A stretch of DNA of 64,000 bases from Prevotella sp. (GTDB lineage: Bacteria; Bacteroidota; Bacteroidia; Bacteroidales; Bacteroidaceae), in the NCBI GenBank assembly GCA_017548605.1, contig JAFYZT010000055.1, positions 19,597 through 83,596 on the forward strand, written 5' to 3'. This document shows positions 1 through 64,000 of the stretch, one piece after another (position 1 is the first letter of the stretch; every line of letters starts with the position of its first letter). The translations under genes and the position numbers were made by a program. The notes under the pieces were generated by a model, which had not been told where the DNA came from, made no database searches, and worked only from the letters and a program-made list of their open reading frames with translations.

Positions 1-1218
<1,218 letters not shown>

Positions 1219-1240
1219 AAATCATCCTCCTGCTATGTAG

Positions 1241-1275
1241 AATACGGGGGCGTGTCATCGACACGCCCCCGTATT
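1241..1275. terminator. Strong hairpin terminator after the esterase
   Basis: A perfect 16-bp inverted repeat (AATACGGGGGCGTGTC and its complement) surrounds a 3-nt loop, 23 nt past the esterase stop codon. There is no clear T-run after it. Confidence 0.75.
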
Positions 1276-1321
1276 CGTATGGTTACACACAATGGAAAAT
1301 CAAAAACTTTGGCATTTTTAC

Positions 1322-1350
1322 TTGGGTTTCGTGGATTTTGTCTATATTTG
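1322..1350 (+). promoter_or_regulatory. Bacteroidota-type promoter of tamB-tamL
   Basis: TTG at 1322-1324 and TATATTTG at 1343-1350, 18 nt apart, match the -33/-7 pattern of Bacteroidota housekeeping promoters. This leaves a leader of about 55 nt before tamB. Confidence 0.6.
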
Positions 1351-1409
1351 CAATGTCTTTTGACATGGTTAATGACGCATAAGACACGGAAAGTGCCCTC
1401 TTACCGCCT

Positions 1410-4400
1410 ATGAAAAAAGTGCTCAAATGGATTGTCGGCATCATCCTGACGCCCATCCTGCTCTTTTTGCTGCTGCTCATACTGCTCTATATCCCGCCCA
1501 TACAAAACTGGGTGGCACAAAAGGTGGCATCCTATGCCTCGGAGAAAACGGGCATGGACATCAGCGTAGGGCACGTGTCATTGAAATTCCCACTCGACTT
1601 GAGCGTGGAGGATTTCAAGATGATAAAACCCAACGATTCTATTCCCAACCAACGTGACACCATCGCCGACGTGGGCGAATTGGTGGCAAGCGTACAACTC
1701 ATGCCACTCTTCAAGGGAAAAGTGGAGGTGGACGAACTGACGCTTCGCCGTACCAAGCTGAACACCAACGGTTTTATTCCCTCGGCACGCGTGAAAGGAC
1801 GTTTTAACGAACTGAGCGTGGAGAGTCATGGCATAGACCTGAAAGAAGAGGGACTGCGCGTGGACAAGGCGGCTCTCGATGGTGCCATCCTCGACGTGGC
1901 ACTCTCCGACACTGTGCCGCCCGACACCACCGAGAGCAATGCCAAATGGCGCATCCTCGTCGACAAACTGGACATCAAGAAGAGTGATGTCACACTGCAC
2001 ATGCCGGGCGACACGATGGTCGTCGGTGTAGGCATGGGAAAACTGGTGGCGGAGAATGGACGTTTCGACCTGGGCAAGGGGGAATATGCGCTGGGACGCA
2101 TGGACTGGAACGACGGCTCGCTACGTTACGACAATCGTTTCGCACCAAGGGTGAAAGGGTTGGACACCAACCACCTGGCGCTCACGGACGTGAATATAGG
2201 CATCGACTCGCTGCATTACCTCGCGCCCGACATCAGCGTCAACCTGCGCGACTGTAACTTCCGAGAACAGAGCGGACTGGTAGTGAACCACCTGAGCGGA
2301 CCGCTGCACATGGACGGACAGACACTCAGCGTGCCAGCGCTGGAGATGCAGACGGAGCACTCGCGGCTATCGGCACATTTTGAGATGGATCTCAACGCTT
2401 TCGACGACCAACAACCGGGTGAGATGTTCGCACAGGTGGACGGATATGTTGGCAAGGAAGATATCATGCGTTTCGCAGGCGGTGCCATGCCGCCGGCAAT
2501 GGTGAGCAGATGGCCCAACAGGGCGCTGAACGTCAACGGACAGGTGCGAGGAAACCTGCAACGGCTGACCCTGCGGAACATGAACGTGACACTGCCCACG
2601 GCATTCAACATGACCGCCTCAGGAACCATCAATAACGTGACGGACTTTGACAGGATGAATGCCGACGTGACACTCAAAGGTACCACCAACGACCTGAGCT
2701 TCGTGACGGCGGCCCTCGACCCTGCCACGCAGAAGATGATTCGTGTGCCGCAGGGCATAGGTATCGATGGACGGTTCAAGAAGACGGGCAGCCGTTTAGG
2801 TGCAGACTTCACTGCCACGCAGGGTGGGGGAAAAATGGTGGCGAAGGCGAATATCGACACACGGCAGATGGCTTACGATGCCGACGTGAAGGCACAAGCC
2901 TTCCCGCTGCAGAACTTCTTGCCGGGATATCAGCTGTCGCCGCTCACAGGCACCATCACGGCCAAAGGACAAGGGACCGACATCTTCTCACCCTCGACGA
3001 AGCTGCAGGCAAAAGCCAACCTGACGAAGTTCTCGGCGATGGGCTACGACCTCAGCGCCGTACGCCTAAACGCCAATATCGACCGTGGCAGGATGTTGGC
3101 TGATGTCGAGGGGCACAACTCGCTCTTTGACGGTATGTTCAATGTTGACGGACGGGTGAAACGCAACGCCATAGATGCCAATATCTCAGCCGACTTCACA
3201 AGGGCCGACCTCTATAAACTGGGTCTCTCCGACGGACCGATGACGCTGGGTATGTGTACGAACATGTCGGTGAGGACCGACATGAAAAGCTATTACGACA
3301 TCCAGGGCGAGGTGACAGACCTGAAGTTGAACCAACCGGGCAGCGACCTGTTGGCCGAGACTGTTGACCTCGACGTGCTGCTCAACCGCGACACTACACA
3401 TGTGGTGGTAAACAGTGGCGACTTCCGATTGGCACTGGAGGGAAAGGGTGGTTACCAGAAGATTCTCAATAAGGGACAGCGTCTAGGCAAGGAATTCAGT
3501 AGGATGATAGCCGAGCGAAGCATCGACGACGACATCATCAGGGAGAACCTGCCCGATGTGGACATCTATATGAGTGGCGGTGCCGACAATATCATCTCGA
3601 GGATGTTCGAGGAGAAAGGGGTGACCTACAAACAGGTGTATGTAAACATGTATTCATCGAGTGTTGATGGACTGAACGGCGATGTGAAAGTCGATTCACT
3701 GACGGTGAATGACATGCTCTTTGACAGGGTACGCTTCGCCATCAACACTGATTCTGCAGGATTCAAATATAATGCCGAGGTGCAGAACTTCGAGGGTAAT
3801 CCCACCTATGTGTTCCGCGCCAAGGTTGACGGGTCGCTCTTTGATAATGGGTCAGACCTGTCCACGAAGATTTACGATGCCAACGACTCGCTGGGCGTGA
3901 AGCTGGGACTGAAAGCACAGGTGCGTAACGACTCGCTGGTATTGAATTTCTCCGATTTGGAACCGATAATAGGATACAAGAAATTCAAAGCGAACGAGTA
4001 TAATTACTTGCGTCTGGGTAAGAAACAACGACTGGCAGCCAACCTGTACCTCGCGGCTGATGACGGAACGAATATTCACTTATATACCGACGACAATAAC
4101 CTGGATGCCGACCAGGATCTCACGTTGAGTATGCAGCACCTCAACCTCGGCGATATTACCGCCGCCGTTCCCTTCCTACCCGACATCACGGGTATTCTTG
4201 ACGGTGACTTCCACATCGTGAAGACAGAAAAACAACTCACTGTGTCGAGTTCGGTGAGCGTCGATGACTTGACCTTCGAGAAGAATTCACTCGGCGACCT
4301 GAGCACGGAATTCGTATATATGCCAAACGATGACGGAACGCATTATATCGATGCTGTCATATACAGCGACCAACGTGAGGTGGGTACTGTGGTGGGTACC

Positions 4401-6086
4401 TACAACCCGGAAGGGAAGGGTAGTGTAGATGCCGACTTCAACCTGGCGAGGATGCCGCTGTCGTTGCTTAACAGTTTCATGCCTGACCAAATACTGGGAT
4501 TCAAGGGCTATGGCGAGGGAACATTGACCATTAAAGGACCACTGTCAACACCCAATATCAATGGTGAGATACTGCTCGACTCGGCATACATCAATAGTGT
4601 GCCCTACGGTGTGCAGTTGCGTGTGGACAACCATCCCGTGAGGATTGATAATAGCAAACTGCTGTTCGAGGACTTCAAACTCTATGCTTATAATGACCAG
4701 CCGCTGACTCTCAACGGACAACTCAACTTCTCCAACCTCGACCGCATGACCATCGACCTGCGCATGTCGGCCAGGGATTTTGAAATCATCAACGCCAAGG
4801 AGACTCCCAGGGCTGAGGCGTATGGTAGGGCATTCATAAATATGTTTGGTCGACTGCAGGGACCACTTGATGCCTTCCAGATGAAGGGACGAGTGGATGT
4901 GTTGGGTAAGACCGACTTGACATACGTGCTCAAAGACTCGCCGTTGGCCGAAGACACTCGTCTCGACGAACTGGTGCAGTTTGTTGATTTCAACGACTCG
5001 ACAACACAGGTGGTCAGCCGTCCGCCCATCTCGGGACTTGACATGGACTTGACACTGAATGTGGATGAGAGTGCACGCATACGATGTGACCTCAACGCCG
5101 ACCACAGCAACTATGTGGACATCATGGGTGAAGGTAACTTGCGACTGTTGTACAACGTGGCCAATAATTTTAGGATAACCGGACGCTATACGGTGAACAG
5201 CGGAGAGATGAAATATTCGCTGCCTATCATACCGCTCAAGACGTTCACCATAAAGGAAGGCGGCTATCTGGAGTTCCAAGGAGCGCCCGACAACCCGAAA
5301 ATCAACATAACGGCTACCGAGAAGGTGAAGGCGGTGGTGAACGAAGAGGGCGGCGGCTCGAGGAGCGTCGACTTCGAATGTGGCGTGGTTATCAGCAAGA
5401 CGCTGCAAGACATGGGCGTGAAATTCATCATAGATGCACCCGAAGACCTGAGTGTCAGCAGTCATCTGGGCATGCTCTCTGACGAGGACCGCGGACGACT
5501 GGCCGTGGCGATGATTTCCACGGGAATGTATATGGCCGACGGCAATGAGTCGGCACTGTCGATGAACAGTGCCCTAAGCTCCTTCCTGCAGGCGGAAATC
5601 AACAACATCACAGGTAATGCGCTGCGTACCCTCGACGTGAGCATCGGCGTGGACAATGCCACAGATGCCACCGGCAACATGCATACCGACTATTCGTTCC
5701 GATTCGCCAAACGGTTCTGGAACAACCGGCTCCGCGTGGTTATCGGCGGTAAGGTGTCGACGGGCAGCGACGTATATAACAGGAACCAGACCTTCTTCGA
5801 CAATGTGACCTTCGAATACAGACTTAGTCCCAACAGCAACAAATACCTTAAATTGTTCTATGACAGGAGCACCTACGACTGGTTCGAGGGAGAGATAGGG
5901 GAGTTCGGTGCCGGCTTCATGTGGAAACGTAAACTAAGTCATCTGAAGGACATCTTCAACTTCAAGAGTGATGAGCCGACACACAGGTTGAGAACGGACT
6001 CCACTTACCGTTCAAGGAGAGACTCCTCCGCCAATCCGAGAAGAGACTCCACGACGGTTCAACAATCAGACAGACAACGACCATGA
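1410..6086 (+). CDS. tamB: TamB: translocation and assembly module inner-membrane protein
   Basis: A 1558-residue protein with one N-terminal membrane anchor (about residues 4-29, KKVLKWIVGIILTPILLFLL), a very long beta-rich repetitive middle resembling the AsmA/TamB lipid-transfer groove, and a C-terminal TamB domain (old name DUF490, roughly the last 350 residues) ending in a charged, low-complexity tail. TamB spans the periplasm and, with its Omp85 partner, helps insert outer-membrane proteins and move phospholipids. The stop overlaps the start of the next gene (ATGA at 6083-6086), so the pair is translationally coupled. It is preceded by its own promoter and a terminator, so it starts an operon. 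Confidence 0.92.
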   Translation: MKKVLKWIVGIILTPILLFLLLLILLYIPPIQNWVAQKVASYASEKTGMDISVGHVSLKFPLDLSVEDFKMIKPNDSIPNQRDTIADVGELVASVQLMPLFKGKVEVDELTLRRTKLNTNGFIPSARVKGRFNELSVESHGIDLKEEGLRVDKAALDGAILDVALSDTVPPDTTESNAKWRILVDKLDIKKSDVTLHMPGDTMVVGVGMGKLVAENGRFDLGKGEYALGRMDWNDGSLRYDNRFAPRVKGLDTNHLALTDVNIGIDSLHYLAPDISVNLRDCNFREQSGLVVNHLSGPLHMDGQTLSVPALEMQTEHSRLSAHFEMDLNAFDDQQPGEMFAQVDGYVGKEDIMRFAGGAMPPAMVSRWPNRALNVNGQVRGNLQRLTLRNMNVTLPTAFNMTASGTINNVTDFDRMNADVTLKGTTNDLSFVTAALDPATQKMIRVPQGIGIDGRFKKTGSRLGADFTATQGGGKMVAKANIDTRQMAYDADVKAQAFPLQNFLPGYQLSPLTGTITAKGQGTDIFSPSTKLQAKANLTKFSAMGYDLSAVRLNANIDRGRMLADVEGHNSLFDGMFNVDGRVKRNAIDANISADFTRADLYKLGLSDGPMTLGMCTNMSVRTDMKSYYDIQGEVTDLKLNQPGSDLLAETVDLDVLLNRDTTHVVVNSGDFRLALEGKGGYQKILNKGQRLGKEFSRMIAERSIDDDIIRENLPDVDIYMSGGADNIISRMFEEKGVTYKQVYVNMYSSSVDGLNGDVKVDSLTVNDMLFDRVRFAINTDSAGFKYNAEVQNFEGNPTYVFRAKVDGSLFDNGSDLSTKIYDANDSLGVKLGLKAQVRNDSLVLNFSDLEPIIGYKKFKANEYNYLRLGKKQRLAANLYLAADDGTNIHLYTDDNNLDADQDLTLSMQHLNLGDITAAVPFLPDITGILDGDFHIVKTEKQLTVSSSVSVDDLTFEKNSLGDLSTEFVYMPNDDGTHYIDAVIYSDQREVGTVVGTYNPEGKGSVDADFNLARMPLSLLNSFMPDQILGFKGYGEGTLTIKGPLSTPNINGEILLDSAYINSVPYGVQLRVDNHPVRIDNSKLLFEDFKLYAYNDQPLTLNGQLNFSNLDRMTIDLRMSARDFEIINAKETPRAEAYGRAFINMFGRLQGPLDAFQMKGRVDVLGKTDLTYVLKDSPLAEDTRLDELVQFVDFNDSTTQVVSRPPISGLDMDLTLNVDESARIRCDLNADHSNYVDIMGEGNLRLLYNVANNFRITGRYTVNSGEMKYSLPIIPLKTFTIKEGGYLEFQGAPDNPKINITATEKVKAVVNEEGGGSRSVDFECGVVISKTLQDMGVKFIIDAPEDLSVSSHLGMLSDEDRGRLAVAMISTGMYMADGNESALSMNSALSSFLQAEINNITGNALRTLDVSIGVDNATDATGNMHTDYSFRFAKRFWNNRLRVVIGGKVSTGSDVYNRNQTFFDNVTFEYRLSPNSNKYLKLFYDRSTYDWFEGEIGEFGAGFMWKRKLSHLKDIFNFKSDEPTHRLRTDSTYRSRRDSSANPRRDSTTVQQSDRQRP

Positions 6087-8428
6087 ACAGGCTTCACACA
6101 TATATATCATCCATCACCCTGCTCGCCATGACATGTGTACTGGCGGCATGCTACTCTACAAGAGGACTGGAGGAGGGCGAGGTGCTCTATACGGGCATTG
6201 ACGACATAGTTTATGAGAACTATGAAAAGAACGACCATGCCGTATATGTTCAGGAAGAGGTGGATGCGGCTCTTGCCTGCCCACCCAATGGAGCATTTAT
6301 GGGTAGTTCAAAAGTGAGGATGCCGTTCCCCATAGGATTCATGGTGTGGAATGCATTCTCAAAGTCGGAGTCCTCTTTCGGCAAATGGATGACGAAGACC
6401 TTTGGCAAAGCTCCGGTGACGGTGGCATCGGTAAATCCCGAGATGCGCAGCGTGGTGGCTTCATCGGTGCTCAAGTCACATGGCTATTTCCACGGCAACG
6501 TGACTTCGTACACCAAGCAGGGAAGTAACCCCAAGAAGCAGAAGATAGGCTACCGTGCCGACATGGGACACCTGTTCCTGCTCGACAGCATTGAATATGT
6601 GAACTTCCCGCCCGAGGCACAGGAAATCATCGACAGCACATGGAAGGAACGAGAGATATACAAAGGTGCTCCCTTCGACATCGTGTCGCTCGATGCGGAA
6701 CGTTCACGTCTCTCTGACCTGTTCCGCGACAATGGCTTCTTCTACTACCAGCCGGGTTACGCCTCTTATCTGGCAGATACCGTGGCACGTCCGGGCTATG
6801 TGCAACTAAAACTGCAATGCTTGGACAGCTTACCGCCGCATGTAATGAAAAAATGGTACATCGGAAAGATTGACCTCACACTCAGAAAATCGTTCATGGA
6901 GAAGGCTGACAGCATACACAAGGGCAGACGCATAACGGTGCATTTCAGTGGAAAGAAAATGCCAGTGAGGAGGAGCGCCCTGTACAGGCAGCTGAAGTTG
7001 CGACCACGTCAGTTGTACAGCTACGGCGACTATCTCGAGACGGCCAATAACCTGTCGAACATGGGTATCTTCAGCATGGTCGACTTTAAGTTCACACCAC
7101 GTGATTCCACCTTCTCCAGCGATTCGCTCGACGTGGCTATCAACTGTATGTTCGAAAAACCTTACGATTTCTACGTGGAGACGAACCTGACAGGAAAGAC
7201 TACAGGATTCTTAGGACCACAGGTGGTGGTGGGTCTGACAAAACGCAACACGTTCGGTGGGGGCGAGAAACTGGACATACGTCTGCATGGGTCGTACGAG
7301 TGGCAGCTCGGTAAAAACTACGGTGATAACGACGTAAGCATCAATTCGTATGAATATGGCGGCGAAGTGTCGCTCGAATATCCCAGGTTGCTGCTGCCGT
7401 TTGAAAGCTTATGGGGAAGTAAACAGCGGCGTAGGGTGCGACGGTTCTTTATGAACCCATCAACAACCATCAAGGCCAGTTCGAGCATCATCAACAGGGC
7501 TGGCTATTTCACTCGGCATATCGTGTCGGGAGAACTGACATACAATTTCCAGACATCGCATAACTTCAAACATAAGTTGAGTCCGCTGGTGCTGGAATAC
7601 AACTATTTGCGACGGATGTCTGATGAATTTGCTTTGGTGCTTGTGGATAATCCATATCTTTTGATGGCCATGATGGACCAGTTTATTCCAAAACTGCGCT
7701 ATACGCTGTCGTACACGAATAAAGACACGTCGAGATGTCCTATATCATGGGAGACAACCATCAGTGAGGCGGGCAACCTGCTGTCTTTAGGATATATGGC
7801 CTTTGGTAAGAAATGGAACGAACAGGAGAAGAGCATGTTTAACAATCCTTATGCGCAGTTTATCAAGTTCGAGACCGATTTCACAAAGACATGGAAGGTG
7901 GGCGACTATTCTGATTTGGTGGCACATGCCAACCTGGGCATGGTATATGCCTACGGCAACTCTGAATGGGCTCCATATACCGAACAATTCTATGTTGGTG
8001 GTGCCAACAGCATCAGGGCTTTCACGGCAAGGACCATCGGACCGGGTGACTACTACTTGCCGAAGGAAGACCGTAAGTATTCGTATATGGACCAGATGGG
8101 TGACATGAAACTGCTATTCAACCTTGAATACCGTAACCGGCTGGTGAGCAATCTTTATGGAGCCGTCTTCCTCGATATGGGTAATGTATGGACCTTGAAA
8201 TACGATGAATACCGCCCCGAGGCACATTTCAAATTCAATAATTTCTTCAAGCAGATGGCTGTGGGAACAGGTGTGGGACTGCGCTATGACCTCGACTTCT
8301 TCGTCATTCGACTCGACTGGGGTATCGGACTGCATGTGCCCTATGAAACAGGTCACTCGGGATTCTATAACATCGACAAGTTCTGGCACGCACAACGCTT
8401 GAACCTCGCCATCGGATATCCATTCTAA
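6083..8428 (+). CDS. tamL: TamL: lipoprotein Omp85 (BamA/TamA-type) outer-membrane assembly factor
   Basis: A 781-residue Omp85 protein. The N terminus is a lipoprotein signal with lipobox VLAAC (Cys23), which separates the Bacteroidota TamL type from non-lipidated TamA. POTRA-like segments follow (to about residue 370), then a 16-strand barrel (bacterial surface antigen domain) closing with an aromatic end (IGYPF). The family forms a barrel that inserts other barrel proteins, here together with TamB, whose gene overlaps it by 4 nt. The overlap fixes the start codon. Pairing with tamB makes a general BamA less likely. Confidence 0.9.
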   Translation: MNRLHTYISSITLLAMTCVLAACYSTRGLEEGEVLYTGIDDIVYENYEKNDHAVYVQEEVDAALACPPNGAFMGSSKVRMPFPIGFMVWNAFSKSESSFGKWMTKTFGKAPVTVASVNPEMRSVVASSVLKSHGYFHGNVTSYTKQGSNPKKQKIGYRADMGHLFLLDSIEYVNFPPEAQEIIDSTWKEREIYKGAPFDIVSLDAERSRLSDLFRDNGFFYYQPGYASYLADTVARPGYVQLKLQCLDSLPPHVMKKWYIGKIDLTLRKSFMEKADSIHKGRRITVHFSGKKMPVRRSALYRQLKLRPRQLYSYGDYLETANNLSNMGIFSMVDFKFTPRDSTFSSDSLDVAINCMFEKPYDFYVETNLTGKTTGFLGPQVVVGLTKRNTFGGGEKLDIRLHGSYEWQLGKNYGDNDVSINSYEYGGEVSLEYPRLLLPFESLWGSKQRRRVRRFFMNPSTTIKASSSIINRAGYFTRHIVSGELTYNFQTSHNFKHKLSPLVLEYNYLRRMSDEFALVLVDNPYLLMAMMDQFIPKLRYTLSYTNKDTSRCPISWETTISEAGNLLSLGYMAFGKKWNEQEKSMFNNPYAQFIKFETDFTKTWKVGDYSDLVAHANLGMVYAYGNSEWAPYTEQFYVGGANSIRAFTARTIGPGDYYLPKEDRKYSYMDQMGDMKLLFNLEYRNRLVSNLYGAVFLDMGNVWTLKYDEYRPEAHFKFNNFFKQMAVGTGVGLRYDLDFFVIRLDWGIGLHVPYETGHSGFYNIDKFWHAQRLNLAIGYPF

Positions 8429-8445
8429 GGGGAACCTGCGAATAA

Positions 8446-8496
8446 TTGTTAATTATGAATAGTGAAATGTGAATAGTGAAATGTGAATAGTGAATT
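8446..8496. repeat. Near-tandem GTGAAATGTGAATA phrase repeat
   Basis: Three imperfect copies of a roughly 14-nt unit (GTGAATAGTGAAAT) lie between tamL and the next gene, just upstream of its -7 element. Related GAATTGTGAATTG wording recurs at 30508-30538. Confidence 0.7.
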
Positions 8497-8511
8497 ATTC
8501 CTTTTTTTCCG

Positions 8512-8519
8512 TACCTTTG
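8512..8519 (+). promoter_or_regulatory. -7 element of the nucleotidyltransferase-nrnA unit
   Basis: TACCTTTG matches TAnnTTTG and lies 33 nt before the ATG. No clear TTTG is seen at the -33 position. Confidence 0.5.
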
Positions 8520-8552
8520 CAGGATAATTCATAAACATAATACTTCGAAGAT

Positions 8553-9464
8553 ATGAAACCAACGTTATTGCTGCTGGCTGCCGGCATGGGTAGCCGATAT
8601 GGAGGCTTGAAACAACTCGATGGACTGGGGCCCAACGGGGAGACGATTATGGACTATTCCATTTATGATGCCATCAAGGCGGGATTCGGAAAGATAGTGT
8701 TCGTCATCAGGAAGGATTTTGAGCAGGATTTCCGCGATAAGATTCTCTCGAAATACGAGGGACATATTCCTGCAGAGTTGTGCTTCCAAGGCCTCGACGC
8801 TCTGCCCGAAGGGTTCAGCGTGCCCGAAGGAAGGCAGAAACCGTGGGGTACCAACCATGCGGTGATGATGGCGGCGAAAACTATCAAGGAACCGTTCTGC
8901 GTCATCAATTGCGATGACTTCTACAACCGCGATGCGTTCATGGTCATCGGTAAGTTCCTCAGCGAACTGCCCGAAGGAAGCAAGAATAATTATGCCATGG
9001 TGGGATTCCGCGTGGGTAACACGCTCTCGGAGAACGGTACCGTGGCTCGTGGTATCTGCTCCACCAATGATGAGGGTAACCTGACCACCGTGGTGGAACG
9101 TACGGAAATCATGAGGGTCGATGGCCCCGTGTGCTATAAAGATGAGCAGGGCCAGTGGGTGGCTGTTGACGACAATACACCTGTGTCGATGAACATGTGG
9201 GGATTCACACCCGACTATTTCGACCATTCCGACGCGTATTTCCGCGAGTTCCTCAGCGATCCGAAGAACATGGAGAACCTGAAAGCGGAATTCTTCATCC
9301 CGCTCATGGTGAACAAACTCATCAATGAGGGAACATCGACGGTGAAAGTGCTTGATACCACATCGAAATGGTTCGGCGTGACCTATGCTGCCGACAGACA
9401 GGCCACCGTGGAGCGTATCCAGCAACTCATCGACGAGGGTGTGTATCCGCAGAAACTGTTCTGA
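8553..9464 (+). CDS. Sugar-phosphate-type nucleotidyltransferase
   Basis: A 303-residue protein that opens with the nucleotidyltransferase signature LAAGMGSRYGGLKQ (residues 7-20), where GxGxR and the Lys bind the NTP phosphates. INCDDFYN (about 111-118) carries the metal-binding Asp pair. This is the GT-A fold of NTP-transferases such as GlmU and RfbA. The family is common in Bacteroidota, but the sugar substrate is not established by sequence. nrnA follows after 3 nt, so the two are probably cotranscribed. No acyltransferase domain is fused, which argues against a GlmU or GCD1-type enzyme. Confidence 0.8.
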   Translation: MKPTLLLLAAGMGSRYGGLKQLDGLGPNGETIMDYSIYDAIKAGFGKIVFVIRKDFEQDFRDKILSKYEGHIPAELCFQGLDALPEGFSVPEGRQKPWGTNHAVMMAAKTIKEPFCVINCDDFYNRDAFMVIGKFLSELPEGSKNNYAMVGFRVGNTLSENGTVARGICSTNDEGNLTTVVERTEIMRVDGPVCYKDEQGQWVAVDDNTPVSMNMWGFTPDYFDHSDAYFREFLSDPKNMENLKAEFFIPLMVNKLINEGTSTVKVLDTTSKWFGVTYAADRQATVERIQQLIDEGVYPQKLF

Positions 9465-9467
9465 GAA

Positions 9468-10511
9468 ATGGAGCCTATCCGTCTTGATTTACTCAATGAG
9501 CAGGAACTTGTCGCTCTCTCCGGGATTATCAACGCGGCAGGGAAAATAATCATCACCTGTCACAAGAGTCCCGATGGTGATGCCCTGGGGGCATCGCTGG
9601 CATGCGCCGAATGGCTCCGGACAAAAGGCAAGGAACCGCTCATCGTGGTGCCCGACATGTTTCCAGACTTCCTCAGATGGTTGCCCGGCGTGGAGAAAAT
9701 ACGCCGTTATGACAAGCACAAGGAGGAGTTGGACAAGGCTTTCGAAGAGGCCGACACCATCTTCTGCCTCGATTTCAATGCCACCGACAGGGTGGGGTTG
9801 ATGCAGAAGACGCTGGAAGAGAATAAAGCGACGAAGGTGCTCATCGACCATCATCTGGAACCGACGGTGAATGCCGAAGTGAGCATCTCCCATCCCGAGA
9901 TGTCAGCAACGTGCGAACTGCTCTTCCGTATCATGTGGCAGATGGGTGACTATGACAACATGAGCAAACATTGCGCCATATCTCTCTATTGCGGAATGAT
10001 GACCGACACGGGAGGATTCACCTATAACTCCACACGAAGCGAGATATTCTATATCATCGGACAACTGTTGGCAAAAGGTATCAACAAAGACAAAATATAC
10101 AGAAGTGTATATAATGTGTACAGCGATTGGTGCATCAGGCTGAGGGGATATGTGATGTATCAGAAACTCAACGTGCTGCACGATGAACATGCTACCTATT
10201 TCGCCATCACCAAGGAAGATATGGCGCGTTTCCGTTTCAAGAAAGGCGATGCCGAGGGATTGGTGAACGAACCGCTGCGCATCAAAGGCATACGGTTGTC
10301 GATATCGTTGCGCGAAGACACGGAGGTGCCGGGGCTGGTATGGGTGAGCATCAGGTCAACGGACCATTATTATTGCGACGAATTGGCGCGGACGTTCTTT
10401 AACGGCGGTGGGCATGCTAATGCTGCTGGCGGCAAACTCTTCGGAGGAATACAAGATGCGGAACGCGTCACCCGTGAAGCCATCAAGGCTTTTGCGCAGA
10501 AATATTATTAA
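9468..10511 (+). CDS. nrnA: NrnA-type DHH/DHHA1 phosphoesterase (nanoRNase / pAp phosphatase)
   Basis: A 347-residue DHH-superfamily protein. The N-terminal DHH domain has SPDGDALG (about residues 34-41), CLDFNATD and the defining LIDHHLEP (about 125-132). The C-terminal DHHA1 domain has FNGGGHANAAGG (about 308-319). NrnA degrades short RNA oligonucleotides and dephosphorylates 3'-phosphoadenosine 5'-phosphate, in the cytosol with Mn2+. The start is set by the 3-nt gap after the upstream gene. Length and motif order fit NrnA rather than RecJ, which is longer. Confidence 0.9.
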   Translation: MEPIRLDLLNEQELVALSGIINAAGKIIITCHKSPDGDALGASLACAEWLRTKGKEPLIVVPDMFPDFLRWLPGVEKIRRYDKHKEELDKAFEEADTIFCLDFNATDRVGLMQKTLEENKATKVLIDHHLEPTVNAEVSISHPEMSATCELLFRIMWQMGDYDNMSKHCAISLYCGMMTDTGGFTYNSTRSEIFYIIGQLLAKGINKDKIYRSVYNVYSDWCIRLRGYVMYQKLNVLHDEHATYFAITKEDMARFRFKKGDAEGLVNEPLRIKGIRLSISLREDTEVPGLVWVSIRSTDHYYCDELARTFFNGGGHANAAGGKLFGGIQDAERVTREAIKAFAQKYY

Positions 10512-10735
10512 AATAATAGGAAGTAAAATAGGTAGTAAAAAGGGAAGTAAAATAGGAAGTTATGCACTTCGTGCAGGACAATAGCCTTAAAAAGTAAAAA
10601 AGTTAAAAGGTAAAAGAGTAAAAAGGTAAAAAAAGTAAAAAAGTAAAAGTCGGAGTAATGTCCATTTTAACTTCCACTTTAACTCCCATGAGCGAAGCGA
10701 ATTAACTCCCCTTTTAACTCCCCATTAGATAATAA
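10512..10735 (+). repeat. Dispersed structured intergenic element, copy 1
   Basis: The spacer before the DUF4827 gene has a purine-rich left arm of GGAAGTAAAATAGG-like phrases, a small hairpin core GCACTTCGTGC (10564-10574), a GTAAAAAAGTAAAAG tract, then a right arm of CCATTTTAACTTCC and AACTCCC phrases with GAGCGAAGCGAATTAAC. The left and right arms are imperfect inverted complements. The same blocks in the same order occur inverted at 61100-61285, in both cases directly upstream of, and in the same orientation as, the following gene. Function is unknown. Confidence 0.8.
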
Positions 10736-10746
10736 AAATATAAACA

Positions 10747-11376
10747 ATGACAAAAACAAAAATCATCATGCTGGCCCTTGGTGCCTTGTTCTTGATGTCT
10801 GCTTGCAACAAGACAGAGACATACGCCGAAATGAAGGACAAGGAACGTTCTGCCATTAACCAGTTCATCGTCGATCGGGGTATCAAGGTTATCAGCGAGA
10901 CGGACTTCAAGGCTAATGGCGAAGTGACCAACGTGGCTAATAACGAATTTGTGCTCTTCGGCACGAACGGCGTGTATATGCAGATTGAGAGGAAAGGCTG
11001 TGGGCAGAAAATAAAGAGTGGTGAGTCGGCCAATGTTATCTGTCGGTTTATGGAATGGAACATCTTTGGCGACTCGTTGCAATTAACAAACAACTCGCTC
11101 TATTTCGCGTCGATGCCCGATATAATGCAGGTAAACAACACATCAGGTACTTTCACCGCTTCATTTACCAGCGGTGCAATGTACAGTGTTTACGGTCCGT
11201 CGGTGCCTGTGGGATGGCTCGTGCCGCTCACCTTTATCAATGTGGGACGCCCCGTGGAAGAAACCGACGAGTTGGCGAAGGTGAAACTCATTGTACCTGC
11301 CGAGGCGGGACAGCAGAGAGCTTCGCAGTATGTAATTCCATGTTATTATGAAATAACTTTCGAAAGAGGAATATAA
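10747..11376 (+). CDS. DUF4827 lipoprotein
   Basis: A 209-residue protein with a lipoprotein signal peptide, lipobox LMSAC with Cys20. The rest resembles the Bacteroidota-restricted DUF4827 family, a soluble periplasmic domain of unknown function. It sits 2 nt before glmM, so the two are very likely cotranscribed and may share an envelope-related role; that link is inference. The upstream spacer is wholly occupied by the dispersed element. Confidence 0.75.
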   Translation: MTKTKIIMLALGALFLMSACNKTETYAEMKDKERSAINQFIVDRGIKVISETDFKANGEVTNVANNEFVLFGTNGVYMQIERKGCGQKIKSGESANVICRFMEWNIFGDSLQLTNNSLYFASMPDIMQVNNTSGTFTASFTSGAMYSVYGPSVPVGWLVPLTFINVGRPVEETDELAKVKLIVPAEAGQQRASQYVIPCYYEITFERGI

Positions 11377-11378
11377 CC

Positions 11379-12785
11379 ATGACACTTATTAAATCAATCT
11401 CTGGTATCAGGGGAACTATTGGCGGCAAAAAGGGCGACACGCTCAACCCGCTGGATATCGTGAAATTTACTTCGGCTTATGCCACGTTCATACGTGAAAA
11501 CGGGGGGACAGGACAAAATGCTGCGTTCAACAACAACCGACCGACCATCGTCGTAGGACGCGACGCTCGTATCTCGGGCGTCATGGTCGACAGTGTCGTC
11601 TCGGGTGCGCTCATGGGCATGGGCTATGATGTGGTGAACATCGGACTGGCTTCCACGCCCACCACGGAGTTGGCAGTGAAACTGTTGGGTGCCGACGGTG
11701 GCATCATCATCACTGCCAGTCATAACCCGCGACAGTGGAACGCGCTCAAACTGCTCAATGCTGAGGGTGAGTTCCTTAATGCACAGGAGGGAGCCAGGGT
11801 GCTCGCCATTGCTGATGCCGAGGACTTCGAATATGCTGCTTTGGAACAGTTGGGGCATTACATCAACTGCGATGAGGCCGACGATTGGCATGTCGAAGAG
11901 GTGCTGGCTCTTGACCTTGTAGATGTGGAGGCTGTCAAAAATGCCCGTTTCAAGGTCTGCGTAGACACCATCAACAGTGTGGGTGGCATCATCCTGCCCA
12001 AACTGTTCGACAAGTTGGGCGTGGAATATAAGGTGCTCAATGGCGAGCCTGACGGCGACTTCGCCCATAACCCCGAGCCGCTGGAGAAGAACCTCACGGG
12101 TATCATGGATGAGATGAAGAGTGGTGCGTACGATTTGGGCGTCGTTGTCGACCCCGATGTTGATCGTCTGGCTTTCATCTGTGAAGACGGAAAAATGTTC
12201 GGAGAAGAATATACACTGGTGTCAGTGGCCGACTATGTGCTGAGCCACACTCCGGGCAACACGGTGTCGAACCTGTCGTCAACACGTGCCTTGCGTGATG
12301 TCACCGAACGTCATGGCGGTGCCTATGCGGCAGCTGCTGTGGGCGAGGTGAATGTAACCACCAAGATGAAAGAGGTGGGGGCAGTGATCGGTGGCGAAGG
12401 TAACGGTGGTGTCATTTATCCAGAATGTCATTACGGACGTGACGCGCTGGTGGGTATAGCACTCTTCCTCACCGCCATGGCGAAGAGGGGTGGCAAGGTG
12501 AGTGAGTTTAGAGCTACATTGCCTGACTATTTCATTGCAAAGAACCGCATCGACCTGACGCCACAGACTGATGTTGACGCGCTGCTGGTCAAAGTGAAGG
12601 AACTGTATAAGGAAGAGCGGGTGAACGATATCGACGGTGTGAAGATTGACTTTGCCGACCGTTGGGTGCACCTGCGTAAGTCGAACACTGAACCAATCAT
12701 CCGCGTCTATAGCGAGGCTCCCACCATGGTCGAAGCCGAAGAACTGGGACAGAAAATCATGCAGGTGATCAAGGGTGAGATGTAA
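11379..12785 (+). CDS. glmM: Phosphoglucosamine mutase GlmM (alpha-D-phosphohexomutase family)
   Basis: A 468-residue phosphohexomutase. The phosphoserine loop is ITASHNPRQWNALK with catalytic Ser114; the Mg2+ loop is DPDVDR (258-263); the sugar loop is GGEGNGGVI; and the phosphate-binding loop near the C terminus is RKSNTEPIIRVYSE. GlmM interconverts glucosamine-6-phosphate and glucosamine-1-phosphate for UDP-GlcNAc, peptidoglycan and LPS. The length and WNALK loop fit GlmM of Bacteroidota; phosphomannomutase activity cannot be excluded from sequence alone. It is the last gene of its operon, facing a shared terminator. Confidence 0.85.
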   Translation: MTLIKSISGIRGTIGGKKGDTLNPLDIVKFTSAYATFIRENGGTGQNAAFNNNRPTIVVGRDARISGVMVDSVVSGALMGMGYDVVNIGLASTPTTELAVKLLGADGGIIITASHNPRQWNALKLLNAEGEFLNAQEGARVLAIADAEDFEYAALEQLGHYINCDEADDWHVEEVLALDLVDVEAVKNARFKVCVDTINSVGGIILPKLFDKLGVEYKVLNGEPDGDFAHNPEPLEKNLTGIMDEMKSGAYDLGVVVDPDVDRLAFICEDGKMFGEEYTLVSVADYVLSHTPGNTVSNLSSTRALRDVTERHGGAYAAAAVGEVNVTTKMKEVGAVIGGEGNGGVIYPECHYGRDALVGIALFLTAMAKRGGKVSEFRATLPDYFIAKNRIDLTPQTDVDALLVKVKELYKEERVNDIDGVKIDFADRWVHLRKSNTEPIIRVYSEAPTMVEAEELGQKIMQVIKGEM

Positions 12786-12846
12786 CGTCCTTTAACTTCA
12801 CAGGCCGAAGACCGATAACTTCCTTTAACTTCTTTAACTTCAACAA
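12786..12846. repeat. CTTTAACTTC phrase repeat
   Basis: CCTTTAACTTC / CCTTTAACTTCTTTAACTTC phrases directly follow the glmM stop, before the terminator. One of several phrase families in the spacers of this window. Confidence 0.6.
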
Positions 12847-12877
12847 GTTGAACGGAAGTGAAACTTGGATAAAAACC

Positions 12878-12907
12878 AAAAACGGGATGTGAACACATCC
12901 CGTTTTT
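12878..12907. terminator. Bidirectional terminator between glmM and RNase G
   Basis: A 14-bp perfect stem (AAAAACGGGATGTG and complement) with a 2-nt AA loop, flanked by A- and T-runs on both strands, lies between two convergent genes and abuts the rng stop codon. Confidence 0.9.
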
Positions 12908-14482
12908 TCATTTCGTTTCTATCTCCTCTTTCATGTCGATAAACTGCTTTTTCGCATCGTAAAATTCGTATTGCAAGAAAGCCATCTTCTGCGAGGGGAT
13001 GACATGTACTCCCAACCCGTATTTGAACTGCCAACGCCGCTTGAGCGACATGATGCCCTTGTTGATATAGGCAGCCACGTAGGGATGCACATGCAAGTAG
13101 AAACTCTTGACGCCGATCTTGTTGACCAGGTGATCAATCTTACTCTCTAATTGGTCGGTGAACAATATGCTCGACCGAATCGTTCCTTTGCCGAAACAGG
13201 TGGGACAGGTCTCCTCTACCATCACGTCCATGGCCGGACGAACACGCTGACGCGTAATCTGCATCAAACCGAATTTGCTCAGTGGCAGGATGTTGTGACG
13301 TGCGCGGTCCTTCTGCATGTTCTTGCACATGCGCTCATAAAGCATCTGGCGGTCCTCAGCCAGGTTCATGTCGATGAAGTCGATGACAATGATACCACCC
13401 ATATCGCGCAGACGTAACTGGCGGGCAATCTCGTCGGCAGCACCCAGGTTCACCTGCAGCGCGTTGGCCTCCTGACCATTCTCCGAACGTGTGCGGTTGC
13501 CGCTGTTCACATCAACTACATGCAAGGCCTCGGTGTGCTCAATGATGAGATAGGCACCGTGTTTGTAGTTCACTGTCTTGCCAAAACTCGACTTCAGCTG
13601 TTTGGTAATGTTGTAGTTGTCAAAGATAGGCACATTACCCGTGTAGCGCTTTACAATGTTGGCCTTGTCGGGCGCAATCAGCGTCACGTAGTGTTTCACC
13701 TCTTGACATACTACATCGTCGTTGACGAAGATGTTCTCGTAGGAGGGATTGAACAGGTCGCGCAACATGGCTACGGCCCGACCCGTCTCCTCGAACACCA
13801 GCTGAGGACGTGTCTGTGTCTTCTGAACCTTCGTGATGGCTTCCTCCCATCGCTTCAACAGCACTTTCAGCTCGCTGTCGAGCTCGGCCACACGCTTGCC
13901 CTCGGCAACAGTGCGCACTATCACACCGAAGTTCTTCGGACGGATGCTCTGGATCAATTGCTTCAGGCGAGCACGCTCCTCGCCGCTTTTGATCTTAGAG
14001 GATACGGAAACTTTATCATAGAACGGCATGAGCACCAGGTAACGCCCGGCAAAACTCAGCTCGCCCGTAAGTCGCGGACCCTTCGTAGAGATGGGTTCCT
14101 TCACAATCTGAACCAACACTTCCTGACCTACCGACAGCGTAGTCGCTATGCTGCCGTCTTTCTTCAGGTCGGGCAGGTGGCTTGCTTTAGAGATGGGATA
14201 AAGTTTCTTTCTGTCGCTCTGCACCTGTTTCAGGTACTTCGCGTAAGAGTCGAATTGGTTTCCTAAGTCAAGATAATGGAGAAAGGCGTCGCGCTCAAAG
14301 CCCACATCCACAAAACAGGCGTTCAAACCGGGCATCAGTTTCCGAACCTTTGCAATGTAGATATTGCCAACAGAGAATGAAGCCGAACGAGTCTCGTTCT
14401 GATACTCTACCAGATTCTTGTCCTCCAGCAGAGCAATCGATATTTCTTTCGGCTTGACATCAATTACTACTTCGCTGGTCAT
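12908..14482 (-). CDS. rng: Ribonuclease G/E family endoribonuclease
   Basis: A 524-residue RNase G-type protein: an N-terminal S1-like RNA-binding region (GNIYIAKVRKLMPGLNACFVDVG), the catalytic DNase I-like domain with GGIIVIDFIDM (metal-binding Asp residues), and the zinc-link motif EETCPTCFGKGT. It lacks the long C-terminal degradosome scaffold of RNase E. It cleaves AU-rich single-stranded RNA in rRNA maturation and mRNA decay. An ATG 15 codons upstream exists, but the chosen start (MTSEVVIDVKPKE) begins at the first family-like sequence and has GGAG just before it. It is transcribed after HU and the small basic protein. Confidence 0.9.
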   Translation of the reverse strand: MTSEVVIDVKPKEISIALLEDKNLVEYQNETRSASFSVGNIYIAKVRKLMPGLNACFVDVGFERDAFLHYLDLGNQFDSYAKYLKQVQSDRKKLYPISKASHLPDLKKDGSIATTLSVGQEVLVQIVKEPISTKGPRLTGELSFAGRYLVLMPFYDKVSVSSKIKSGEERARLKQLIQSIRPKNFGVIVRTVAEGKRVAELDSELKVLLKRWEEAITKVQKTQTRPQLVFEETGRAVAMLRDLFNPSYENIFVNDDVVCQEVKHYVTLIAPDKANIVKRYTGNVPIFDNYNITKQLKSSFGKTVNYKHGAYLIIEHTEALHVVDVNSGNRTRSENGQEANALQVNLGAADEIARQLRLRDMGGIIVIDFIDMNLAEDRQMLYERMCKNMQKDRARHNILPLSKFGLMQITRQRVRPAMDVMVEETCPTCFGKGTIRSSILFTDQLESKIDHLVNKIGVKSFYLHVHPYVAAYINKGIMSLKRRWQFKYGLGVHVIPSQKMAFLQYEFYDAKKQFIDMKEEIETK

Positions 14483-14578
14483 TGCTCCATAATACTTAGT
14501 GTTCCAAAAAAATGGCATGTCGGACAATTTCCCAGGCGGGAGGGTCGGACATGCCGTGGCCGGACAGGCGGCAAGTTA

Positions 14579-14668
14579 TTACTTGCTCTTATGCCTGTTC
14601 TTTCTCAGTCTCTTCTTCCTCTTGTGAGTGGCCATCTTATGGCCCTTCTTCTTCTTTCCGTTTGGCAT
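14579..14668 (-). CDS. 29-residue small basic protein, ribosomal-protein-like
   Basis: An ORF of 30 codons encodes a protein that is almost half Lys/Arg (MPNGKKKKGHKMATHKRKKR is its first part, ending RHKSK). It lies 50 nt after the HU gene and about 96 nt before rng, on the same strand. From memory, very similar short proteins occur in this position in many Bacteroidota, usually unannotated or called hypothetical. The composition is that of an rRNA-binding ribosomal or ribosome-associated protein. That role is inference. Confidence 0.75.
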   Translation of the reverse strand: MPNGKKKKGHKMATHKRKKRLRKNRHKSK

Positions 14669-14718
14669 AATTATTGAATTGAATGTTATTTTGATGTTTT
14701 CTATTCGAAAAGGGCATC

Positions 14719-15018
14719 TTAATCCTCATCGGTCACTTCCTCACCCTTCATCTGGGCCACGAAGCTCTTAGCCGGCTTGAAGCAGGGGAAATCATGGGCC
14801 GGGATGACGATAGTGGTATTCTTCGAGATATTGCGGGCGGTCTTCTCGGCGCGATGCTTCACGATGAAACTGCCAAAACCGCGAAGGTAAACATTCTCCT
14901 TCTGCTCCAGCAAACTTTCCTTAATCACTTCCATAAATGCCTCGACGGTTAATGAAACGTCTCTTTTGGCTACACCCGTTCCTGTTGCAATCTTATTGAT
15001 TATTTCTGCCTTAGTCAT
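14719..15018 (-). CDS. HU/IHF-family nucleoid DNA-binding protein
   Basis: A 99-residue protein with the complete HU/IHF fold: MTKAEIINKIA start, dimerisation helices, GFGSF (residues 48-52) and the arm region beginning RNISKNTT, with the DNA-intercalating proline region at about 73 (VIPAHDFPCFKPAKSF). It ends in a short acidic tail (GEEVTDED). It bends and compacts DNA in the nucleoid. It is the first gene of the HU - small basic protein - rng cluster and has its own promoter. Several HU paralogues are usual in Bacteroidota, so no specific symbol is given. Confidence 0.93.
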   Translation of the reverse strand: MTKAEIINKIATGTGVAKRDVSLTVEAFMEVIKESLLEQKENVYLRGFGSFIVKHRAEKTARNISKNTTIVIPAHDFPCFKPAKSFVAQMKGEEVTDED

Positions 15019-15073
15019 TGGATAATAATATATTACGATTAAACTTCTAGTTGATTAAACTCATTTTGGGATG

Positions 15074-15081
15074 CAAAGATA
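15074..15081 (-). promoter_or_regulatory. -7 element of the HU gene promoter
   Basis: On the minus strand TATCTTTG is followed by CATCC, 55 nt before the HU start, an exact TAnnTTTG match. Confidence 0.6.
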
Positions 15082-15210
15082 ATGCTTTTTCACGGGATAC
15101 CGAAATCTTTTTCGTTTTTTTTGCTAAATAGGGTGGAAAACGCACTTTTGCTCAACTTTTTAATATGGTGATAGGTGGGGATAGATGGGTTATGAAGTTC
15201 TTTGGGCGAA

Positions 15211-15250
15211 AACAAAGGACGAAATCCGTACGCGGCTCTCGTCCTTTGTT
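15211..15250 (-). terminator. Terminator of the DUF4332 gene
   Basis: A 12-bp perfect inverted repeat (AACAAAGGACGA / TCGTCCTTTGTT) with a 16-nt loop is followed on the minus strand by TTTTC. A second GC-rich hairpin-forming segment (CGGCCG repeats, 15259-15285) lies between it and the gene. Confidence 0.7.
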
Positions 15251-15288
15251 ATTATCGTTCGGCCGTCTTCGTTCGGCCGAAGGCCTTA

Positions 15289-15696
15289 TTAGTATTCCAT
15301 CACGGTTTCGAGTTCCTTGGCCTGATCAATCATCTTCTGCACTTCCTTCACGCTCGGAACACGGTTGCAGAGATTCTTCTGGTCGTTCACTTCCACCAGC
15401 TTCGGCTGCAGGTTCTCAGCCACACGGTGACGGAACTCTTTCACAGTGTCGACGCCGGCAGCCTCCAACAGTTCGGAGAACTGAGGTCCTACGCCGTCGA
15501 TACGCATCAGGTCGGCATGGTTGGTCCAGGTGAGGATAAGCTTGGGTGAGATGCCTGTCTCCTCAGCCAATGCCTTACGGCCGGCGGGCTTGGCACATTT
15601 CTCAAGTAACTTGGCGTCGGTGTCAATACCGGCGGCTAACAACTTCTCGGCGTAAACGGGGCCGATACCTTCAATGTCGATAATCTTGTAAATCAT
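15289..15696 (-). CDS. DUF4332 helix-hairpin-helix protein
   Basis: A 135-residue protein with two helix-hairpin-helix-like repeats: IEGIGPVYAEKLLAAGI near residue 10 and RIDGVGPQFSELLEAAGV near 65. Such pairs bind DNA backbone non-specifically in repair proteins. DUF4332 proteins of this size are widespread, but their role is unknown. It is a single-gene unit with its own promoter and terminator. No enzymatic motif is visible. Confidence 0.8.
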   Translation of the reverse strand: MIYKIIDIEGIGPVYAEKLLAAGIDTDAKLLEKCAKPAGRKALAEETGISPKLILTWTNHADLMRIDGVGPQFSELLEAAGVDTVKEFRHRVAENLQPKLVEVNDQKNLCNRVPSVKEVQKMIDQAKELETVMEY

Positions 15697-15728
15697 GGTA
15701 GAAATATTTAAAAATTAGAAAATTATAT

Positions 15729-15776
15729 ACTCTCACCTCTTACCTCTCACCCCTCACCTCATCTTTTGCAAATTTA
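15729..15776 (-). promoter_or_regulatory. -7 element and phrase-repeat leader of the DUF4332 gene
   Basis: On the minus strand TAAATTTG (15776-15769) is an exact -7 match. The transcribed leader that follows (15763-15729) consists of GAGGTGAGGGGTGAGAGG-type purine phrases, so in this case the repeat would be part of the mRNA. Confidence 0.5.
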
Positions 15777-15859
15777 CGCAATTCATGACAAAATAGGTCA
15801 GGAACCGGTCATTTTATAATAAATTTTAACGTATGCGAGATTTTCAAACTCTTTGATGG

Positions 15860-15952
15860 TTGTTTTATCAAAAATATTCACTAATTTCGTGGCCTAAAAG
15901 TGTTTTGTTTATAACTCATAACTTGTAACTCATAACTCATAATTCGTAACTT
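15860..15952 (+). promoter_or_regulatory. Candidate promoter and phrase leader of pantothenate kinase
   Basis: TTG at 15860-15862, 19 nt, then TAATTTCG at 15882-15889 is a one-mismatch promoter. The leader (15911-15952) is a near-tandem AACTCATAACTTGTAACTCAT repeat that ends 3 nt before the ATG. Confidence 0.45.
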
Positions 15953-15955
15953 ATC

Positions 15956-16774
15956 ATGGGTATCATTATCGGCATCGACGTGGGCATTAGCACCACAAAA
16001 ATCGTTGGATTCAATAAAGGTAAGATTATCTCGCCGCTCCGTATCACGGCGGCCGATCCTGTGACCTCGTTATATGGGGCATTTGGCAAATATCTCTACG
16101 ACAACAAAGTGGATCTCGCCGACGTGAAGAAGGTGATGCTCACAGGCGTGGGTAGTGCTTATATTGACAAGCCCATCTATGGCTTGACCACAGAGAAGGT
16201 GGACGAGTTCAGGTGTGACGGTCTCGGGGCTCGTTTCGAGTCGGGGCTCGACAAGTTTATCGTGGTAAGCATGGGTACGGGTACCTCACTGGTGCGTTGC
16301 GACGGTAACGACATTCGTCACATCGGCGGTATCGGCATCGGTGGCGGCACGCTCTCGGGATTGTCGCGTATCTTCCTCCAGACAAGTGATATCAAGCAGG
16401 TGCTGTCCCTGGCCATACGGGGTGACCTGTCGAAGATTAACCTGCAGATAGGTGACATCAGTGCCAAACCACTTCCCGGACTGCCCATGGATGCAACAGC
16501 ATCGCTCTTCGCCAATGCGCAGGCTGACGCGGCAAAGGAAGATGTGGCATTAGGACTCATCCACATGGTTTTGCAGTCGGTGGGCAGCGCGGCTGTCCTC
16601 TCGGCATTGAACAGCGACATCCGCGACTTCGTAATGATTGGTCAGCTTACCCTGTTGCCGCAGTGCCGCGAAGTGTTCCCACATCTTGAACGGCTCTATG
16701 GCGTGCATTTTCGCATTCCCAAATATTCGGAGTTCTGTACGGCTATTGGTGCGGCGTTGTGTTACGAGGGTTGA
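15956..16774 (+). CDS. coaW: Type II pantothenate kinase
   Basis: A 272-residue ASKHA-fold kinase of the fumble/PanK-II family: phosphate-binding GIDVGISTTKIVGF (residues 5-18), the Glu of TTEKVDEF (about 80), VSMGTGTSLV (about 105) and GIGIGGGTLSGL (about 125). It phosphorylates pantothenate in the first step of coenzyme A synthesis. Type II enzymes are typically insensitive to CoA feedback. The start is the first ATG after the phrase repeat and gives immediate family homology. A DUF1464-like or activator ATPase is a less likely alternative. Confidence 0.85.
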   Translation: MGIIIGIDVGISTTKIVGFNKGKIISPLRITAADPVTSLYGAFGKYLYDNKVDLADVKKVMLTGVGSAYIDKPIYGLTTEKVDEFRCDGLGARFESGLDKFIVVSMGTGTSLVRCDGNDIRHIGGIGIGGGTLSGLSRIFLQTSDIKQVLSLAIRGDLSKINLQIGDISAKPLPGLPMDATASLFANAQADAAKEDVALGLIHMVLQSVGSAAVLSALNSDIRDFVMIGQLTLLPQCREVFPHLERLYGVHFRIPKYSEFCTAIGAALCYEG

Positions 16775-16837
16775 GAGTCGAGGTTTGAGTTTTATGATTT
16801 CTGGAATGGCTTAACTCCATAACACCGATTTCTGGTA

Positions 16838-16875
16838 ATGTCTAAACTCCTAAACTCCTGAACTCCTAAACTCCT
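16838..16875. repeat. AACTCCTAAACTCC phrase repeat
   Basis: Four near-copies of AACTCCTA / AACTCCTG in tandem lie just before the CHAT gene. The same phrase family fills the spacer at 53775-53927. Confidence 0.7.
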
Positions 16876-16888
16876 TACCATAAAAAAC

Positions 16889-19651
16889 ATGCGAAAAGGG
16901 ATTCTTCTCATATTGTTGGTGTGTTGTGCAGTGCTGCGAGTGTCTGCTCAGCAGATGGCGGATGAAGTGCGACAGGTGTTTGCACTGCATCAGTCGGCTA
17001 ATGCCGAGGCGGAACGTGGCAACTATTCCAGGGCCATTGAACTCATACAACGGGCGGTGGACATCAGCAGGCCTTTTGATAAAGATAAGGACATACAATG
17101 GTTTGAGCGGACTCTCAAGCATGTGGACGGCCAAAGCGTGGTGCATGATTATTACCAATCGTTGTATGCCATATCGTTAGGTAATCTAGCGAAGTACTAC
17201 GATATGGGCGGTTACTATAGGAAAGGTCTTGAGTTGGCACTGCAATCGCTTGCCCTCACCAAGGAAAGGGTGGGAGAGAAAGGCACCCAATATGCCATGA
17301 TTCTTGAAATAGTGGCTTCATGCTACAGCGATTTGGGCAATTATCCGGAGGCTATCCGGCTGACGACGGAATGTCTGGACCTGCGACGCGAATTGGAAGG
17401 GGAGGATAATGCGGCATATATCTCCACGATGAACAACCTGGCCAGCTATTATTACCGTTGCGGTAATATGCGTGAGGCCATCTCACTGGGCTCCGAAATC
17501 TTGGAACGCGACGATTTGTATTTCAGAGCCGATGCAGGGCTATACAACATCAATCTGGCCAGTTACTACTCCGAGATTGGTATGTACGACGAAGCGAAGT
17601 ATCATGACAAAGAAGCGGTGGATTTGTTGTGCTCCCTTTATCCGACGACACCCACCTACGGCACGGCCCTTGCCAATCTGGCCCTCGACTGTATCAATCT
17701 TGAAGAATACGAAGAGGCTCTGCCATACGCTGAAGAGGCATTGGCGGTCCGAAAAGAGACGGTAGGTGAGAACCATCCTGACTATTCGGCATCGCTGAGT
17801 ATCATGGCTGCCTTGGAATCGGTCATGGGGCATCACGACAAAGCGAAGGAATTGATTACGCAGTGCAAAGACATCGTAGAACGTTTTTACGGGAACCGTC
17901 ATCCCAATTATTCATTGCAACTGGGAACGGAGGCTTCCTTTTATGCCTCGGAAGGCAAGTATAGGGAAGCTCTCGACTTGCTCGTTGAAGCCTTGGATAT
18001 TGACCGCCACGACCTGATGACAGGCTTTATCACCATGTCGGCCACACAACGGGCACAGTCGTGGATGAAATACCGCCGACAGTACGAGTCCATGCTGCCC
18101 AGATATGTCTATCTTAACGGAGATGCAAGCAAGGTGGGACTGCTCTACGACCAGACGGCACTGTTTGCCAAGGGACTGCTGCTCAATACCGATATGGAGG
18201 TGGAGCGACTGCTTACCCAGAAAGGCGACACGGCGGCACTCAGCACCTATGCGCATATCAAGGAACAGAAAGCGTTGCTCTCAGATATGCTCAAACAGCC
18301 GAAAGAGGATCGTTCGTTGGACGTTGATTCGTTGGAGTGGGACATCAATCAACAGGAACGCAAGTTGATGGAGCGTGTGGGCGACCTGAATGAGTTGACG
18401 GAGGCACTGAACGTGACATGGCAACAGGTGCGCGACCGTTTGAGTAAGAAAGATCTGGCTGTAGAGTTTATAGCTTTCCCTTTGAAACCGGACAGCATCT
18501 GTTATATGGCGCTTACGCTGAAAAAAGGATATAAGCAGCCCAAGATGAAAATGCTGGCCACGGAAAGTCAACTGAAAACTGCAGATAAAACAGGCAGCGA
18601 CGCCCTGTATCGAATGGTATGGGGACAGCTCCAAGAGGAACTGCGTGGCGTAAGCAGGGTGTTCTTTGCCCCTGCCGGTATCATGCATTCCATGGGAATA
18701 GAATTTACGGAAAACAGAGAAGGAATACCTTTTGCCGACAACTATGAGGCCTACCGTCTCTCTTCGACACGCCAGCTGATAGCTCGTCATACCAAGAAAG
18801 GCAAGGGTGAGACGGTGCTCTATGGAGGTCTGCGCTACGATACCGATGTGGATGCGTGGGCTGCCGAATGCCGGCAGGTGAAGGGCGTAGAACGTGATAC
18901 CTTGGTCACGAGGATGCGTTCGGTGGTCGATTCCACCCTTTTCCGTGGTGGTGCGGCTTACCTGCCCGCTACCAAGGTGGAGGTGGAAACGATAGGACAC
19001 AAACTGGAGGAGGCCAGCGTCAGCTGCCGTACATTTACGGATTTGGAAGGCACGGAGGAGAGCTTTAAGGCACTTTCCAGTGTTCCTTTATCCACCCTGC
19101 ATGTGGCTACTCACGGTTTTTATTGGGATACGAAGAAGGCGGAGAAAGCCAAAGGCCTGTCGTTCCTCTTCGATGACGACAATTTCTTCCGACAAAGGTC
19201 GGAGGATGAGGCTCTCTCTCGTTGCGGATTGCTTTTCACGGGCGCTAACCTCACCCTGAAGAACCAACCGATACCACCCGACATCGACGATGGCATACTT
19301 ACTGCTCAGGAGATAGCAGGATTGGACTTGCGAAACCTTGATATGGTGGTGCTCTCAGCCTGTCAGACGGCACTCGGCGAGGTGAAAGGGTCGGAGGGTG
19401 TCTTCGGGTTGCAGCGAGGATTCAAGAAGGCGGGCGTGAACACACTCCTGATGAGTCTCCGTCCTGTTGACGATATGGCAACACAGATACTCATGACCCA
19501 TTTCTTCGACCGTCTGCTCAAAGGCGATAACAAGGTGGCGGCTCTGAGGTCGGCACAACAGATGGTTCGCTCCTATACCGACGACAAGGGCAACCATCCC
19601 TACACGGAACCGCTCTACTGGGCCTCGTTCGTGCTGCTCGACGGAATGTGA
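16889..19651 (+). CDS. Exported TPR-CHAT putative caspase-like protease
   Basis: A 920-residue protein with a Sec signal peptide (about residues 1-20, ILLILLVCCAVLRVSAQ), a long tetratricopeptide solenoid (about 30-400), a linker with coiled-coil tendency and a C-terminal CHAT domain (about 630-920). The CHAT dyad is present: His742 in VATHGFYW and Cys825 in LSACQTALGE. CHAT proteins are clan CD peptidases; TPR-CHAT forms act in some defence systems, usually in the cytosol. Here the signal peptide predicts export to the periplasm. The gene has no obvious partner such as a gasdermin, Cas or substrate gene; neighbours are housekeeping. Substrate and role are unknown. Confidence 0.85.
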   Translation: MRKGILLILLVCCAVLRVSAQQMADEVRQVFALHQSANAEAERGNYSRAIELIQRAVDISRPFDKDKDIQWFERTLKHVDGQSVVHDYYQSLYAISLGNLAKYYDMGGYYRKGLELALQSLALTKERVGEKGTQYAMILEIVASCYSDLGNYPEAIRLTTECLDLRRELEGEDNAAYISTMNNLASYYYRCGNMREAISLGSEILERDDLYFRADAGLYNINLASYYSEIGMYDEAKYHDKEAVDLLCSLYPTTPTYGTALANLALDCINLEEYEEALPYAEEALAVRKETVGENHPDYSASLSIMAALESVMGHHDKAKELITQCKDIVERFYGNRHPNYSLQLGTEASFYASEGKYREALDLLVEALDIDRHDLMTGFITMSATQRAQSWMKYRRQYESMLPRYVYLNGDASKVGLLYDQTALFAKGLLLNTDMEVERLLTQKGDTAALSTYAHIKEQKALLSDMLKQPKEDRSLDVDSLEWDINQQERKLMERVGDLNELTEALNVTWQQVRDRLSKKDLAVEFIAFPLKPDSICYMALTLKKGYKQPKMKMLATESQLKTADKTGSDALYRMVWGQLQEELRGVSRVFFAPAGIMHSMGIEFTENREGIPFADNYEAYRLSSTRQLIARHTKKGKGETVLYGGLRYDTDVDAWAAECRQVKGVERDTLVTRMRSVVDSTLFRGGAAYLPATKVEVETIGHKLEEASVSCRTFTDLEGTEESFKALSSVPLSTLHVATHGFYWDTKKAEKAKGLSFLFDDDNFFRQRSEDEALSRCGLLFTGANLTLKNQPIPPDIDDGILTAQEIAGLDLRNLDMVVLSACQTALGEVKGSEGVFGLQRGFKKAGVNTLLMSLRPVDDMATQILMTHFFDRLLKGDNKVAALRSAQQMVRSYTDDKGNHPYTEPLYWASFVLLDGM

Positions 19652-19712
19652 TTGACGAATGACGAGAGAATAGTTGATAACGTGATGAAGAATGAAGTAT
19701 AATGGCCATGGA

Positions 19713-19752
19713 GTAATCTCTTGCTCTCTGCCCCTTGCCCCCTGCCCCTTAC
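19713..19752. repeat. GTAATCTCTT + C-rich heptamer phrase block
   Basis: GTAATCTCTT leads into GCTCTCT / GCCCCTT / GCCCCCT / GCCCCTT units 20 nt before the COG0523 gene. Related blocks with the same GTAATCTCTT lead occur at 39620, 40427 and 61589. The complementary strand is G-rich (GGGGCAAGGGG type). Confidence 0.75.
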
Positions 19753-19771
19753 CACTTAAAAATATACAACA

Positions 19772-21046
19772 ATGAAAGAAACACCCGTATTGCTGCTCAC
19801 GGGTTATCTGGGCAGCGGAAAGACCACATTACTGAACCGCATCCTTGCTAATGAGAAAGGAATACGGTTCGCCGTTATCGTCAACGATATCGGTGAGGTG
19901 AATATCGATGCCGACCTGATACAGAAGGGCGGTATCGTCAACCAGAAAGACGACAGCCTGGTGGCACTGCAGAACGGTTGTATCTGCTGTACGCTCAAGA
20001 TGGACCTTGTGCAGCAGCTGATAGACATTCAGCGTATGGACCGCTTCGACTATATCGTCATCGAAGCCAGCGGCATCTGCGAGCCGATGCCTATCGCACA
20101 GACTATCTGCTCAATGCCCATGATGGCACCTGAGGTGACCAAGGACGGGGTGCCGCGCCTGAACTGCATTGCAACGGTGGTCGATGCTCTGCGCATGCGC
20201 GATGAGTTCGGCAATGGTGCCGACCTGCTGCGACAGAATATTGACGAGGAGGATATCGAGAATCTGGTCATCCAACAAATAGAGTTCTGCAATGTGGTGC
20301 TGCTCAACAAAGCTGCGGAGGTGCTGCCCTCGGAACTGGAACGGTTGCGTCAGATTGTCAGGGCCATACAGCCAAAGGCCGAAATATTGGAGTGTAACTA
20401 CGGCGACGTGGATCTCAACAAACTGATTGCACCACGCGATTTTGATTTCAATGCTGTTGCAGGTTCGGCAACATGGGTGCAGGAGGTGGAAAAGCATCAC
20501 GAGGAAGACGACGATGATGATGATGACCACGACGATGATGACCATCACCACCACCACGAGCATGATCATGATGAAGAACACCACCACGAGCATCATCACG
20601 ACCATGACCATCATGACCATGAGGAACACGGTCACCACCACCATCATCACCATGACCATGAAGGGGGGGAAGTGGAGGAATATGGCATCGGCACGTATGT
20701 CTATTACCGACGTGCGGCATTCAACCTCGGGTTATTTGACGAGTTCGTGGCGCGTAAGTGGCCGAAGGGTATCATTCGCGCCAAAGGCATCTGCTGGTTC
20801 CGCGATGAGCCGCAGACTTGTTATGTATTCGAACAGGCGGGCCGACAAGTGTCCATACGCAATGCCGGTCAGTGGTATGCCACGATGCCGAAGGATGAGC
20901 TGATGCAGCTCTTTGAACGTGAGCCGGGAGTGGTGCAGGACTGGGACGAACGCTATGGCGACCGTATGCAGAAATTGGTGTTCATCGGTCAGCACCTGGA
21001 CAAGGACTTCATCAAGCGCGAACTGGACAAGTGCATTGACGAATAA
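19772..21046 (+). CDS. COG0523 (CobW/ZNG1-type) metallochaperone GTPase with His/Asp-rich arm
   Basis: A 424-residue G3E GTPase: Walker A GYLGSGKTT (residues 11-19), the metal-binding GCICC motif (CxCC, 70-73), IEASGICEP switch region and the NKAAE base-recognition motif. A metal-binding arm of about 55 residues made almost only of His, Asp and Glu (about 245-305) is followed by the CobW C-terminal domain. The family hands Zn2+, Co2+ or Ni2+ to client enzymes at the cost of GTP. Without CobN/S/T or nitrile hydratase genes nearby, a zinc-handling role is the best guess. No Zur site was identified. Confidence 0.88.
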   Translation: MKETPVLLLTGYLGSGKTTLLNRILANEKGIRFAVIVNDIGEVNIDADLIQKGGIVNQKDDSLVALQNGCICCTLKMDLVQQLIDIQRMDRFDYIVIEASGICEPMPIAQTICSMPMMAPEVTKDGVPRLNCIATVVDALRMRDEFGNGADLLRQNIDEEDIENLVIQQIEFCNVVLLNKAAEVLPSELERLRQIVRAIQPKAEILECNYGDVDLNKLIAPRDFDFNAVAGSATWVQEVEKHHEEDDDDDDDHDDDDHHHHHEHDHDEEHHHEHHHDHDHHDHEEHGHHHHHHHDHEGGEVEEYGIGTYVYYRRAAFNLGLFDEFVARKWPKGIIRAKGICWFRDEPQTCYVFEQAGRQVSIRNAGQWYATMPKDELMQLFEREPGVVQDWDERYGDRMQKLVFIGQHLDKDFIKRELDKCIDE

Positions 21047-21138
21047 GTTAGAAGGAGCCGTAATTCATCATCACCCTAATGGGCGATTTCCACAAGAACA
21101 TCGGTCGGGTTGCCTTTTCCTGCAAACATCTGAAATAA

Positions 21139-21170
21139 TTTGTCGATATAAGATAATTGTTGTATTTTTG
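21139..21170 (+). promoter_or_regulatory. Consensus promoter of the DIP1984 gene
   Basis: TTTG (21139-21142), a 20-nt spacer and TATTTTTG (21163-21170) form one of the best promoter matches in the window, 27 nt before the ATG. Confidence 0.7.
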
Positions 21171-21197
21171 CAAATGTAAGACCAAAACAATCGAATC

Positions 21198-21656
21198 ATG
21201 AAATTAGCAGAAGCTTTGAGCCTGCGCAAGGACTTGCAGGCACGTATAGAGCAACTGAAAGTGAGGCTGCTCAACAATATTAAGGTGCAGGAGGGTGAAC
21301 AGCCGACTGAGGATCCGAAAGAACTGATGGCGGAACTGAATGGTTGTCTTGACCAGTTGGAAACGCTTATCTTTCGCATCAATGCCACCAATATGCAAAC
21401 CGTACTTGATGGAAAAACTATCACCCAGCTGAATGCTGAGCGCGATGTGCTGAAAATGCGGGTGGAGATACTGAGAAACCTGTCGAACAGCGCATCACAA
21501 CTCAATAACCGCTATTCCCGCACTGAAATTAAGACGGTGGCAACCATTGAAGTGAAGCCCCTGCGCAAACAGATTGATAAATTGTCGGAGGCTCTACGCT
21601 TGATAGATCTGAAGATTCAGACGCTCAACTTCACCACTGACTTGGTGGAAAAGTGA
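21198..21656 (+). CDS. DIP1984 family protein (septicolysin-like)
   Basis: A 152-residue, largely helical protein starting MKLAEALSLRKDLQARIEQL. It matches the DIP1984/septicolysin family in length and in its helical Asp/Glu/Lys-rich heptads, including an N-terminal segment followed by GEQPTEDP and a LNAERD central region. It probably forms an alpha-helical bundle in the cytosol; no signal peptide is present. The name septicolysin is historical and a lytic role is not established. It stands alone with its own promoter. Confidence 0.8.
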   Translation: MKLAEALSLRKDLQARIEQLKVRLLNNIKVQEGEQPTEDPKELMAELNGCLDQLETLIFRINATNMQTVLDGKTITQLNAERDVLKMRVEILRNLSNSASQLNNRYSRTEIKTVATIEVKPLRKQIDKLSEALRLIDLKIQTLNFTTDLVEK

Positions 21657-22084
21657 TTCATAGTCCTCAATAAGTGTTCCCTCCTTGGGAGGGGGTATAG
21701 GGGAGGCTCTCATTACCGGCAGACAGGCGTAGGGCGAGTTGGAACCTGCTTGGATAAGCGATCTTAGTTTCTTCGGGGCAAGATTTTTTTCTTTCTCATG
21801 GAGCATGCCCAGCATGACAGCATGGTGCAAACGGCTGTGACCCGTTCAGGGTCGTCAGCCTGCATGCAGCACTTCGCACTACCGCCCAACTGACTACGAC
21901 TTCTGCCGGTATCTTTTTGGTGATGTTTTTATCCGAATAAAATTATTTTATTTGAATTATTCTTTTTGAATAAAGAAATATTGTGTATATCTGCATCATT
22001 CTGTCGCCGACCCTCTTTTGGCATTATGGTTGAGGACCAGAAGATAATCAACAAATTGTGCAATACAATACATCTTAGCAAACG
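21657..22084. other. 428-bp spacer without a recognisable gene
   Basis: It begins with a CCCTCCTTGGGAGGGGG-type phrase (21681-21697), then about 220 bp of GC-richer sequence with short inverted words (GACCCGTTCAGGGTCGTC, about 21839-21856), then AT-rich sequence leading to the end of the minus-strand membrane protein. The open frames here are short, lack family-like sequence and run through the phrase repeat. I see no RNA gene. Confidence 0.5.
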
Positions 22085-22408
22085 TTAGGTGTTTATTGAT
22101 GTTTTAAGTGTTTGAAATGATATGATGATGTTCAGTATTGCAACAATTGATATTATTGCGGTAATAATCCAAGAACTGTTTATGATGAAAAACAGATGTA
22201 TAATGGCAAGAACTAAGGTGAGTGCAGCATAAGCTGCAAAACCAAACGATGCTAATATGGTGGTCTTTCTACCACCAATTATAAACCCTATAATAGATAA
22301 AAGCAATAATATGACAACAAGCAAATGACCTAAGTGCTTCGCTCCAAATATTATCACGCATAATTGAATAAGCCACCAAGCACTTATATAGTTTTTCTTA
22401 GAAATCAT
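22085..22408 (-). CDS. Small four-helix membrane protein of unknown function
   Basis: A 107-residue protein with about four hydrophobic segments (roughly residues 8-24, 27-45, 50-72 and 78-98) and a short Lys-rich N terminus (MISKKNY). I do not recognise a family. The base composition is clearly AT-richer than the neighbouring housekeeping genes, which hints at recent acquisition. It lies downstream of, and on the same strand as, the hydrolase gene with a 100-nt gap. Confidence 0.6.
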   Translation of the reverse strand: MISKKNYISAWWLIQLCVIIFGAKHLGHLLVVILLLLSIIGFIIGGRKTTILASFGFAAYAALTLVLAIIHLFFIINSSWIITAIISIVAILNIIISFQTLKTSINT

Positions 22409-22508
22409 AATTGGTCTTACTATTATTGTTTCTTTTTTCTCTTTTTTTGAGATTCTCGGCCTCTTCCAATGATTGGATATGGAAAAAGGAGTTCTCTGGC
22501 ATAGTTTT

Positions 22509-23759
22509 TTATAAGCTGTTAATCCACTGTGCGATGTCGCTGAGCACTTCGGGAGAGATAGTTTCTTCTATATCACTGTATTCGGTGGGTAGTCCTGTGG
22601 TGCAGTGCTGGAATAGATGGTTCAGCGATGGATATTCCTTGATGAGATTCTTTTTCGATTTGGGTAACAGTTGTCTGATGGCAGTAAGGTTTTGGGAGGA
22701 AATCACTTGGCAGTCGCGGTCGCCATTGAGCGCAAAGACTGGACAGCGTGACTTACGAATGTCGGCAGAAGGGTCGTAGTCGATGAACCATTGCAACCAC
22801 CGCATCTGCTGCACCTCTGGCTGCTGACGGTATTGTTCAACGGTCATCGTGACGGGCGTTCCTGACAGTTGCATGATGCGGTTGCCCTGTTCCACCAACA
22901 GGGTGTCACCTTTCACTCCGGGACCTGCCAAGGAGACGATGAAATCAGTCTTTTTGCGAGCAGCGAGCATGAAAGCGATGGCACCACCCTCACTATGGCC
23001 GAGAAGGCCGACCTTGCTGAATGCTTTTTGACGACGCAGGAAGTCAAGCCCTGCCTCCGCATCACGCATGAAATCCTCGGTCGTGGCATTCTTCACGTCA
23101 CCTCCTACGGAGGCTCCCGTGGCGCGATCGTCATAACGCAGCGTGGCGATGCCCTGTCGGGCCAAGTAGTCGGCGATGACAAGGAAGGGGGAGTGATTCA
23201 TCAGTTCTTCGTCACGGTTCTGCTGTCCGCTGCCAGAGACGAGCAGCACGACAACGGGTTTTTTCTTCGATTGCTTGCTATAGCCTACGGGATAGGTCAG
23301 TGTGCCAGCCAATGTGGCACTGTCTTTTTCATTTCTGAAAGACACCTCTTCCGTATCATAAGGGTAGGGCGGTTGCGGTCGTTGTGGCCGTTTCACTTCG
23401 GGCACACCTCTCGTGAGCACGAGGGGCAGCGACATCCCACTCTGAGAGAAGGTGCCATTGAGAGCTCCGTCTTTCAACTTGGCGCGGTATGTGGCGCCAA
23501 TGTTTACGGTTACGGCTATTGAGTCGTCAGAGAGATAATCCTTTTTACATGCCAAGCCCTTGGCTCCCTGGTCAGGGCTGTCCATGGTTACTGTGACGTA
23601 GCCGTCAGCCTGTTCAAGATGGAGGACCAATGTCAATGAGATGGCTCCGGCATTTAGTTTGCCCGACCAGGAACCTATCAGTGCCGAGGTGGGTTGTACT
23701 TGTGCCCGACCCGTCAATGACATGAGGACAAGTATAAACAAAATGATGGCTTTTTTCAT
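22509..23759 (-). CDS. Exported alpha/beta hydrolase
   Basis: A 416-residue protein: signal peptide MKKAIILFILVLMSLTGRAQ, a beta-rich N-terminal domain (about 25-125), then an alpha/beta hydrolase with an oxyanion region LLVSGSGQQNRDEE, nucleophile elbow GHSEGG, Asp in NGDRDCQV and His in SLNHLFQ. The start is placed at the signal peptide; an ORF start 14 codons further up would overlap the promoter. Similar periplasmic peptidase/esterase-like proteins are common in Bacteroidota. The substrate (peptide or ester) is unknown. Confidence 0.82.
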   Translation of the reverse strand: MKKAIILFILVLMSLTGRAQVQPTSALIGSWSGKLNAGAISLTLVLHLEQADGYVTVTMDSPDQGAKGLACKKDYLSDDSIAVTVNIGATYRAKLKDGALNGTFSQSGMSLPLVLTRGVPEVKRPQRPQPPYPYDTEEVSFRNEKDSATLAGTLTYPVGYSKQSKKKPVVVLLVSGSGQQNRDEELMNHSPFLVIADYLARQGIATLRYDDRATGASVGGDVKNATTEDFMRDAEAGLDFLRRQKAFSKVGLLGHSEGGAIAFMLAARKKTDFIVSLAGPGVKGDTLLVEQGNRIMQLSGTPVTMTVEQYRQQPEVQQMRWLQWFIDYDPSADIRKSRCPVFALNGDRDCQVISSQNLTAIRQLLPKSKKNLIKEYPSLNHLFQHCTTGLPTEYSDIEETISPEVLSDIAQWINSL

Positions 23760-23788
23760 TGTCTTTTTTGTTGTTTGTATTATAGTTG

Positions 23789-23796
23789 CAAATTTA
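23789..23796 (-). promoter_or_regulatory. -7 element of the alpha/beta hydrolase gene
   Basis: TAAATTTG on the minus strand, 29 nt before the chosen start, an exact TAnnTTTG match; it also supports the shorter start. Confidence 0.55.
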
Positions 23797-23907
23797 GACA
23801 AAAACCATCATTATAGACCGCTTTTAATCATTTTTTGCACCATGAAACAACAATATTATTCATTATACCCTTGAAACCCTACATTTCGTCAATTAAACGG
23901 TATGATT

Positions 23908-23939
23908 TTTGGCGGGAATCAAAATATGATATACTTTTG
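23908..23939 (+). promoter_or_regulatory. Consensus promoter of the lipoprotein gene at 24001
   Basis: TTTG at 23908-23911, a 20-nt spacer, then TACTTTTG at 23932-23939; the leader is about 55 nt and AT-rich. Confidence 0.65.
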
Positions 23940-24000
23940 CAGCGATTTTTACTCAACTATATTAACACTACAAACAAAAAAACATTTATTTAAAAGAACT

Positions 24001-24585
24001 ATGAAAAAATCATTTATGCTGATGATGGTGGCTGTTGCCGCCATGGCAACAGTATCTTGTGGTAACAAGAAAGGACAAACCGAAGTAACAGAGAACGGTG
24101 CAGAACAAACCGAACAGAAGGCTGACACAACCGCCAAGACGGAAAAGGCCGAGAAGGCCGACACCGTGAAAGGCCCCACCACTTTGGATTTGGGCCGTGC
24201 CACCGTGGATGTTCCCGAAGGATGGTTCGTCAAGAATCCAAGCAAATCTTCTTGTCGTATTGAACCTCTGGTGAAGCCCGCCATTGAAAAGAAAGGTAAT
24301 TTCGGTTGGAATGTGTACATCAGTGTATGGGATGGCGATGTCTTCAAGGCCGAGAAATTCATTGAAGACGACAAAAAGGTGTTTAAGGATACGAAGAAGA
24401 TGCCCGAAGTCACCTTCAATGGCGTGAAGTACCTGTATAATTTCTACGACTATCAGTTTGGCAAGCACAGCGTGCTGGCTGCACCCCTGCCAGAAAAGGG
24501 AGCCATCAAGGTGGAAGTGGGTGGTTATGCTGTAGAAGACGCTGATGTTGACAAGATTCTGAAAAGCCTGAAAATCAAGAAATAA
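24001..24585 (+). CDS. Lipoprotein of unknown function
   Basis: A 194-residue lipoprotein with lipobox ATVSC (Cys20), then a 40-residue linker rich in Glu, Lys, Thr and Ala (GAEQTEQKADTT), and a compact domain of about 125 residues. The start is set at the signal peptide, 33 codons inside the longest frame, because the promoter lies inside that longer frame. No family is recognised. It is a single gene with its own promoter and terminator, which suggests an independently expressed envelope protein. Confidence 0.75.
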   Translation: MKKSFMLMMVAVAAMATVSCGNKKGQTEVTENGAEQTEQKADTTAKTEKAEKADTVKGPTTLDLGRATVDVPEGWFVKNPSKSSCRIEPLVKPAIEKKGNFGWNVYISVWDGDVFKAEKFIEDDKKVFKDTKKMPEVTFNGVKYLYNFYDYQFGKHSVLAAPLPEKGAIKVEVGGYAVEDADVDKILKSLKIKK

Positions 24586-24610
24586 GCGTCAAGATAAATA
24601 AACAAATAAT

Positions 24611-24655
24611 GAGGGCCGTTTCCCATGCAATGGAAAACGGCCCTCTTTTCTTTAT
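24611..24655 (+). terminator. Terminator of the lipoprotein gene
   Basis: GAGGGCCGTTT pairs with AAACGGCCCTC (further CCAT/ATGG pairing at the tip), followed by a T-rich TTTTCTTTATTT tail. Stem 24611-24645. Confidence 0.85.
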
Positions 24656-24871
24656 TTCTAACCAAATTTTAATCTGCTTTGCTATCTTTTGAAGCGGTGT
24701 TTCTTTAATACTGATGCAAAGATAGCCTGATAGCATATTATGTCAATTATAATATGCCAGTTTTATGCCAGTTTGGTTGCGAAACCTTGCTTTGTTTGCG
24801 TCAAAAGCCTGACTACACCGAAAAATCTGTCGCATGATGGTTCCAAAATCCGAGAATTCTATTATAACCGG

Positions 24872-25669
24872 TTATGGATTATAAAGAATACTGACTTTGT
24901 GTGACGGTTGCTTTTGTCTTCTTGAAAGTCTGTATAGTACGATTCCCATGACGATGAGAATAATGATAGACGTGCTAACAAGAATAATTGCCAAGTAACC
25001 CGGTCCTGCCAGTCTGTTGACATTCCAACCTAATGATAACATAAGCCATCCTGCCATGCAACATATTGGTAGCAGGCAATATGCCAACCAGGGAAGCGTT
25101 CGCTTCTTGTTCCACATCACAAAAAACACAATCCAAGCTGTAATAGTATAGATGAGTGCCACCCATATATTATTTTTATACCATCCGGAAAACCACCAGA
25201 TGTCATACATGTTGGCAGAGTCGAAACACTTGGAGAAGAGAAAGAACAGACATCCTAGCACAAGAAGTCCTGCGACGAAGAAAGTATCGGTTTTTATACC
25301 CGTAGGTTTCAGAAATTCTGCCCTAACTCCGTATCTGGCACCCATATATCGGCCTAATTGGGCAGACATGTCTTCCTCAAAACCATTGGACTCTGAAAGT
25401 GCTACCGGCGTGGGCCAGATACCCATTAGACCATAATGTCTTCCCCGTACTACCCACTTCATGTAGCGGAAAGTCACAATAGTAGTTTTTTGCTGCGGAT
25501 TACCCTCAAACTTAATCGTTAACTTTTCCTTTGCAGTTTTTTTCATAACAAGACTGTCCTTGCGCTTACTCTTCTTAATATCTGCTTCCGGATAGTTCGT
25601 CCGCAAGAACCCTTCAAGTGTCTTTTCAAATTGAGGATCGTATGTGTATATTTTTAAAAAACCATTCAT
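24872..25669 (-). CDS. Multi-pass membrane protein of unknown function
   Basis: A 265-residue protein. Residues 1-125 are soluble and basic (KKSKRKDSLVMKKTAKEK); about four hydrophobic segments follow (roughly 128-145, 168-185, 192-212 and 222-246), then a short basic tail (RLSRRQKQPSHK). No family is recognised. It is the first gene of the AT-rich accessory stretch that continues to about 30 kb. It has its own promoter and no operon partner. Confidence 0.6.
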   Translation of the reverse strand: MNGFLKIYTYDPQFEKTLEGFLRTNYPEADIKKSKRKDSLVMKKTAKEKLTIKFEGNPQQKTTIVTFRYMKWVVRGRHYGLMGIWPTPVALSESNGFEEDMSAQLGRYMGARYGVRAEFLKPTGIKTDTFFVAGLLVLGCLFFLFSKCFDSANMYDIWWFSGWYKNNIWVALIYTITAWIVFFVMWNKKRTLPWLAYCLLPICCMAGWLMLSLGWNVNRLAGPGYLAIILVSTSIIILIVMGIVLYRLSRRQKQPSHKVSILYNP

Positions 25670-25713
25670 GTGTTACCAAATATAAGGACTTGTGCAAATT
25701 CGCAACCTTCGTA

Positions 25714-25721
25714 CAAAGATA
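25714..25721 (-). promoter_or_regulatory. -7 element before the membrane protein gene
   Basis: TATCTTTG on the minus strand, 44 nt before the start at 25669. Confidence 0.5.
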
Positions 25722-25894
25722 CGGAATGTTTTCTAAATGAGCAACAAAAAGGCTGTCATGAATAGATTCTATCAATTCATATCGTCGATATCGGTACTCT
25801 TTTTGGAACATACCAACTTGAAAAAATATACAAATACAAAGTGTAACCTTTTTTATAAGCATATAATCTCGGAAAATCACCTCATTCGGTTAAA

Positions 25895-27058
25895 TTAGTT
25901 AAAGTAATAGTCCATACGGCTGTTAAACAGGGTCTCTGCCTCGGTGATGGATTGCTTGATAAGTTCCTTTTGTCGCTCTATCGCCTCTATCTTCTCAGCA
26001 AAGGATTGTTGGAGGGAGAGAGGGGGAAGTATAATGGAAAAACACCTGAGAGAACTCAATCCCACTGTTTTTTGGGCAATACCCGTGGCTATATCATCCG
26101 CCATAAACTTAACAGATTCACACAAAGCCCAATAACATACAAATGTGGTATTAAGGTATTCTCTATTAGGTCTCAATAAAGCAATGTGACGTTGAAAACA
26201 AAAAGGTTTATCATCCTTTACTTGTAAAGGAATTCCATAAGAGCCTGTTACTGTATACAACAAATCTCCAATTCGTGCCTTTCGCTCGTCTTTTAAATTA
26301 TTATAATATTCAATAGGAACGAAGAAAGTGTTATCGAAATCTATCTCCCTACTATCCTTATTAATATTTGATATCGTAATAAACGGTATTCCTTTTTCTG
26401 CTTTTGGTGGTGGCATATGGTCGCCGTCAGTAATATGGTGGCAAACTTCCCCTAACTTCTTCACCTCCCATCCTTTTTCATTCTCCACAGGGTCTCCGAA
26501 CATATCATAGAAGATGGACTGTGCGAGAAGGTCGTATTCTTTCAGTTGTGCTTTTTTCTTCTCGATGATACTCGAAAGAAGGTCAAGTTCAGAAACGATA
26601 CGCTCTTGAACAGGGAGGGGAGGATATGCAAAAACATTCGTAGAGATGCTTTTTTTGTTTAATGTCATTCCCATTACAGCCTTGTTTGCCCCTAACCATT
26701 TATATCCTTTTAGATAGTAATAAACGAACTCAGAAGAAATAACTCCTTTTTGTATTGGAGTGAATGACATAATTGCTTCATTAGTAAACAAATCCTTTGC
26801 TGCAATAGCGCACCTTCCAACCGATAGTTTAAAACTCATTATAACAGTCCCTTTCTTAACAATCTTTATGTTAGATTCAGAAACGGCTTTATCTGTTATT
26901 TTTTCTTTGGAGGTGTCTATATATTGGTGCTGTATATCTGATATTGAAACCCATGTGTTCTCCCCTCCCCAATACAATGGATTGTCTCTACTTGGAGTTT
27001 TGCCCATTTGCAAATCAAACACCTCAGCAAACTTCTTATATTCCCATCCTTCCCTCAT
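25895..27058 (-). CDS. hsdS: Orphan type I restriction-modification specificity subunit (HsdS)
   Basis: A 387-residue HsdS with two target-recognition domains (about residues 1-150 and 195-350), each followed by a conserved helical spacer: LPVQERIVSELDLLSSIIEK (about 155-175) and SLQQSFAEKIEAIERQKEL near the C terminus. In a complete system HsdS picks the bipartite DNA target for the methylase HsdM and nuclease HsdR. Neither is in this window: the sequence up to the rpiB fragment is non-coding, and the gene downstream is an unrelated membrane protein. It could be a leftover, or supply an alternative specificity to a system elsewhere. Its AT-rich composition differs from housekeeping neighbours. 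Confidence 0.88.
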   Translation of the reverse strand: MREGWEYKKFAEVFDLQMGKTPSRDNPLYWGGENTWVSISDIQHQYIDTSKEKITDKAVSESNIKIVKKGTVIMSFKLSVGRCAIAAKDLFTNEAIMSFTPIQKGVISSEFVYYYLKGYKWLGANKAVMGMTLNKKSISTNVFAYPPLPVQERIVSELDLLSSIIEKKKAQLKEYDLLAQSIFYDMFGDPVENEKGWEVKKLGEVCHHITDGDHMPPPKAEKGIPFITISNINKDSREIDFDNTFFVPIEYYNNLKDERKARIGDLLYTVTGSYGIPLQVKDDKPFCFQRHIALLRPNREYLNTTFVCYWALCESVKFMADDIATGIAQKTVGLSSLRCFSIILPPLSLQQSFAEKIEAIERQKELIKQSITEAETLFNSRMDYYFN

Positions 27059-27086
27059 AACTATTATTATGATTTATTATTTTTTG

Positions 27087-27094
27087 CAAAGATA
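27087..27094 (-). promoter_or_regulatory. -7 element of hsdS
   Basis: TATCTTTG on the minus strand, 28 nt before the hsdS ATG; hsdS therefore seems to be transcribed from its own promoter. Confidence 0.55.
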
Positions 27095-27181
27095 CAACTA
27101 TTTTGCTATAAGCGTGAAAAATATAGAAAAAAACGACTAACAGATGGATGAGAAAAGAAATGCAAAAGTGTGAACCATATA

Positions 27182-27215
27182 GTTTAAAAAGGTTCGGGTT
27201 CAAGTAGTATTTGAA
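27182..27215. repeat. TTCGAA-core repeat, copy A (diverged)
   Basis: A 34-nt match to the repeat at 28748 and 29823 with about seven substitutions. Its last 10 bases plus the following TCACCAAAA match instead a second GTATTCGAA site at 29927-29944. Copy A therefore looks like the product of joining two sites that are 70-80 bp apart next to copy C. Confidence 0.75.
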
Positions 27216-27305
27216 TCACCAAAAAATTCTCTTAAAAAATGACATTGCGCTCGTTGGAGGACATCCAAATGATTGATTATGGTTGATAATCATTTTGTCA
27301 ATACC

Positions 27306-27349
27306 ACGAGGAGCCATTTTCCTCTTCAAGACGGGAAATGGCTCCTCGT
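27306..27349 (-). terminator. Terminator downstream of the rpiB fragment
   Basis: The stem ACGAGGAGCCATTT / AAATGGCTCCTCGT is homologous to the terminator after intact rpiB (30002-30045). Stem bases differ between the copies in matched pairs, so pairing is kept in both. Confidence 0.75.
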
Positions 27350-27369
27350 TATATTGCTATGTGCGAGTG

Positions 27370-27669
27370 TTATATAGGAATCTTGTCGATGCGGCGCTGG
27401 TGACGACCACCTTCGAAGTCGGTGGCGAAATATTCGTCCATAATTTTACGGGCCATCTCCTCATCGATGAAACGACCGGGCATGACAAGCACATTGGCAT
27501 CATTGTGCTGACGGATGAGATGGGCAATCTCGGGAATCCAGCACAGACCGGCACGGATGCTCTGGTGCTTGTTGAGCGTCATACTGATGCCTTCGCCGCT
27601 GCCACAGACAGCAATGCCGGGAAATACCTCGCCATCCTCGATGCCGCGTGCCAGGGCATGACCGAATTC
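27370..27669 (-). pseudogene. rpiB: Displaced 3' fragment of rpiB
   Basis: The sequence is about 98% identical to bases 30067-30366 of intact rpiB and encodes the last ~99 residues, from FGHALARGIEDGE to the stop, ending DKIPI instead of DKIPV. Homology stops abruptly at GCATGACCGAA: the first ~45 codons and the promoter side are missing, so it cannot make RpiB. It lies 2.4 kb from the intact gene, same orientation, with HicAB and a membrane gene between them. This arrangement resembles a gene end displaced when an element integrated into rpiB. Confidence 0.85.
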
Positions 27670-27772
27670 GCGGATAGGTAACTCCGGCCCGCGATAGCAA
27701 AAAAGACCCAGAGCCGTGTCGTGTGGCTTTTACACATCACACCTTGTCAAGAAGAGCCTTATTTTGCCCATA

Positions 27773-27785
27773 ACCTTTAAAAGGT
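27773..27785. promoter_or_regulatory. Possible HicB operator
   Basis: The inverted repeat ACCTT-TAA-AAGGT lies 31 nt upstream of the hicA -33 element. HicB antitoxins bind such palindromes for autoregulation; binding here is inferred only. Confidence 0.3.
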
Positions 27786-27815
27786 ATTAAAAATATTACT
27801 TTTGTTTGCGGTTTA

Positions 27816-27847
27816 TTTGGTAGGTGGTATTATTTTTATTACCTTTG
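27816..27847 (+). promoter_or_regulatory. Consensus promoter of hicAB
   Basis: TTTG (27816-27819), 20 nt, then TACCTTTG (27840-27847), 28 nt before the hicA ATG. It lies inside the island, so the module carries its own promoter. Confidence 0.7.
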
Positions 27848-27875
27848 TATCGTCAAGTAATAAAACATCGCAGCT

Positions 27876-28070
27876 ATGAAAAGATACAAAGTTAAAGAGA
27901 TTATCAAACTTCTTGAAAGCGATGGATGGTATCTCTCTGCGACAAAAGGAGACCACAGACAGTTCAAGCACCCGAAGAAGCCAGGGAAAGTGACGGTGAG
28001 GGGAAAAGACAGTGAGGTCTTGAATCAGTTCTTACTGAACAGCATCTGGAAACAAGTGGGGTGGAAATGA
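27876..28070 (+). CDS. hicA: HicA-type mRNA interferase toxin
   Basis: A 64-residue protein of usual HicA length with a double-stranded RNA-binding-like fold. The signature is LLESDGWYL, then GDHRQFKHP with the catalytic His27, then GKVTVRGKDSEV and a short C-terminal helix. HicA cleaves mRNA independently of ribosomes and stops growth until HicB neutralises it. The antitoxin gene follows 53 nt downstream in the usual hicA-hicB order. It has its own promoter and sits in the accessory cluster next to rpiB, typical of a mobile addiction module. Confidence 0.88.
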   Translation: MKRYKVKEIIKLLESDGWYLSATKGDHRQFKHPKKPGKVTVRGKDSEVLNQFLLNSIWKQVGWK

Positions 28071-28123
28071 CCAGCCTTGCTTATCGACAACAACAAACCA
28101 AAACAAAAGACAAAAATACAACA

Positions 28124-28537
28124 ATGGAAAAAATCAGAGTAGACGTACAATGGTGCGACAAGAATTTCGGAGCCTCTCTTGGCGAGAATGTGCCCGGTGC
28201 CGTAGTGGTAACCGCAAAGACATACGAACAATTGCTCAACGATGTGCCTGAATCTCTTCGTTTCCATGTGGAGGGCATGCTTGCCGATGGCGACGACGTG
28301 CCCCAGTGGTTGCGCAACGGGGACTATGAGCTGGAATACAACCTTGTTGACACAGCCACCATGCTCCATGCCTTTGAGCCTCTTTTGTCGCTTGCCGCCA
28401 TTAGCAGGGTCTCCGGTATCAACCAGCATCAGCTATCCCACTACGCCAACGGATTGAAGCAGCCCCGCCCGCGGCAACGGCAGCGCATCGTGGACGGCAT
28501 CCACAAGATTGGTCGTGAACTATTGGCTGTTGTATAA
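28124..28537 (+). CDS. hicB: HicB-type antitoxin with C-terminal helix-turn-helix
   Basis: A 137-residue protein. The N-terminal domain (MEKIRVDVQWCDKNFGASLG, then VVVTAKTYEQLLNDVPESL) is the partial RNase H-like HicB fold that covers the toxin. The C-terminal ~50 residues (SLAAISRVSGINQHQLSHYA) form an XRE-like helix-turn-helix for autorepression. The start at MEKIRV is chosen because the in-frame extension upstream overlaps hicA and shows no conserved sequence. It neutralises HicA and probably represses the hicAB promoter. Confidence 0.82.
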   Translation: MEKIRVDVQWCDKNFGASLGENVPGAVVVTAKTYEQLLNDVPESLRFHVEGMLADGDDVPQWLRNGDYELEYNLVDTATMLHAFEPLLSLAAISRVSGINQHQLSHYANGLKQPRPRQRQRIVDGIHKIGRELLAVV

Positions 28538-28747
28538 GTTTTATTGTTTGACGACATTGCTTAGCGTCAGCTTGGCGGGGCATCACTGTCCCGGTCTTTT
28601 TCTTACTATCGTTTTCCTTTATTGTCCAGCCACCGCAGGAACCAAATGAAGAGGCCGACGACAACAATGGTGACAGCCACGTCGACGGCGCGTTTTCACT
28701 GCTCCTAAAACGAAGGCTACTTGACCGCTTCTTTTGTTCAATTTGTC
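28538..28747. other. Spacer after hicB with a possible terminator and a membrane-helix remnant
   Basis: A weak hairpin (CGGGG...TCCCG) followed by a T-rich stretch at 28576-28605 may end hicAB. On the minus strand, 28606-28689 reads AVDVAVTIVVVGLFIWFLRW then a short basic tail and stop, with a TGA just upstream and no ATG: probably the remnant of a membrane segment. Nothing else recognisable. Confidence 0.45.
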
Positions 28748-28783
28748 GTTTAAAACGGTTTGGGTTCAGGTGGTATTCGAACC
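28748..28783. repeat. TTCGAA-core repeat, copy B
   Basis: A 36-nt sequence (GTTTAAAACGGTTTGGG, then TTCAGGTGGTATTCGAACC) identical to copy C at 29823-29858. It separates the HicAB block from the membrane-protein block. Confidence 0.85.
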
Positions 28784-28918
28784 TTGAAAATGCCCAAATT
28801 CAATCCATACAAAAAGAAGTTTACCGATATGCAACTTATCAATGTTATAGGTCCTCACATAAAGAGGTAAGACAAATCCCATTTTTTCTTCAAATCATTA
28901 CAAGTAAATAATGAAAAG

Positions 28919-29623
28919 ATGCTGATCATTTCCCTTATCATATTTGCCATAATTGCTTTGATCGTCGCCGCTGTACTCGGACTCCTTAGTTCCATAGTGG
29001 CATGGAGGATTGTGCGACGAAGGAACTGGAGTCACAAACGGTTGATTGTGATTCTGGCTGCCATCACTCCTGCCTTGTTCATTGGCATGGAGGCCGTCTT
29101 GGGACTCATCGGAAGTGTGTATATCTCCGAGACGAAAGGTGTCGACTTGGGCTTCGGTGATTATTGGGAGGCACCACTTTCCGCAAGCCACTATCTTTCT
29201 GCTGTCGACATGCCGGAAACGGCAACTATCGGAAATCGAGAAGATGGTCCTTTCCAAGAAGGCAGTGGCGGTGTAGAGCATTTATGGGTAGTGGATGATA
29301 GCGTGTTCGTGACTATAAAAGACAAGGCAATCTCATCGGAAATGAATGACTCTTCCTTATCCACCTATTCGTTATATCTCTTTAATCGTCAAGGCAATGG
29401 GATAGATACGCTTTTGAATAGAGCAGACACACTGAAGTTGACAGAAACCCTACGAAACCGAAATCTGGATATAAAAACTGCTTTGACTCCGGATGACTAT
29501 TTTACCCAAGCACAAAGGGAGGCTCACAAAGTAGAAAGCCCGCTTCGACATACAATCGTAATCGTGACGATATTGGCATTGTGGGCTTTGCTCATTCGAT
29601 TCATTAAGAAAAGAAGTTGTTGA
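28919..29623 (+). CDS. Membrane protein of unknown function
   Basis: A 234-residue protein with two N-terminal membrane helices (about 2-28 and 43-65), a soluble domain of about 140 residues (YWEAPLSASHYLSAVDMP onwards) and a C-terminal helix (about 212-229) ending KKRSC. No family is recognised. The gene lies between repeat copies B and C. Its TGA stop is followed, in the same frame and without another stop, by a second ORF of 44 residues, so the gene may have lost its original end or be one of two tandem units. Confidence 0.6.
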   Translation: MLIISLIIFAIIALIVAAVLGLLSSIVAWRIVRRRNWSHKRLIVILAAITPALFIGMEAVLGLIGSVYISETKGVDLGFGDYWEAPLSASHYLSAVDMPETATIGNREDGPFQEGSGGVEHLWVVDDSVFVTIKDKAISSEMNDSSLSTYSLYLFNRQGNGIDTLLNRADTLKLTETLRNRNLDIKTALTPDDYFTQAQREAHKVESPLRHTIVIVTILALWALLIRFIKKRSC

Positions 29624-29659
29624 CTTGAAGATAAAAAAGGAAGCAAAAAGAAGTCTGTA

Positions 29660-29794
29660 ATGTATGGAATGGCATTGTTTGCCTTGGCCCTTATAGGCAT
29701 TGTATTTGTGCCGACATTCTACCTTGAAAATGGTGACAGGTTGGACTGGCAACTGAGCAAATGGACTATTAGTGAGCGAGGCTTCAGCAACTAA
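29660..29794 (+). CDS. 44-residue membrane ORF in frame with the preceding gene
   Basis: It starts MYGMALFALALIGIVF, one membrane helix, then a polar tail (ENGDRLDWQLSKW) and a stop. It begins 36 nt after the upstream stop in the same frame, with no stop in the gap. It may be a separate small membrane protein or the severed C terminus of the gene before it; the sequence alone does not decide. Confidence 0.4.
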   Translation: MYGMALFALALIGIVFVPTFYLENGDRLDWQLSKWTISERGFSN

Positions 29795-29822
29795 TCTTCG
29801 GCAAAATGTGAAAGTATGGAGG

Positions 29823-29944
29823 GTTTAAAACGGTTTGGGTTCAGGTGGTATTCGAACCCTTTAATTGGTAATTTTTTGAGGCAAAGATAGTAGTAATTTA
29901 GCCGAAAAATGGCAAAGCAAACTTTAGTATTCGAATCACCAAAA
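29823..29944. repeat. TTCGAA-core repeat, copy C, with a second half-site
   Basis: Copy C proper is 29823-29858, identical to copy B. A second GTATTCGAA occurrence at 29928-29936 is followed by TCACCAAAA. A minus-strand TATCTTTG (29889-29882) between them could be a promoter facing away from rpiB. Confidence 0.75.
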
Positions 29945-30001
29945 GAACTATCCTTAAGAGATTGTATGTTGGTCATTACCAACAGGGAGACTGAAGAGAC
30001 G

Positions 30002-30045
30002 ACAAAGAGCCATTTCCCTCTTTAAGACAGGAAACGGCTCTTTGT
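30002..30045 (-). terminator. Terminator of the tkt-rpiB transcript
   Basis: The stem ACAAAGAGCC...GGCTCTTTGT, with an inner TTTCC/GGAAA part, lies 22 nt after the rpiB stop. It is homologous to 27306-27349, with paired substitutions. Confidence 0.8.
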
Positions 30046-30066
30046 TATATTGCTACAAACTGAGCG

Positions 30067-30507
30067 TTACACCGGAATCTTGTCGATGCGACGCTGGTGG
30101 CGACCACCTTCGAAGTCGGTGGCGAAATATTCGTCCATAATTTTACGGGCCATCTCCTCATCGATGAAACGACCGGGCATGACAAGCACATTGGCATCAT
30201 TGTGCTGACGGATAAGATGGGCAATCTCGGGAATCCAGCACAGACCGGCACGGATGCTCTGGTGCTTGTTGAGCGTCATACTGATGCCTTCGCCACTGCC
30301 GCAGACAGCAATGCCGGGAAATACCTCGCCATCCTCGATGCCGCGTGCCAGGGCATGACCGAAGTCACTGTAGTCGCACGAGTCTTCGCTGAAGGTACCA
30401 TAGTCCTTGTAAGCATAACCTTTCTCTTCGAGGTATTGCTTGACGAACTGTTTCAAAGCATAGCCAGCATGGTCGCTGGCTATGCCGATGGTCTTGAATT
30501 CCATCAT
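30067..30507 (-). CDS. rpiB: Ribose-5-phosphate isomerase B
   Basis: A 146-residue RpiB/LacAB-family protein: IASDHAGYALK near the N terminus (phosphate-binding Asp-His), active-site Cys in AVCGSGEG, NKHQSIRAG and the C-terminal FEGGRHQRRID. It interconverts ribulose-5-phosphate and ribose-5-phosphate in the cytosol. It follows transketolase by 33 nt on the same strand, so the two feed the non-oxidative pentose phosphate pathway together. Its last 300 bp exist a second time at 27370-27669. If an element inserted here, the present 3' end could be the incoming copy; protein function looks intact. Confidence 0.93.
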   Translation of the reverse strand: MMEFKTIGIASDHAGYALKQFVKQYLEEKGYAYKDYGTFSEDSCDYSDFGHALARGIEDGEVFPGIAVCGSGEGISMTLNKHQSIRAGLCWIPEIAHLIRQHNDANVLVMPGRFIDEEMARKIMDEYFATDFEGGRHQRRIDKIPV

Positions 30508-30538
30508 AATTGTAAATTATGAATTGTGAATTGAAAAC
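30508..30538. repeat. AATTATGAATTGTGAATTG phrase in the tkt-rpiB gap
   Basis: The 33-nt spacer between transketolase and rpiB is almost wholly made of this phrase, which is close in wording to that at 8446-8496. Confidence 0.55.
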
Positions 30539-30540
30539 TC

Positions 30541-32553
30541 TTAACCCAGCAGCTTCTTCACCTGCTCGTACACGTTCTGGCCGTTATAGCCCAGTTTCTC
30601 ATCGAGCACTTTGTAAGGAGCGGAGAAACCGAAGCTCTGCAAGCCCCAAACCGTGCCGTCAGCACCTACGAGACCCTCAAGGGTGACAGGCAGACCGGCG
30701 GTCATACCGAACTTCTTCTTGCCAGCGGGAAGCACGCTCTGCTGGTATTCCTTCGGCTGGTTGCGGAACAAGCCCTCGGAGGGAACGCTCACGATGCGTA
30801 CCTTCACGCCGTCTTCGCGGAGCAGTTTGGCACCGGCCTCGAGGGTGGACACCTCAGAACCAGAGGCGAGCAGGATGACATCATAGTCATCATCGCTGCC
30901 GGCCACCACATAGGCACCCTTCATGGCCTGCATGTAGTCGTTGCCTTCGGGCAGCATGTCGATGTTCTGACGTGAGAAGATGAGAGCCGTCGGTGTGTCA
31001 GTGTTCTCCATAGCCATACGCCAGCAGACAGTGGTCTCTTCGGCATCGGCGGGACGAACAACGAGCATCGAGTTCTTGCCGTGGTGGTTCTTCAGTTTCT
31101 CCATCAGGCGGATTTGTGCTTCCTGCTCCACAGGCTCGTGGGTAGGACCATCTTCACCTACACGGAAGGCGTCGTGTGTCCAGATGAACTTCACTGGCAG
31201 CTCCATCAAGGCAGCCATACGCACGGCGGGTTTCATATAGTCGGAGAATACGAAGAAGGTGCCGCAGGCGGGGATGACACCACCGTGGAGGGCCATACCG
31301 ATGCAGCAGCAAGCCATGGTGAGTTCGGCCACACCAGCCTGGAAGAACGCACCGGAGAAGTCACCGCGCACGATATCGTGGGTCTTCTTCAGGAAGCCGT
31401 CAGTCTTGTCGGAGTTGCTCAGGTCGGCAGAGGCGCAAATCATGTTAGGCACCTCTTCGGCCAACACGCTCAGCACGGTAGCCGAAGCACCACGGGTGGC
31501 GGCACCGGCCTTCTGCTGTACCTTGTTCCAGTCAATCTTCGGAGCCTTGCCACTGAACCACTCTTCGAGTTGCTTGGCCTGCTCAGGATGACCTTTGGCC
31601 CACTCAGCCTTGGCAGCATAGCGCTCGGCGCAGATTTTCTTCAGTTCTTCAGCACGCTTGGCGTACATTTCTTTCACTTCTGGGAAGATGACGAAGGGGT
31701 TCTCCGGGTCGGCACCCAGGTTCTTCATCGTCTGCACGAAGTTGTCACCGCCGAGCGGTGCACCGTGGGTGGCGCAGTTGCTCTCATAGCTTGAGCCGTC
31801 GGCCTTGCGGGCACCCTTGCCCATCACACAGTGGCCGATGATGAGCGACGGACGCTCCTTCTCTGCCTGTGCTTTCTTGATGGCTTCGCGAATCTGATCC
31901 ACGTCGTTGCCGTCAATCTTCTGTACAAACCAGCCCCATGCTTCGTATTTCTTAGCAGTGTCTTCGCAGGTCACCACTTCGGTCTTAGTGGAGAGCTGTA
32001 TGTCGTTGGCATCATAGAACATGATGAGGTTGTCGAGTCCGAGGTTACCAGCGATACGGCCAGCGCCCTGCGAAATCTCTTCCTGCACACCACCGTCGGA
32101 GATATAGGCATAGATGGTCTGGTTCATTACGTTGCCCAGACGGGCCTTGAGGAATTTGGCAGCGATGGCGGCACCCACGGCGAAGGTATGTCCTTGGCCG
32201 AGCGGACCGGAAGTGTTCTCAATGCCGCGTGCTATCTCACGCTCGGGGTGTCCAGGAGTGACTGAACCCCACTGACGCAGGTTTTTCAGGTCTTCCAGTT
32301 CATATTTACCGATGAGGGCAAGTTGTGAGTAGAGCATCGGAGCCATATGGCCGGGGTCGAGGAAAAAGCGGTCACGACCTTCCCATGCGGGATTCTCGGG
32401 GTCATAGACCAGGAATTCGCTATAGAGGGTGTTGATGAAATCTGCACCACCCATGGCGCCGCCGGGATGGCCACTCTTGGCTTTTTCAACCATTGCAGCT
32501 GCAAGGATACGAATGTTGTCAGCTGCCTTGTTCATTACTTTGTTGTCGTTCAT
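30541..32553 (-). CDS. tkt: Transketolase
   Basis: A full-length 670-residue transketolase. The thiamine-pyrophosphate domain has GHPGGAMGGAD, GPLGQGHTFAVG and the Mg2+ loop SDGGVQEEISQGAG with the usual N-containing follow-up (YDANDIQLS). The middle pyrimidine-binding domain contains TMACCCIGMALHGG and THDAFRVGEDGPTHEP, which matches the conserved substrate and cofactor loop. It moves two-carbon units between pentose phosphates and glycolytic intermediates. In this operon (abfA-tkt-rpiB) it absorbs xylulose-5-phosphate made from arabinose. Confidence 0.95.
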   Translation of the reverse strand: MNDNKVMNKAADNIRILAAAMVEKAKSGHPGGAMGGADFINTLYSEFLVYDPENPAWEGRDRFFLDPGHMAPMLYSQLALIGKYELEDLKNLRQWGSVTPGHPEREIARGIENTSGPLGQGHTFAVGAAIAAKFLKARLGNVMNQTIYAYISDGGVQEEISQGAGRIAGNLGLDNLIMFYDANDIQLSTKTEVVTCEDTAKKYEAWGWFVQKIDGNDVDQIREAIKKAQAEKERPSLIIGHCVMGKGARKADGSSYESNCATHGAPLGGDNFVQTMKNLGADPENPFVIFPEVKEMYAKRAEELKKICAERYAAKAEWAKGHPEQAKQLEEWFSGKAPKIDWNKVQQKAGAATRGASATVLSVLAEEVPNMICASADLSNSDKTDGFLKKTHDIVRGDFSGAFFQAGVAELTMACCCIGMALHGGVIPACGTFFVFSDYMKPAVRMAALMELPVKFIWTHDAFRVGEDGPTHEPVEQEAQIRLMEKLKNHHGKNSMLVVRPADAEETTVCWRMAMENTDTPTALIFSRQNIDMLPEGNDYMQAMKGAYVVAGSDDDYDVILLASGSEVSTLEAGAKLLREDGVKVRIVSVPSEGLFRNQPKEYQQSVLPAGKKKFGMTAGLPVTLEGLVGADGTVWGLQSFGFSAPYKVLDEKLGYNGQNVYEQVKKLLG

Positions 32554-32588
32554 AATCAGATGAATTTAAACTATTATATGATTTGTTG

Positions 32589-34181
32589 TTATTTGATTGT
32601 CAGTACGATAAGGGATTTAGCGGGTACCTTTACGGAGAGTTCGCCTTTTTTCACTTTGGCATCTTTGTATTCGCATGGAGCTACGCGGTCGGGGTGTTCA
32701 AAGTCGTTGTAGTCGGCTACTGACTTTGAAGTGAGTATTCTGCCGCTTACGCTCTTCGCGGTGAAACCGTCGATATTGACGTTGATGGTCTGGTCCTTGT
32801 CGAGACTTACGTTGGTGATGGCAAGAATGAGGCTGCCGTCCTTGGCCTTGGCTGCCGATGCGGAGAGAAGGGGCAGTGTACGGTAACCGTCAGCGCGAGT
32901 GGCGTCCATGGCAATGAAATAATCATGGCGCACCTTGATGGTCTCGCTCTCGATGTCGATGGGCAGGTAGGTTGCCTCCATGAACGGCGTGTACATCTGG
33001 AACACGTGGTAGGTGGGGGTGAGCACCATGTGGCCAGGACCTTCTTGGTCGGTGAGAATCATGGATTGCAGCACGTTGACAACCTGTGCGATGTTCGCCA
33101 TGACGATGCGGTCTGTATGGCGGTGGAACACGTTCAGAGAGAGGGCTGCCACGAAGGCGTCACGCAGGGCGTTCTGCTGGTAGAGGTGCCCGGCGATAGT
33201 ACCAGGCTCTTCGTCCCACCAGGTACCCCATTCATCAACCAGCAAGTCAACGTGATGGTCGGGGTCTTTCTCGTCCATGATGGCCTTATGCTTCTTGATA
33301 ACATCTTCAATCTCCAGACATTTGCCCAAAGCCCAGTAATACTGATCGTTGTCAAACTGCGTGGCCGACCCTTTCGAGCCGGTCCATCCAGAGCAGGTGT
33401 AATAGTGAAGACTCACACCGTTCATGCGGTTGCCAATCTGTTCCATCAGCACGCGAGTCCAATCGTAGTCATAGTCGCTTGCTCCACTGCCGATGCGGTA
33501 TAGCTGGTTGTTGCTGTAGTCGCGCAGATAGGTGTTGTATTTACGGAACTCATTGCTGTAGTATTCGGGTGTCATGTTACCGCCGCAGCCCCAAGCCTCA
33601 TTGCCGATACCGAAATATTTCACGTGCCAGGCTTTGTCACGTCCGTTCTGGCGGCGCAGGCGAGCCATCGGCGTGTCGCCGTCGCTGGTCATGTATTCCA
33701 CCCATTGGGCCATCTCTTTCACGGTGCCGCTGCCCACGTTGCCACTAATATAAGGTTCGCAGTCAAGCATCTCGCACAGGTTCAAGAACTCATGTGTGCC
33801 GAAAGAGTTGTCTTCGATGGTGCCGCCCCAGTTGTTGTTACGCAGCGAGGGACGTTGGCTCTGCGGGCCGATGCCGTCCATCCAGTGGTAGTCGTCGGCA
33901 AAGCAACCGCCGGGCCAGCGTAGCACAGGCACCTTCAAGGCTTTCAGTGCCTCGAACACGTCCTTGCGGTAGCCGTTGATATTAGGGATGGGCGAGTTAG
34001 GTCCCACCCACAGACCACCGTAGATACACGATCCCAGATGTTCTGCAAACTGACCGTAAATTTCTTTGTTAATCTTTGCTCCCGGTTGGTCTGCATGAAT
34101 AGTTGCCTTGCCCGACTCTTGGGCGTATGCCATGAATGACAGTGCCATGGCTGCAATGAATGATACTAATGTCCTTCTCAT
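32589..34181 (-). CDS. abfA: Exported GH51 alpha-L-arabinofuranosidase
   Basis: A 530-residue enzyme: signal peptide (to about residue 20, SFMAYAQ), a (beta/alpha)8 catalytic domain with acid/base Glu195 in GIGNEAWG and nucleophile Glu317 in VDEWGTWW, and a C-terminal beta-sandwich. The substrate-side [14 protein letters not shown] motif is typical of GH51. It removes terminal alpha-L-arabinofuranosyl residues from arabinan or arabinoxylan in the periplasm, giving free arabinose for the adjacent operon. It is followed by tkt after 35 nt and preceded by the DUF4421 gene after 30 nt. Confidence 0.93.
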
Positions 34182-34211
34182 AACAATGTTTGAAGTTTGA
34201 GGTTTGAGATT

Positions 34212-35369
34212 TTATAGTCTGATACCTATTGATCCGTTAATGTTCCAATCGGTGATTTTCATGTGATTGCTGCCGAAACGATGTTTGTAGTGATTCACCT
34301 GTCCGTAGGCATTGATGAAACAGCGTCCCAACTGGTAGGTCACCGACATGCGTGCGTCGAAGTTCAGCGAAATATTACCATGTTTCTCCGCAGTGCTCGT
34401 CGGTGTGATGCTGAGGTCGACAGGCAAAGTACCCTCATCAGGCAGTGCCATTTTCCCGTCAAGCGATGTCTCCTCTGATTCGAGTAATGCGTCGTAGTTC
34501 GACTCATAGAGATACACCTTTGCCCTGTTGTAGAGTGTGAACTGGGGTATGGCAATAATGTTCACAAGCAGGTCCTTCACAGGCACCCAGTTGTAAGCAT
34601 AGCCCACGCCGACGCTTCCTTCGTAAATCTGTGTTCGTCCGATACCGTTCATTATCTGTATGATGAAGGCGTTACGGTTCGACACATAGTTGAGGGAGGT
34701 GTAGAACCAAGACGCACCCACAACAATGGAGCCGGCGGAGCGTAACTGTATGGCTGACTGGTCATAGGCCGCGGCATGTGAGAACCGTTTGCCGTTGAGC
34801 ATGTAGTATCCGTCAACCAATGTAGTATGGACACTCAGCGGTTCATCAGTATAGCCTTCCGTTTCCCAATCAAATGCACCTTCTTCCGGGTCATAGCCAC
34901 TCAAACGTATGCCCAACTCATCGGTCTTAAATCGGCGCAGACGCAGGCTGATACTGTAGCGCGACCCGGTGGCGCTAAAGCGGAAATTTCTGCCGTGGCC
35001 TTCGGAAAGTGACAAACTGTAACCGAGACCATAGCCGCGATATCCCACCCACAGACCTATTGACGAGGATGTGCGGGGCGAAATGATGGTCCCCCAATTC
35101 ATTTCTGCAGACTCCTCCCCTTCAGTCAACGGCTGCAAATCCATCTTTGTGCTTGAGCGAAGCAACATGTCGTTGGCGTTGTAGCGTAAGATAACCTGCC
35201 AAGGCTTCTCGGGTATGTTGATGTAATTGGTATCAATACCCGTCACCGACATCTTATCGACAAAGGCTGCCAAATTGCCCACTTGCCTGAATAGCCAATT
35301 CTTTTTTTCCTGGGCTTGCACTTGACTGCAAAGCATGGCGATGAGCATGATGGCAACCCCTCTTTTCAT
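34212..35369 (-). CDS. DUF4421 exported beta-barrel-like protein
   Basis: A 385-residue protein with a signal peptide (MKRGVAIMLIAMLCSQVQAQ) and the Bacteroidota DUF4421 domain; alternating hydrophobic strands and a C-terminal aromatic/hydrophobic end (NGSIGIRL) suggest an outer-membrane barrel. The function is unknown. The longer frame from 35429 is rejected: it would begin in the upstream terminator and the signal peptide would not be N-terminal. The -7 promoter box ends only 4 nt before the chosen ATG, which predicts a leaderless or nearly leaderless mRNA. It heads the unit continuing into abfA. Confidence 0.78.
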   Translation of the reverse strand: MKRGVAIMLIAMLCSQVQAQEKKNWLFRQVGNLAAFVDKMSVTGIDTNYINIPEKPWQVILRYNANDMLLRSSTKMDLQPLTEGEESAEMNWGTIISPRTSSSIGLWVGYRGYGLGYSLSLSEGHGRNFRFSATGSRYSISLRLRRFKTDELGIRLSGYDPEEGAFDWETEGYTDEPLSVHTTLVDGYYMLNGKRFSHAAAYDQSAIQLRSAGSIVVGASWFYTSLNYVSNRNAFIIQIMNGIGRTQIYEGSVGVGYAYNWVPVKDLLVNIIAIPQFTLYNRAKVYLYESNYDALLESEETSLDGKMALPDEGTLPVDLSITPTSTAEKHGNISLNFDARMSVTYQLGRCFINAYGQVNHYKHRFGSNHMKITDWNINGSIGIRL

Positions 35370-35373
35370 GGTG

Positions 35374-35381
35374 CAAATATA
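35374..35381 (-). promoter_or_regulatory. -7 element abutting the DUF4421 start codon
   Basis: TATATTTG followed by CACCATG on the minus strand. With a start site about 5 nt past the box, transcription would begin at or next to the A of ATG. Confidence 0.5.
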
Positions 35382-35431
35382 CTCAATAATTTTGAATTTA
35401 CCGATGCTGTTGCGTACTATTTTCAACAATA

Positions 35432-35466
35432 TATCCCCAAATCGTGCTTTTGACGATTTGGGGATA
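35432..35466 (-). terminator. Terminator of the ara operon
   Basis: A 13-bp perfect stem (TATCCCCAAATCG and complement) with a 9-nt loop, 15 nt after the araB stop. Confidence 0.8.
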
Positions 35467-35480
35467 AAGTAAGTGGCTGT

Positions 35481-37073
35481 TTAGCGTTTGTTGTCCACGG
35501 CGCATTGCTCGATAGGCAGGCCGCGCTTGTAGTTCTCGATATAGCGTTCGAAACCGGCTACATCTTCAGGCGTGGGAGCTATCTCAACACCGGTATTGCC
35601 GGCGAAGACCACCGTCTCGAGATAGTCGGCCAGTGACAGTCCTTTGTCGTTATTCACGGCATAGGCGGCCAACAGCGCAATACCCCAGGCTCCACCTTCG
35701 CCGGCTGTTTCCATAACAGAGATGGGACTGTTGATGGCAGCTGCCAGCACACGTTGTCCTACGCCCTTGGTTTTGAATAGTCCGCCATGGCCGGTGATGC
35801 GGTCAACGCGTATCATCTCCTCCTTGAGCAAGATGTCGTTGCCTATCTTCAGCACACCTACCGACGCGTAGAGGTGGGCACGCATGAAGTTGGCCAGGTT
35901 GAACCGGTCATTGGCGGAGCGTACAAAGAGTGGACGACCTTCAGCCAGACCTGTGACAGGCTCGCCGCTGATATAGTTGTACGACACCAGTCCGCCGCAG
36001 TCCGCATCGCCCGTGAGCGCATGGTTGTAGAGCTTTCCGAACACCTCGTTCATGTCAACAGGCATACCAAGCAGCTGCTGGTACTCCTTGAACAGACTCA
36101 CCCAAGCGTTAAGGTCGCTGGTGCAGTTGTTACAATGCACCATGGCAACAAGTGAACCGTCAGGAGTGGTCACCATGTCAATCATGTCATACGGACGGGA
36201 GAGCTCTTTCTCGAGCACTATCATCGAGAAAGATGATGTGCCAGCGCTCACATTACCCGTGCGCTGCTTCACGGCATTCGTGGCTACCATGCCAGTGCCG
36301 GCGTCACCTTCCGGAGGACATACGGGAATACCCGCCTTCAGATGTCCGCTCACATCGAGCTTCTTGGCTCCCTCAGGGGTGAGGAAACCTGCATCGGCTC
36401 CAGCATTGAGCGATTTGGGCAGGATGTCGAGCAACTGCCACTTAAACCCTTTCGGGGCCACCAGTTCGTTGAACTTGCGCACCATGTCGGCATCGTAAGT
36501 CTTCGTCTTCGGGTCGACAGGAATCATGCCAGAGGCATCGCCCACGCCGAGCACGAATTTACCAGTCACCTGCCAATGCACATAGCCCGCAAGGGTGGTG
36601 AGATAGCGGATGTCGGCCACATGCTCCTCGTTGTCGAGGATGCACTGGTAGAGATGCGAGATGCTCCAACGCAGGGGGATGTTGTAGTTGAACAGCTTGC
36701 TCAGTTCCGCAGCAGCCTTTCCGGTGTTGGTGTTACGCCAAGTGCGGAAGGGGACGAGAATCTCCTGTTTCTTGTTGAACGCCATATAGCCGTGCATCAT
36801 GGCACTGAAACCGATGGCAGCCAATGCTTCAATTTCGCAGTCATACTGGCGCAGCACGTCACGGCGCAGGTCAGCATAGCAGTCCTGCAAACCATACCAA
36901 ATGGCTTCGATGCTGTAGGTCCACAGCCCGTCCACCAGTTGGTTCTCCCATTCGTGGGAGCCTTGGGCAATAGGCTTGTTCTCCTCGTCGATAAGGACGG
37001 CCTTGATACGGGTAGAGCCGAACTCAATACCCAGGATGGCCTTGCCCGCTTCTATCGTCTGTTTTGCAGTCAT
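35481..37073 (-). CDS. araB: Ribulokinase, FGGY family
   Basis: A 530-residue FGGY kinase: ATP/sugar loop [15 protein letters not shown] (N-terminal domain), a central [12 protein letters not shown] region, and C-terminal [19 protein letters not shown] with an [15 protein letters not shown] signature. It phosphorylates L-ribulose. Its sequence is nearer the Bacteroidota ribulokinase group than to E. coli AraB. The start overlaps the araA stop by 1 nt (TAATG), so the two are translationally coupled. It is the last gene before a strong terminator. Confidence 0.9.
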
Positions 37074-38614
37074 TACTTCAACGCTTTATTCAACATGTAA
37101 TAAATCTCGTTCATCTGCAGCTCATGCTTGAACTCGCTGGTCTTCGTGTCTTTGTTAATCTTAACATATTCGATACCCAGCATTTCAGCGAAGTCCTCCC
37201 AGTACTCTTCGGTGATGTCGTACGAGAACGCACTGTGGTGTGTACCACCAGCCAGAATCCATGCACCGGCACCAATCTCGAATGTCGGCTGCGGAACCCA
37301 GAGAGCAGAGGCCACGGGCAGGTTGGGCATCGGTTTCGGTTCGATGCACTCCACCTCTTGTGAAATCAGACGGAAGCGGTTGCCCAGGTCAACTACAGTG
37401 GCTTTGATGCCACGGCCCACCTTTGACGTGAAGACGAGGCGTGCAGTCTGCTGTTTGCGGATGCCGATACCCAGGAAATGCACCTCGAGCTTTGGCTTGT
37501 CAACGGCAATGAGCGGACAAACCTCGAGCATGTGGCTCTGCAGGCATGAACTGCGGTCGCCGGCGAAGTTGAGGGTGTAGTCCTCAAGGAACGAGCAGCC
37601 TGTGGGCATGCCCTGCTGGATGACCCATAATGTGCGGTACAGGCAGGCAGTCTTCCAGTCGCCTTCGGCACCGAAGCCATAACCTTCCTCCATCAGACGC
37701 TGTGAAGCGAGACCGGGAATCTGGTCGAAACCTACGAAGTTGGGGTCATTGATGTCAGCATCGCCCAAATCGTCGAAATTAGTCGTGAAAGCTGTTGCTC
37801 CTTCGTCCTTAAGCACACGGCGCAGGGCAATCTCTGCCTTGGCGGAATTCTTTACTTTCTCCCAATATACTTCTTCGCCACTCTCATCAATCTTGATGGT
37901 GTACTTCTTCTTGTATTCCTCTACCAGGGCATCGGCCTCGGCGTCAGTCACCTTCTTGAAGTATTCCATGAGAGAGCTGACGGGATAGTAGTCAACGTGG
38001 TATCCCATACGCTGCTCGAACTCCACACGGTCACCGTCAGTCACGGCCACATTGTTCATGTTCATACCGAACATCAGACAGCGCACCTGCTTGGCATCGG
38101 CAACGCCGGCAGCCACACGAGCCCAAACAGCAATCTTCTTCTGGGCTTCTTCGTTCTTCCAATAGCCGCAGACTACCTTGCGGGCCACACGCATACGGGT
38201 GCAGATATGACCGAACTCAATATCGCCATGAGCACTCTGGTTCAGGTTCATGAAGTCCATATCCATGGTGTCCCAGGGAATCTCTGCGTTGTACTGTGTG
38301 TGGAAATGGAGCAACGGCTTCTGTAGGGCCTGCAAGCCCTTAATCCACATCTTAGCGGGAGAGAAGGTGTGCATCCAGGTGATGATGCCCACGCACTTCT
38401 CGTCGTTGTTGGCGGCCTTCATCACGTCTTCCACTTCCTTGCTGCTGTTGGCAGTGCCTTTATATACCACCTTGATGGGGATGATGCCGCTCTCGTTAAG
38501 ACCAGACACCATCTCTTTCGAGTGACCATCCACTTGGACCACGGCGTCGCCTCCATAGAGTAACTGTGCGCCAGTGACCCACCAAATTTCGAAATTATCA
38601 AATGCTTTAATCAT
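37073..38614 (-). CDS. araA: L-arabinose isomerase
   Basis: A 513-residue AraA: N-terminal [50 protein letters not shown] (split over the active-site entrance), the metal-binding Glu in [12 protein letters not shown], and the C-terminal [12 protein letters not shown] with metal-binding His residues. It converts L-arabinose to L-ribulose with Mn2+. Length and motifs are complete. It sits between araD and araB, the standard pathway set. Confidence 0.95.
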
Positions 38615-38751
38615 AATAATGAGCCCCCCTCTTATCCCCCGAAGGGGAAGACCGGAACAGGGGCATGGGTCTTAGTTATTAAGTTTTATTTATTACCTTG
38701 GTAAAATACACCTTTTTGAGTATCCTCCCCTCGGGAAGAATGGGTGAGGTG
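38615..38751. repeat. araD-araA spacer with CCCCTC/GAGGGG phrases and a palindrome
   Basis: Two mirror-like phrases (CCCCCCTCTTATCCCCCG, and CCTCCCCTCGGG with GGGTGAGG) flank a 12-nt palindrome TTACC-TT-GGTAA (38693-38704). Related CCCTCCCCTCGGGGAGGG wording lies at 21681 and 54634. Role unknown. Confidence 0.5.
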
Positions 38752-39453
38752 TTATTTCTTCTTTTGCCCGTAATAGGCGTTTGGTCCGTGTTTGCGCGAG
38801 AAATGCTTCTCGATGAGCAATGGGTTCATGGTCGTTCCAGGGTTGACAGAGAAGGATACGAAAGCCATCTTGGCTACCTGTTCCATCACCACAGCGTTGT
38901 AAACTGCGTTATCGGCATCCTTGCCCCATGAGAAAGGTCCATGGTTCTTCACCAGCACACCGGGGGTGTGTACAGGGTTGATGCCTCCCTCCTGAATGCG
39001 GCGAACGATGACATTACCTGTCTCCAGTTCATAGTCGCCTTTTACTTCAGCTTCGGTCATGTCGCCCGTGCAGGGTATCTCATCATGGAAATAGTCGGCA
39101 TGAGTAGTGCCAATGTTGGGGATATCCTTGCCCGCCTGAGCCCAGGCAGTGGCATAGGTGGAATGGGTATGCACCACACCGCCGATTTCGGGGAATGCAC
39201 GGTAGAGTACCAAATGAGTGGGCGTGTCCGACGAAGGATTCAGGTCTCCTTCTACTACCTTACCGGTCTGAAGGTCCACTACCACCATGTCGGAGGCTTT
39301 CATCGTATCATAACTCACACCGGAGGGTTTAATGACCACCAGTCCCTTTTCCCTATCAATGGCCGACACATTGCCCCATGTAAAAATAACAAGATTGTGC
39401 TTTACCAAGTCGAGATTGGCGCGAAACACCTTTTCTTTCAGTTCTTCTAACAT
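38752..39453 (-). CDS. araD: L-ribulose-5-phosphate 4-epimerase
   Basis: A 233-residue class II aldolase-fold enzyme: [10 protein letters not shown] (phosphate loop), KPSGVSYD, the zinc-binding His pair in [14 protein letters not shown], and a further His in [11 protein letters not shown]. The C-terminal [10 protein letters not shown] is typical of AraD. It turns L-ribulose-5-phosphate into D-xylulose-5-phosphate, the last arabinose-specific step. Spacers on both sides are filled by phrase repeats, though the gene order implies one operon. Confidence 0.94.
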
Positions 39454-39516
39454 GTTTTTCTTAGTTTTTGAGTTTTTAAGTTTTTTGAGTTCTTTAAGGT
39501 AACTACAGGAAATCCC

Positions 39517-39610
39517 AAATTATCTTAGGGCATCCTAGGCTATCTTAGAGCATCCTAGGTTTTCTTAGAGCATCTTAGTTTATCCTAGGCTTTCCTATGA
39601 TTATCCTAAT
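39517..39610. repeat. 20-bp periodic TATCTTAG-GCATCCTAGG array
   Basis: Four consecutive 20-bp units (39521-39540, 39541-39560, 39561-39580 and 39581-39600) each consist of two ~10-bp halves such as TATCTTAGAG and CATCCTAGGT. A degenerate part-unit continues to about 39610. The ten-base phasing equals about one helix turn. Related wording occurs at 44925-44940. Confidence 0.85.
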
Positions 39611-39619
39611 AGCTACGGG

Positions 39620-39659
39620 GTAATCTCTTGCCCCTTGCTCCTTGCCCCTCTTTACCCCC
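39620..39659. repeat. GTAATCTCTT + C-rich phrase block after araR
   Basis: GTAATCTCTT, then GCCCCTT/GCTCCTT/GCCCCTC units, ending directly at the araR stop codon. In the araR mRNA this reads as a G-rich tract (GGGGCAAGGAGCAAGGGGC). Confidence 0.75.
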
Positions 39660-40316
39660 TTATTCTTTCACTTTTTTATTAAATCTGTAGAGGGCGGCAC
39701 CACGTTTGCTACTCTTCTTATCTACCAGTTCGGTCTTCTCGATGAAGTCGAGCATTTTCATCCTTTTGCGGAAATTACGCTTGTCGATGGGCTCATCTAA
39801 GATGGCCTCATATACCTGTTGTAACTGCGTGAGTGTGAACAGGCTTGGCAACAGATTAAGACTGAGCGGTTCGTTTCCAATGCGGCGACGCAGTAAACCG
39901 ATGGCCTTTTGCACCATCACGTTGTGGTCACCATAGAGTGAGGGAAGAGCATCCATGGCTACCCATTCTACACCGTGTTCTTCTTGAAGATGACGATCGT
40001 AGTCTTTCACATTAATCAACGCACAATAAGCCACACTGATTACACGCTCGCCCGGGTCGCGGTCGATGGCTCCAAATGCACCTACCTGTTTGAGGTACAT
40101 CTTCTTCAACCCCGTCAGTTGCAATAATGTGCGGTGAGCGGCGTCTTCCAGACTCTCGTTTTCCTTGACGAATCCGCCGTAGAGACTCCATTCTCCGCGT
40201 CCCGGATCCATCTGTCGCTTACCGATAAGCAGTTTCAACTTTCCTTCGTCAAAACCGAAAACGATGCAGTCTACCGATACAAAGTATTGACTGTGTTCAC
40301 TATAATATCTTGTCAT
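39660..40316 (-). CDS. araR: AraR: Nudix-related transcriptional regulator of arabinose use
   Basis: A 218-residue NrtR-type regulator. A Nudix-fold domain (about 1-140) has a degenerate Nudix box (GGFVKENESLEDAAHRTLLQ), suggesting ligand binding rather than hydrolysis. A C-terminal winged helix follows (about 150-218, FTLTQLQQVYEAILDEPIDK then RNFRKRMKMLDFIEK). This architecture and its place in an arabinose operon match the Bacteroidota AraR, which senses L-arabinose. The start is taken at MTRYYSEHSQ; the longer frame reads through low-complexity spacer phrases. It lies inside the operon it probably controls. Confidence 0.88.
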   Translation of the reverse strand: MTRYYSEHSQYFVSVDCIVFGFDEGKLKLLIGKRQMDPGRGEWSLYGGFVKENESLEDAAHRTLLQLTGLKKMYLKQVGAFGAIDRDPGERVISVAYCALINVKDYDRHLQEEHGVEWVAMDALPSLYGDHNVMVQKAIGLLRRRIGNEPLSLNLLPSLFTLTQLQQVYEAILDEPIDKRNFRKRMKMLDFIEKTELVDKKSSKRGAALYRFNKKVKE

Positions 40317-40426
40317 GAGGGGGCTTGAAGTTTGTGGTTTAAATGTTGAAAAATGAAGTTTATTGTTTGGGGAATGTAGTTTGAGAAGAGAAGTTGGGGA
40401 TTTGAGGCGGGATGATTCCTTTTCAG

Positions 40427-40465
40427 GTAATCTCTTACCTCTCACCCCTCACTTCTCACCTCTTG
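40427..40465. repeat. GTAATCTCTT + ACCTCTC phrase block after the symporter gene
   Basis: GTAATCTCTT, then ACCTCTC/ACCCCTC/ACTTCTC/ACCTCTT, ending 4 nt before the symporter stop codon (minus strand). It has the same lead sequence as the blocks at 19713, 39620 and 61589. Confidence 0.7.
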
Positions 40466-40469
40466 TCTG

Positions 40470-42248
40470 TTACCAGAAGTAAATATAGAATGCGATGGTC
40501 AATGCCACGATGACACAGGTATGGAACACATCCCACTTTGTCCATGAGGCACGGGTGGCGGCTTTCTGCTCGGGAGTAGAGGTGCCGAACACCAGACCTT
40601 GTATCTGTTTCTCGTCAGGCGCCGGAGTCATCAGACTCACGAAGATGACTACCAGACAGCAGAATATCAGCATTACGCCGCAGAAATACAACCAGTTGAA
40701 TTTACAAAAAATGTTATAGAACCAATTGTCAACCCCGTTGGCTGTAGCCCACTCACTTACGTAGTTAATAGAATTACCAAAGGCATCATTTGTTGCTTTT
40801 CCTGCTTTTATGTACATTTCTTCACAAAAGCCTGCTGCAGATGCCGTTACTGTATAATAAACCTTTGCACCCAAACGAGTCAGACCGATGATAATACCGG
40901 AGAGCAAACCCCACTGACCACCCTTGGGCGTAGCGCGTTTCCAGCAGATACCGAGTAGGAAAGCGGCGGCGATACCCGGAGCCAACACGCTCTGTACATC
41001 CTGAAGGTAGTTGTAAAGCACATTACCCACACTGCGCATGATGGGAATCCAAAGGATGCCAAGAACCACGATTACCACAGTGGCAATCTGACCGATACGT
41101 ACCAATTGTTTTTCAGAGGTCTGAGGTTTCAGTCGTTTCCAGAAGTCAATCGTGAACAACATTGATGAAGAGTTGAACAGAGAGGCCAATGAACTCATCA
41201 GGGCGGCGAGGATACCACACACAACCAGACCCTTCACACCGGCGGGCAACAGCTTAGCCACAAGGGTGGGGAAGGCGGCGTCAGGAGTGCTCAAGGAGAA
41301 GGTCTCACCATTGACCACCACACCGTTCTTACTCAACGCGAAAGCAATCATACCGGGGATGAGGAAGATGAACACGGGCAACAGCTTGAGGTAAGCACCG
41401 AAGATGGTACCACGGCGAGCCTCACGCTCGTTCTTTCCCGACAGCACACGCTGAACAATATACTGGTCGGTACACCAATACCAGAAACCGATGACAGCCG
41501 AGCCAACCAATGCACCGAGCCAAGGATACTGAGGATCCCTGAGGTCGCGTATCAGACTGGTCATGTGATCGCCGTAGTCATTGGTAGTCACTGCACCACA
41601 GGTAGCAAGCAAGTCATCCCAACCACCCAGGGCACGAAGTCCCAATACAAGGATGATGAGTGAACCGAGAAGCAATATCGGGGTTTGCAGCACAGATGTG
41701 TAAAGCACACTCTTCATTCCACCGAAAATGGTGTAGAGAGCGGTGATGAGCACAAGACCGATGGCGGCAATCCAGAAGAAGTCGATGCCCCACAGTTCCT
41801 TGATACCGAATACCTGTTGGAACACGAGTCCTCCAGCATAGACCGTCACTGCCACTTTTGTCAGCACATAGCTGATGAGGGAAATGACGGAGAGGATGGT
41901 ACGGCTCTGCGTGTTGTAGCGGCGCTCCAAGAATTCAGGCATGGTATACACCATTGAGCGTGTGTAGAAGGGCACAAATACCCAACCGAGAATAAGAATC
42001 ATCCAGCCTTGGATCTCCCAGTGTGCCATGGCCATACCCGACGAGGCACCTGCACCGGCCAAACCAATAAGGTGTTCACTACCAATGTTTGAAGCGAAGA
42101 TACTGGCACCGATAGCAATCCATGTGGCATCGCGGCCACCCAAGAAATAATCGGCTGAGTTGTTGTTCTTCTGACTGATTACCCAGAGAACGATGCCAAT
42201 GAGTGCGCAACAGAACACACCAATGACAATCCAATCTAATGGTTGCAT
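40470..42248 (-). CDS. Sodium/sugar symporter, SSS family (probable arabinose importer)
   Basis: A 592-residue SSS-family protein with about 14 membrane segments. SSS features: NSADYFLGGRDATW, IGASIFASNIGSEHLIGLAG (helix 1-2 Na+ and sugar region) and GWVFVPFYTRSMVYTMPEFL. It imports a sugar with Na+ across the inner membrane. Its place between the mutarotase and araR suggests L-arabinose; a related glucose/galactose substrate cannot be excluded by sequence. It follows the mutarotase gene by 35 nt. Confidence 0.88.
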   Translation of the reverse strand: MQPLDWIVIGVFCCALIGIVLWVISQKNNNSADYFLGGRDATWIAIGASIFASNIGSEHLIGLAGAGASSGMAMAHWEIQGWMILILGWVFVPFYTRSMVYTMPEFLERRYNTQSRTILSVISLISYVLTKVAVTVYAGGLVFQQVFGIKELWGIDFFWIAAIGLVLITALYTIFGGMKSVLYTSVLQTPILLLGSLIILVLGLRALGGWDDLLATCGAVTTNDYGDHMTSLIRDLRDPQYPWLGALVGSAVIGFWYWCTDQYIVQRVLSGKNEREARRGTIFGAYLKLLPVFIFLIPGMIAFALSKNGVVVNGETFSLSTPDAAFPTLVAKLLPAGVKGLVVCGILAALMSSLASLFNSSSMLFTIDFWKRLKPQTSEKQLVRIGQIATVVIVVLGILWIPIMRSVGNVLYNYLQDVQSVLAPGIAAAFLLGICWKRATPKGGQWGLLSGIIIGLTRLGAKVYYTVTASAAGFCEEMYIKAGKATNDAFGNSINYVSEWATANGVDNWFYNIFCKFNWLYFCGVMLIFCCLVVIFVSLMTPAPDEKQIQGLVFGTSTPEQKAATRASWTKWDVFHTCVIVALTIAFYIYFW

Positions 42249-42283
42249 AATTGATATTTTTTACTTCCTTTGTTATTTATTAT

Positions 42284-43453
42284 TTACTTCTTCACCGAGA
42301 ATTTATACACCAGATGGCTGTAATATTTCTCTCCTGGTTTCAGGTAAGGTGACGGCCAATCTTTCTTGTTGGGTGAGTCGGGATATTTCTGGCTCTCCAG
42401 ACAGACGCTCACATGCTTGGGATATTTAATGCCTTTCTTGCAAGCGATACCTGTGCCTTGGAAGTTGCCGGTGTACACCTGCATACCTGGTTCGTTGGTG
42501 AAGACCTCGAGCATGATGCCCGTCTTCGGCGAGAACAACGATACGGCCACTTGGCTGTCGTCGCCCTTGCCGTCTTTATACGTATTCAGACACCAGTTGT
42601 GGTCATAGCCCGTAGCATTCTTGATTTGGTCGAAGGTGCTGTCGTTCACATGGTCGAGGATGGCGTGTGCCTCACGGAAATCCATAGGTGTGCCCTCAAC
42701 AGGTTTGATTTCACCCGTGGTCATATAAGTGGCATCGGCGGGTGTCCAGTTGTCGGCGTTGATATACATCACCATGTCCATAGCTTCCTGCGAGGGGTCG
42801 CCGTTGAGGTTGAAATAACTGTGGTTCGTCATGTTGATGACGGTCTCCTTGTCGGTCGTTGCCTCATATTTGCAGTCGAGCGCGTTGTCAGCGGTGAGTG
42901 AATAGGTGGCGGTCACCTTCACCTCGCCAGGGAAGCCGTTGTCACCATCAGGTGAGGTCAGCGTGAGCACCAATGTTGAGTCGTTAGGCTGCTGTGCATC
43001 ATACACCTGATACATCCATCCGCTGGTACCTCCATGCAAGCAATGGCCGAAATTGTTGCGCGGCAACTGATATTCCTTGCCTTCAACGGTAATTTTGCCA
43101 TCTTTGATGCGATTGGCGTAACGACCTACGGTTGAACCGAAGTCACTCGGACTGTTCACACTGTCAGTGTACTGCAGCAGGTTATCATAACCCAGTACCA
43201 CGTCAATCATCTTACCGTCTTTGTCAGGAACCATGAGCGACACCACACGACCACCGAAATTGGTGATGCAGGCCTCCATGCCATTGGCGTTCTTCAATGT
43301 GTAGAGATGAACTTCCTTACCGTTGATAACGGAGTCGAAAGCCAGAGGGTCGAGTCCCGACTGGGTCAGTGTCTTGCCATCTTTTTGGCAACCGCACATC
43401 AGGGCCATGCAGGCACCTGCGAGCACAAAAAAGTTTCTTGTTTTGAGTTTCAT
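42284..43453 (-). CDS. Aldose 1-epimerase (mutarotase), lipoprotein form
   Basis: A 389-residue galactose-mutarotase-type protein with a lipoprotein signal; lipobox LMCGC points to Cys22. Family motifs: NFGGRVVSLMVPD, GRYANRIKDGK, NNFGHCLHGG, the catalytic His in TNHSYFNLNG, and the C-terminal Glu in VCLESQKYPDSPN. It interconverts alpha and beta anomers of sugars, here in the periplasm, before uptake by the following symporter. It is the first gene of the ara unit. A second, unexported copy lies at 46255. Confidence 0.9.
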   Translation of the reverse strand: MKLKTRNFFVLAGACMALMCGCQKDGKTLTQSGLDPLAFDSVINGKEVHLYTLKNANGMEACITNFGGRVVSLMVPDKDGKMIDVVLGYDNLLQYTDSVNSPSDFGSTVGRYANRIKDGKITVEGKEYQLPRNNFGHCLHGGTSGWMYQVYDAQQPNDSTLVLTLTSPDGDNGFPGEVKVTATYSLTADNALDCKYEATTDKETVINMTNHSYFNLNGDPSQEAMDMVMYINADNWTPADATYMTTGEIKPVEGTPMDFREAHAILDHVNDSTFDQIKNATGYDHNWCLNTYKDGKGDDSQVAVSLFSPKTGIMLEVFTNEPGMQVYTGNFQGTGIACKKGIKYPKHVSVCLESQKYPDSPNKKDWPSPYLKPGEKYYSHLVYKFSVKK

Positions 43454-43486
43454 AAAAAGGGTGAATTATAGATTATTAGATTTTGG

Positions 43487-43564
43487 GTGTAAAATTACAC
43501 TTATTTTTTGAATATGCAATACTTTTCACCCACTTTTTTTTCAATAAGTGTGTTTTTAACACTT
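43487..43564. promoter_or_regulatory. Two palindromes upstream of the ara operon (candidate AraR operators)
   Basis: GTGTAA-AA-TTACAC (43487-43500) and AAGTGT-N7-ACACTT (43546-43564) share GTGT/ACAC half-sites, about 35 nt and 95-110 nt upstream of the mutarotase start. No good TAnnTTTG box is seen near. Assignment to AraR is inference. Confidence 0.4.
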
Positions 43565-43624
43565 TTTCGCTAAATCCACAATTTTCAGACTCTTATCAAT
43601 GATTATTCGTGGTTGTTCAGGACA

Positions 43625-43671
43625 GATGAAAAAACGGTTGCGCCAGCACTGTGGCACAACCGTTTTTCATC
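43625..43671. terminator. Terminator after galK
   Basis: AAAAAACGGTTG pairs with CAACCGTTTTT (GATG/CATC at the base), with A- and T-runs on both sides, 23 nt past the galK stop. Confidence 0.85.
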
Positions 43672-43693
43672 TATTTAGGGTAGGGTTGGAGAC

Positions 43694-44854
43694 TTAGCAA
43701 ATCTTGCGTGAGCCGTCACCGATGACCACATCGATGACTTTCGGCTCCTTGCCGTATTTCTCCTTGTAACGTTTCTTGGCGTCAGCGATGAACGGCTCGT
43801 AAAGTTCGTCTTTCACCAAGTTGATGGTGCAACCGCCGAAGCCACCGCCCATGATACGGCTACCTGTGACACCGTTGTCGCGGGCGATATCGTTGAGGAA
43901 ATCGAGTTCTTCGCAGCTTACCTCATATTCCTTCGACAAGCCCTCGTGAGTTTCATACATCTTCTTGCCCACCGTCTCATAGTCGCCGGCCACCAAGGCA
44001 TCGCAAACTGCTAGTACGCGGTCTTTCTCGCCGAGCACGAAATGAGCACGTTTGTAGTCTTCTTCGCCAACTTCGGCGCGTACCTCATCCAGCTGTTCCC
44101 ACGTGCAGTCGCGTAGCGTCTCAAACTTGCCTTCTGGATGTTTGGCGGCAATGTGCTTCACCACGTTCTCGCACGAGTTGCGGCGGTCATTGTAGGGCGA
44201 GCCTGCCAGTTCGTGTTTCACACACGAGTTGAGCAACACCAGTTTGTATCCTTTCGGGTTAAAGGGGAAATATTCAAATTCACGGCTGCGGCAGTCCAGA
44301 CGCATCAGTTTACCGGCCTGTCCGAAAACACTCGCGAATTGATCCATGATACCACAGTTCACTCCGCAGTAGTTATGCTCAGTGGCTTGTCCGGCAAGGG
44401 CCATATCCCATTTCGACACTTTATTGTCGCCGAACAGGTCGTTCAGCGCAAAGGCAAAACAGCTCTCCAGAGCCGCCGACGATGACATGCCGGCTCCCAG
44501 AGGCACATCGCCTGAGAAAGCGGTATTGAACCCTTTCACATCGACACCGCGCTTACGCATCTCCTGAACGATGCCATAGATATAGCGGGCCCATGACGTG
44601 CGGGGACCTACGGGGTCGTCAACCTTGAATTCCACCTTGTCTTTCAAGTCGATGGCGTAGCAAATCACGGTATTCAGACCATTGGGGCGTACTTCAGCCA
44701 TAATGCCGCAATCAACGGCACCAGGGAATACGAAGCCACCGTTATAGTCAGTGTGCTCGCCAATAAGGTTAATACGACCCGGCGAATGGTAGATATTGCC
44801 GGTTTTGCCATCAAAATGTTTGATGAAACGACTTCTTACGTGTTCAATATTCAT
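43694..44854 (-). CDS. galK: Galactokinase
   Basis: A 386-residue GHMP kinase. It has the galactokinase signature GRINLIGEHTDYNGGFVFP (residues 27-45), the ATP loop PLGAGMSSSAALE (about 120), the catalytic Asp region CGIMDQFASVFG and motif 3 GGFGGCTINLV near the C terminus. It makes galactose-1-phosphate from alpha-galactose, following the mutarotase and transporter encoded just upstream. galT and galE are not in the window. It is the last gene of galM - MFS transporter - galK. Confidence 0.95.
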   Translation of the reverse strand: MNIEHVRSRFIKHFDGKTGNIYHSPGRINLIGEHTDYNGGFVFPGAVDCGIMAEVRPNGLNTVICYAIDLKDKVEFKVDDPVGPRTSWARYIYGIVQEMRKRGVDVKGFNTAFSGDVPLGAGMSSSAALESCFAFALNDLFGDNKVSKWDMALAGQATEHNYCGVNCGIMDQFASVFGQAGKLMRLDCRSREFEYFPFNPKGYKLVLLNSCVKHELAGSPYNDRRNSCENVVKHIAAKHPEGKFETLRDCTWEQLDEVRAEVGEEDYKRAHFVLGEKDRVLAVCDALVAGDYETVGKKMYETHEGLSKEYEVSCEELDFLNDIARDNGVTGSRIMGGGFGGCTINLVKDELYEPFIADAKKRYKEKYGKEPKVIDVVIGDGSRKIC

Positions 44855-44886
44855 GATTATTTAATTGAGATTTGAGGTTTTTTCTA

Positions 44887-44923
44887 GGTGGTTCTAAGTT
44901 CCTTTGTAGTCCTTAGAACCACC
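44887..44923 (-). terminator. 12-bp hairpin between the MFS transporter gene and galK
   Basis: GGTGGTTCTAAG and CTTAGAACCACC form a perfect stem with a 13-nt loop inside the operon, 32 nt before galK. It could be an attenuator or an mRNA-stabilising hairpin. There is no T-tract. Confidence 0.55.
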
Positions 44924-44936
44924 ATACTATCTTAGG

Positions 44937-46223
44937 TTAGTCCACCTTGATGTCCTTGTTCACATTTCTTGAGCCGATGAGGGCGTAGAAGAGGATATAG
45001 GCCAACATGCCGATAACCAGCCAGTAGCTGTTGATGATGCCGGCACTCTTGGCTATGCTCTCTTGGATGAGCGGCATGATGCCACCACCTACCACCATCG
45101 TCATGAAGAGACCCGAGGCGGCCTCGGTGTATTTGCCCAGGCCTTCAACGGAGAGGTTGAAGATGCCACCCCACATGATGGAAGTACACAAACCGCAGAT
45201 GGCGATGAGCACACTCTTTGTGGGAACGGGGTTATCGCTGATGAGCGATACGGTCATAGTGGAACTTTCCGGCATGAAGATGGCGATGACGAGCAGTGCA
45301 ATGGCCACCGATGATACGATGGTCAGCTGAGTGCGTGTTGATACCTTGCCAGAGATGAAGCTGGAGCAGAAACGACCCACCATCATCAAGAACCAGTAGG
45401 CAGCAGCATAGGCACCACCTACTACGGCAGCTCCTTCAAAACCAAGGTTGGTCAAGTAGAAATTCAGCTGCATGGGGATGCCGATTTCAATGCCCACGTA
45501 GAAGAAGATGGCAATGACGCCAAGCAGACAGTGGCGGAAAGCCAACGGGCTACGCTCGTATTTGGGTTGTACCTTACCCAGAGTGGGCTCGGGAATGTTC
45601 ACACGACTGATAATGACAAAGGAGATGGCGAAGACGGCCATGCCGATAAAGAGCAATGGCGACACGTCGCTCATGTGGGTGTCTTTCGTCACTGTACCCA
45701 CCAAGATACCTGTCAACAGTGGGGTCAGCGTTCCTGTCAATGAGTTCAGGGTACCGCCAATCTGTATAAGTTGGTTGCCTTTGTTACCGCCCCCTCCGAG
45801 CAGGTTCAGCATCGGGTTCACAACGGTGTTGAGCATACAGACACAGAAGCCGCAGATGAAGGCACCCAACAGGTAGATAATCAAGTTGAGCGTCACAGTA
45901 ACACCTTGGTATTCAAAGAGTCCTGTCTTCGCTCCGACCAAACTAGAGAGATACTGGAATGCCAATCCCACAATACCTACAATCAAGGCGATAAGGGCCG
46001 TTTTCTTGTAGCCGTATTTGATGAGCATCTTACCAGCGGGAATACCCATGAACAGGTAGGCGGCGAAGTTCATCAGGTTACCCCAGGCCTTGGCAAAGGG
46101 GAAGTGCTCGCCCCAGATGTTGCCAAAAGGAGCACCCATGTTGGTCACAAAACTGATCATCGCGAAGATGAAACACATGGTGATGATGGCAATGATCTTG
46201 CCATTGGTCTTGTTGCTTTCCAT
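44937..46223 (-). CDS. Major facilitator sugar transporter (FucP/GluP-type)
   Basis: A 428-residue MFS protein with about 12 membrane segments, of the fucose/glucose/galactose:H+ symporter group: FVTNMGAPFGNIWGE near helix 1, GAFICGFCVCMLNTVVNPML (helix 4-5), and a typical LMMVGRFCSSFISGKVS. It imports galactose or glucose with protons; galactose is favoured by the neighbouring galM and galK. The start MESNKTNGK is chosen because the longer frame would overlap the end of galM. It sits 31 nt after galM. Confidence 0.85.
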   Translation of the reverse strand: MESNKTNGKIIAIITMCFIFAMISFVTNMGAPFGNIWGEHFPFAKAWGNLMNFAAYLFMGIPAGKMLIKYGYKKTALIALIVGIVGLAFQYLSSLVGAKTGLFEYQGVTVTLNLIIYLLGAFICGFCVCMLNTVVNPMLNLLGGGGNKGNQLIQIGGTLNSLTGTLTPLLTGILVGTVTKDTHMSDVSPLLFIGMAVFAISFVIISRVNIPEPTLGKVQPKYERSPLAFRHCLLGVIAIFFYVGIEIGIPMQLNFYLTNLGFEGAAVVGGAYAAAYWFLMMVGRFCSSFISGKVSTRTQLTIVSSVAIALLVIAIFMPESSTMTVSLISDNPVPTKSVLIAICGLCTSIMWGGIFNLSVEGLGKYTEAASGLFMTMVVGGGIMPLIQESIAKSAGIINSYWLVIGMLAYILFYALIGSRNVNKDIKVD

Positions 46224-46254
46224 AATAGTTATAATACGTTTTGGTTTTCTAAAT

Positions 46255-47337
46255 TCACTGTTGGACACCGAATTTATAGATGGTTTTCTGCTTGTATTGC
46301 TGTCCGGGTTTCAGCACCACGGAAGGGAAATACGGACGGTTCGGGCTGTCGGGGAAGTGCTGTGCCTCAAAGCATACCGCACTGCGGCGTGGGAACGTGG
46401 CACCATGTTGTCCTTTGTAACCTGTGGCCCAGTTGTCGGTGTAAACTTGCACACCCGGCTCGGTGGTGAACACATCCATCGTGCGGCCGCTCTTCGGCTC
46501 GTGGATGCGGGCGGCGAAACTCAACTCTCCTTCTTCGTGTTTGTTCAGCACAAAACAGTGGTCGTAGCCTGAGCCGTTGCGTATCTGCTCGTTGTCGGCA
46601 TCGATATCTTGACCGAAAGTTTTGGGCTTACGGAAATCAAAGGGAGTGCCTTCCACGAAACGTATCTCACCCGTGGGGATGCATGTCTCGTCAATGGGCA
46701 AATAGAAGTCGGCGTTGATTTCACATTCCAGGTCGTCGATGGTGGGTGTGGGGTCGGCAATGCCGGCCAGTGAGAAAAAGCCGTGGTTGGTCAGGTTGAT
46801 AATAGTTTTCTTATTGGTGGTGGCCATGTATTCAATGACCAGTTCGTTCTCGTTGGTGAAAGTGTAAACAACGGTCACTTTCACTTCGCCGGTGTAACCT
46901 TCTTCACCATAGGCGGAAATAAGATTGAGAACCAAAGTGCTGTCATTCATCTGCAAGGCATCCCAAACACGAGCGTGAAAACCTTTGGGACCGCCGTGAA
47001 GGGCATTGGGGCCGTTGTTGATGGCCAGTTGGTACTCCTTGCCTTTTAATTGGAACTTACCGCGGCAGATGCGGTTGCCGAAACGGCCTATGAGCGTGCT
47101 GAGGTAAGGTTCGGGAGAATTAATCACATCCTGAATGTTGTCGTGTCCTTGCACCACATTGGCATGTTTGCCGTCGCGGTCGGGAACCATAATGGCTACG
47201 AGTGCACCGCCGTAATTGGTGATGGCCACCTCGTTGCCTGCATTGTTTCTCAGGAAATACAAATCTGTTTGTTTACCGTTGATAGTGGTCTGGAAGTCCT
47301 CTCTACGCAGACCACTCAAATTTTCTGTTTCCATCAT
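46255..47337 (-). CDS. galM: Aldose 1-epimerase (galactose mutarotase), cytosolic form
   Basis: A 360-residue mutarotase without a signal peptide. Motifs: NYGGALVAIMVPDRDG, GRFGNRICRGK, NNGPNALHGG, the catalytic His in TNHGFFSLAG, and Glu in VCFEAQHFPDSPN. It speeds conversion of beta- to alpha-galactose for galactokinase. It heads the galM - MFS transporter - galK unit. The paralogue at 42284 is a lipoprotein, so the two act in different compartments. Confidence 0.93.
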   Translation of the reverse strand: MMETENLSGLRREDFQTTINGKQTDLYFLRNNAGNEVAITNYGGALVAIMVPDRDGKHANVVQGHDNIQDVINSPEPYLSTLIGRFGNRICRGKFQLKGKEYQLAINNGPNALHGGPKGFHARVWDALQMNDSTLVLNLISAYGEEGYTGEVKVTVVYTFTNENELVIEYMATTNKKTIINLTNHGFFSLAGIADPTPTIDDLECEINADFYLPIDETCIPTGEIRFVEGTPFDFRKPKTFGQDIDADNEQIRNGSGYDHCFVLNKHEEGELSFAARIHEPKSGRTMDVFTTEPGVQVYTDNWATGYKGQHGATFPRRSAVCFEAQHFPDSPNRPYFPSVVLKPGQQYKQKTIYKFGVQQ

Positions 47338-47351
47338 ATCGACTTGTTTTT

Positions 47352-47382
47352 AGTTACTATTTATGTAGTGTGCAAAGTAACT
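47352..47382 (-). promoter_or_regulatory. Inverted repeat in the galM promoter region
   Basis: AGTTACT-N17-AGTAACT surrounds a weak TTACTTTG box on the minus strand, 15-45 nt upstream of galM. Candidate operator; the regulator is unknown. Confidence 0.35.
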
Positions 47383-47504
47383 GAAAAAAAACGACAATGA
47401 CGAATGAAACGAGGAAAATGAACGAAAAGAAAAAGTTAAAAAGGGTTAAGGTGTTTTTTGTTTATAGGTAATTCTTGGTTGTCCTAAGTAATCTGTAGGT
47501 AATT

Positions 47505-48815
47505 TTATGCTATCTCCAGCAAATCGGCAACCACATAGCTGCTTCCGCCTACGAAGATGAAGTCGTTGGATGTGGCATCGGCCAGCGCAGCATGGTAGGC
47601 ATAGGCAACGGTAGGGTAGTGCTGTCCGTGCAACCCGTGTGAGACTGCTTTCTCTGCTACAGTAGTTGCTGGGATGGCGCGGTGGGTGGTGGCTTGTGTG
47701 AAATAATAGACGGCTTCTTTGGGTAGCATGCCCAGCACGGTGTCGATATCCTTGTCGTCAACCATGCCAAATACGATACGCATGGTGTCGCATTGCTGGC
47801 GCTTGAGCTGTGCACTGACGTATTGCCACCCGCCCACATTGTGACCGGTGTCGCAGATGACGGTGGGTTGTTCGCGTAAACGCTGCCAGCGTCCCACTAA
47901 TCCGGTCATCTCACAAACATGTGCAAAGCCTTCGCGTATATCTTCCAATCCGTTAATCCATCCTTCCTGTTGCAGTAACTCACAAGCCCAGAGGATGGTG
48001 TTGGCATTTTTCTCTTGATAGTCGCCGCGCAGTTCATAGGCCACCCTGTTTTCTCCATATCGTTGTCCATCGCTCACTTTGAGATTCACCACATAAGCCG
48101 GAGTATCGGTATCTTTGCCCAGGTTGCCTGCCACTATCTTGTCGTCTTCGGCGAAGATGATAGGTGCCCGTCGCTCAAATGCTGTACGTGCAAAGACGGG
48201 ACGGGTATGTTCGTCTGCTTCGCCGATAATCACGGGCACTCCTTCTTTGATGATGCCTGCTTTTTCGGTGGCTATCAATTCAAGGGTGTGGCCCAGGAAC
48301 TGGGTGTGGTCGAATGAAATGTTGGTGACGACGGAGAGGATGGGAGTGATGATGTTGGTGCTGTCGAGACGACCACCCAGCCCCACTTCTACCACGGCAA
48401 TATCTACCTCTTGCTGAGCGAAATACCAGAATGCCATGGCGGTGGTCAGTTCGAAGAACGAAGGATGCAGGGGCTCAAAAAAAGAACGATGTTGAGCCAC
48501 GAAATCAATGACCTCCTGTTTGCCAATCGTTTTGCCATTCACTCGGATACGCTCGCGGAAATCTACGAGATGAGGGGAAGTGAACAGACCTACACGATGT
48601 CCTGCTGCCTGAAGGATGGCTGCCAGGGTATGTGCCACGCTCCCCTTACCATTGGTGCCTCCCACGTGGATAGTCTTGAACTGTCGGTGCGGATGACCTA
48701 GATGGGAGTCCAATGCCATAGTTGTATCAAGCCCGGGCTTGTAAGCCGAAGCACCTACTTTTTCGAACACAGGTGTGCTCTTGAACAAGTATTCTATGGT
48801 CTCCTGGTATGTCAT
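47505..48815 (-). CDS. folC: Bifunctional folylpolyglutamate / dihydrofolate synthase
   Basis: A 436-residue Mur-ligase-family enzyme: ATP loop VGGTNGKGSVAHTLAAIL, FTSPHLVDFRERIRVNG, VEVGLGGRLDSTNI and SFDHTQFLGHTLELIATEKAGI, followed by the C-terminal domain with DTGHNVGGW. It adds glutamates to folates and joins dihydropteroate to glutamate. The start is MTYQETIEYLF; the seven extra codons upstream read spacer sequence. It follows dnaJ on the same strand. Confidence 0.92.
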   Translation of the reverse strand: MTYQETIEYLFKSTPVFEKVGASAYKPGLDTTMALDSHLGHPHRQFKTIHVGGTNGKGSVAHTLAAILQAAGHRVGLFTSPHLVDFRERIRVNGKTIGKQEVIDFVAQHRSFFEPLHPSFFELTTAMAFWYFAQQEVDIAVVEVGLGGRLDSTNIITPILSVVTNISFDHTQFLGHTLELIATEKAGIIKEGVPVIIGEADEHTRPVFARTAFERRAPIIFAEDDKIVAGNLGKDTDTPAYVVNLKVSDGQRYGENRVAYELRGDYQEKNANTILWACELLQQEGWINGLEDIREGFAHVCEMTGLVGRWQRLREQPTVICDTGHNVGGWQYVSAQLKRQQCDTMRIVFGMVDDKDIDTVLGMLPKEAVYYFTQATTHRAIPATTVAEKAVSHGLHGQHYPTVAYAYHAALADATSNDFIFVGGSSYVVADLLEIA

Positions 48816-48850
48816 ATAATAAGGGGAGAGCAGCAAGAGAATCGTTTCTC

Positions 48851-48876
48851 ACCTCTCACTTCTCACCACTCACTAC
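48851..48876. repeat. CTCACCTCTCACTTCTCACC phrase after dnaJ
   Basis: Near-tandem TCTCACC/TCTCACT units lie between the dnaJ stop and folC. They are purine-rich in the mRNA sense, like the blocks after araR and the symporter gene. Confidence 0.65.
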
Positions 48877-48879
48877 CTT

Positions 48880-50034
48880 TTAATTGAAATAATTTCTGAA
48901 TTTCTGGAAGATGGTCTGTTTGGTCTTGGCATCGCCCTTGAAATTGTCGCTGTCTTTCAACCGTTCCATCATTTCGCGCTCCTCGCGACTGAGGGTCTTG
49001 GGCACATACACACTCACGTTCACCACCAGATCGCCATAGCCGCTGCCGTAACCTTGCACGGCGGGCAATCCTTTGCCGCGCAGTCGCAGCGTCTTGCCCG
49101 GTTGGGTGCCTGGCTCAATCTTGATTTTCAGTTTAGTGCCCTCGATGGTTGGTATGCGCACATCACCGCCCAAAGCCGCAGTGGGGAAGTCGAGCAAAAG
49201 GTTGTAAATCAGGTCTTGTCCGTCGCGGATGAATGTGTCGTTCTCTTCCTCTTCGATATATACTTGAATGTCGCCGGGAATACCATTGTGGCGACCGGCA
49301 TTACCCTTGCCGCTCACAGTGAACACCATACCGTCGCCCACGCCCTTGGGGATGTTGATTTCGACCACTTCCTCTCCTTTCACCACACCGCTACCGCCAC
49401 ATTCAACGCAACGGTTCTTGATGACGGTGCCTTCGCCGCCACAAGTACGGCAAGGAGCCTGTGTCTGCATCATACCGAACATGGTCTGTTTAGTGCGTAT
49501 TTCCACACCGTTGCCATGACAGGTGGGACAGGTCTCCGATCCGCTGCCGCCCTCGGCACCGCTGCCTTGGCAATGGGAACAGGTGATGTCTTTGCGTACC
49601 TTGAATTTCTTGGTGCAACCGGCAGCCACCTCTTGCAGCGACAAGCGCACTTTTAGCCTGAGGTCGCTACCTTGATGACGTGCCGTTTGACGGCTGCCTC
49701 CACCGAAGCCACCGAAACCTCCGAATCCGCTGCCGCCGAACACACTGCCGAACATCGAGAAAATGTCGTCCATGGTGAATCCGCCACCACCGCTGAAACC
49801 GCCCATGCCTTGCAGTCCTTCAAAACCGAACTGGTCATATTGCTGGCGCTTCTGTGGGTCGTGCAGAACATCGTAAGCCTCAGCCGCTTCCTTGAATTTC
49901 TCTTCGGCGTTTTTGTCGCCGGGGTTACGGTCGGGGTGGTATTGGATGGCTATCTTGCGATAGGCTTTTTTGATATCATCTTCAGAGGCATTCTTGTCTA
50001 CACCAAGCACCTCGTAATAGTCACGTTTTGCCAC
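48880..50034 (-). CDS. dnaJ: Chaperone DnaJ (Hsp40)
   Basis: A 384-residue type I DnaJ: J domain with YHPDRNPG (residues 32-39), a Gly/Phe linker ([21 protein letters not shown]), a zinc domain with four CxxCxGxG-type motifs ([32 protein letters not shown]), and the C-terminal substrate-binding domains. It delivers clients to DnaK and stimulates its ATPase. It follows grpE after 124 nt. dnaK is not in the window. Confidence 0.97.
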
Positions 50035-50089
50035 TATCTTATATAATGTTTAGTGTTGAGTGTTAAGTGTTCCGACGGATGAACCATTG

Positions 50090-50156
50090 TTCACTATTCA
50101 CTCCTCATTTTTACTTTTTTACCCTTCTTACCCTTTTACTTTTTTACCCTTTTACC
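50090..50156. repeat. TTTTTACCCTTTTACC phrase between grpE and dnaJ
   Basis: Near-tandem TTTTTTACCC and TTTTACC units lie directly after the grpE stop. The complement GGTAAAAGGGTAAAAAAG is the wording found inside the dispersed element at 10590-10655 and 61185-61205. Confidence 0.7.
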
Positions 50157-50158
50157 TT

Positions 50159-50767
50159 TCATTGTCCCACTGCCACTTTGGCATAGCGGATTACTTTGTC
50201 GTTGAGCGTGTAACCCGTCTCCACACAGTCGATTACCTTACCTTTCTTGTCATCTCCCATACCGGGCACCATAGCCACGGCGTTGTGATAGGTGGTGTCA
50301 AAATCTTTGTCTTGCGTATCGATAGGTTTAACGCCCATACCCTCAAGCACTTTGAGGAATTTCTTGTAAATCAGTTCCATGCCCTCTTTCAATGTCGCGG
50401 CATCGTCGGTTTTCTCGGCATTGGCCAAAGCGCGTTCCATATCGTCGATAACGGGCAGGATAGCAGTGACAGCCTTTTCTGAGCCATTGAGAATCAGTTC
50501 GGCTTTCTCCTTGATAGTGCGTTTACGGAAATTCTCAAACTCTGCCGACTTATAGTAGAATTTCTTCTCCCACTCAGCGGCTTCGGCCATGGCCTTAGCC
50601 AGTGGGTCGGCTTCATCGGCCACTTCTTCCTCAGCGGCTACTTCGGGCTGCTCTTCCGCCATCTCTTCCAGGTTGGTCTCCTCGTCTTGCGTTTCTTTGT
50701 TTTCGCAATCTTGGCTTTCAGCCTGCTCCTCTCTTATCTCTTCTTGTTCTTTCTCTTTTTCTTCCAT
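50159..50767 (-). CDS. grpE: Nucleotide exchange factor GrpE
   Basis: A 202-residue GrpE: an acidic, Gln/Glu-rich N-terminal tail (about 1-55), a long dimerising coiled coil (about 60-120, EWEKKFYYKSAEFENFRKRT) and a C-terminal beta domain with GVKPIDTQDKDFDTTYHNAV. It releases ADP from DnaK. The acidic tail is longer than in E. coli but common in Bacteroidota. It lies upstream of dnaJ on the same strand. Confidence 0.95.
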   Translation of the reverse strand: MEEKEKEQEEIREEQAESQDCENKETQDEETNLEEMAEEQPEVAAEEEVADEADPLAKAMAEAAEWEKKFYYKSAEFENFRKRTIKEKAELILNGSEKAVTAILPVIDDMERALANAEKTDDAATLKEGMELIYKKFLKVLEGMGVKPIDTQDKDFDTTYHNAVAMVPGMGDDKKGKVIDCVETGYTLNDKVIRYAKVAVGQ

Positions 50768-50822
50768 GATGTTTGTGTTTTTTATTGTCTACCCTTCCAA
50801 CAGCAAAAACCTTGCCAAACTT

Positions 50823-52448
<1,626 letters not shown>

Positions 52449-52467
52449 TTATTATTATTTTCGGGTG

Positions 52468-52507
52468 CAAAGGTAGTGCTTTTTTCCCGATTTTTAATGT
52501 ATCTTTG
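52468..52507. promoter_or_regulatory. Divergent promoters of the ABC-F gene and the pseudouridine synthase gene
   Basis: Minus-strand TACCTTTG (52475-52468) and plus-strand TATCTTTG (52500-52507) are exact -7 boxes whose upstream parts overlap within about 25 bp, so polymerases could compete. Confidence 0.65.
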
Positions 52508-52528
52508 CAACCAAAATACGATTGTACG

Positions 52529-53416
52529 ATGAATTATGTAAATCATAAGGGCGAATATGACCATTATACCGTGGAGCAGGATGCACCGTTGCTCTCTTGG
52601 TTGCTTGACCATGTAAAGGGACAGAGCAAGAGTAAGGTGAAAGCTACCCTGCAGGGCCGTGGCATCAAGGTTGATGGCAAGGTGGTGACGCAGTTTGACT
52701 ACCCCCTGAAGGCGGGTATGAAGATTGCGGTGAGTAAGACGAAGCGCAACGACATTTTCAAAAGCCGCTATGTGAAGATTGTCTATGAAGACCGCTATTT
52801 GGTGGTAGTGGAGAAAAATGTGGGTATTCTGTCGATGGCTGCAGGTCATTCGTCGTTGAACGTGAAGTCGGTGCTTGATGACTACTTCAAAAAATCGCGT
52901 CAGAAATGCACGGCTCATGTGGTGCACCGCCTCGACCGTGATACGTCTGGACTGATGATTTATGCCAAGGATATGCAGACGGAACAGATTCTGGAGCATG
53001 AGTGGCATAACCTGGTGTACGATCGCCGTTATGTGGCCGTGGTGTCGGGCGAAATGGAGGAAGACGGTGGAACCATCGCCAATTGGCTGAAAGACAACAA
53101 AGCGTATGTCACCTATTCATCACCAGTGGACAATGGTGGGAAATATGCAGTCACTCATTTCCACACCCTTCAGCGCACCACCGACCATTCCCTGGTGGAG
53201 TTTAGTCTGGAGACAGGCCGTAAGAACCAGATACGCGTACATACCGCCGACATGGGCCATCCCGTGTGTGGTGACTTTAAATACGGCAATGGCGACGACC
53301 CGTTGCATCGGCTCTGTCTTCATGCTTATATCCTCTGTTTTTATCATCCCGTGACGCACGAGCGTATGCAGTTCGAGTCGCTCATCCCCACCTCATTTCG
53401 ATCGCTGTTCAAATGA
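52529..53416 (+). CDS. RluA-family pseudouridine synthase
   Basis: A 295-residue protein: an N-terminal S4-like RNA-binding region (SKVKATLQGRGIKVDGKVV) and a catalytic domain with the RluA signature HVVHRLDRDTSGLM, where the Asp is the catalytic nucleophile, then ETGRKNQIRVHTADMGHPV. It converts uridine to pseudouridine in rRNA or tRNA; the exact site cannot be told. The start is the first ATG after the promoter; a TTG eight codons upstream lies inside the -7 box. Confidence 0.9.
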   Translation: MNYVNHKGEYDHYTVEQDAPLLSWLLDHVKGQSKSKVKATLQGRGIKVDGKVVTQFDYPLKAGMKIAVSKTKRNDIFKSRYVKIVYEDRYLVVVEKNVGILSMAAGHSSLNVKSVLDDYFKKSRQKCTAHVVHRLDRDTSGLMIYAKDMQTEQILEHEWHNLVYDRRYVAVVSGEMEEDGGTIANWLKDNKAYVTYSSPVDNGGKYAVTHFHTLQRTTDHSLVEFSLETGRKNQIRVHTADMGHPVCGDFKYGNGDDPLHRLCLHAYILCFYHPVTHERMQFESLIPTSFRSLFK

Positions 53417-53456
53417 TTGAAGGATAAAAAGGTAAATAAGTAAAAATCAATATAAA

Positions 53457-53705
53457 ATGGATCAAAACCTCACTTATATTATCGCGTGCATTGTAGTGCT
53501 CGCGTTGGCTTTCTTCTTCGTCAAGAAGATAGCAAGTTGTCTCATCAAATCGGTCATCATGTTGTTGCTAGCAGGGGCCATGGCATTCATCTATTTCAAC
53601 TACATCAAACAATATGATGAGGGCGAGGAAAAACCTCAGATTATCCAGCAGATGGATCAGAAGATGCATGACCAGATAGACAAGATGAAGCAGCACAAGA
53701 ATTAA
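53457..53705 (+). CDS. Small membrane protein of unknown function
   Basis: An 82-residue protein with two hydrophobic segments (about 6-24 and 30-47) and a charged, helical C-terminal tail rich in Gln, Lys and Met (IQQMDQKMHDQIDKMKQHK). No family is recognised. It lies 40 nt after the pseudouridine synthase gene; the gap is a GTAAATAAGTAAAAATC phrase. Probably cotranscribed. Confidence 0.65.
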   Translation: MDQNLTYIIACIVVLALAFFFVKKIASCLIKSVIMLLLAGAMAFIYFNYIKQYDEGEEKPQIIQQMDQKMHDQIDKMKQHKN

Positions 53706-53932
53706 GAGTTTGTTAAGAATTTAGAAGTTAAGAAGTTAAGGAGTTAAGTAGTTAAGCCATTACCCCGTTGGCTATTGTCCAAACTCCCAAACTCCTAAAC
53801 TCCCAAACTCCAAGTCATTCGACATTCAACACCCTGTTAATCGCGAAGCGACAATTCAACATTCAAAACTCAACATTCAAAATTCCCCTCTGGTATTGTC
53901 CAAACTCCCAAACTCCTAAACTCCCCCAAAAT
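53706..53932. repeat. Spacer made of AACTCC and ATTCAACATTCAAAA phrases
   Basis: Order: GAAGTTAAGAAGTTAAGGAG units; GTTGGCTATTGTCC then AACTCCC/AACTCCTA units (53775-53812); CGACATTCAACA...ATTCAACATTCAAAA units; then a second GGTATTGTCC plus AACTCCC/AACTCCTA block (53891-53927). Thus a compound phrase (TATTGTCCAAACTCCCAAAC) occurs twice about 120 bp apart. Confidence 0.8.
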
Positions 53933-54553
53933 ATGCCCCCGAATCACGTTAGTTTAGACCTGATGGAATATGTGGAGCAGCAAGTGCTGCCCCGATATGC
54001 CGTGTTCGACAAGGCGCACGACCTTACGCACGTCACGCGGGTGATACGTCGCTCATTGGAACTGGCGAATCAGATGGGTGCTGACATTGATATGTCGTAT
54101 GCCATTGCTGCTTACCATGACCTCGGACTGGAAGGACCGAGGGCCATCCACCATGTCACCAGTGGCAAGATACTGATGGCCGACACGAAGTTGCGCAAAT
54201 GGTTCACTCCCACCCAACTGAATATGATGAAGGAGGCAGTGGAGGACCACCGCGCCTCGGCGGCAAAGGCTCCACGAAGCATCTACGGCAAGATAGTGGC
54301 GGAGGCAGATCGTGATCTGGAGCCAGATACTGTGATTCAGCGGACCATCGATTTCGGAAGAGCGCAGCATCCCGAGTACGACAAGGAGCAACACTGGCAA
54401 CGGTTCATGGAACACATGCAAAACAAATATTCGTCGCACGGATATATCCGTCTGTGGATTCCAGGTTCAAAAAATGAACAGTATCTCAAGGAGTTGCGCG
54501 AACTGATTGACCACCCCGAACAGATGCGCATACGGTTTGATAAATTGTTTTAA
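53933..54553 (+). CDS. HD-domain phosphohydrolase
   Basis: A 206-residue HD-superfamily protein. Metal ligands: His in KAHDLTHVTRV (about residues 25-35), the HD pair in AAYHDLGLEG (about 58-67) and Asp in VAEADRDLEP (about 122-131). Such proteins hydrolyse nucleotides or related phosphate compounds; the substrate is unknown. The longest frame would add 55 residues that are pure translation of phrase repeat, so MPPNHVSLDL is taken as the start. Confidence 0.82.
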   Translation: MPPNHVSLDLMEYVEQQVLPRYAVFDKAHDLTHVTRVIRRSLELANQMGADIDMSYAIAAYHDLGLEGPRAIHHVTSGKILMADTKLRKWFTPTQLNMMKEAVEDHRASAAKAPRSIYGKIVAEADRDLEPDTVIQRTIDFGRAQHPEYDKEQHWQRFMEHMQNKYSSHGYIRLWIPGSKNEQYLKELRELIDHPEQMRIRFDKLF

Positions 54554-54633
54554 TGGCTCTCCTAACTACCCAGGGGAGAAAAAGTACATTTCTAACTCCA
54601 TGGGGGTAAATCAATGCTCTGTAGGGTATTTAC

Positions 54634-54665
54634 GCCCTCCCCTCGGGGAGGGATGGGGTGGGGGC
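54634..54665. repeat. CCCTCCCCTCGGGGAGGG phrase before menA
   Basis: A self-complementary block (CCCTCCCC-TCG-GGGAGGG) followed by ATGGGGTGGGGGC, 17 nt before the menA start. Similar wording is found at 21681 and in the araD-araA spacer. It could form a strong hairpin. Confidence 0.65.
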
Positions 54666-54681
54666 TTCTATTATTATATTA

Positions 54682-55593
54682 ATGTCTAATCAAATCAAAA
54701 CCAATTCCCCTCGTGCTTGGTTGTTGGCAGCCCGGCCGAAGACACTTACAGGTGCTGCCGTGCCTGTAATGATAGGATTGTCGTTGGCTTTCGCTGATGG
54801 TGGTTGGCAGCGGTTTTTGGTCGTGCCGGCATTGTTGTGTCTCCTTTTTGCCTTCGTCATGCAGATTGATGCCAATTTCGTCAACGATTATTTCGATTTT
54901 AAAAAAGGTGACGACGACGAGCACCGTCTGGGTCCGCGACGAGCCTGTGCCCAAGGCTGGGTGACTTCACAAGGCATGGTAGTGGCCATAGCCATCACTA
55001 CGGTGTTGGCGGGTCTTATCGGATTGCCGCTCATCTTTTGGGGCGGTTGGGAGATGGTGTTGGTAGGTGTCTGTTGTGTGGTGTTCTGCTTTCTTTATAC
55101 TACTCACCTTTCGCGATGGGGAATGGGCGATTTGCTGGTCTTGCTCTTCTTCGGTCTGGTTCCCGTTTGCGCCACTTATTACATCCAGCGACATACGCTT
55201 ACCACGGAAGTGTTGTTGTCTTCGTTGGCTTGTGGAATGGTTGTCGATACCCTGCTCATGGTGAACAATTACCGCGACCGCGAGGGTGACCGCCGTCATG
55301 GCAAGCGTACATTGGTAGTGCTGATAGGTGAGAAGGCATCAGAACTGCTTTATCTGAGTTTAGGACTTGCGGCATGTCTCATCGGTCTGGTTTTCCTTTT
55401 TCCCGGGCGTTACTGTACCTTTATCCTGCCATTCATCTATCTGGCTCTCCATGGCCACACTTACCGGCAGATGAAGACCATCAAACAAGGGAAGGCCCTC
55501 AACCAGATTCTGGGATTGACGGCCCGTAACATCTTCATCTATGGCCTGTTGTTCACAATAGGTGTGTTGCTCGATGTGGCTTTTATAAAATGA
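54682..55593 (+). CDS. menA: 1,4-dihydroxy-2-naphthoate polyprenyltransferase
   Basis: A 303-residue UbiA-family prenyltransferase with about eight membrane segments. First Asp-rich motif NDYFDFKKGDDDEH (about 70-83), second motif NNYRDREGDRRHGKRT (about 195-210). The RAWLLAARPKTLTGAAVPV N terminus is typical of MenA. It attaches the isoprenoid tail in menaquinone synthesis in the inner membrane. No other men genes are in view. Confidence 0.92.
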   Translation: MSNQIKTNSPRAWLLAARPKTLTGAAVPVMIGLSLAFADGGWQRFLVVPALLCLLFAFVMQIDANFVNDYFDFKKGDDDEHRLGPRRACAQGWVTSQGMVVAIAITTVLAGLIGLPLIFWGGWEMVLVGVCCVVFCFLYTTHLSRWGMGDLLVLLFFGLVPVCATYYIQRHTLTTEVLLSSLACGMVVDTLLMVNNYRDREGDRRHGKRTLVVLIGEKASELLYLSLGLAACLIGLVFLFPGRYCTFILPFIYLALHGHTYRQMKTIKQGKALNQILGLTARNIFIYGLLFTIGVLLDVAFIK

Positions 55594-55617
55594 GACCGAA
55601 TCTCACGATTCAGTCTC
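55592..55617 (+). terminator. Hairpin overlapping the menA stop codon
   Basis: GAGACcGAATC-TCAC-GATTCaGTCTC: two 5-bp helices with one internal mismatch. It begins within the stop codon. No strong T-run follows. Confidence 0.6.
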
Positions 55618-55753
55618 TCACTAATAATAAAAAGCACGAATAAAGTTAATAAAACATAATCGTTATAGTCTTAAGGTTCCGCATGTTATGCCTTACTTCT
55701 TTTAACTCCTTACAACTGGAACTTGCGGAAGTTGAAAGACCTACTCTTTTCTT

Positions 55754-57460
55754 TCAGTCACCAACTCTTTCGACGATGAAGTCGCAGGCGGAGAACCATC
55801 TGCCATCGTATTTGGAGTCGAGGCGGGTGGTGACCCCGTAAGTCAGGTTACCATCGTCAAAGACAGTGACATCATCGAGCCAAATACGGTTCCAACCGAA
55901 GCCCTGTCCTCCATTCGCCGCAGTCTTATCAATGTCGAGGGCAGTAACGAAGTCATTATTACTGGCACGCTGTTCGAAGCGGCATAGTGCGGAGAACCAA
56001 ACGTTGCCGCCCTTATTTCCCATAGCGGGAATCTCCTTGGTGTTGACATCACCACGGCCCGTTTTTGCGAAAATGTAGACATTGGAATGCTCTGCCTTGG
56101 AGGCGCGCACCACGGCGGAGACGCGATAGCGACCTGGGCGCAAACCGTGCAGCGTGGTCTCGGCTTCGAATCCTTTGCCAGCATTATCTCTGACTTCCAA
56201 ATAGCCTTTCCGCTCATCGCCACTATAGTGCTCTCCTGTGGCTGTGAACTGAGTTCCGGCATTGTCATGACTGAGTTTCCAGAAGTTGCGGTTCAGGTAG
56301 TCCTGGTCTTCCTCATTCAAGTTGTCAATTTCTACCGTCAGGTTTCTCTTGGCATTGATGCTTTTACGGGCCGATTCGACTTGCTGCCTCTGGCCTGGAG
56401 GTATGGTAGCCTCCAATGCATCTATCAGGCCACACAGTTTTTCGGCTTGTCCCTGAGAAAGCAGGAATGGATAGTTGCCAACTTCTTTGTTCAACGTGTG
56501 GAGAATGGCCTCCAACTCAGTCATGTCGGCTGTGCGGCTCAACTCCCACATACGTTGCACTTTTGCCAGTAGGGCATCGAAACTGGTGTAAGTATTGGGA
56601 ATCTCTGACGAACCGTTGAGTTTCGCCACCATCTCTTGGAAAGAATAGCCATAACTCTCCATCACGGTGTCGGTCTCCAAGGTTTTGGCTCGTTCAGGGT
56701 CGCTCTTCTGGAGCCCGCGTACCAGGTTGTGCGCCACGCCTAATCCCGTGTTGGTCCTATTCAGGTATTCATCGGGGTCGTAGGATTTCATTTGTGGTGC
56801 ATTGTCAATCTTGGGACAATGAAATTCGTAGATGATGCCTTCTACTAGATAGCGTTTGTGCTTGGTGTCGCCATCGGTCAGTTCGGTATCCGTCCATGTG
56901 AGAAGATAGGTGGAGCGGAAACCGTCATCATCCTTGAAACTGATGATGCGGGTGTTCATATCCGGGTAGAGTTGTAAGGGGAACGTCCGTCCTTCCTCGC
57001 CCCAACTAATTTTAACTCCAGGGAAGACAGCCTGATCGTCGTTCGCCATATAGCTATAATAACTGTTGGCAAAGGGTGCCTGCTTGTCGAAGGCATCGAG
57101 GATGGGGCGCAGCGGCAGTGTGGGGTCATCGGGCACTTGATTGAACGAAAAACGGTGGCCGTCGATGTAGAGCGGACCGACGGATGCAGTGACGTTCGAC
57201 TTGGTCTGCGAGAGTGTCACCACGTGGATTTTTTCTTTGGGCACCAGACCGCCACCATCCAGGCAGCCCCATTCACCCCAGGCCACTGTGATGGAGTCCT
57301 CGTTAAAGCTCTTCATCTTGACCTCGATGTTTTTGGGGAATTTGCCGTATATCGTTTCTACGAAAGCCGTGCGCATGGCCTGGGCATGTTTATTCTCTTG
57401 TGCGTGCAGCCATGTTATGGGCATCAGCAGGAGGGCTGTTATCAATAATTGTTTTTTCAT
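55754..57460 (-). CDS. Exported protein of unknown function, target-type gene of an ECF operon
   Basis: A 568-residue protein with a signal peptide (MKKQLLITALLLMPITWLHAQ), an alpha/beta N-terminal part (about 20-250), a helical middle (about 260-390) and a C-terminal beta-sandwich of about 165 residues resembling carbohydrate-binding or discoidin-like modules (LRPGRYRVSAVVRASKA, GWNRIWLDDVTVFDDG). No family is named with confidence and no catalytic motif is seen. It follows the sigma and putative anti-sigma genes directly, so it is probably their cotranscribed product. A second ATG five codons upstream is possible. Confidence 0.65.
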   Translation of the reverse strand: MKKQLLITALLLMPITWLHAQENKHAQAMRTAFVETIYGKFPKNIEVKMKSFNEDSITVAWGEWGCLDGGGLVPKEKIHVVTLSQTKSNVTASVGPLYIDGHRFSFNQVPDDPTLPLRPILDAFDKQAPFANSYYSYMANDDQAVFPGVKISWGEEGRTFPLQLYPDMNTRIISFKDDDGFRSTYLLTWTDTELTDGDTKHKRYLVEGIIYEFHCPKIDNAPQMKSYDPDEYLNRTNTGLGVAHNLVRGLQKSDPERAKTLETDTVMESYGYSFQEMVAKLNGSSEIPNTYTSFDALLAKVQRMWELSRTADMTELEAILHTLNKEVGNYPFLLSQGQAEKLCGLIDALEATIPPGQRQQVESARKSINAKRNLTVEIDNLNEEDQDYLNRNFWKLSHDNAGTQFTATGEHYSGDERKGYLEVRDNAGKGFEAETTLHGLRPGRYRVSAVVRASKAEHSNVYIFAKTGRGDVNTKEIPAMGNKGGNVWFSALCRFEQRASNNDFVTALDIDKTAANGGQGFGWNRIWLDDVTVFDDGNLTYGVTTRLDSKYDGRWFSACDFIVERVGD

Positions 57461-57475
57461 GTTGCTGTCGTTCAT

Positions 57476-58087
57476 TTAAAAGTGGATATAATTGGCAGTA
57501 CTGTCATTCTGTAATCTGTTCAAAGCCTGCTCCGCCTGTTTGCCAACAATGTGATCGACCATCCGTTGCAGACGGGCATCTGCAGCGATGAGTTTCTCTA
57601 AATGGGCTTCTCTGACACTATCGTCAAGGGCATCCATCTCTGCTTCAAGACGGGCAATGCAGTCGGCAAGGTTCTCGGCTGCTGATGCGGAGTCGGCTTT
57701 GGACTTTCGTGCCTCGTTAATGATTGCTTTGTTTGTATTAAACTTGTCAGGAATTGCCTGAGCTATAATAGTTTGCTCTGTTGTTTCCGTGGGAGCAATG
57801 TATTTGAAGGAAGGTTGAGCACTATCAATGAGAACGGCTTTTTCCTTTGTTACCGTCGTAGGCTGCTCAATGTTTTTTTGCCTGGGAAGAAGCACTATCA
57901 GCAGTAGTATGCTGGCAGCAACAGACAAAACAGTAGTAATGTAAGGCCAATAGCGACGTCTGGGTGGTTTCTGTGTCGTCTCTATTCGCTTTATCAGCCG
58001 CTCGCTCATGCCGGTGGGCATCTGAGGCGTGTCGGCATACATGCGTCGAAGGGCTTCGCGGAGGTCTGTATCTTTATTGGTTGTCAT
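57476..58087 (-). CDS. Putative anti-sigma factor, single-pass membrane protein
   Basis: A 203-residue protein: a cytoplasmic N-terminal segment of about 45 residues (DLREALRRMYADTPQMPTGM), one membrane helix (about 49-68, TTVLSVAASILLLIVLLP) and a periplasmic helical domain. It overlaps the ECF sigma gene by 14 nt, the usual arrangement for a sigma factor and its membrane-bound inhibitor. No zinc anti-sigma motif or FecR domain is present, so the role rests on position and topology. Confidence 0.65.
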   Translation of the reverse strand: MTTNKDTDLREALRRMYADTPQMPTGMSERLIKRIETTQKPPRRRYWPYITTVLSVAASILLLIVLLPRQKNIEQPTTVTKEKAVLIDSAQPSFKYIAPTETTEQTIIAQAIPDKFNTNKAIINEARKSKADSASAAENLADCIARLEAEMDALDDSVREAHLEKLIAADARLQRMVDHIVGKQAEQALNRLQNDSTANYIHF

Positions 58088-58631
58088 ATTGCTTCAGTTT
58101 TTTATAAAGTTTCAAGCGGATTCGGTAGAGGCGGTTAGCCAAGGCATGAGAGGTGGAGTCCATTATGAATGCGCATTCAGCCAGTGGGCGGTTCTCGTAG
58201 TAATGCAACGTTAACAGTAGCCTTTCGTTGGGCGGCAGATCATCCATCAACAACTGCAGTTGCTGTATGCGATCCTCGTTACCTGTGGATAGTTCTGCCG
58301 CAATCTCCCCGTCGGTAATGTCTGTCTGCCAAACCTCGGTGTCGTCAATCGAGGCGATGAACGGACGATGGCGCTTTAGGAAGTCCAACGTCAAGCGATA
58401 GGCAATACGGCTAAGCCAAGTGGCAAGTGAAGCCCGGTTCGAGTCGTAGTTCCCAATGTTACTGAAGGCACGTATGAAGGTGTCCTGCGTCAGTTCCTCC
58501 GCATCCATAGGGTTTCCCACCTGACGAGCAATCATTGCGAAAACTTGTTGCCCGTAGCGGCTGACCATCAGCCTCAGGCCCTTGTTCCCGCCGCATTTAA
58601 CGATTTCCACTATCTGTTCGTCTGAATTCAC
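58074..58631 (-). CDS. ECF-type RNA polymerase sigma factor
   Basis: A 185-residue sigma-70-family protein: region 2 with DAEELTQDTFIRAFSNIGNY and RASLATWLSRIAYRLTLDFLK (-10 recognition and melting), a short linker, and region 4 with LLMDDLPPNERLLLTLHYYE and the recognition helix. It lacks the extra domains of SigB- or RpoD-type factors. It overlaps the gene for a single-pass membrane protein, probably its anti-sigma factor. Confidence 0.9.
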   Translation of the reverse strand: MNSDEQIVEIVKCGGNKGLRLMVSRYGQQVFAMIARQVGNPMDAEELTQDTFIRAFSNIGNYDSNRASLATWLSRIAYRLTLDFLKRHRPFIASIDDTEVWQTDITDGEIAAELSTGNEDRIQQLQLLMDDLPPNERLLLTLHYYENRPLAECAFIMDSTSHALANRLYRIRLKLYKKLKQYDNQ

Positions 58632-58878
58632 TGAGATTTACAATTTTGAACTGTTTCTATTCATATATACGACTGCTTTCACACAATATCCCGCTCTGCA
58701 AGCATTTTTTTGTTTTTTTTCTTTGAGGCACTTCTACTCTACCAAAAACGGGCGAGGATGGGAACAGCACATCCTCACTTGCTTAGGTATAGTTTATATG
58801 TTATTTGTTATGAGTTTATAAGTTTGGAAAAAAGCCATATACAATTAACTTGTAAACTCAGAACTTGACACTTACCAA

Positions 58879-61095
58879 CTAATTAAAGAAATTCCACGAC
58901 ACTCCAAAGCGGAGGATGCGTTCGTTGAGCGGATAGTGTGGGGCAAGGAAATAGTTGCCTGCCGTGTGATTCACGTGACTCATCATCACAAAGAAACGTG
59001 CCTGTTTCAGGTGGAAATTGGCATAAACGTTGATGATGGGGTAGTTGCCGATGTCGACCCGGTTGTCTGCATTCTCCTGCACCGCATATTGTGCCATACC
59101 TGGCACGAAGTCTGGCGCATGGTATTTAGTAAACCAGCGGATGTCGGCACCTAAGTGACATTTCAGTACCTTGGCGATAAGGAAGTCCAGATAAAGATTG
59201 CCGTAGATATTAAGGGCGGGCAGTGGCAGTACATCTTCGTCTGTACTTTTCTGGTATGTAGCTACGGCATCCAAACACAGCGGACCAAAGCGAAAGTCTT
59301 GTGCTAATTGTGCTGTTAGTACATTGGTCTTTCCTTGTCGCACAAACACGTTGTTGTTGGTACGCATATAGTCTTCTGTCACAGTATAGTTTGTAGCCAG
59401 ATAGGTGTAGTTGGTGAGGTTATCCACAGCCACACGTAACTGCGTGCGTGTTCGTTGCAGACTGAACAATCCTTGCACTCGGCTATGGGTAATCATGTTC
59501 AGGTCATCATCGTCCCACCAAAAGTGGCGACTATGATAATGACGATAATAAAAGGTGGGCTTTACATGGTGGAAGAAACCGCTGGCTGCCAGTTGGACTG
59601 TGTCGCCTAAAAGGGGGAAGTTCACATCAACCCTTCCGTCGATGATGATATTCCCGGCATCTTCGCCAACAACGCCGAACTCGCCTGTCACATTATAGTG
59701 AAGCGTTTCTCCCTCTTTCTTGCTTAATTGACCACCTACGGACACCCCTTGTTCGTTCCATGTCGCTTCGTAGCCATCGTTGTCGGGCATGGTGAAGTGT
59801 CGCAGACTGTGACTGACGAAAGCCTTGATGCCCATTTTCGCCCATTTGTTGAAACCTTCAAGCATGGCGATGGCGAAGGTGTTCTTCAGTTCGTAATGAC
59901 GGGTGTTGTCTTTTATGGAGTCGCCGGTAAACGATGTGGGTACGTAGTAGTCGTTAGCATAATAATCCGTCGGAGTGTTGTAGGCTTGGTAGATTCGTTT
60001 GTAGTTGTCGAATTGTGCGGTGTGGATGAAACTGGTGACAGGTACGTATTCGCGTTTTGTCCATACCGTGTCTTTTGGTGCCAGGGTGATGCTGTCGGGG
60101 CGTGTCAGGGAACGTTGCTCCTTCAGTTGCTGTTCGTATTCCTCTTCGTCAAACTCCATACCTTCTTTTCGGGCTTTCTTGCGCGCAGCCTCCTTGGCTT
60201 CAGCAGCAGCGTTTTCAGCCTGTGCTGCCATGGCAAAACGTTTGGCCCGAATCTCCTCCTCGGTCATGGGCACCTCGCGGTGAAAACCTATGTTATAGCG
60301 ATGCGATAGGAATATGTGTTGATTGTCGTTTCTGTTCCAGTTGTTGGTCAGCATGGTAGGAATCTCGTTCTCGCTGAAGCTGGTACCGAAACTCTCGGGG
60401 TGAGTGATATAGTAGTCATTGGTAATACCTCCGTTTTCCGCCTGTTTCTGGTGGTTCAGGCTCATGAGCAGGTGAGCTTGGTAGCGGTCGCCGATGTAGG
60501 AGCCGAACATGGTATAGTCGAACAATGCGCTGCTGTTGTCGGAATAGTATCCTCGGCCGTAGAGGTAATCGAATTTGAAACCGACGCCCAGTTCCTTTCC
60601 GGCGTTTACAGCGAAAAGTGCTTTGAGATGGTCCTCCCCATTGGTGCGGTTGCCGCAGGTATTGAACGTGAGATTCGTGATGGGCGTGTAGGTATTGGTG
60701 AAATGGAACGTCCCTACAGGTTGAATAAAATAGTCGTATAGTTGTGTGAATAAAAACTGTCCCTTCTCATGGCGGTCGATGAAGATACGGTTCTGACGTG
60801 CCGCACCTAAGTTGCCAGTGGTGTTGTATTCCCCTCTTAGTCCCGTGGTGAAGATGCTGTTCATGAATAGGTACAGAACAGTGTCGGGTTCGGTCGGAGT
60901 GCGGTCGCCGAAACGTTCGTCAATGGTCCACACCTTCAGTCCGCGGTGTATTTCCTTGTGTTGGCTTTGTATGCTGTCGCTGCGTCGTTGGTCGGACGTG
61001 GTGATGGTGCCGTCCTCATTAATCTGGTTGTACTCTTGCGCTTTCACGCAGAAGCAGCACATCAATATTAGTAAGATGCCAATGACCTTTCTCAT
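58879..61095 (-). CDS. Putative porin (Porin_10-like outer-membrane barrel)
   Basis: A 738-residue protein: signal peptide (to about residue 20, CCFCVKAQ), a short N-terminal region, then many alternating beta strands and a barrel end with C-terminal aromatic residues (GVSWNFFN). A Lys/Glu/Ala-rich coiled segment (about 285-325, AAEAKEAARKKARKEGMEFD) is inserted in the middle. This size and layout match Bacteroidota putative porins. The substrate is unknown. Its upstream spacer is the second copy of the dispersed element. Confidence 0.82.
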   Translation of the reverse strand: MRKVIGILLILMCCFCVKAQEYNQINEDGTITTSDQRRSDSIQSQHKEIHRGLKVWTIDERFGDRTPTEPDTVLYLFMNSIFTTGLRGEYNTTGNLGAARQNRIFIDRHEKGQFLFTQLYDYFIQPVGTFHFTNTYTPITNLTFNTCGNRTNGEDHLKALFAVNAGKELGVGFKFDYLYGRGYYSDNSSALFDYTMFGSYIGDRYQAHLLMSLNHQKQAENGGITNDYYITHPESFGTSFSENEIPTMLTNNWNRNDNQHIFLSHRYNIGFHREVPMTEEEIRAKRFAMAAQAENAAAEAKEAARKKARKEGMEFDEEEYEQQLKEQRSLTRPDSITLAPKDTVWTKREYVPVTSFIHTAQFDNYKRIYQAYNTPTDYYANDYYVPTSFTGDSIKDNTRHYELKNTFAIAMLEGFNKWAKMGIKAFVSHSLRHFTMPDNDGYEATWNEQGVSVGGQLSKKEGETLHYNVTGEFGVVGEDAGNIIIDGRVDVNFPLLGDTVQLAASGFFHHVKPTFYYRHYHSRHFWWDDDDLNMITHSRVQGLFSLQRTRTQLRVAVDNLTNYTYLATNYTVTEDYMRTNNNVFVRQGKTNVLTAQLAQDFRFGPLCLDAVATYQKSTDEDVLPLPALNIYGNLYLDFLIAKVLKCHLGADIRWFTKYHAPDFVPGMAQYAVQENADNRVDIGNYPIINVYANFHLKQARFFVMMSHVNHTAGNYFLAPHYPLNERILRFGVSWNFFN

Positions 61096-61099
61096 TGTG

Positions 61100-61285
61100 A
61101 AAAATATATTGGGAGTTAAATTGGGAGTTAATTCGCTTCGCTCGTGGGAGTTAAAATGGACATTACTCCACCTACGACTTTTATTTTTTTACCCTTTTTT
61201 ACCTTTCAAGGCGATTGTCCTGCACGAAGTGCTTAACTTCCCTTTTTACTTTTTTATAACTTCCTCTTTTACTTCCATTTTAATA
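61100..61285 (-). repeat. Dispersed structured intergenic element, copy 2
   Basis: Read on the minus strand it repeats the block order of 10512-10735: GGAAGT/GTAAAAAGGGAAG phrases, GCACTTCGTGCAGGACAAT, GGTAAAAAAGGGTAAAAAAA, GGAGTAATGTCCATTTTAAC, GAGCGAAGCGAATTAACTCC, then the ATG of the porin gene. Blocks are nearly identical; the A-rich linkers vary in length. Confidence 0.85.
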
Positions 61286-61287
61286 AA

Positions 61288-61557
61288 CTAATGGATAAAA
61301 CGGAGCGCACACTCGACGATTTTCAGTGCCATAGCAGCCAGTACAACAATGGTGCCCGTGGTCTTGTCGGCGTTGGTGCAATAGATGACTACGCCAACGA
61401 CGGCCACGACCATGAACAGCAGGTTCAGTACGTTGCGGATGGCGTAGAAACGATCAGGTTGCCCACGTCGGTGCTTACGGCGGAACCCCTCTTCAAACTG
61501 CTGTTCCACCTCCTTATCGTTGACCAGTTCTGTTCCGTTGTCGTTTTTCTCTTTCAC
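61288..61557 (-). CDS. Small membrane protein of unknown function
   Basis: An 89-residue protein with a charged N-terminal part (EEGFRRKHRRGQPDRFY) and two membrane helices (about 42-60 and 66-84). The FRRKHRRGQPDRFYAIRNVLN segment suggests a conserved cytoplasmic face. I recall similar short proteins in Prevotella genomes, but no function. It lies between the DUF4468 gene and the porin on the same strand. Confidence 0.65.
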   Translation of the reverse strand: MKEKNDNGTELVNDKEVEQQFEEGFRRKHRRGQPDRFYAIRNVLNLLFMVVAVVGVVIYCTNADKTTGTIVVLAAMALKIVECALRFIH

Positions 61558-61588
61558 GTGATAGTCATTTCAGCGTTAGACTCCTATG

Positions 61589-61645
61589 GTAATCTCTTGC
61601 CCCTTGCCCCTTGCTCCTTGCCCCATGCTCCTTGCCCCTAATCTC
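61589..61645. repeat. GTAATCTCTT + GCCCCTT phrase block after the DUF4468 gene
   Basis: GTAATCTCTT, then GCCCCTT/GCCCCTT/GCTCCTT/GCCCCAT/GCTCCTT/GCCCCTA, then a second TAATCTCTTATC running into the stop codon. It is the longest of the four related blocks, and its complement has at least four GGGG runs. Confidence 0.8.
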
Positions 61646-62293
61646 TTATCTCACAGCTTTCACCCGCAGCTCAAAATTCTTCATCAACTCTTCCATGCGG
61701 TCAACAGTCTTTCTGCGGAATTTGCCAGAATGGGGCAACAGTCGGGTGTGTTTCTTGTTCACCGCATATTCGTCGGTAATCCATTCCTCGGCAAGATAAA
61801 GTTCGTCCTTATGATGCTGCTGGGGATAGATGTAATGGATGCGGAAGGCTTTTACCCTCACCGAGCCGTCGGCACAGAACACCGCCAACGTGTAGTTCAT
61901 CTTGGTGCGGTCGAGTGAAATCAGAGAACTGGAGAAGGTTAACCACTCTTCCATGCGGCATGCGATGCTGTGTTCGGCTTTGTTCACCAAGGCCACCATG
62001 CTCTGCTCGGTTTGATTCTCTTCGTGTGTCAGTTCATTGAGGTAAGCCAGCATCGCCTCGTAGTTGGCTTCCACGTTGGCATCGTTGGTGAACGTTCGTT
62101 CCCACACCACTTGACCATCAACGACGGGCACCACATCACCCAGATAGTTGGCATATTTATATTCTTTTACGTCTTGTGGGACGGGTGCAGTAGTCTGCTG
62201 TGGCTGCTGACTGTCAGTGGGCTTTTCCCATTGTGCCATTGCTGTCATGGGTAGACAACATGCCAAAAATATGAATATCCGTTTCATATGCAT
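61646..62293 (-). CDS. Exported DUF4468-like protein
   Basis: A 215-residue protein with a signal peptide (MKRIFIFLACCLPMTAMAQ). The following ~120 residues (YLGDVVPVVDGQVVWERTFT and TFSSSLISLDRTKMNYTLAV) resemble the DUF4468 domain, a TBP-like fold found in Bacteroidota envelope proteins of unknown role. The C terminus is basic and helical. Start could be either of two Met codons two residues apart. It has its own promoter 52 nt upstream. Confidence 0.65.
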   Translation of the reverse strand: MHMKRIFIFLACCLPMTAMAQWEKPTDSQQPQQTTAPVPQDVKEYKYANYLGDVVPVVDGQVVWERTFTNDANVEANYEAMLAYLNELTHEENQTEQSMVALVNKAEHSIACRMEEWLTFSSSLISLDRTKMNYTLAVFCADGSVRVKAFRIHYIYPQQHHKDELYLAEEWITDEYAVNKKHTRLLPHSGKFRRKTVDRMEELMKNFELRVKAVR

Positions 62294-62345
62294 TGTTTTC
62301 AGTTAAAAAGCGCGGCCCTTGTAGGTATGACCGTATAATACGATG

Positions 62346-62353
62346 CAAAAGTA
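62346..62353 (-). promoter_or_regulatory. -7 element of the DUF4468-like gene
   Basis: TACTTTTG on the minus strand, 52 nt before the start. Confidence 0.5.
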
Positions 62354-62539
62354 CATAATTCTTCACAATAAATACCTTCCTAAAGATTGTTTAACAAAAA
62401 TTGTTGTGCACAAGTGGGGTGGGGCGTCTCCTTTGTTCCTCTGCAGCCCTTTCTCCCACCCGTCATTTTGTGGAAGTTGCCCATTGTTTAATGTTTGAAA
62501 AAAATACGCCATTTTTCGCATAGTATCAATAATATTTTG
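62354..62539. other. Non-coding spacer between divergent genes
   Basis: Part of a 553-bp stretch without a gene (62294-62846). Here I see only AT-rich sequence with a GTGGGGTGGGGCG run (62412-62430). The open frame on the minus strand shows no protein-like features. Confidence 0.4.
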
Positions 62540-62547
62540 TATTTTTG
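62540..62547 (+). promoter_or_regulatory. Distal promoter, about 300 nt upstream of rmlB
   Basis: TATTTTTG followed by CACCGC is an exact -7 box; TTTTC sits near -33. It would give rmlB a leader of about 295 nt (62553-62846) with a 7-bp hairpin (CTCTCGT...ACGAGAG, about 62676-62705), or a separate small RNA. Confidence 0.45.
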
Positions 62548-62834
62548 CACCGCAAAACGTGTGGGGTGGCGAAACTGCGAGTGTTGCCAAATGGTCAACA
62601 GGAATTTGTGTCCAAGGCAGCAACTCCTACGCGGCGACGGTTTCACAATGTTGGTGCATCATATTTCTTCGTCGTTCTCTCGTTTTTTGCTAAAATGACG
62701 AGAGCATGGAAAGTTATATGCCTATGCCATTTGTTCTATCTCCTTCGTCGCACATATACCTCACAATTCCATATTTTTATTCTTGTTTGAATCATCTAAT
62801 CTTTTAATTTTCTAATCTTTTAATATTACAATAT

Positions 62835-62842
62835 TATATTTG
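62835..62842 (+). promoter_or_regulatory. Proximal -7 element abutting the rmlB start codon
   Basis: TATATTTG followed by CTCCATG: the box ends 4 nt before the ATG, the same arrangement as before the DUF4421 gene (TATATTTG CACCATG). The sequence before it is TCTAATCTTTTAATTTTCTA-type phrases. Confidence 0.45.
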
Positions 62843-62846
62843 CTCC

Positions 62847-63908
62847 ATGAACATCATCATCACCGGTGGAGCTGGTTTCATTGGCTCCCATGTAGTAAGA
62901 CTTTTTGTTAATAAATATCCCGAGTACCACATCGTATGTGTCGATAAACTGACGTATGCTGGCAACCTCGAGAACCTGGCTGATGTGGAGAACAAACCTA
63001 ACTATACGTTTGTCAAAGCTGACATCTGTGACCTCGACACCATGCTGGCACTCATGCAGGAGCACCAAATCGACGGAATCATCCACTTGGCTGCAGAAAG
63101 CCATGTCGACCGTTCTATTCGCGACCCCTTTACCTTCGCCAAGACCAATGTGCTGGGAACGTTGTCGCTGCTGCAGGCCGCCAAGGTGTATTGGGAATCG
63201 CTGCCCGAACGCTACGAAGGCAAGCGTTTCTACCATATCTCCACCGACGAGGTTTACGGGGCACTCGAGTTTGATGGTACACTCTTCACCGAGCAGACGA
63301 AATATCAGCCTCACAGCCCCTATTCGGCATCGAAGGCATCGAGCGATCACTTCGTCCGTGCTTATCACGACACATATGGTATGCCCACCATCGTGACCAA
63401 CTGCTCGAACAATTACGGACCCTATCAGTTCCCGGAAAAACTGATTCCTCTTTTCATCAACAACATACGTCATCGCAAGCCCCTGCCTGTTTATGGCAAG
63501 GGAGAGAATGTGCGCGATTGGCTTTATGTGGAGGACCACGCACGGGCCATCGATACCATCTTCCATCACGGCATCATTGCCGAAACGTATAACATCGGTG
63601 GTTTCAACGAATGGCGTAACATCGATATCATCCATGTGCTCATACGCACCGTTGACCGTCTGCTCGGTCGTCCCGAAGGTGCAGACGATGATCTCATCAC
63701 CTTCGTCACCGACCGCCAGGGCCATGACCTGCGTTATGCTATCGATTCCAGTAAACTCAAACGTGAGCTGGGATGGGAGCCGTCATTGCAGTTTGAGGAG
63801 GGCATAGAGAAAACAGTGAAGTGGTACCTCGACCACCAGGAATGGATGGATCGTGTTACTTCGGGTGATTACCAGAAGTACTACGACGAGATGTATAGTA
63901 AGAGGTGA
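62847..63908 (+). CDS. rmlB: dTDP-glucose 4,6-dehydratase
   Basis: A 353-residue extended short-chain dehydrogenase: NAD loop TGGAGFIGSHV (residues 6-16), LAAESHVDRSI, HISTDEVYG with the dehydratase Asp-Glu pair, and YSASK with catalytic Tyr159 and Lys163. It makes dTDP-4-keto-6-deoxyglucose, the branch point to dTDP-rhamnose and other surface sugars. The stop overlaps the next start (GTGA at 63905-63908). Other rml genes are not in the window. Confidence 0.95.
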   Translation: MNIIITGGAGFIGSHVVRLFVNKYPEYHIVCVDKLTYAGNLENLADVENKPNYTFVKADICDLDTMLALMQEHQIDGIIHLAAESHVDRSIRDPFTFAKTNVLGTLSLLQAAKVYWESLPERYEGKRFYHISTDEVYGALEFDGTLFTEQTKYQPHSPYSASKASSDHFVRAYHDTYGMPTIVTNCSNNYGPYQFPEKLIPLFINNIRHRKPLPVYGKGENVRDWLYVEDHARAIDTIFHHGIIAETYNIGGFNEWRNIDIIHVLIRTVDRLLGRPEGADDDLITFVTDRQGHDLRYAIDSSKLKRELGWEPSLQFEEGIEKTVKWYLDHQEWMDRVTSGDYQKYYDEMYSKR

Positions 63909-64000
63909 AAACCATCGCAGTTATCCTCGCAGGCGGCAGCGGCACCCGTTTCGGAGGCAATGTACCCAAACAATTCCTCCAGGTGGGTGGTCGCCGTATC
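63905..64000 (+). CDS. ispD: IspD/TarI-like cytidylyltransferase, cut by window end
   Basis: The first 32 codons are visible, starting with GTG that overlaps the rmlB stop. The protein begins KTIAVILAGGSGTRFGG then PKQFLQVGG, the CTP-binding signature of 2-C-methyl-D-erythritol-4-phosphate and ribitol-5-phosphate cytidylyltransferases. IspD serves isoprenoid precursor synthesis; a sugar-alcohol activating TarI-like role is the alternative, slightly favoured by its coupling to rmlB. The window ends before the two can be separated. Confidence 0.75.
   Translation, partial: MKTIAVILAGGSGTRFGGNVPKQFLQVGGRRI

Follow-up and report, generated by a model that had tools for sequence, protein, structure and literature searches.

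A decayed Cas1-associated array of gene-sized inserts beside a duplicated rpiB 3′ end in Prevotella, and its counterparts in other genomes

Chromosomal integrons have gene-sized cassettes, toxin-antitoxin genes, nearly identical repeats and a promoter at the recombinase end. Casposons, according to PMC6977970 and PMC7786333, have a Cas1 integrase without interference genes that handles long DNA, and the latter source states that Cas2 is thought to help set the length of the DNA integrated by Cas1. MuF polymorphic toxin genes, carried by temperate phages, are likewise a known family (PMC5576092, PMC11699363). Among titles and beginnings of abstracts in open-access PMC, a scope outside which preprints and most subscription papers lie, we found no description of arrays like those reported here. 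Within that limited scope the loci look like an undescribed gut-bacterial system in which CRISPR adaptation proteins, with no cutting enzyme next to them, arrange gene-sized DNA between CRISPR-like repeats. Its component parts derive from type II CRISPR adaptation.

The loci resemble the type II CRISPR-Cas adaptation module in their type II Cas1, the Cas2 behind it, the leader, the repeat length and the mostly distal decay. They differ in having inserts of 175-3483 bp in place of short, regular spacers, an array that lies 5′ of cas1, a divergent Cas2 without the FDLP stretch seen in canonical rows, and no Cas9 alongside. With chromosomal integrons they share an array of gene-sized cassettes, toxin-antitoxin genes and a promoter-like element at the recombinase end, but Cas1-Cas2 replaces the tyrosine integrase, and instead of whole-gene cassettes each with an attC site there are 35-36 bp repeats and gene fragments, one of them from inside hisC; Pfam, run on part of the cassette ORFs, showed no tyrosine recombinase (integron integrase). 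As in casposons, a Cas1 integrase without interference genes would act on long DNA; unlike in casposons, cas2 is present, Cas1 groups with type II, and a single leader-repeat site has gathered many inserts that are unrelated to one another. In place of the terminal inverted repeats of a casposon, cassette ends share only a preference for A, and the part of the ORFs given to Pfam held no family B DNA polymerase. Two cassettes contain a Mu F-like C-terminal part with small ORFs behind it, as in MuF polymorphic toxin genes, but in the arrays this part is captured cargo that lacks the N-terminal portion, with a putative toxin or immunity role.

The window, the whole 64,000-nucleotide stretch of a Prevotella contig that was analysed, carries what is probably a fossil of a Cas1-Cas2 locus storing gene-sized DNA. 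Between two copies of the rpiB 3′ end, three 36-bp repeats (starting at 27182, 28748 and 29823; 0 expected from 100 shuffles) separate DNA cassettes, after which come a leader and the 5′ start, ~32 codons, of a type II-like cas1; the greater part of that gene and the entire cas2 are absent. The features are, with G206 denoting the genome of a related species:

27182..27217, + strand: 36-bp repeat, leader-distal, decayed (6 mismatches to the repeat)
27241..27309, + strand: older, more decayed cas1 remnant, probably resident (82.6% to G206 cas1, by alignment)
27303..27359, no strand: terminator hairpin, copy 1 (84% identity to copy 2)
27370..27669, − strand: rpiB 3′ fragment, copy 1, displaced
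27663..28747, no strand: HicAB cassette, distal side truncated (over 27663-28784, 99.5% identity to G206, where the match covers the most distal cassette plus the next repeat)
27876..28070, + strand: hicA (PF07927, 3e-17)
28061..28537, + strand: HicB-like ORF, by position only
28748..28783, + strand: 36-bp repeat, intact (repeat search)
28784..29822, no strand: leader-proximal cassette, 1039 bp (among G000, G206 and G387, present here only)
28919..29623, + strand: membrane-protein ORF in the leader-proximal cassette
29823..29858, + strand: 36-bp repeat, intact, leader-proximal (repeat search)
29859..29909, no strand: leader remnant, 51 bp (118 bp in G206; alignment)
29910..30004, + strand: cas1 5′ remnant, ~32 codons (29891-30004 is 98.2% identical to G206)
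29999..30055, no strand: terminator hairpin, copy 2 (direct-repeat comparison)
30067..30507, − strand: rpiB, complete (PF02502, 4e-55)

The rpiB duplication noted in the preliminary description is genuine: 27370-27669 and 30067-30366 differ at 9 of 300 positions (97% identity), and direct-repeat comparison returns a 300-nt repeat at 27365-27664 and 30062-30361 (97%). The similarity does break off sharply, at GCATGACCGAA, and the terminator hairpin is doubled as well. What had been taken for one duplicated TTCGAA repeat comprises two separate things, the 36-bp repeat in three copies and TATTCGAATCACC in two, the latter being the cas1 gene start. An origin of the TTCGAA repeats from tRNA remnants was considered and rejected, ARAGORN finding no tRNA within the window. 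As to the HicAB pair and membrane protein said to lie between the copies, HicA is confirmed by its Pfam match, while the second ORF belongs to no Pfam family; the membrane-protein ORF is strongly hydrophobic, but Pfam gives no match.

At the same rpiB locus, G206 has a full-length cas1, a divergent cas2 and 12 same-direction repeats. In a collection of one genome per species, with many metagenome bins, we identified nine arrays in seven genomes, which together hold 33 cassettes (27 before further decayed repeats were included), none shorter than 100 bp. Intact loci consist of cassettes between near-identical repeats, a leader of ~118 bp, cas1 and the divergent cas2, and no effector gene was found alongside. 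Three loci with a single candidate repeat each (L140, L143 and L145) and an L147 repeat with 12 mismatches (4450) were left out of the counts, L144 was excluded as a canonical locus, its 47-bp repeats recurring roughly every 77 bp, and a single pattern match in G202 was not borne out as a repeat on closer comparison. Run on 21 other cas1 loci out of many canonical ones, the same script returned ordinary arrays with a 65-77 bp period in 19 and no array in two. The most distal counted repeat carries 6 mismatches in the window, 7 in G206, 7 in L141 and 9 in L147; the exceptions to distal decay are L146, with a middle repeat worse than the distal one, and L139, where no decayed repeat was found. 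The window and G206 have only the most distal cassette in common. Searches of viral contigs gave no match to the repeat or to the Cas1 clade.

The Cas1 proteins are of type II according to TIGR03639 (3e-82 in G206, 3e-76 in L139, 2e-82 in L141), and in a tree of 34 rows the clade's six longest members group together with support of 100/100. The distance from repeat to cas1 start is 116-120 bp at the six loci measured. The Cas2 ORF behind cas1 passes the Pfam cut-off in L139 and L141 and lies below it in G206, G387 and L143; PADLOC assigns that of G206 to Cas2_II (8e-12). A ‘solo Cas1’ system was abandoned when Cas2 ORFs were recognised behind cas1 in two relatives and then at further loci. A promoter-like element directed at the array is kept, by inspection, in 10 of 12 aligned leaders. 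No cas9 was found beside the arrays; across the nine genomes with clade members or remnants, some only 78-81% complete, Cas9 gave no match in six, matches below the cut-off in two (one at a contig edge, reaching 91.8 of 100 bits) and one match in G387, on another contig.

The source of one cassette can be named. It is a 414-bp piece from inside the host's own hisC (98% identity, 8 mismatches, no gaps), and intact hisC lies elsewhere in the same genome, adjoining histidinol dehydrogenase; this was the only one of 22 cassettes tested with an own-genome source. Phage genes are severed at cassette edges, and a Mu F-like gene occurs in two arrays, at different places; it extends at least 60 codons further in all 21 viral relatives examined (21 of 80 viral loci, among 222 relatives). 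Gene orientation within cassettes is mixed. Megablast of the G206 array against phages and plasmids gave no match, nor did three G387 cassettes or the window membrane protein in phage searches; a search with the coiled-coil start was likewise without a match, and L139 cassettes gave one weak match. Of two small membrane-protein families searched, one had no match and the other one weak match, and for cassette proteins PADLOC returned only weak matches. At the edges of cassettes in G206, L139 and L145, starts of coiled coils were tried as phage tape-measure starts and rejected, Pfam giving weak coiled-coil matches only. The sole match to a phage ORF bearing a tail domain comes from the G387 fragment, at 36% identity across 74% of the query.

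We consider it probable that an effector-less Cas1-Cas2 module integrates gene-sized DNA and that the window block is its fossil. From phage or host DNA, Cas1-Cas2 would take double-stranded pieces 0.2-3.5 kb long and join both ends across the leader-proximal repeat, which would be duplicated as in CRISPR adaptation; control of repeat length would be retained and control of insert length lost. The anatomy, the mostly distal decay, the copy origin of one cassette and the end preference can be read from the sequences themselves. That Cas1-Cas2 is the integrating agent, and that the array grows at the leader, is what we infer. As regards the ends, A stands at position 4 inwards at 38 of 64 cassette ends, counting both ends, a value reached in 0 of 5000 draws, in a preference spotted and tested on the same data; it is weaker for the 23 cassettes between well-kept repeats (24 of 46 ends; 58 of 5000 draws). 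Both ends of the window cassette 27218-28747 were omitted from these tests, one being a recombinant joint and the other shared with G206.

The same repeats could be sites at which a tyrosine recombinase of integron- or pdif-like type recombines circular cassettes, with cas1-cas2 a bystander. Cassettes the size of genes, toxin-antitoxin genes and repeats that hardly vary inside one array do resemble chromosomal integrons, and two species carry the same cassette, but the distance from the first repeat to leader and cas1 is constant though repeat sequences vary, gene fragments without a site of their own occur among the cassettes, and the part of the cassette ORFs given to Pfam contained no recombinase; we hold this origin to be quite improbable. 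A far closer question is whether capture by Cas1-Cas2 brings any benefit. Random fragments kept by chance and toxin-antitoxin addiction, to which we give slightly less than an even chance, would agree with the gene pieces, the self DNA, the mixed orientation and the decay of several loci (the window, C36, L142, L143, L146 and L147). Against this, cas1 is open and its product conserved at 65-91% identity in several species, the leader element mentioned above is largely kept, and Mu F-like genes were taken up independently in two genomes. It is conceivable, though unlikely, that captured genes, and not guide RNAs, give the cell an immunity that is inherited. In that case Cas1-Cas2 would store pieces of invading Mu-like phages long enough to hold entire genes, the leader promoter would express the newest, and the cell would be protected by superinfection exclusion or against toxins. 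The stored genes may be those for small membrane proteins, those that follow Mu F-like toxin domains, and toxin-antitoxin pairs. Since the tape-measure reading failed, we lowered our estimate of this immunity reading slightly from an already low level. Were Cas1-Cas2 capture true, there would be a natural Cas1-Cas2 clade that integrates kilobases, with repeat length and insert length set separately, and an enzyme with which large DNA could be written into a single site; one could then ask whether whole genes can serve bacteria as a vaccine of their own making.

The position of the window array at rpiB calls for its own explanation, the cargo between the rpiB copies being the cas1-associated repeat array. 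Foreign DNA did enter at the rpiB 3′ end: the inserted tract is far closer to G206, another species, than its flanks are: besides the HicAB tract, leader and cas1 remnant are 98-99% identical, and 30002-30141 is identical over 140 bp, whereas 30002-31813 as a whole reaches only 89.8%. The preliminary description had proposed an element that used the rpiB 3′ end as e14 uses icd, as attachment site, supplying a new gene end and later losing its integrase. Entry of foreign DNA, the rpiB fragment left behind and the decayed cargo survive from that proposal, and the duplication topology would suit it, but the integrase-bearing island itself is now very improbable. Pfam-scanned ORFs include no integrase; a second, partial rpiB match, such as might stand beside an integrase and other cargo in relatives, was absent outside the window's own genome (60 genomes searched, 52 with an rpiB match); at one joint the alignment shows a short microhomology, CGAA; and G206 has its array at this very place although its rpiB is not duplicated, while arrays lie elsewhere in G387 and on contig C36 of the own genome. 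That second array on C36 would suit a dispersed mobile repeat with ordinary chromosome between its copies, yet all 12 G206 copies run in the same direction in a single stretch and the hisC piece fits exactly between two repeats; a plain tandem duplication of rpiB is at odds with the foreign tract between its copies, and we find either scarcely credible. Most likely, the rpiB 3′ end received donor DNA with an array by recombination. Besides the array, the donor would have brought a portion of cas1 and an rpiB 3′ end of its own, with recombination within rpiB and the microhomology joint linking the resident rpiB fragment to the truncated HicAB cassette. Campbell-type integration of a circle and one-sided homology with a microhomology joint appear to fit the alignments equally well. 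At three of the nine sites that differ between the rpiB copies, beyond 30141, copy 1 and not copy 2 agrees with G206, and neither simple model accounts for these sites without a further donor strain.

The 3' end of rpiB is duplicated, as the preliminary description had claimed: 27365-27664 matches 30062-30361 at 97%, and the copies differ at nine of the gene's final 300 bases. HicAB and a membrane protein had been reported between them, and of these hicA was soundly identified. The 300-bp copy lies 2.7 kb from rpiB and, among the 52 genomes with an rpiB match (60 searched), only the window's own genome has a second, partial one. Three copies of a 36-bp sequence, all in one direction, lie between and around the duplicates (27182, 28748 and 29823). 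When 249 genomes of the genus were searched by pattern, three matched this repeat, among them G206; another of the three, G202, gave a single match that was not confirmed as a repeat. G206 holds 12 copies, all forward, across 12.6 kb at the same chromosomal place, in the order tkt, rpiB, type II cas1, leader and array, and the window follows this order. The G206 cas1 points towards rpiB and encodes a type II Cas1 (TIGR03639, 3e-82). No published description of such arrays was found in open-access PMC, preprints being outside the scope of the search.

Features of the window array
27182, 36-bp repeat distal from leader and cas1, 6 mismatches
29910-30004, cas1 5' remnant, broken off after about 32 codons

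The window leader measures 51 bp versus 118 bp in G206, no cas2 was seen in the window array, and its own genome (92% complete) gave no Cas1 match at E <= 1e-40. The window copy is therefore a fossil. Another fossil array, with one cassette (an insert between two repeats) and a remnant of the cas1 start, lies near a butyrate-kinase-like gene on contig C36 of the same genome (L036, about 8006-9794); at the equivalent place G387, a related genome, has a full-length cas1 and four cassettes. Directly past its distal repeat the window carries the gene for a type I restriction specificity subunit (25895-27058, PF01420), and a different gene occupies that place in G206.

Identity between the window and G206 is 99.5% over 27663-28784, 98-99% in the leader and cas1 remnant, and complete over the 140 bases of 30002-30141; past this point, rpiB and tkt are only about 90% identical. 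The first 34 bases of the left rpiB copy contain five sites unlike G206, at which the right copy agrees with it, and next to the left copy is a separate cas1 piece in a more decayed state (27241-27309, 83% to the G206 cas1). DNA bearing an array like that of G206 therefore seems to have come into a chromosome in which this locus was already present as a dead copy. One exchange would have taken place inside the rpiB 3' end, and the other joint would have formed through a short stretch of matching bases, CGAA. G206 itself was probably not the donor, since copy 1 agrees with it, and copy 2 does not, at three further sites. Integration of a circle by one crossover would leave the same picture of the rpiB copy as this entry of donor DNA into an occupied locus.

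We have counted 33 cassettes in nine arrays of seven genomes, 175-3483 bp long (median 602).

Cassettes per array (L numbers denote extracted loci)
G206, 11
G387, 4
L139, 6
L146, 2
L142, 1
L141 and L147 (one genome), 3 and 3
window and C36 (one genome), 2 and 1

The leader-proximal cassette of G387 matches an internal 414-bp stretch of that genome's hisC at 98% without gaps, and the intact aminotransferase gene still adjoins that for histidinol dehydrogenase; by this comparison the cassette is a copied gene fragment. An own-genome source was found for one of 22 cassettes tested (G206 0/11, L139 0/6, G387 1/4, window 0/1). Two cassettes, one in G206 and one in G387, hold a Mu F-like head gene reduced to its C-terminal part, the cut lying at a different position in each; in all 21 viral relatives examined, from 80 loci fetched, the frame extends at least 60 codons past the cassette cut. 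On contig C4 of the window's genome, a Mu-like phage remnant matches 541 bp of this G206 cassette at 99% identity and another 819 bp at 93%. Among the genes of the remnant (L256, 5691-12457) are two of Mu F-like type along with those for portal and virion morphogenesis, and parts of it are 93-99% identical to G206 cassettes. The leader-side edge of an L146 cassette cuts through a gene for a sugar nucleotidyltransferase. Coiled-coil genes start at cassette edges in G206, G387, L139 and L145, only that of G387 matching a phage ORF with a tail domain; a small hydrophobic ORF, of families nearly absent from the viral contigs searched, adjoins this start in G206, L139 and L145. Toxin-antitoxin-type cargo comprises HicA in the window and G206 and an antitoxin-type HTH protein in G387, and further HicB-like and HigB-like ORFs were named by inspection. 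The largest cassette, leader-proximal in G206 (L079, 9845-13327; 3483 bp), has several whole ORFs, one plasmid-replication-like by inspection and with no Pfam or PHROG family match. Amid ordinary genes of G206, 348 bp (L272, 9543-9890) are 99.7-100% identical to part of a cassette of G387, which is another species.

Cas1-Cas2 was likely the agent of cassette integration, on the evidence of array order and cassette ends. Only the most distal cassette is common to the window and G206 (99.5%), as expected if the array grows at the leader. Decay of the most distal repeat is evident in the window, G206, L141 and L147, slight in G387 and L142, and absent in L139, and the repeat that has decayed most in L146 is the middle one. 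Read inwards from both sides, cassette ends prefer A at positions 3 to 5, with A at position 4 in 38 of 64 ends (19/32 per side), a count equalled at any of eight positions in none of 5000 random draws from cassette interiors; the preference was noticed and tested on the same data. With 36-bp repeats throughout it stood at 37/64 ends (0/5000 draws), and at 24/46 (58/5000) when restricted to the 23 cassettes that well-kept repeats flank on both sides. One enzyme handling both ends alike would give such a like preference. Passages of PMC6895254 on type II systems describe a ruler for the second integration site within the repeat and a need for Cas1 and Cas2 together for efficient integration, and a passage of PMC7786333 describes Cas2 as recruited to fix insert length.

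Of 398 genomes in the genus, 85 contain a match to the G206 Cas1 at E <= 1e-40; four of these matches have 74-100% identity, and the next have 54% or less. Among 25 cas1 loci analysed in one script, four belong to this new clade; ordinary arrays (period 65-77 bp) accompany 19 of the other 21, none being shown by that script at the remaining two. In a 34-row tree, which left out four short remnants, the six longest clade Cas1 form one group with support 100/100 on a long branch. A pattern-based scan of 84,980 species, one genome each and many of them metagenome bins, found 11 loci, of which ten belong to the new clade and the remaining one is canonical. Records of the ten name a ruminant animal or stomach in five cases and give no source in one; four are named RUG, which we take to mean rumen genome.

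A divergent Cas2 follows cas1, over the Pfam cut-off in L139 and L141 and under it in G206, G387 and L143. It shares 31-33% identity with three canonical Cas2 and lacks the FDLP stretch present in those three. In L143 (339-1109) the cas1 reading frame continues into the C-terminal portion of cas2, the arrangement that an internal deletion would leave. Nine genomes contain clade members or remnants, and six of them gave no Cas9 match, some genomes being only 78-81% complete, and in two Cas9 fell below the cut-off; one match, near the cut-off and at a contig edge, is for these reasons perhaps a broken gene. In G387 a Cas9 match lies on a different contig, accompanied there by a canonical cas1-cas2 pair of its own.

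From the end of the leader-proximal repeat to the cas1 start, six loci measured 116-120 bp despite differing repeat sequences. By inspection, ten of 12 leaders bear a promoter-like CAAAG-N-TA element facing the array. In L142, 92 identical bases of repeat and leader start are present twice (2-93 and 4345-4436), and the leader end seems duplicated.
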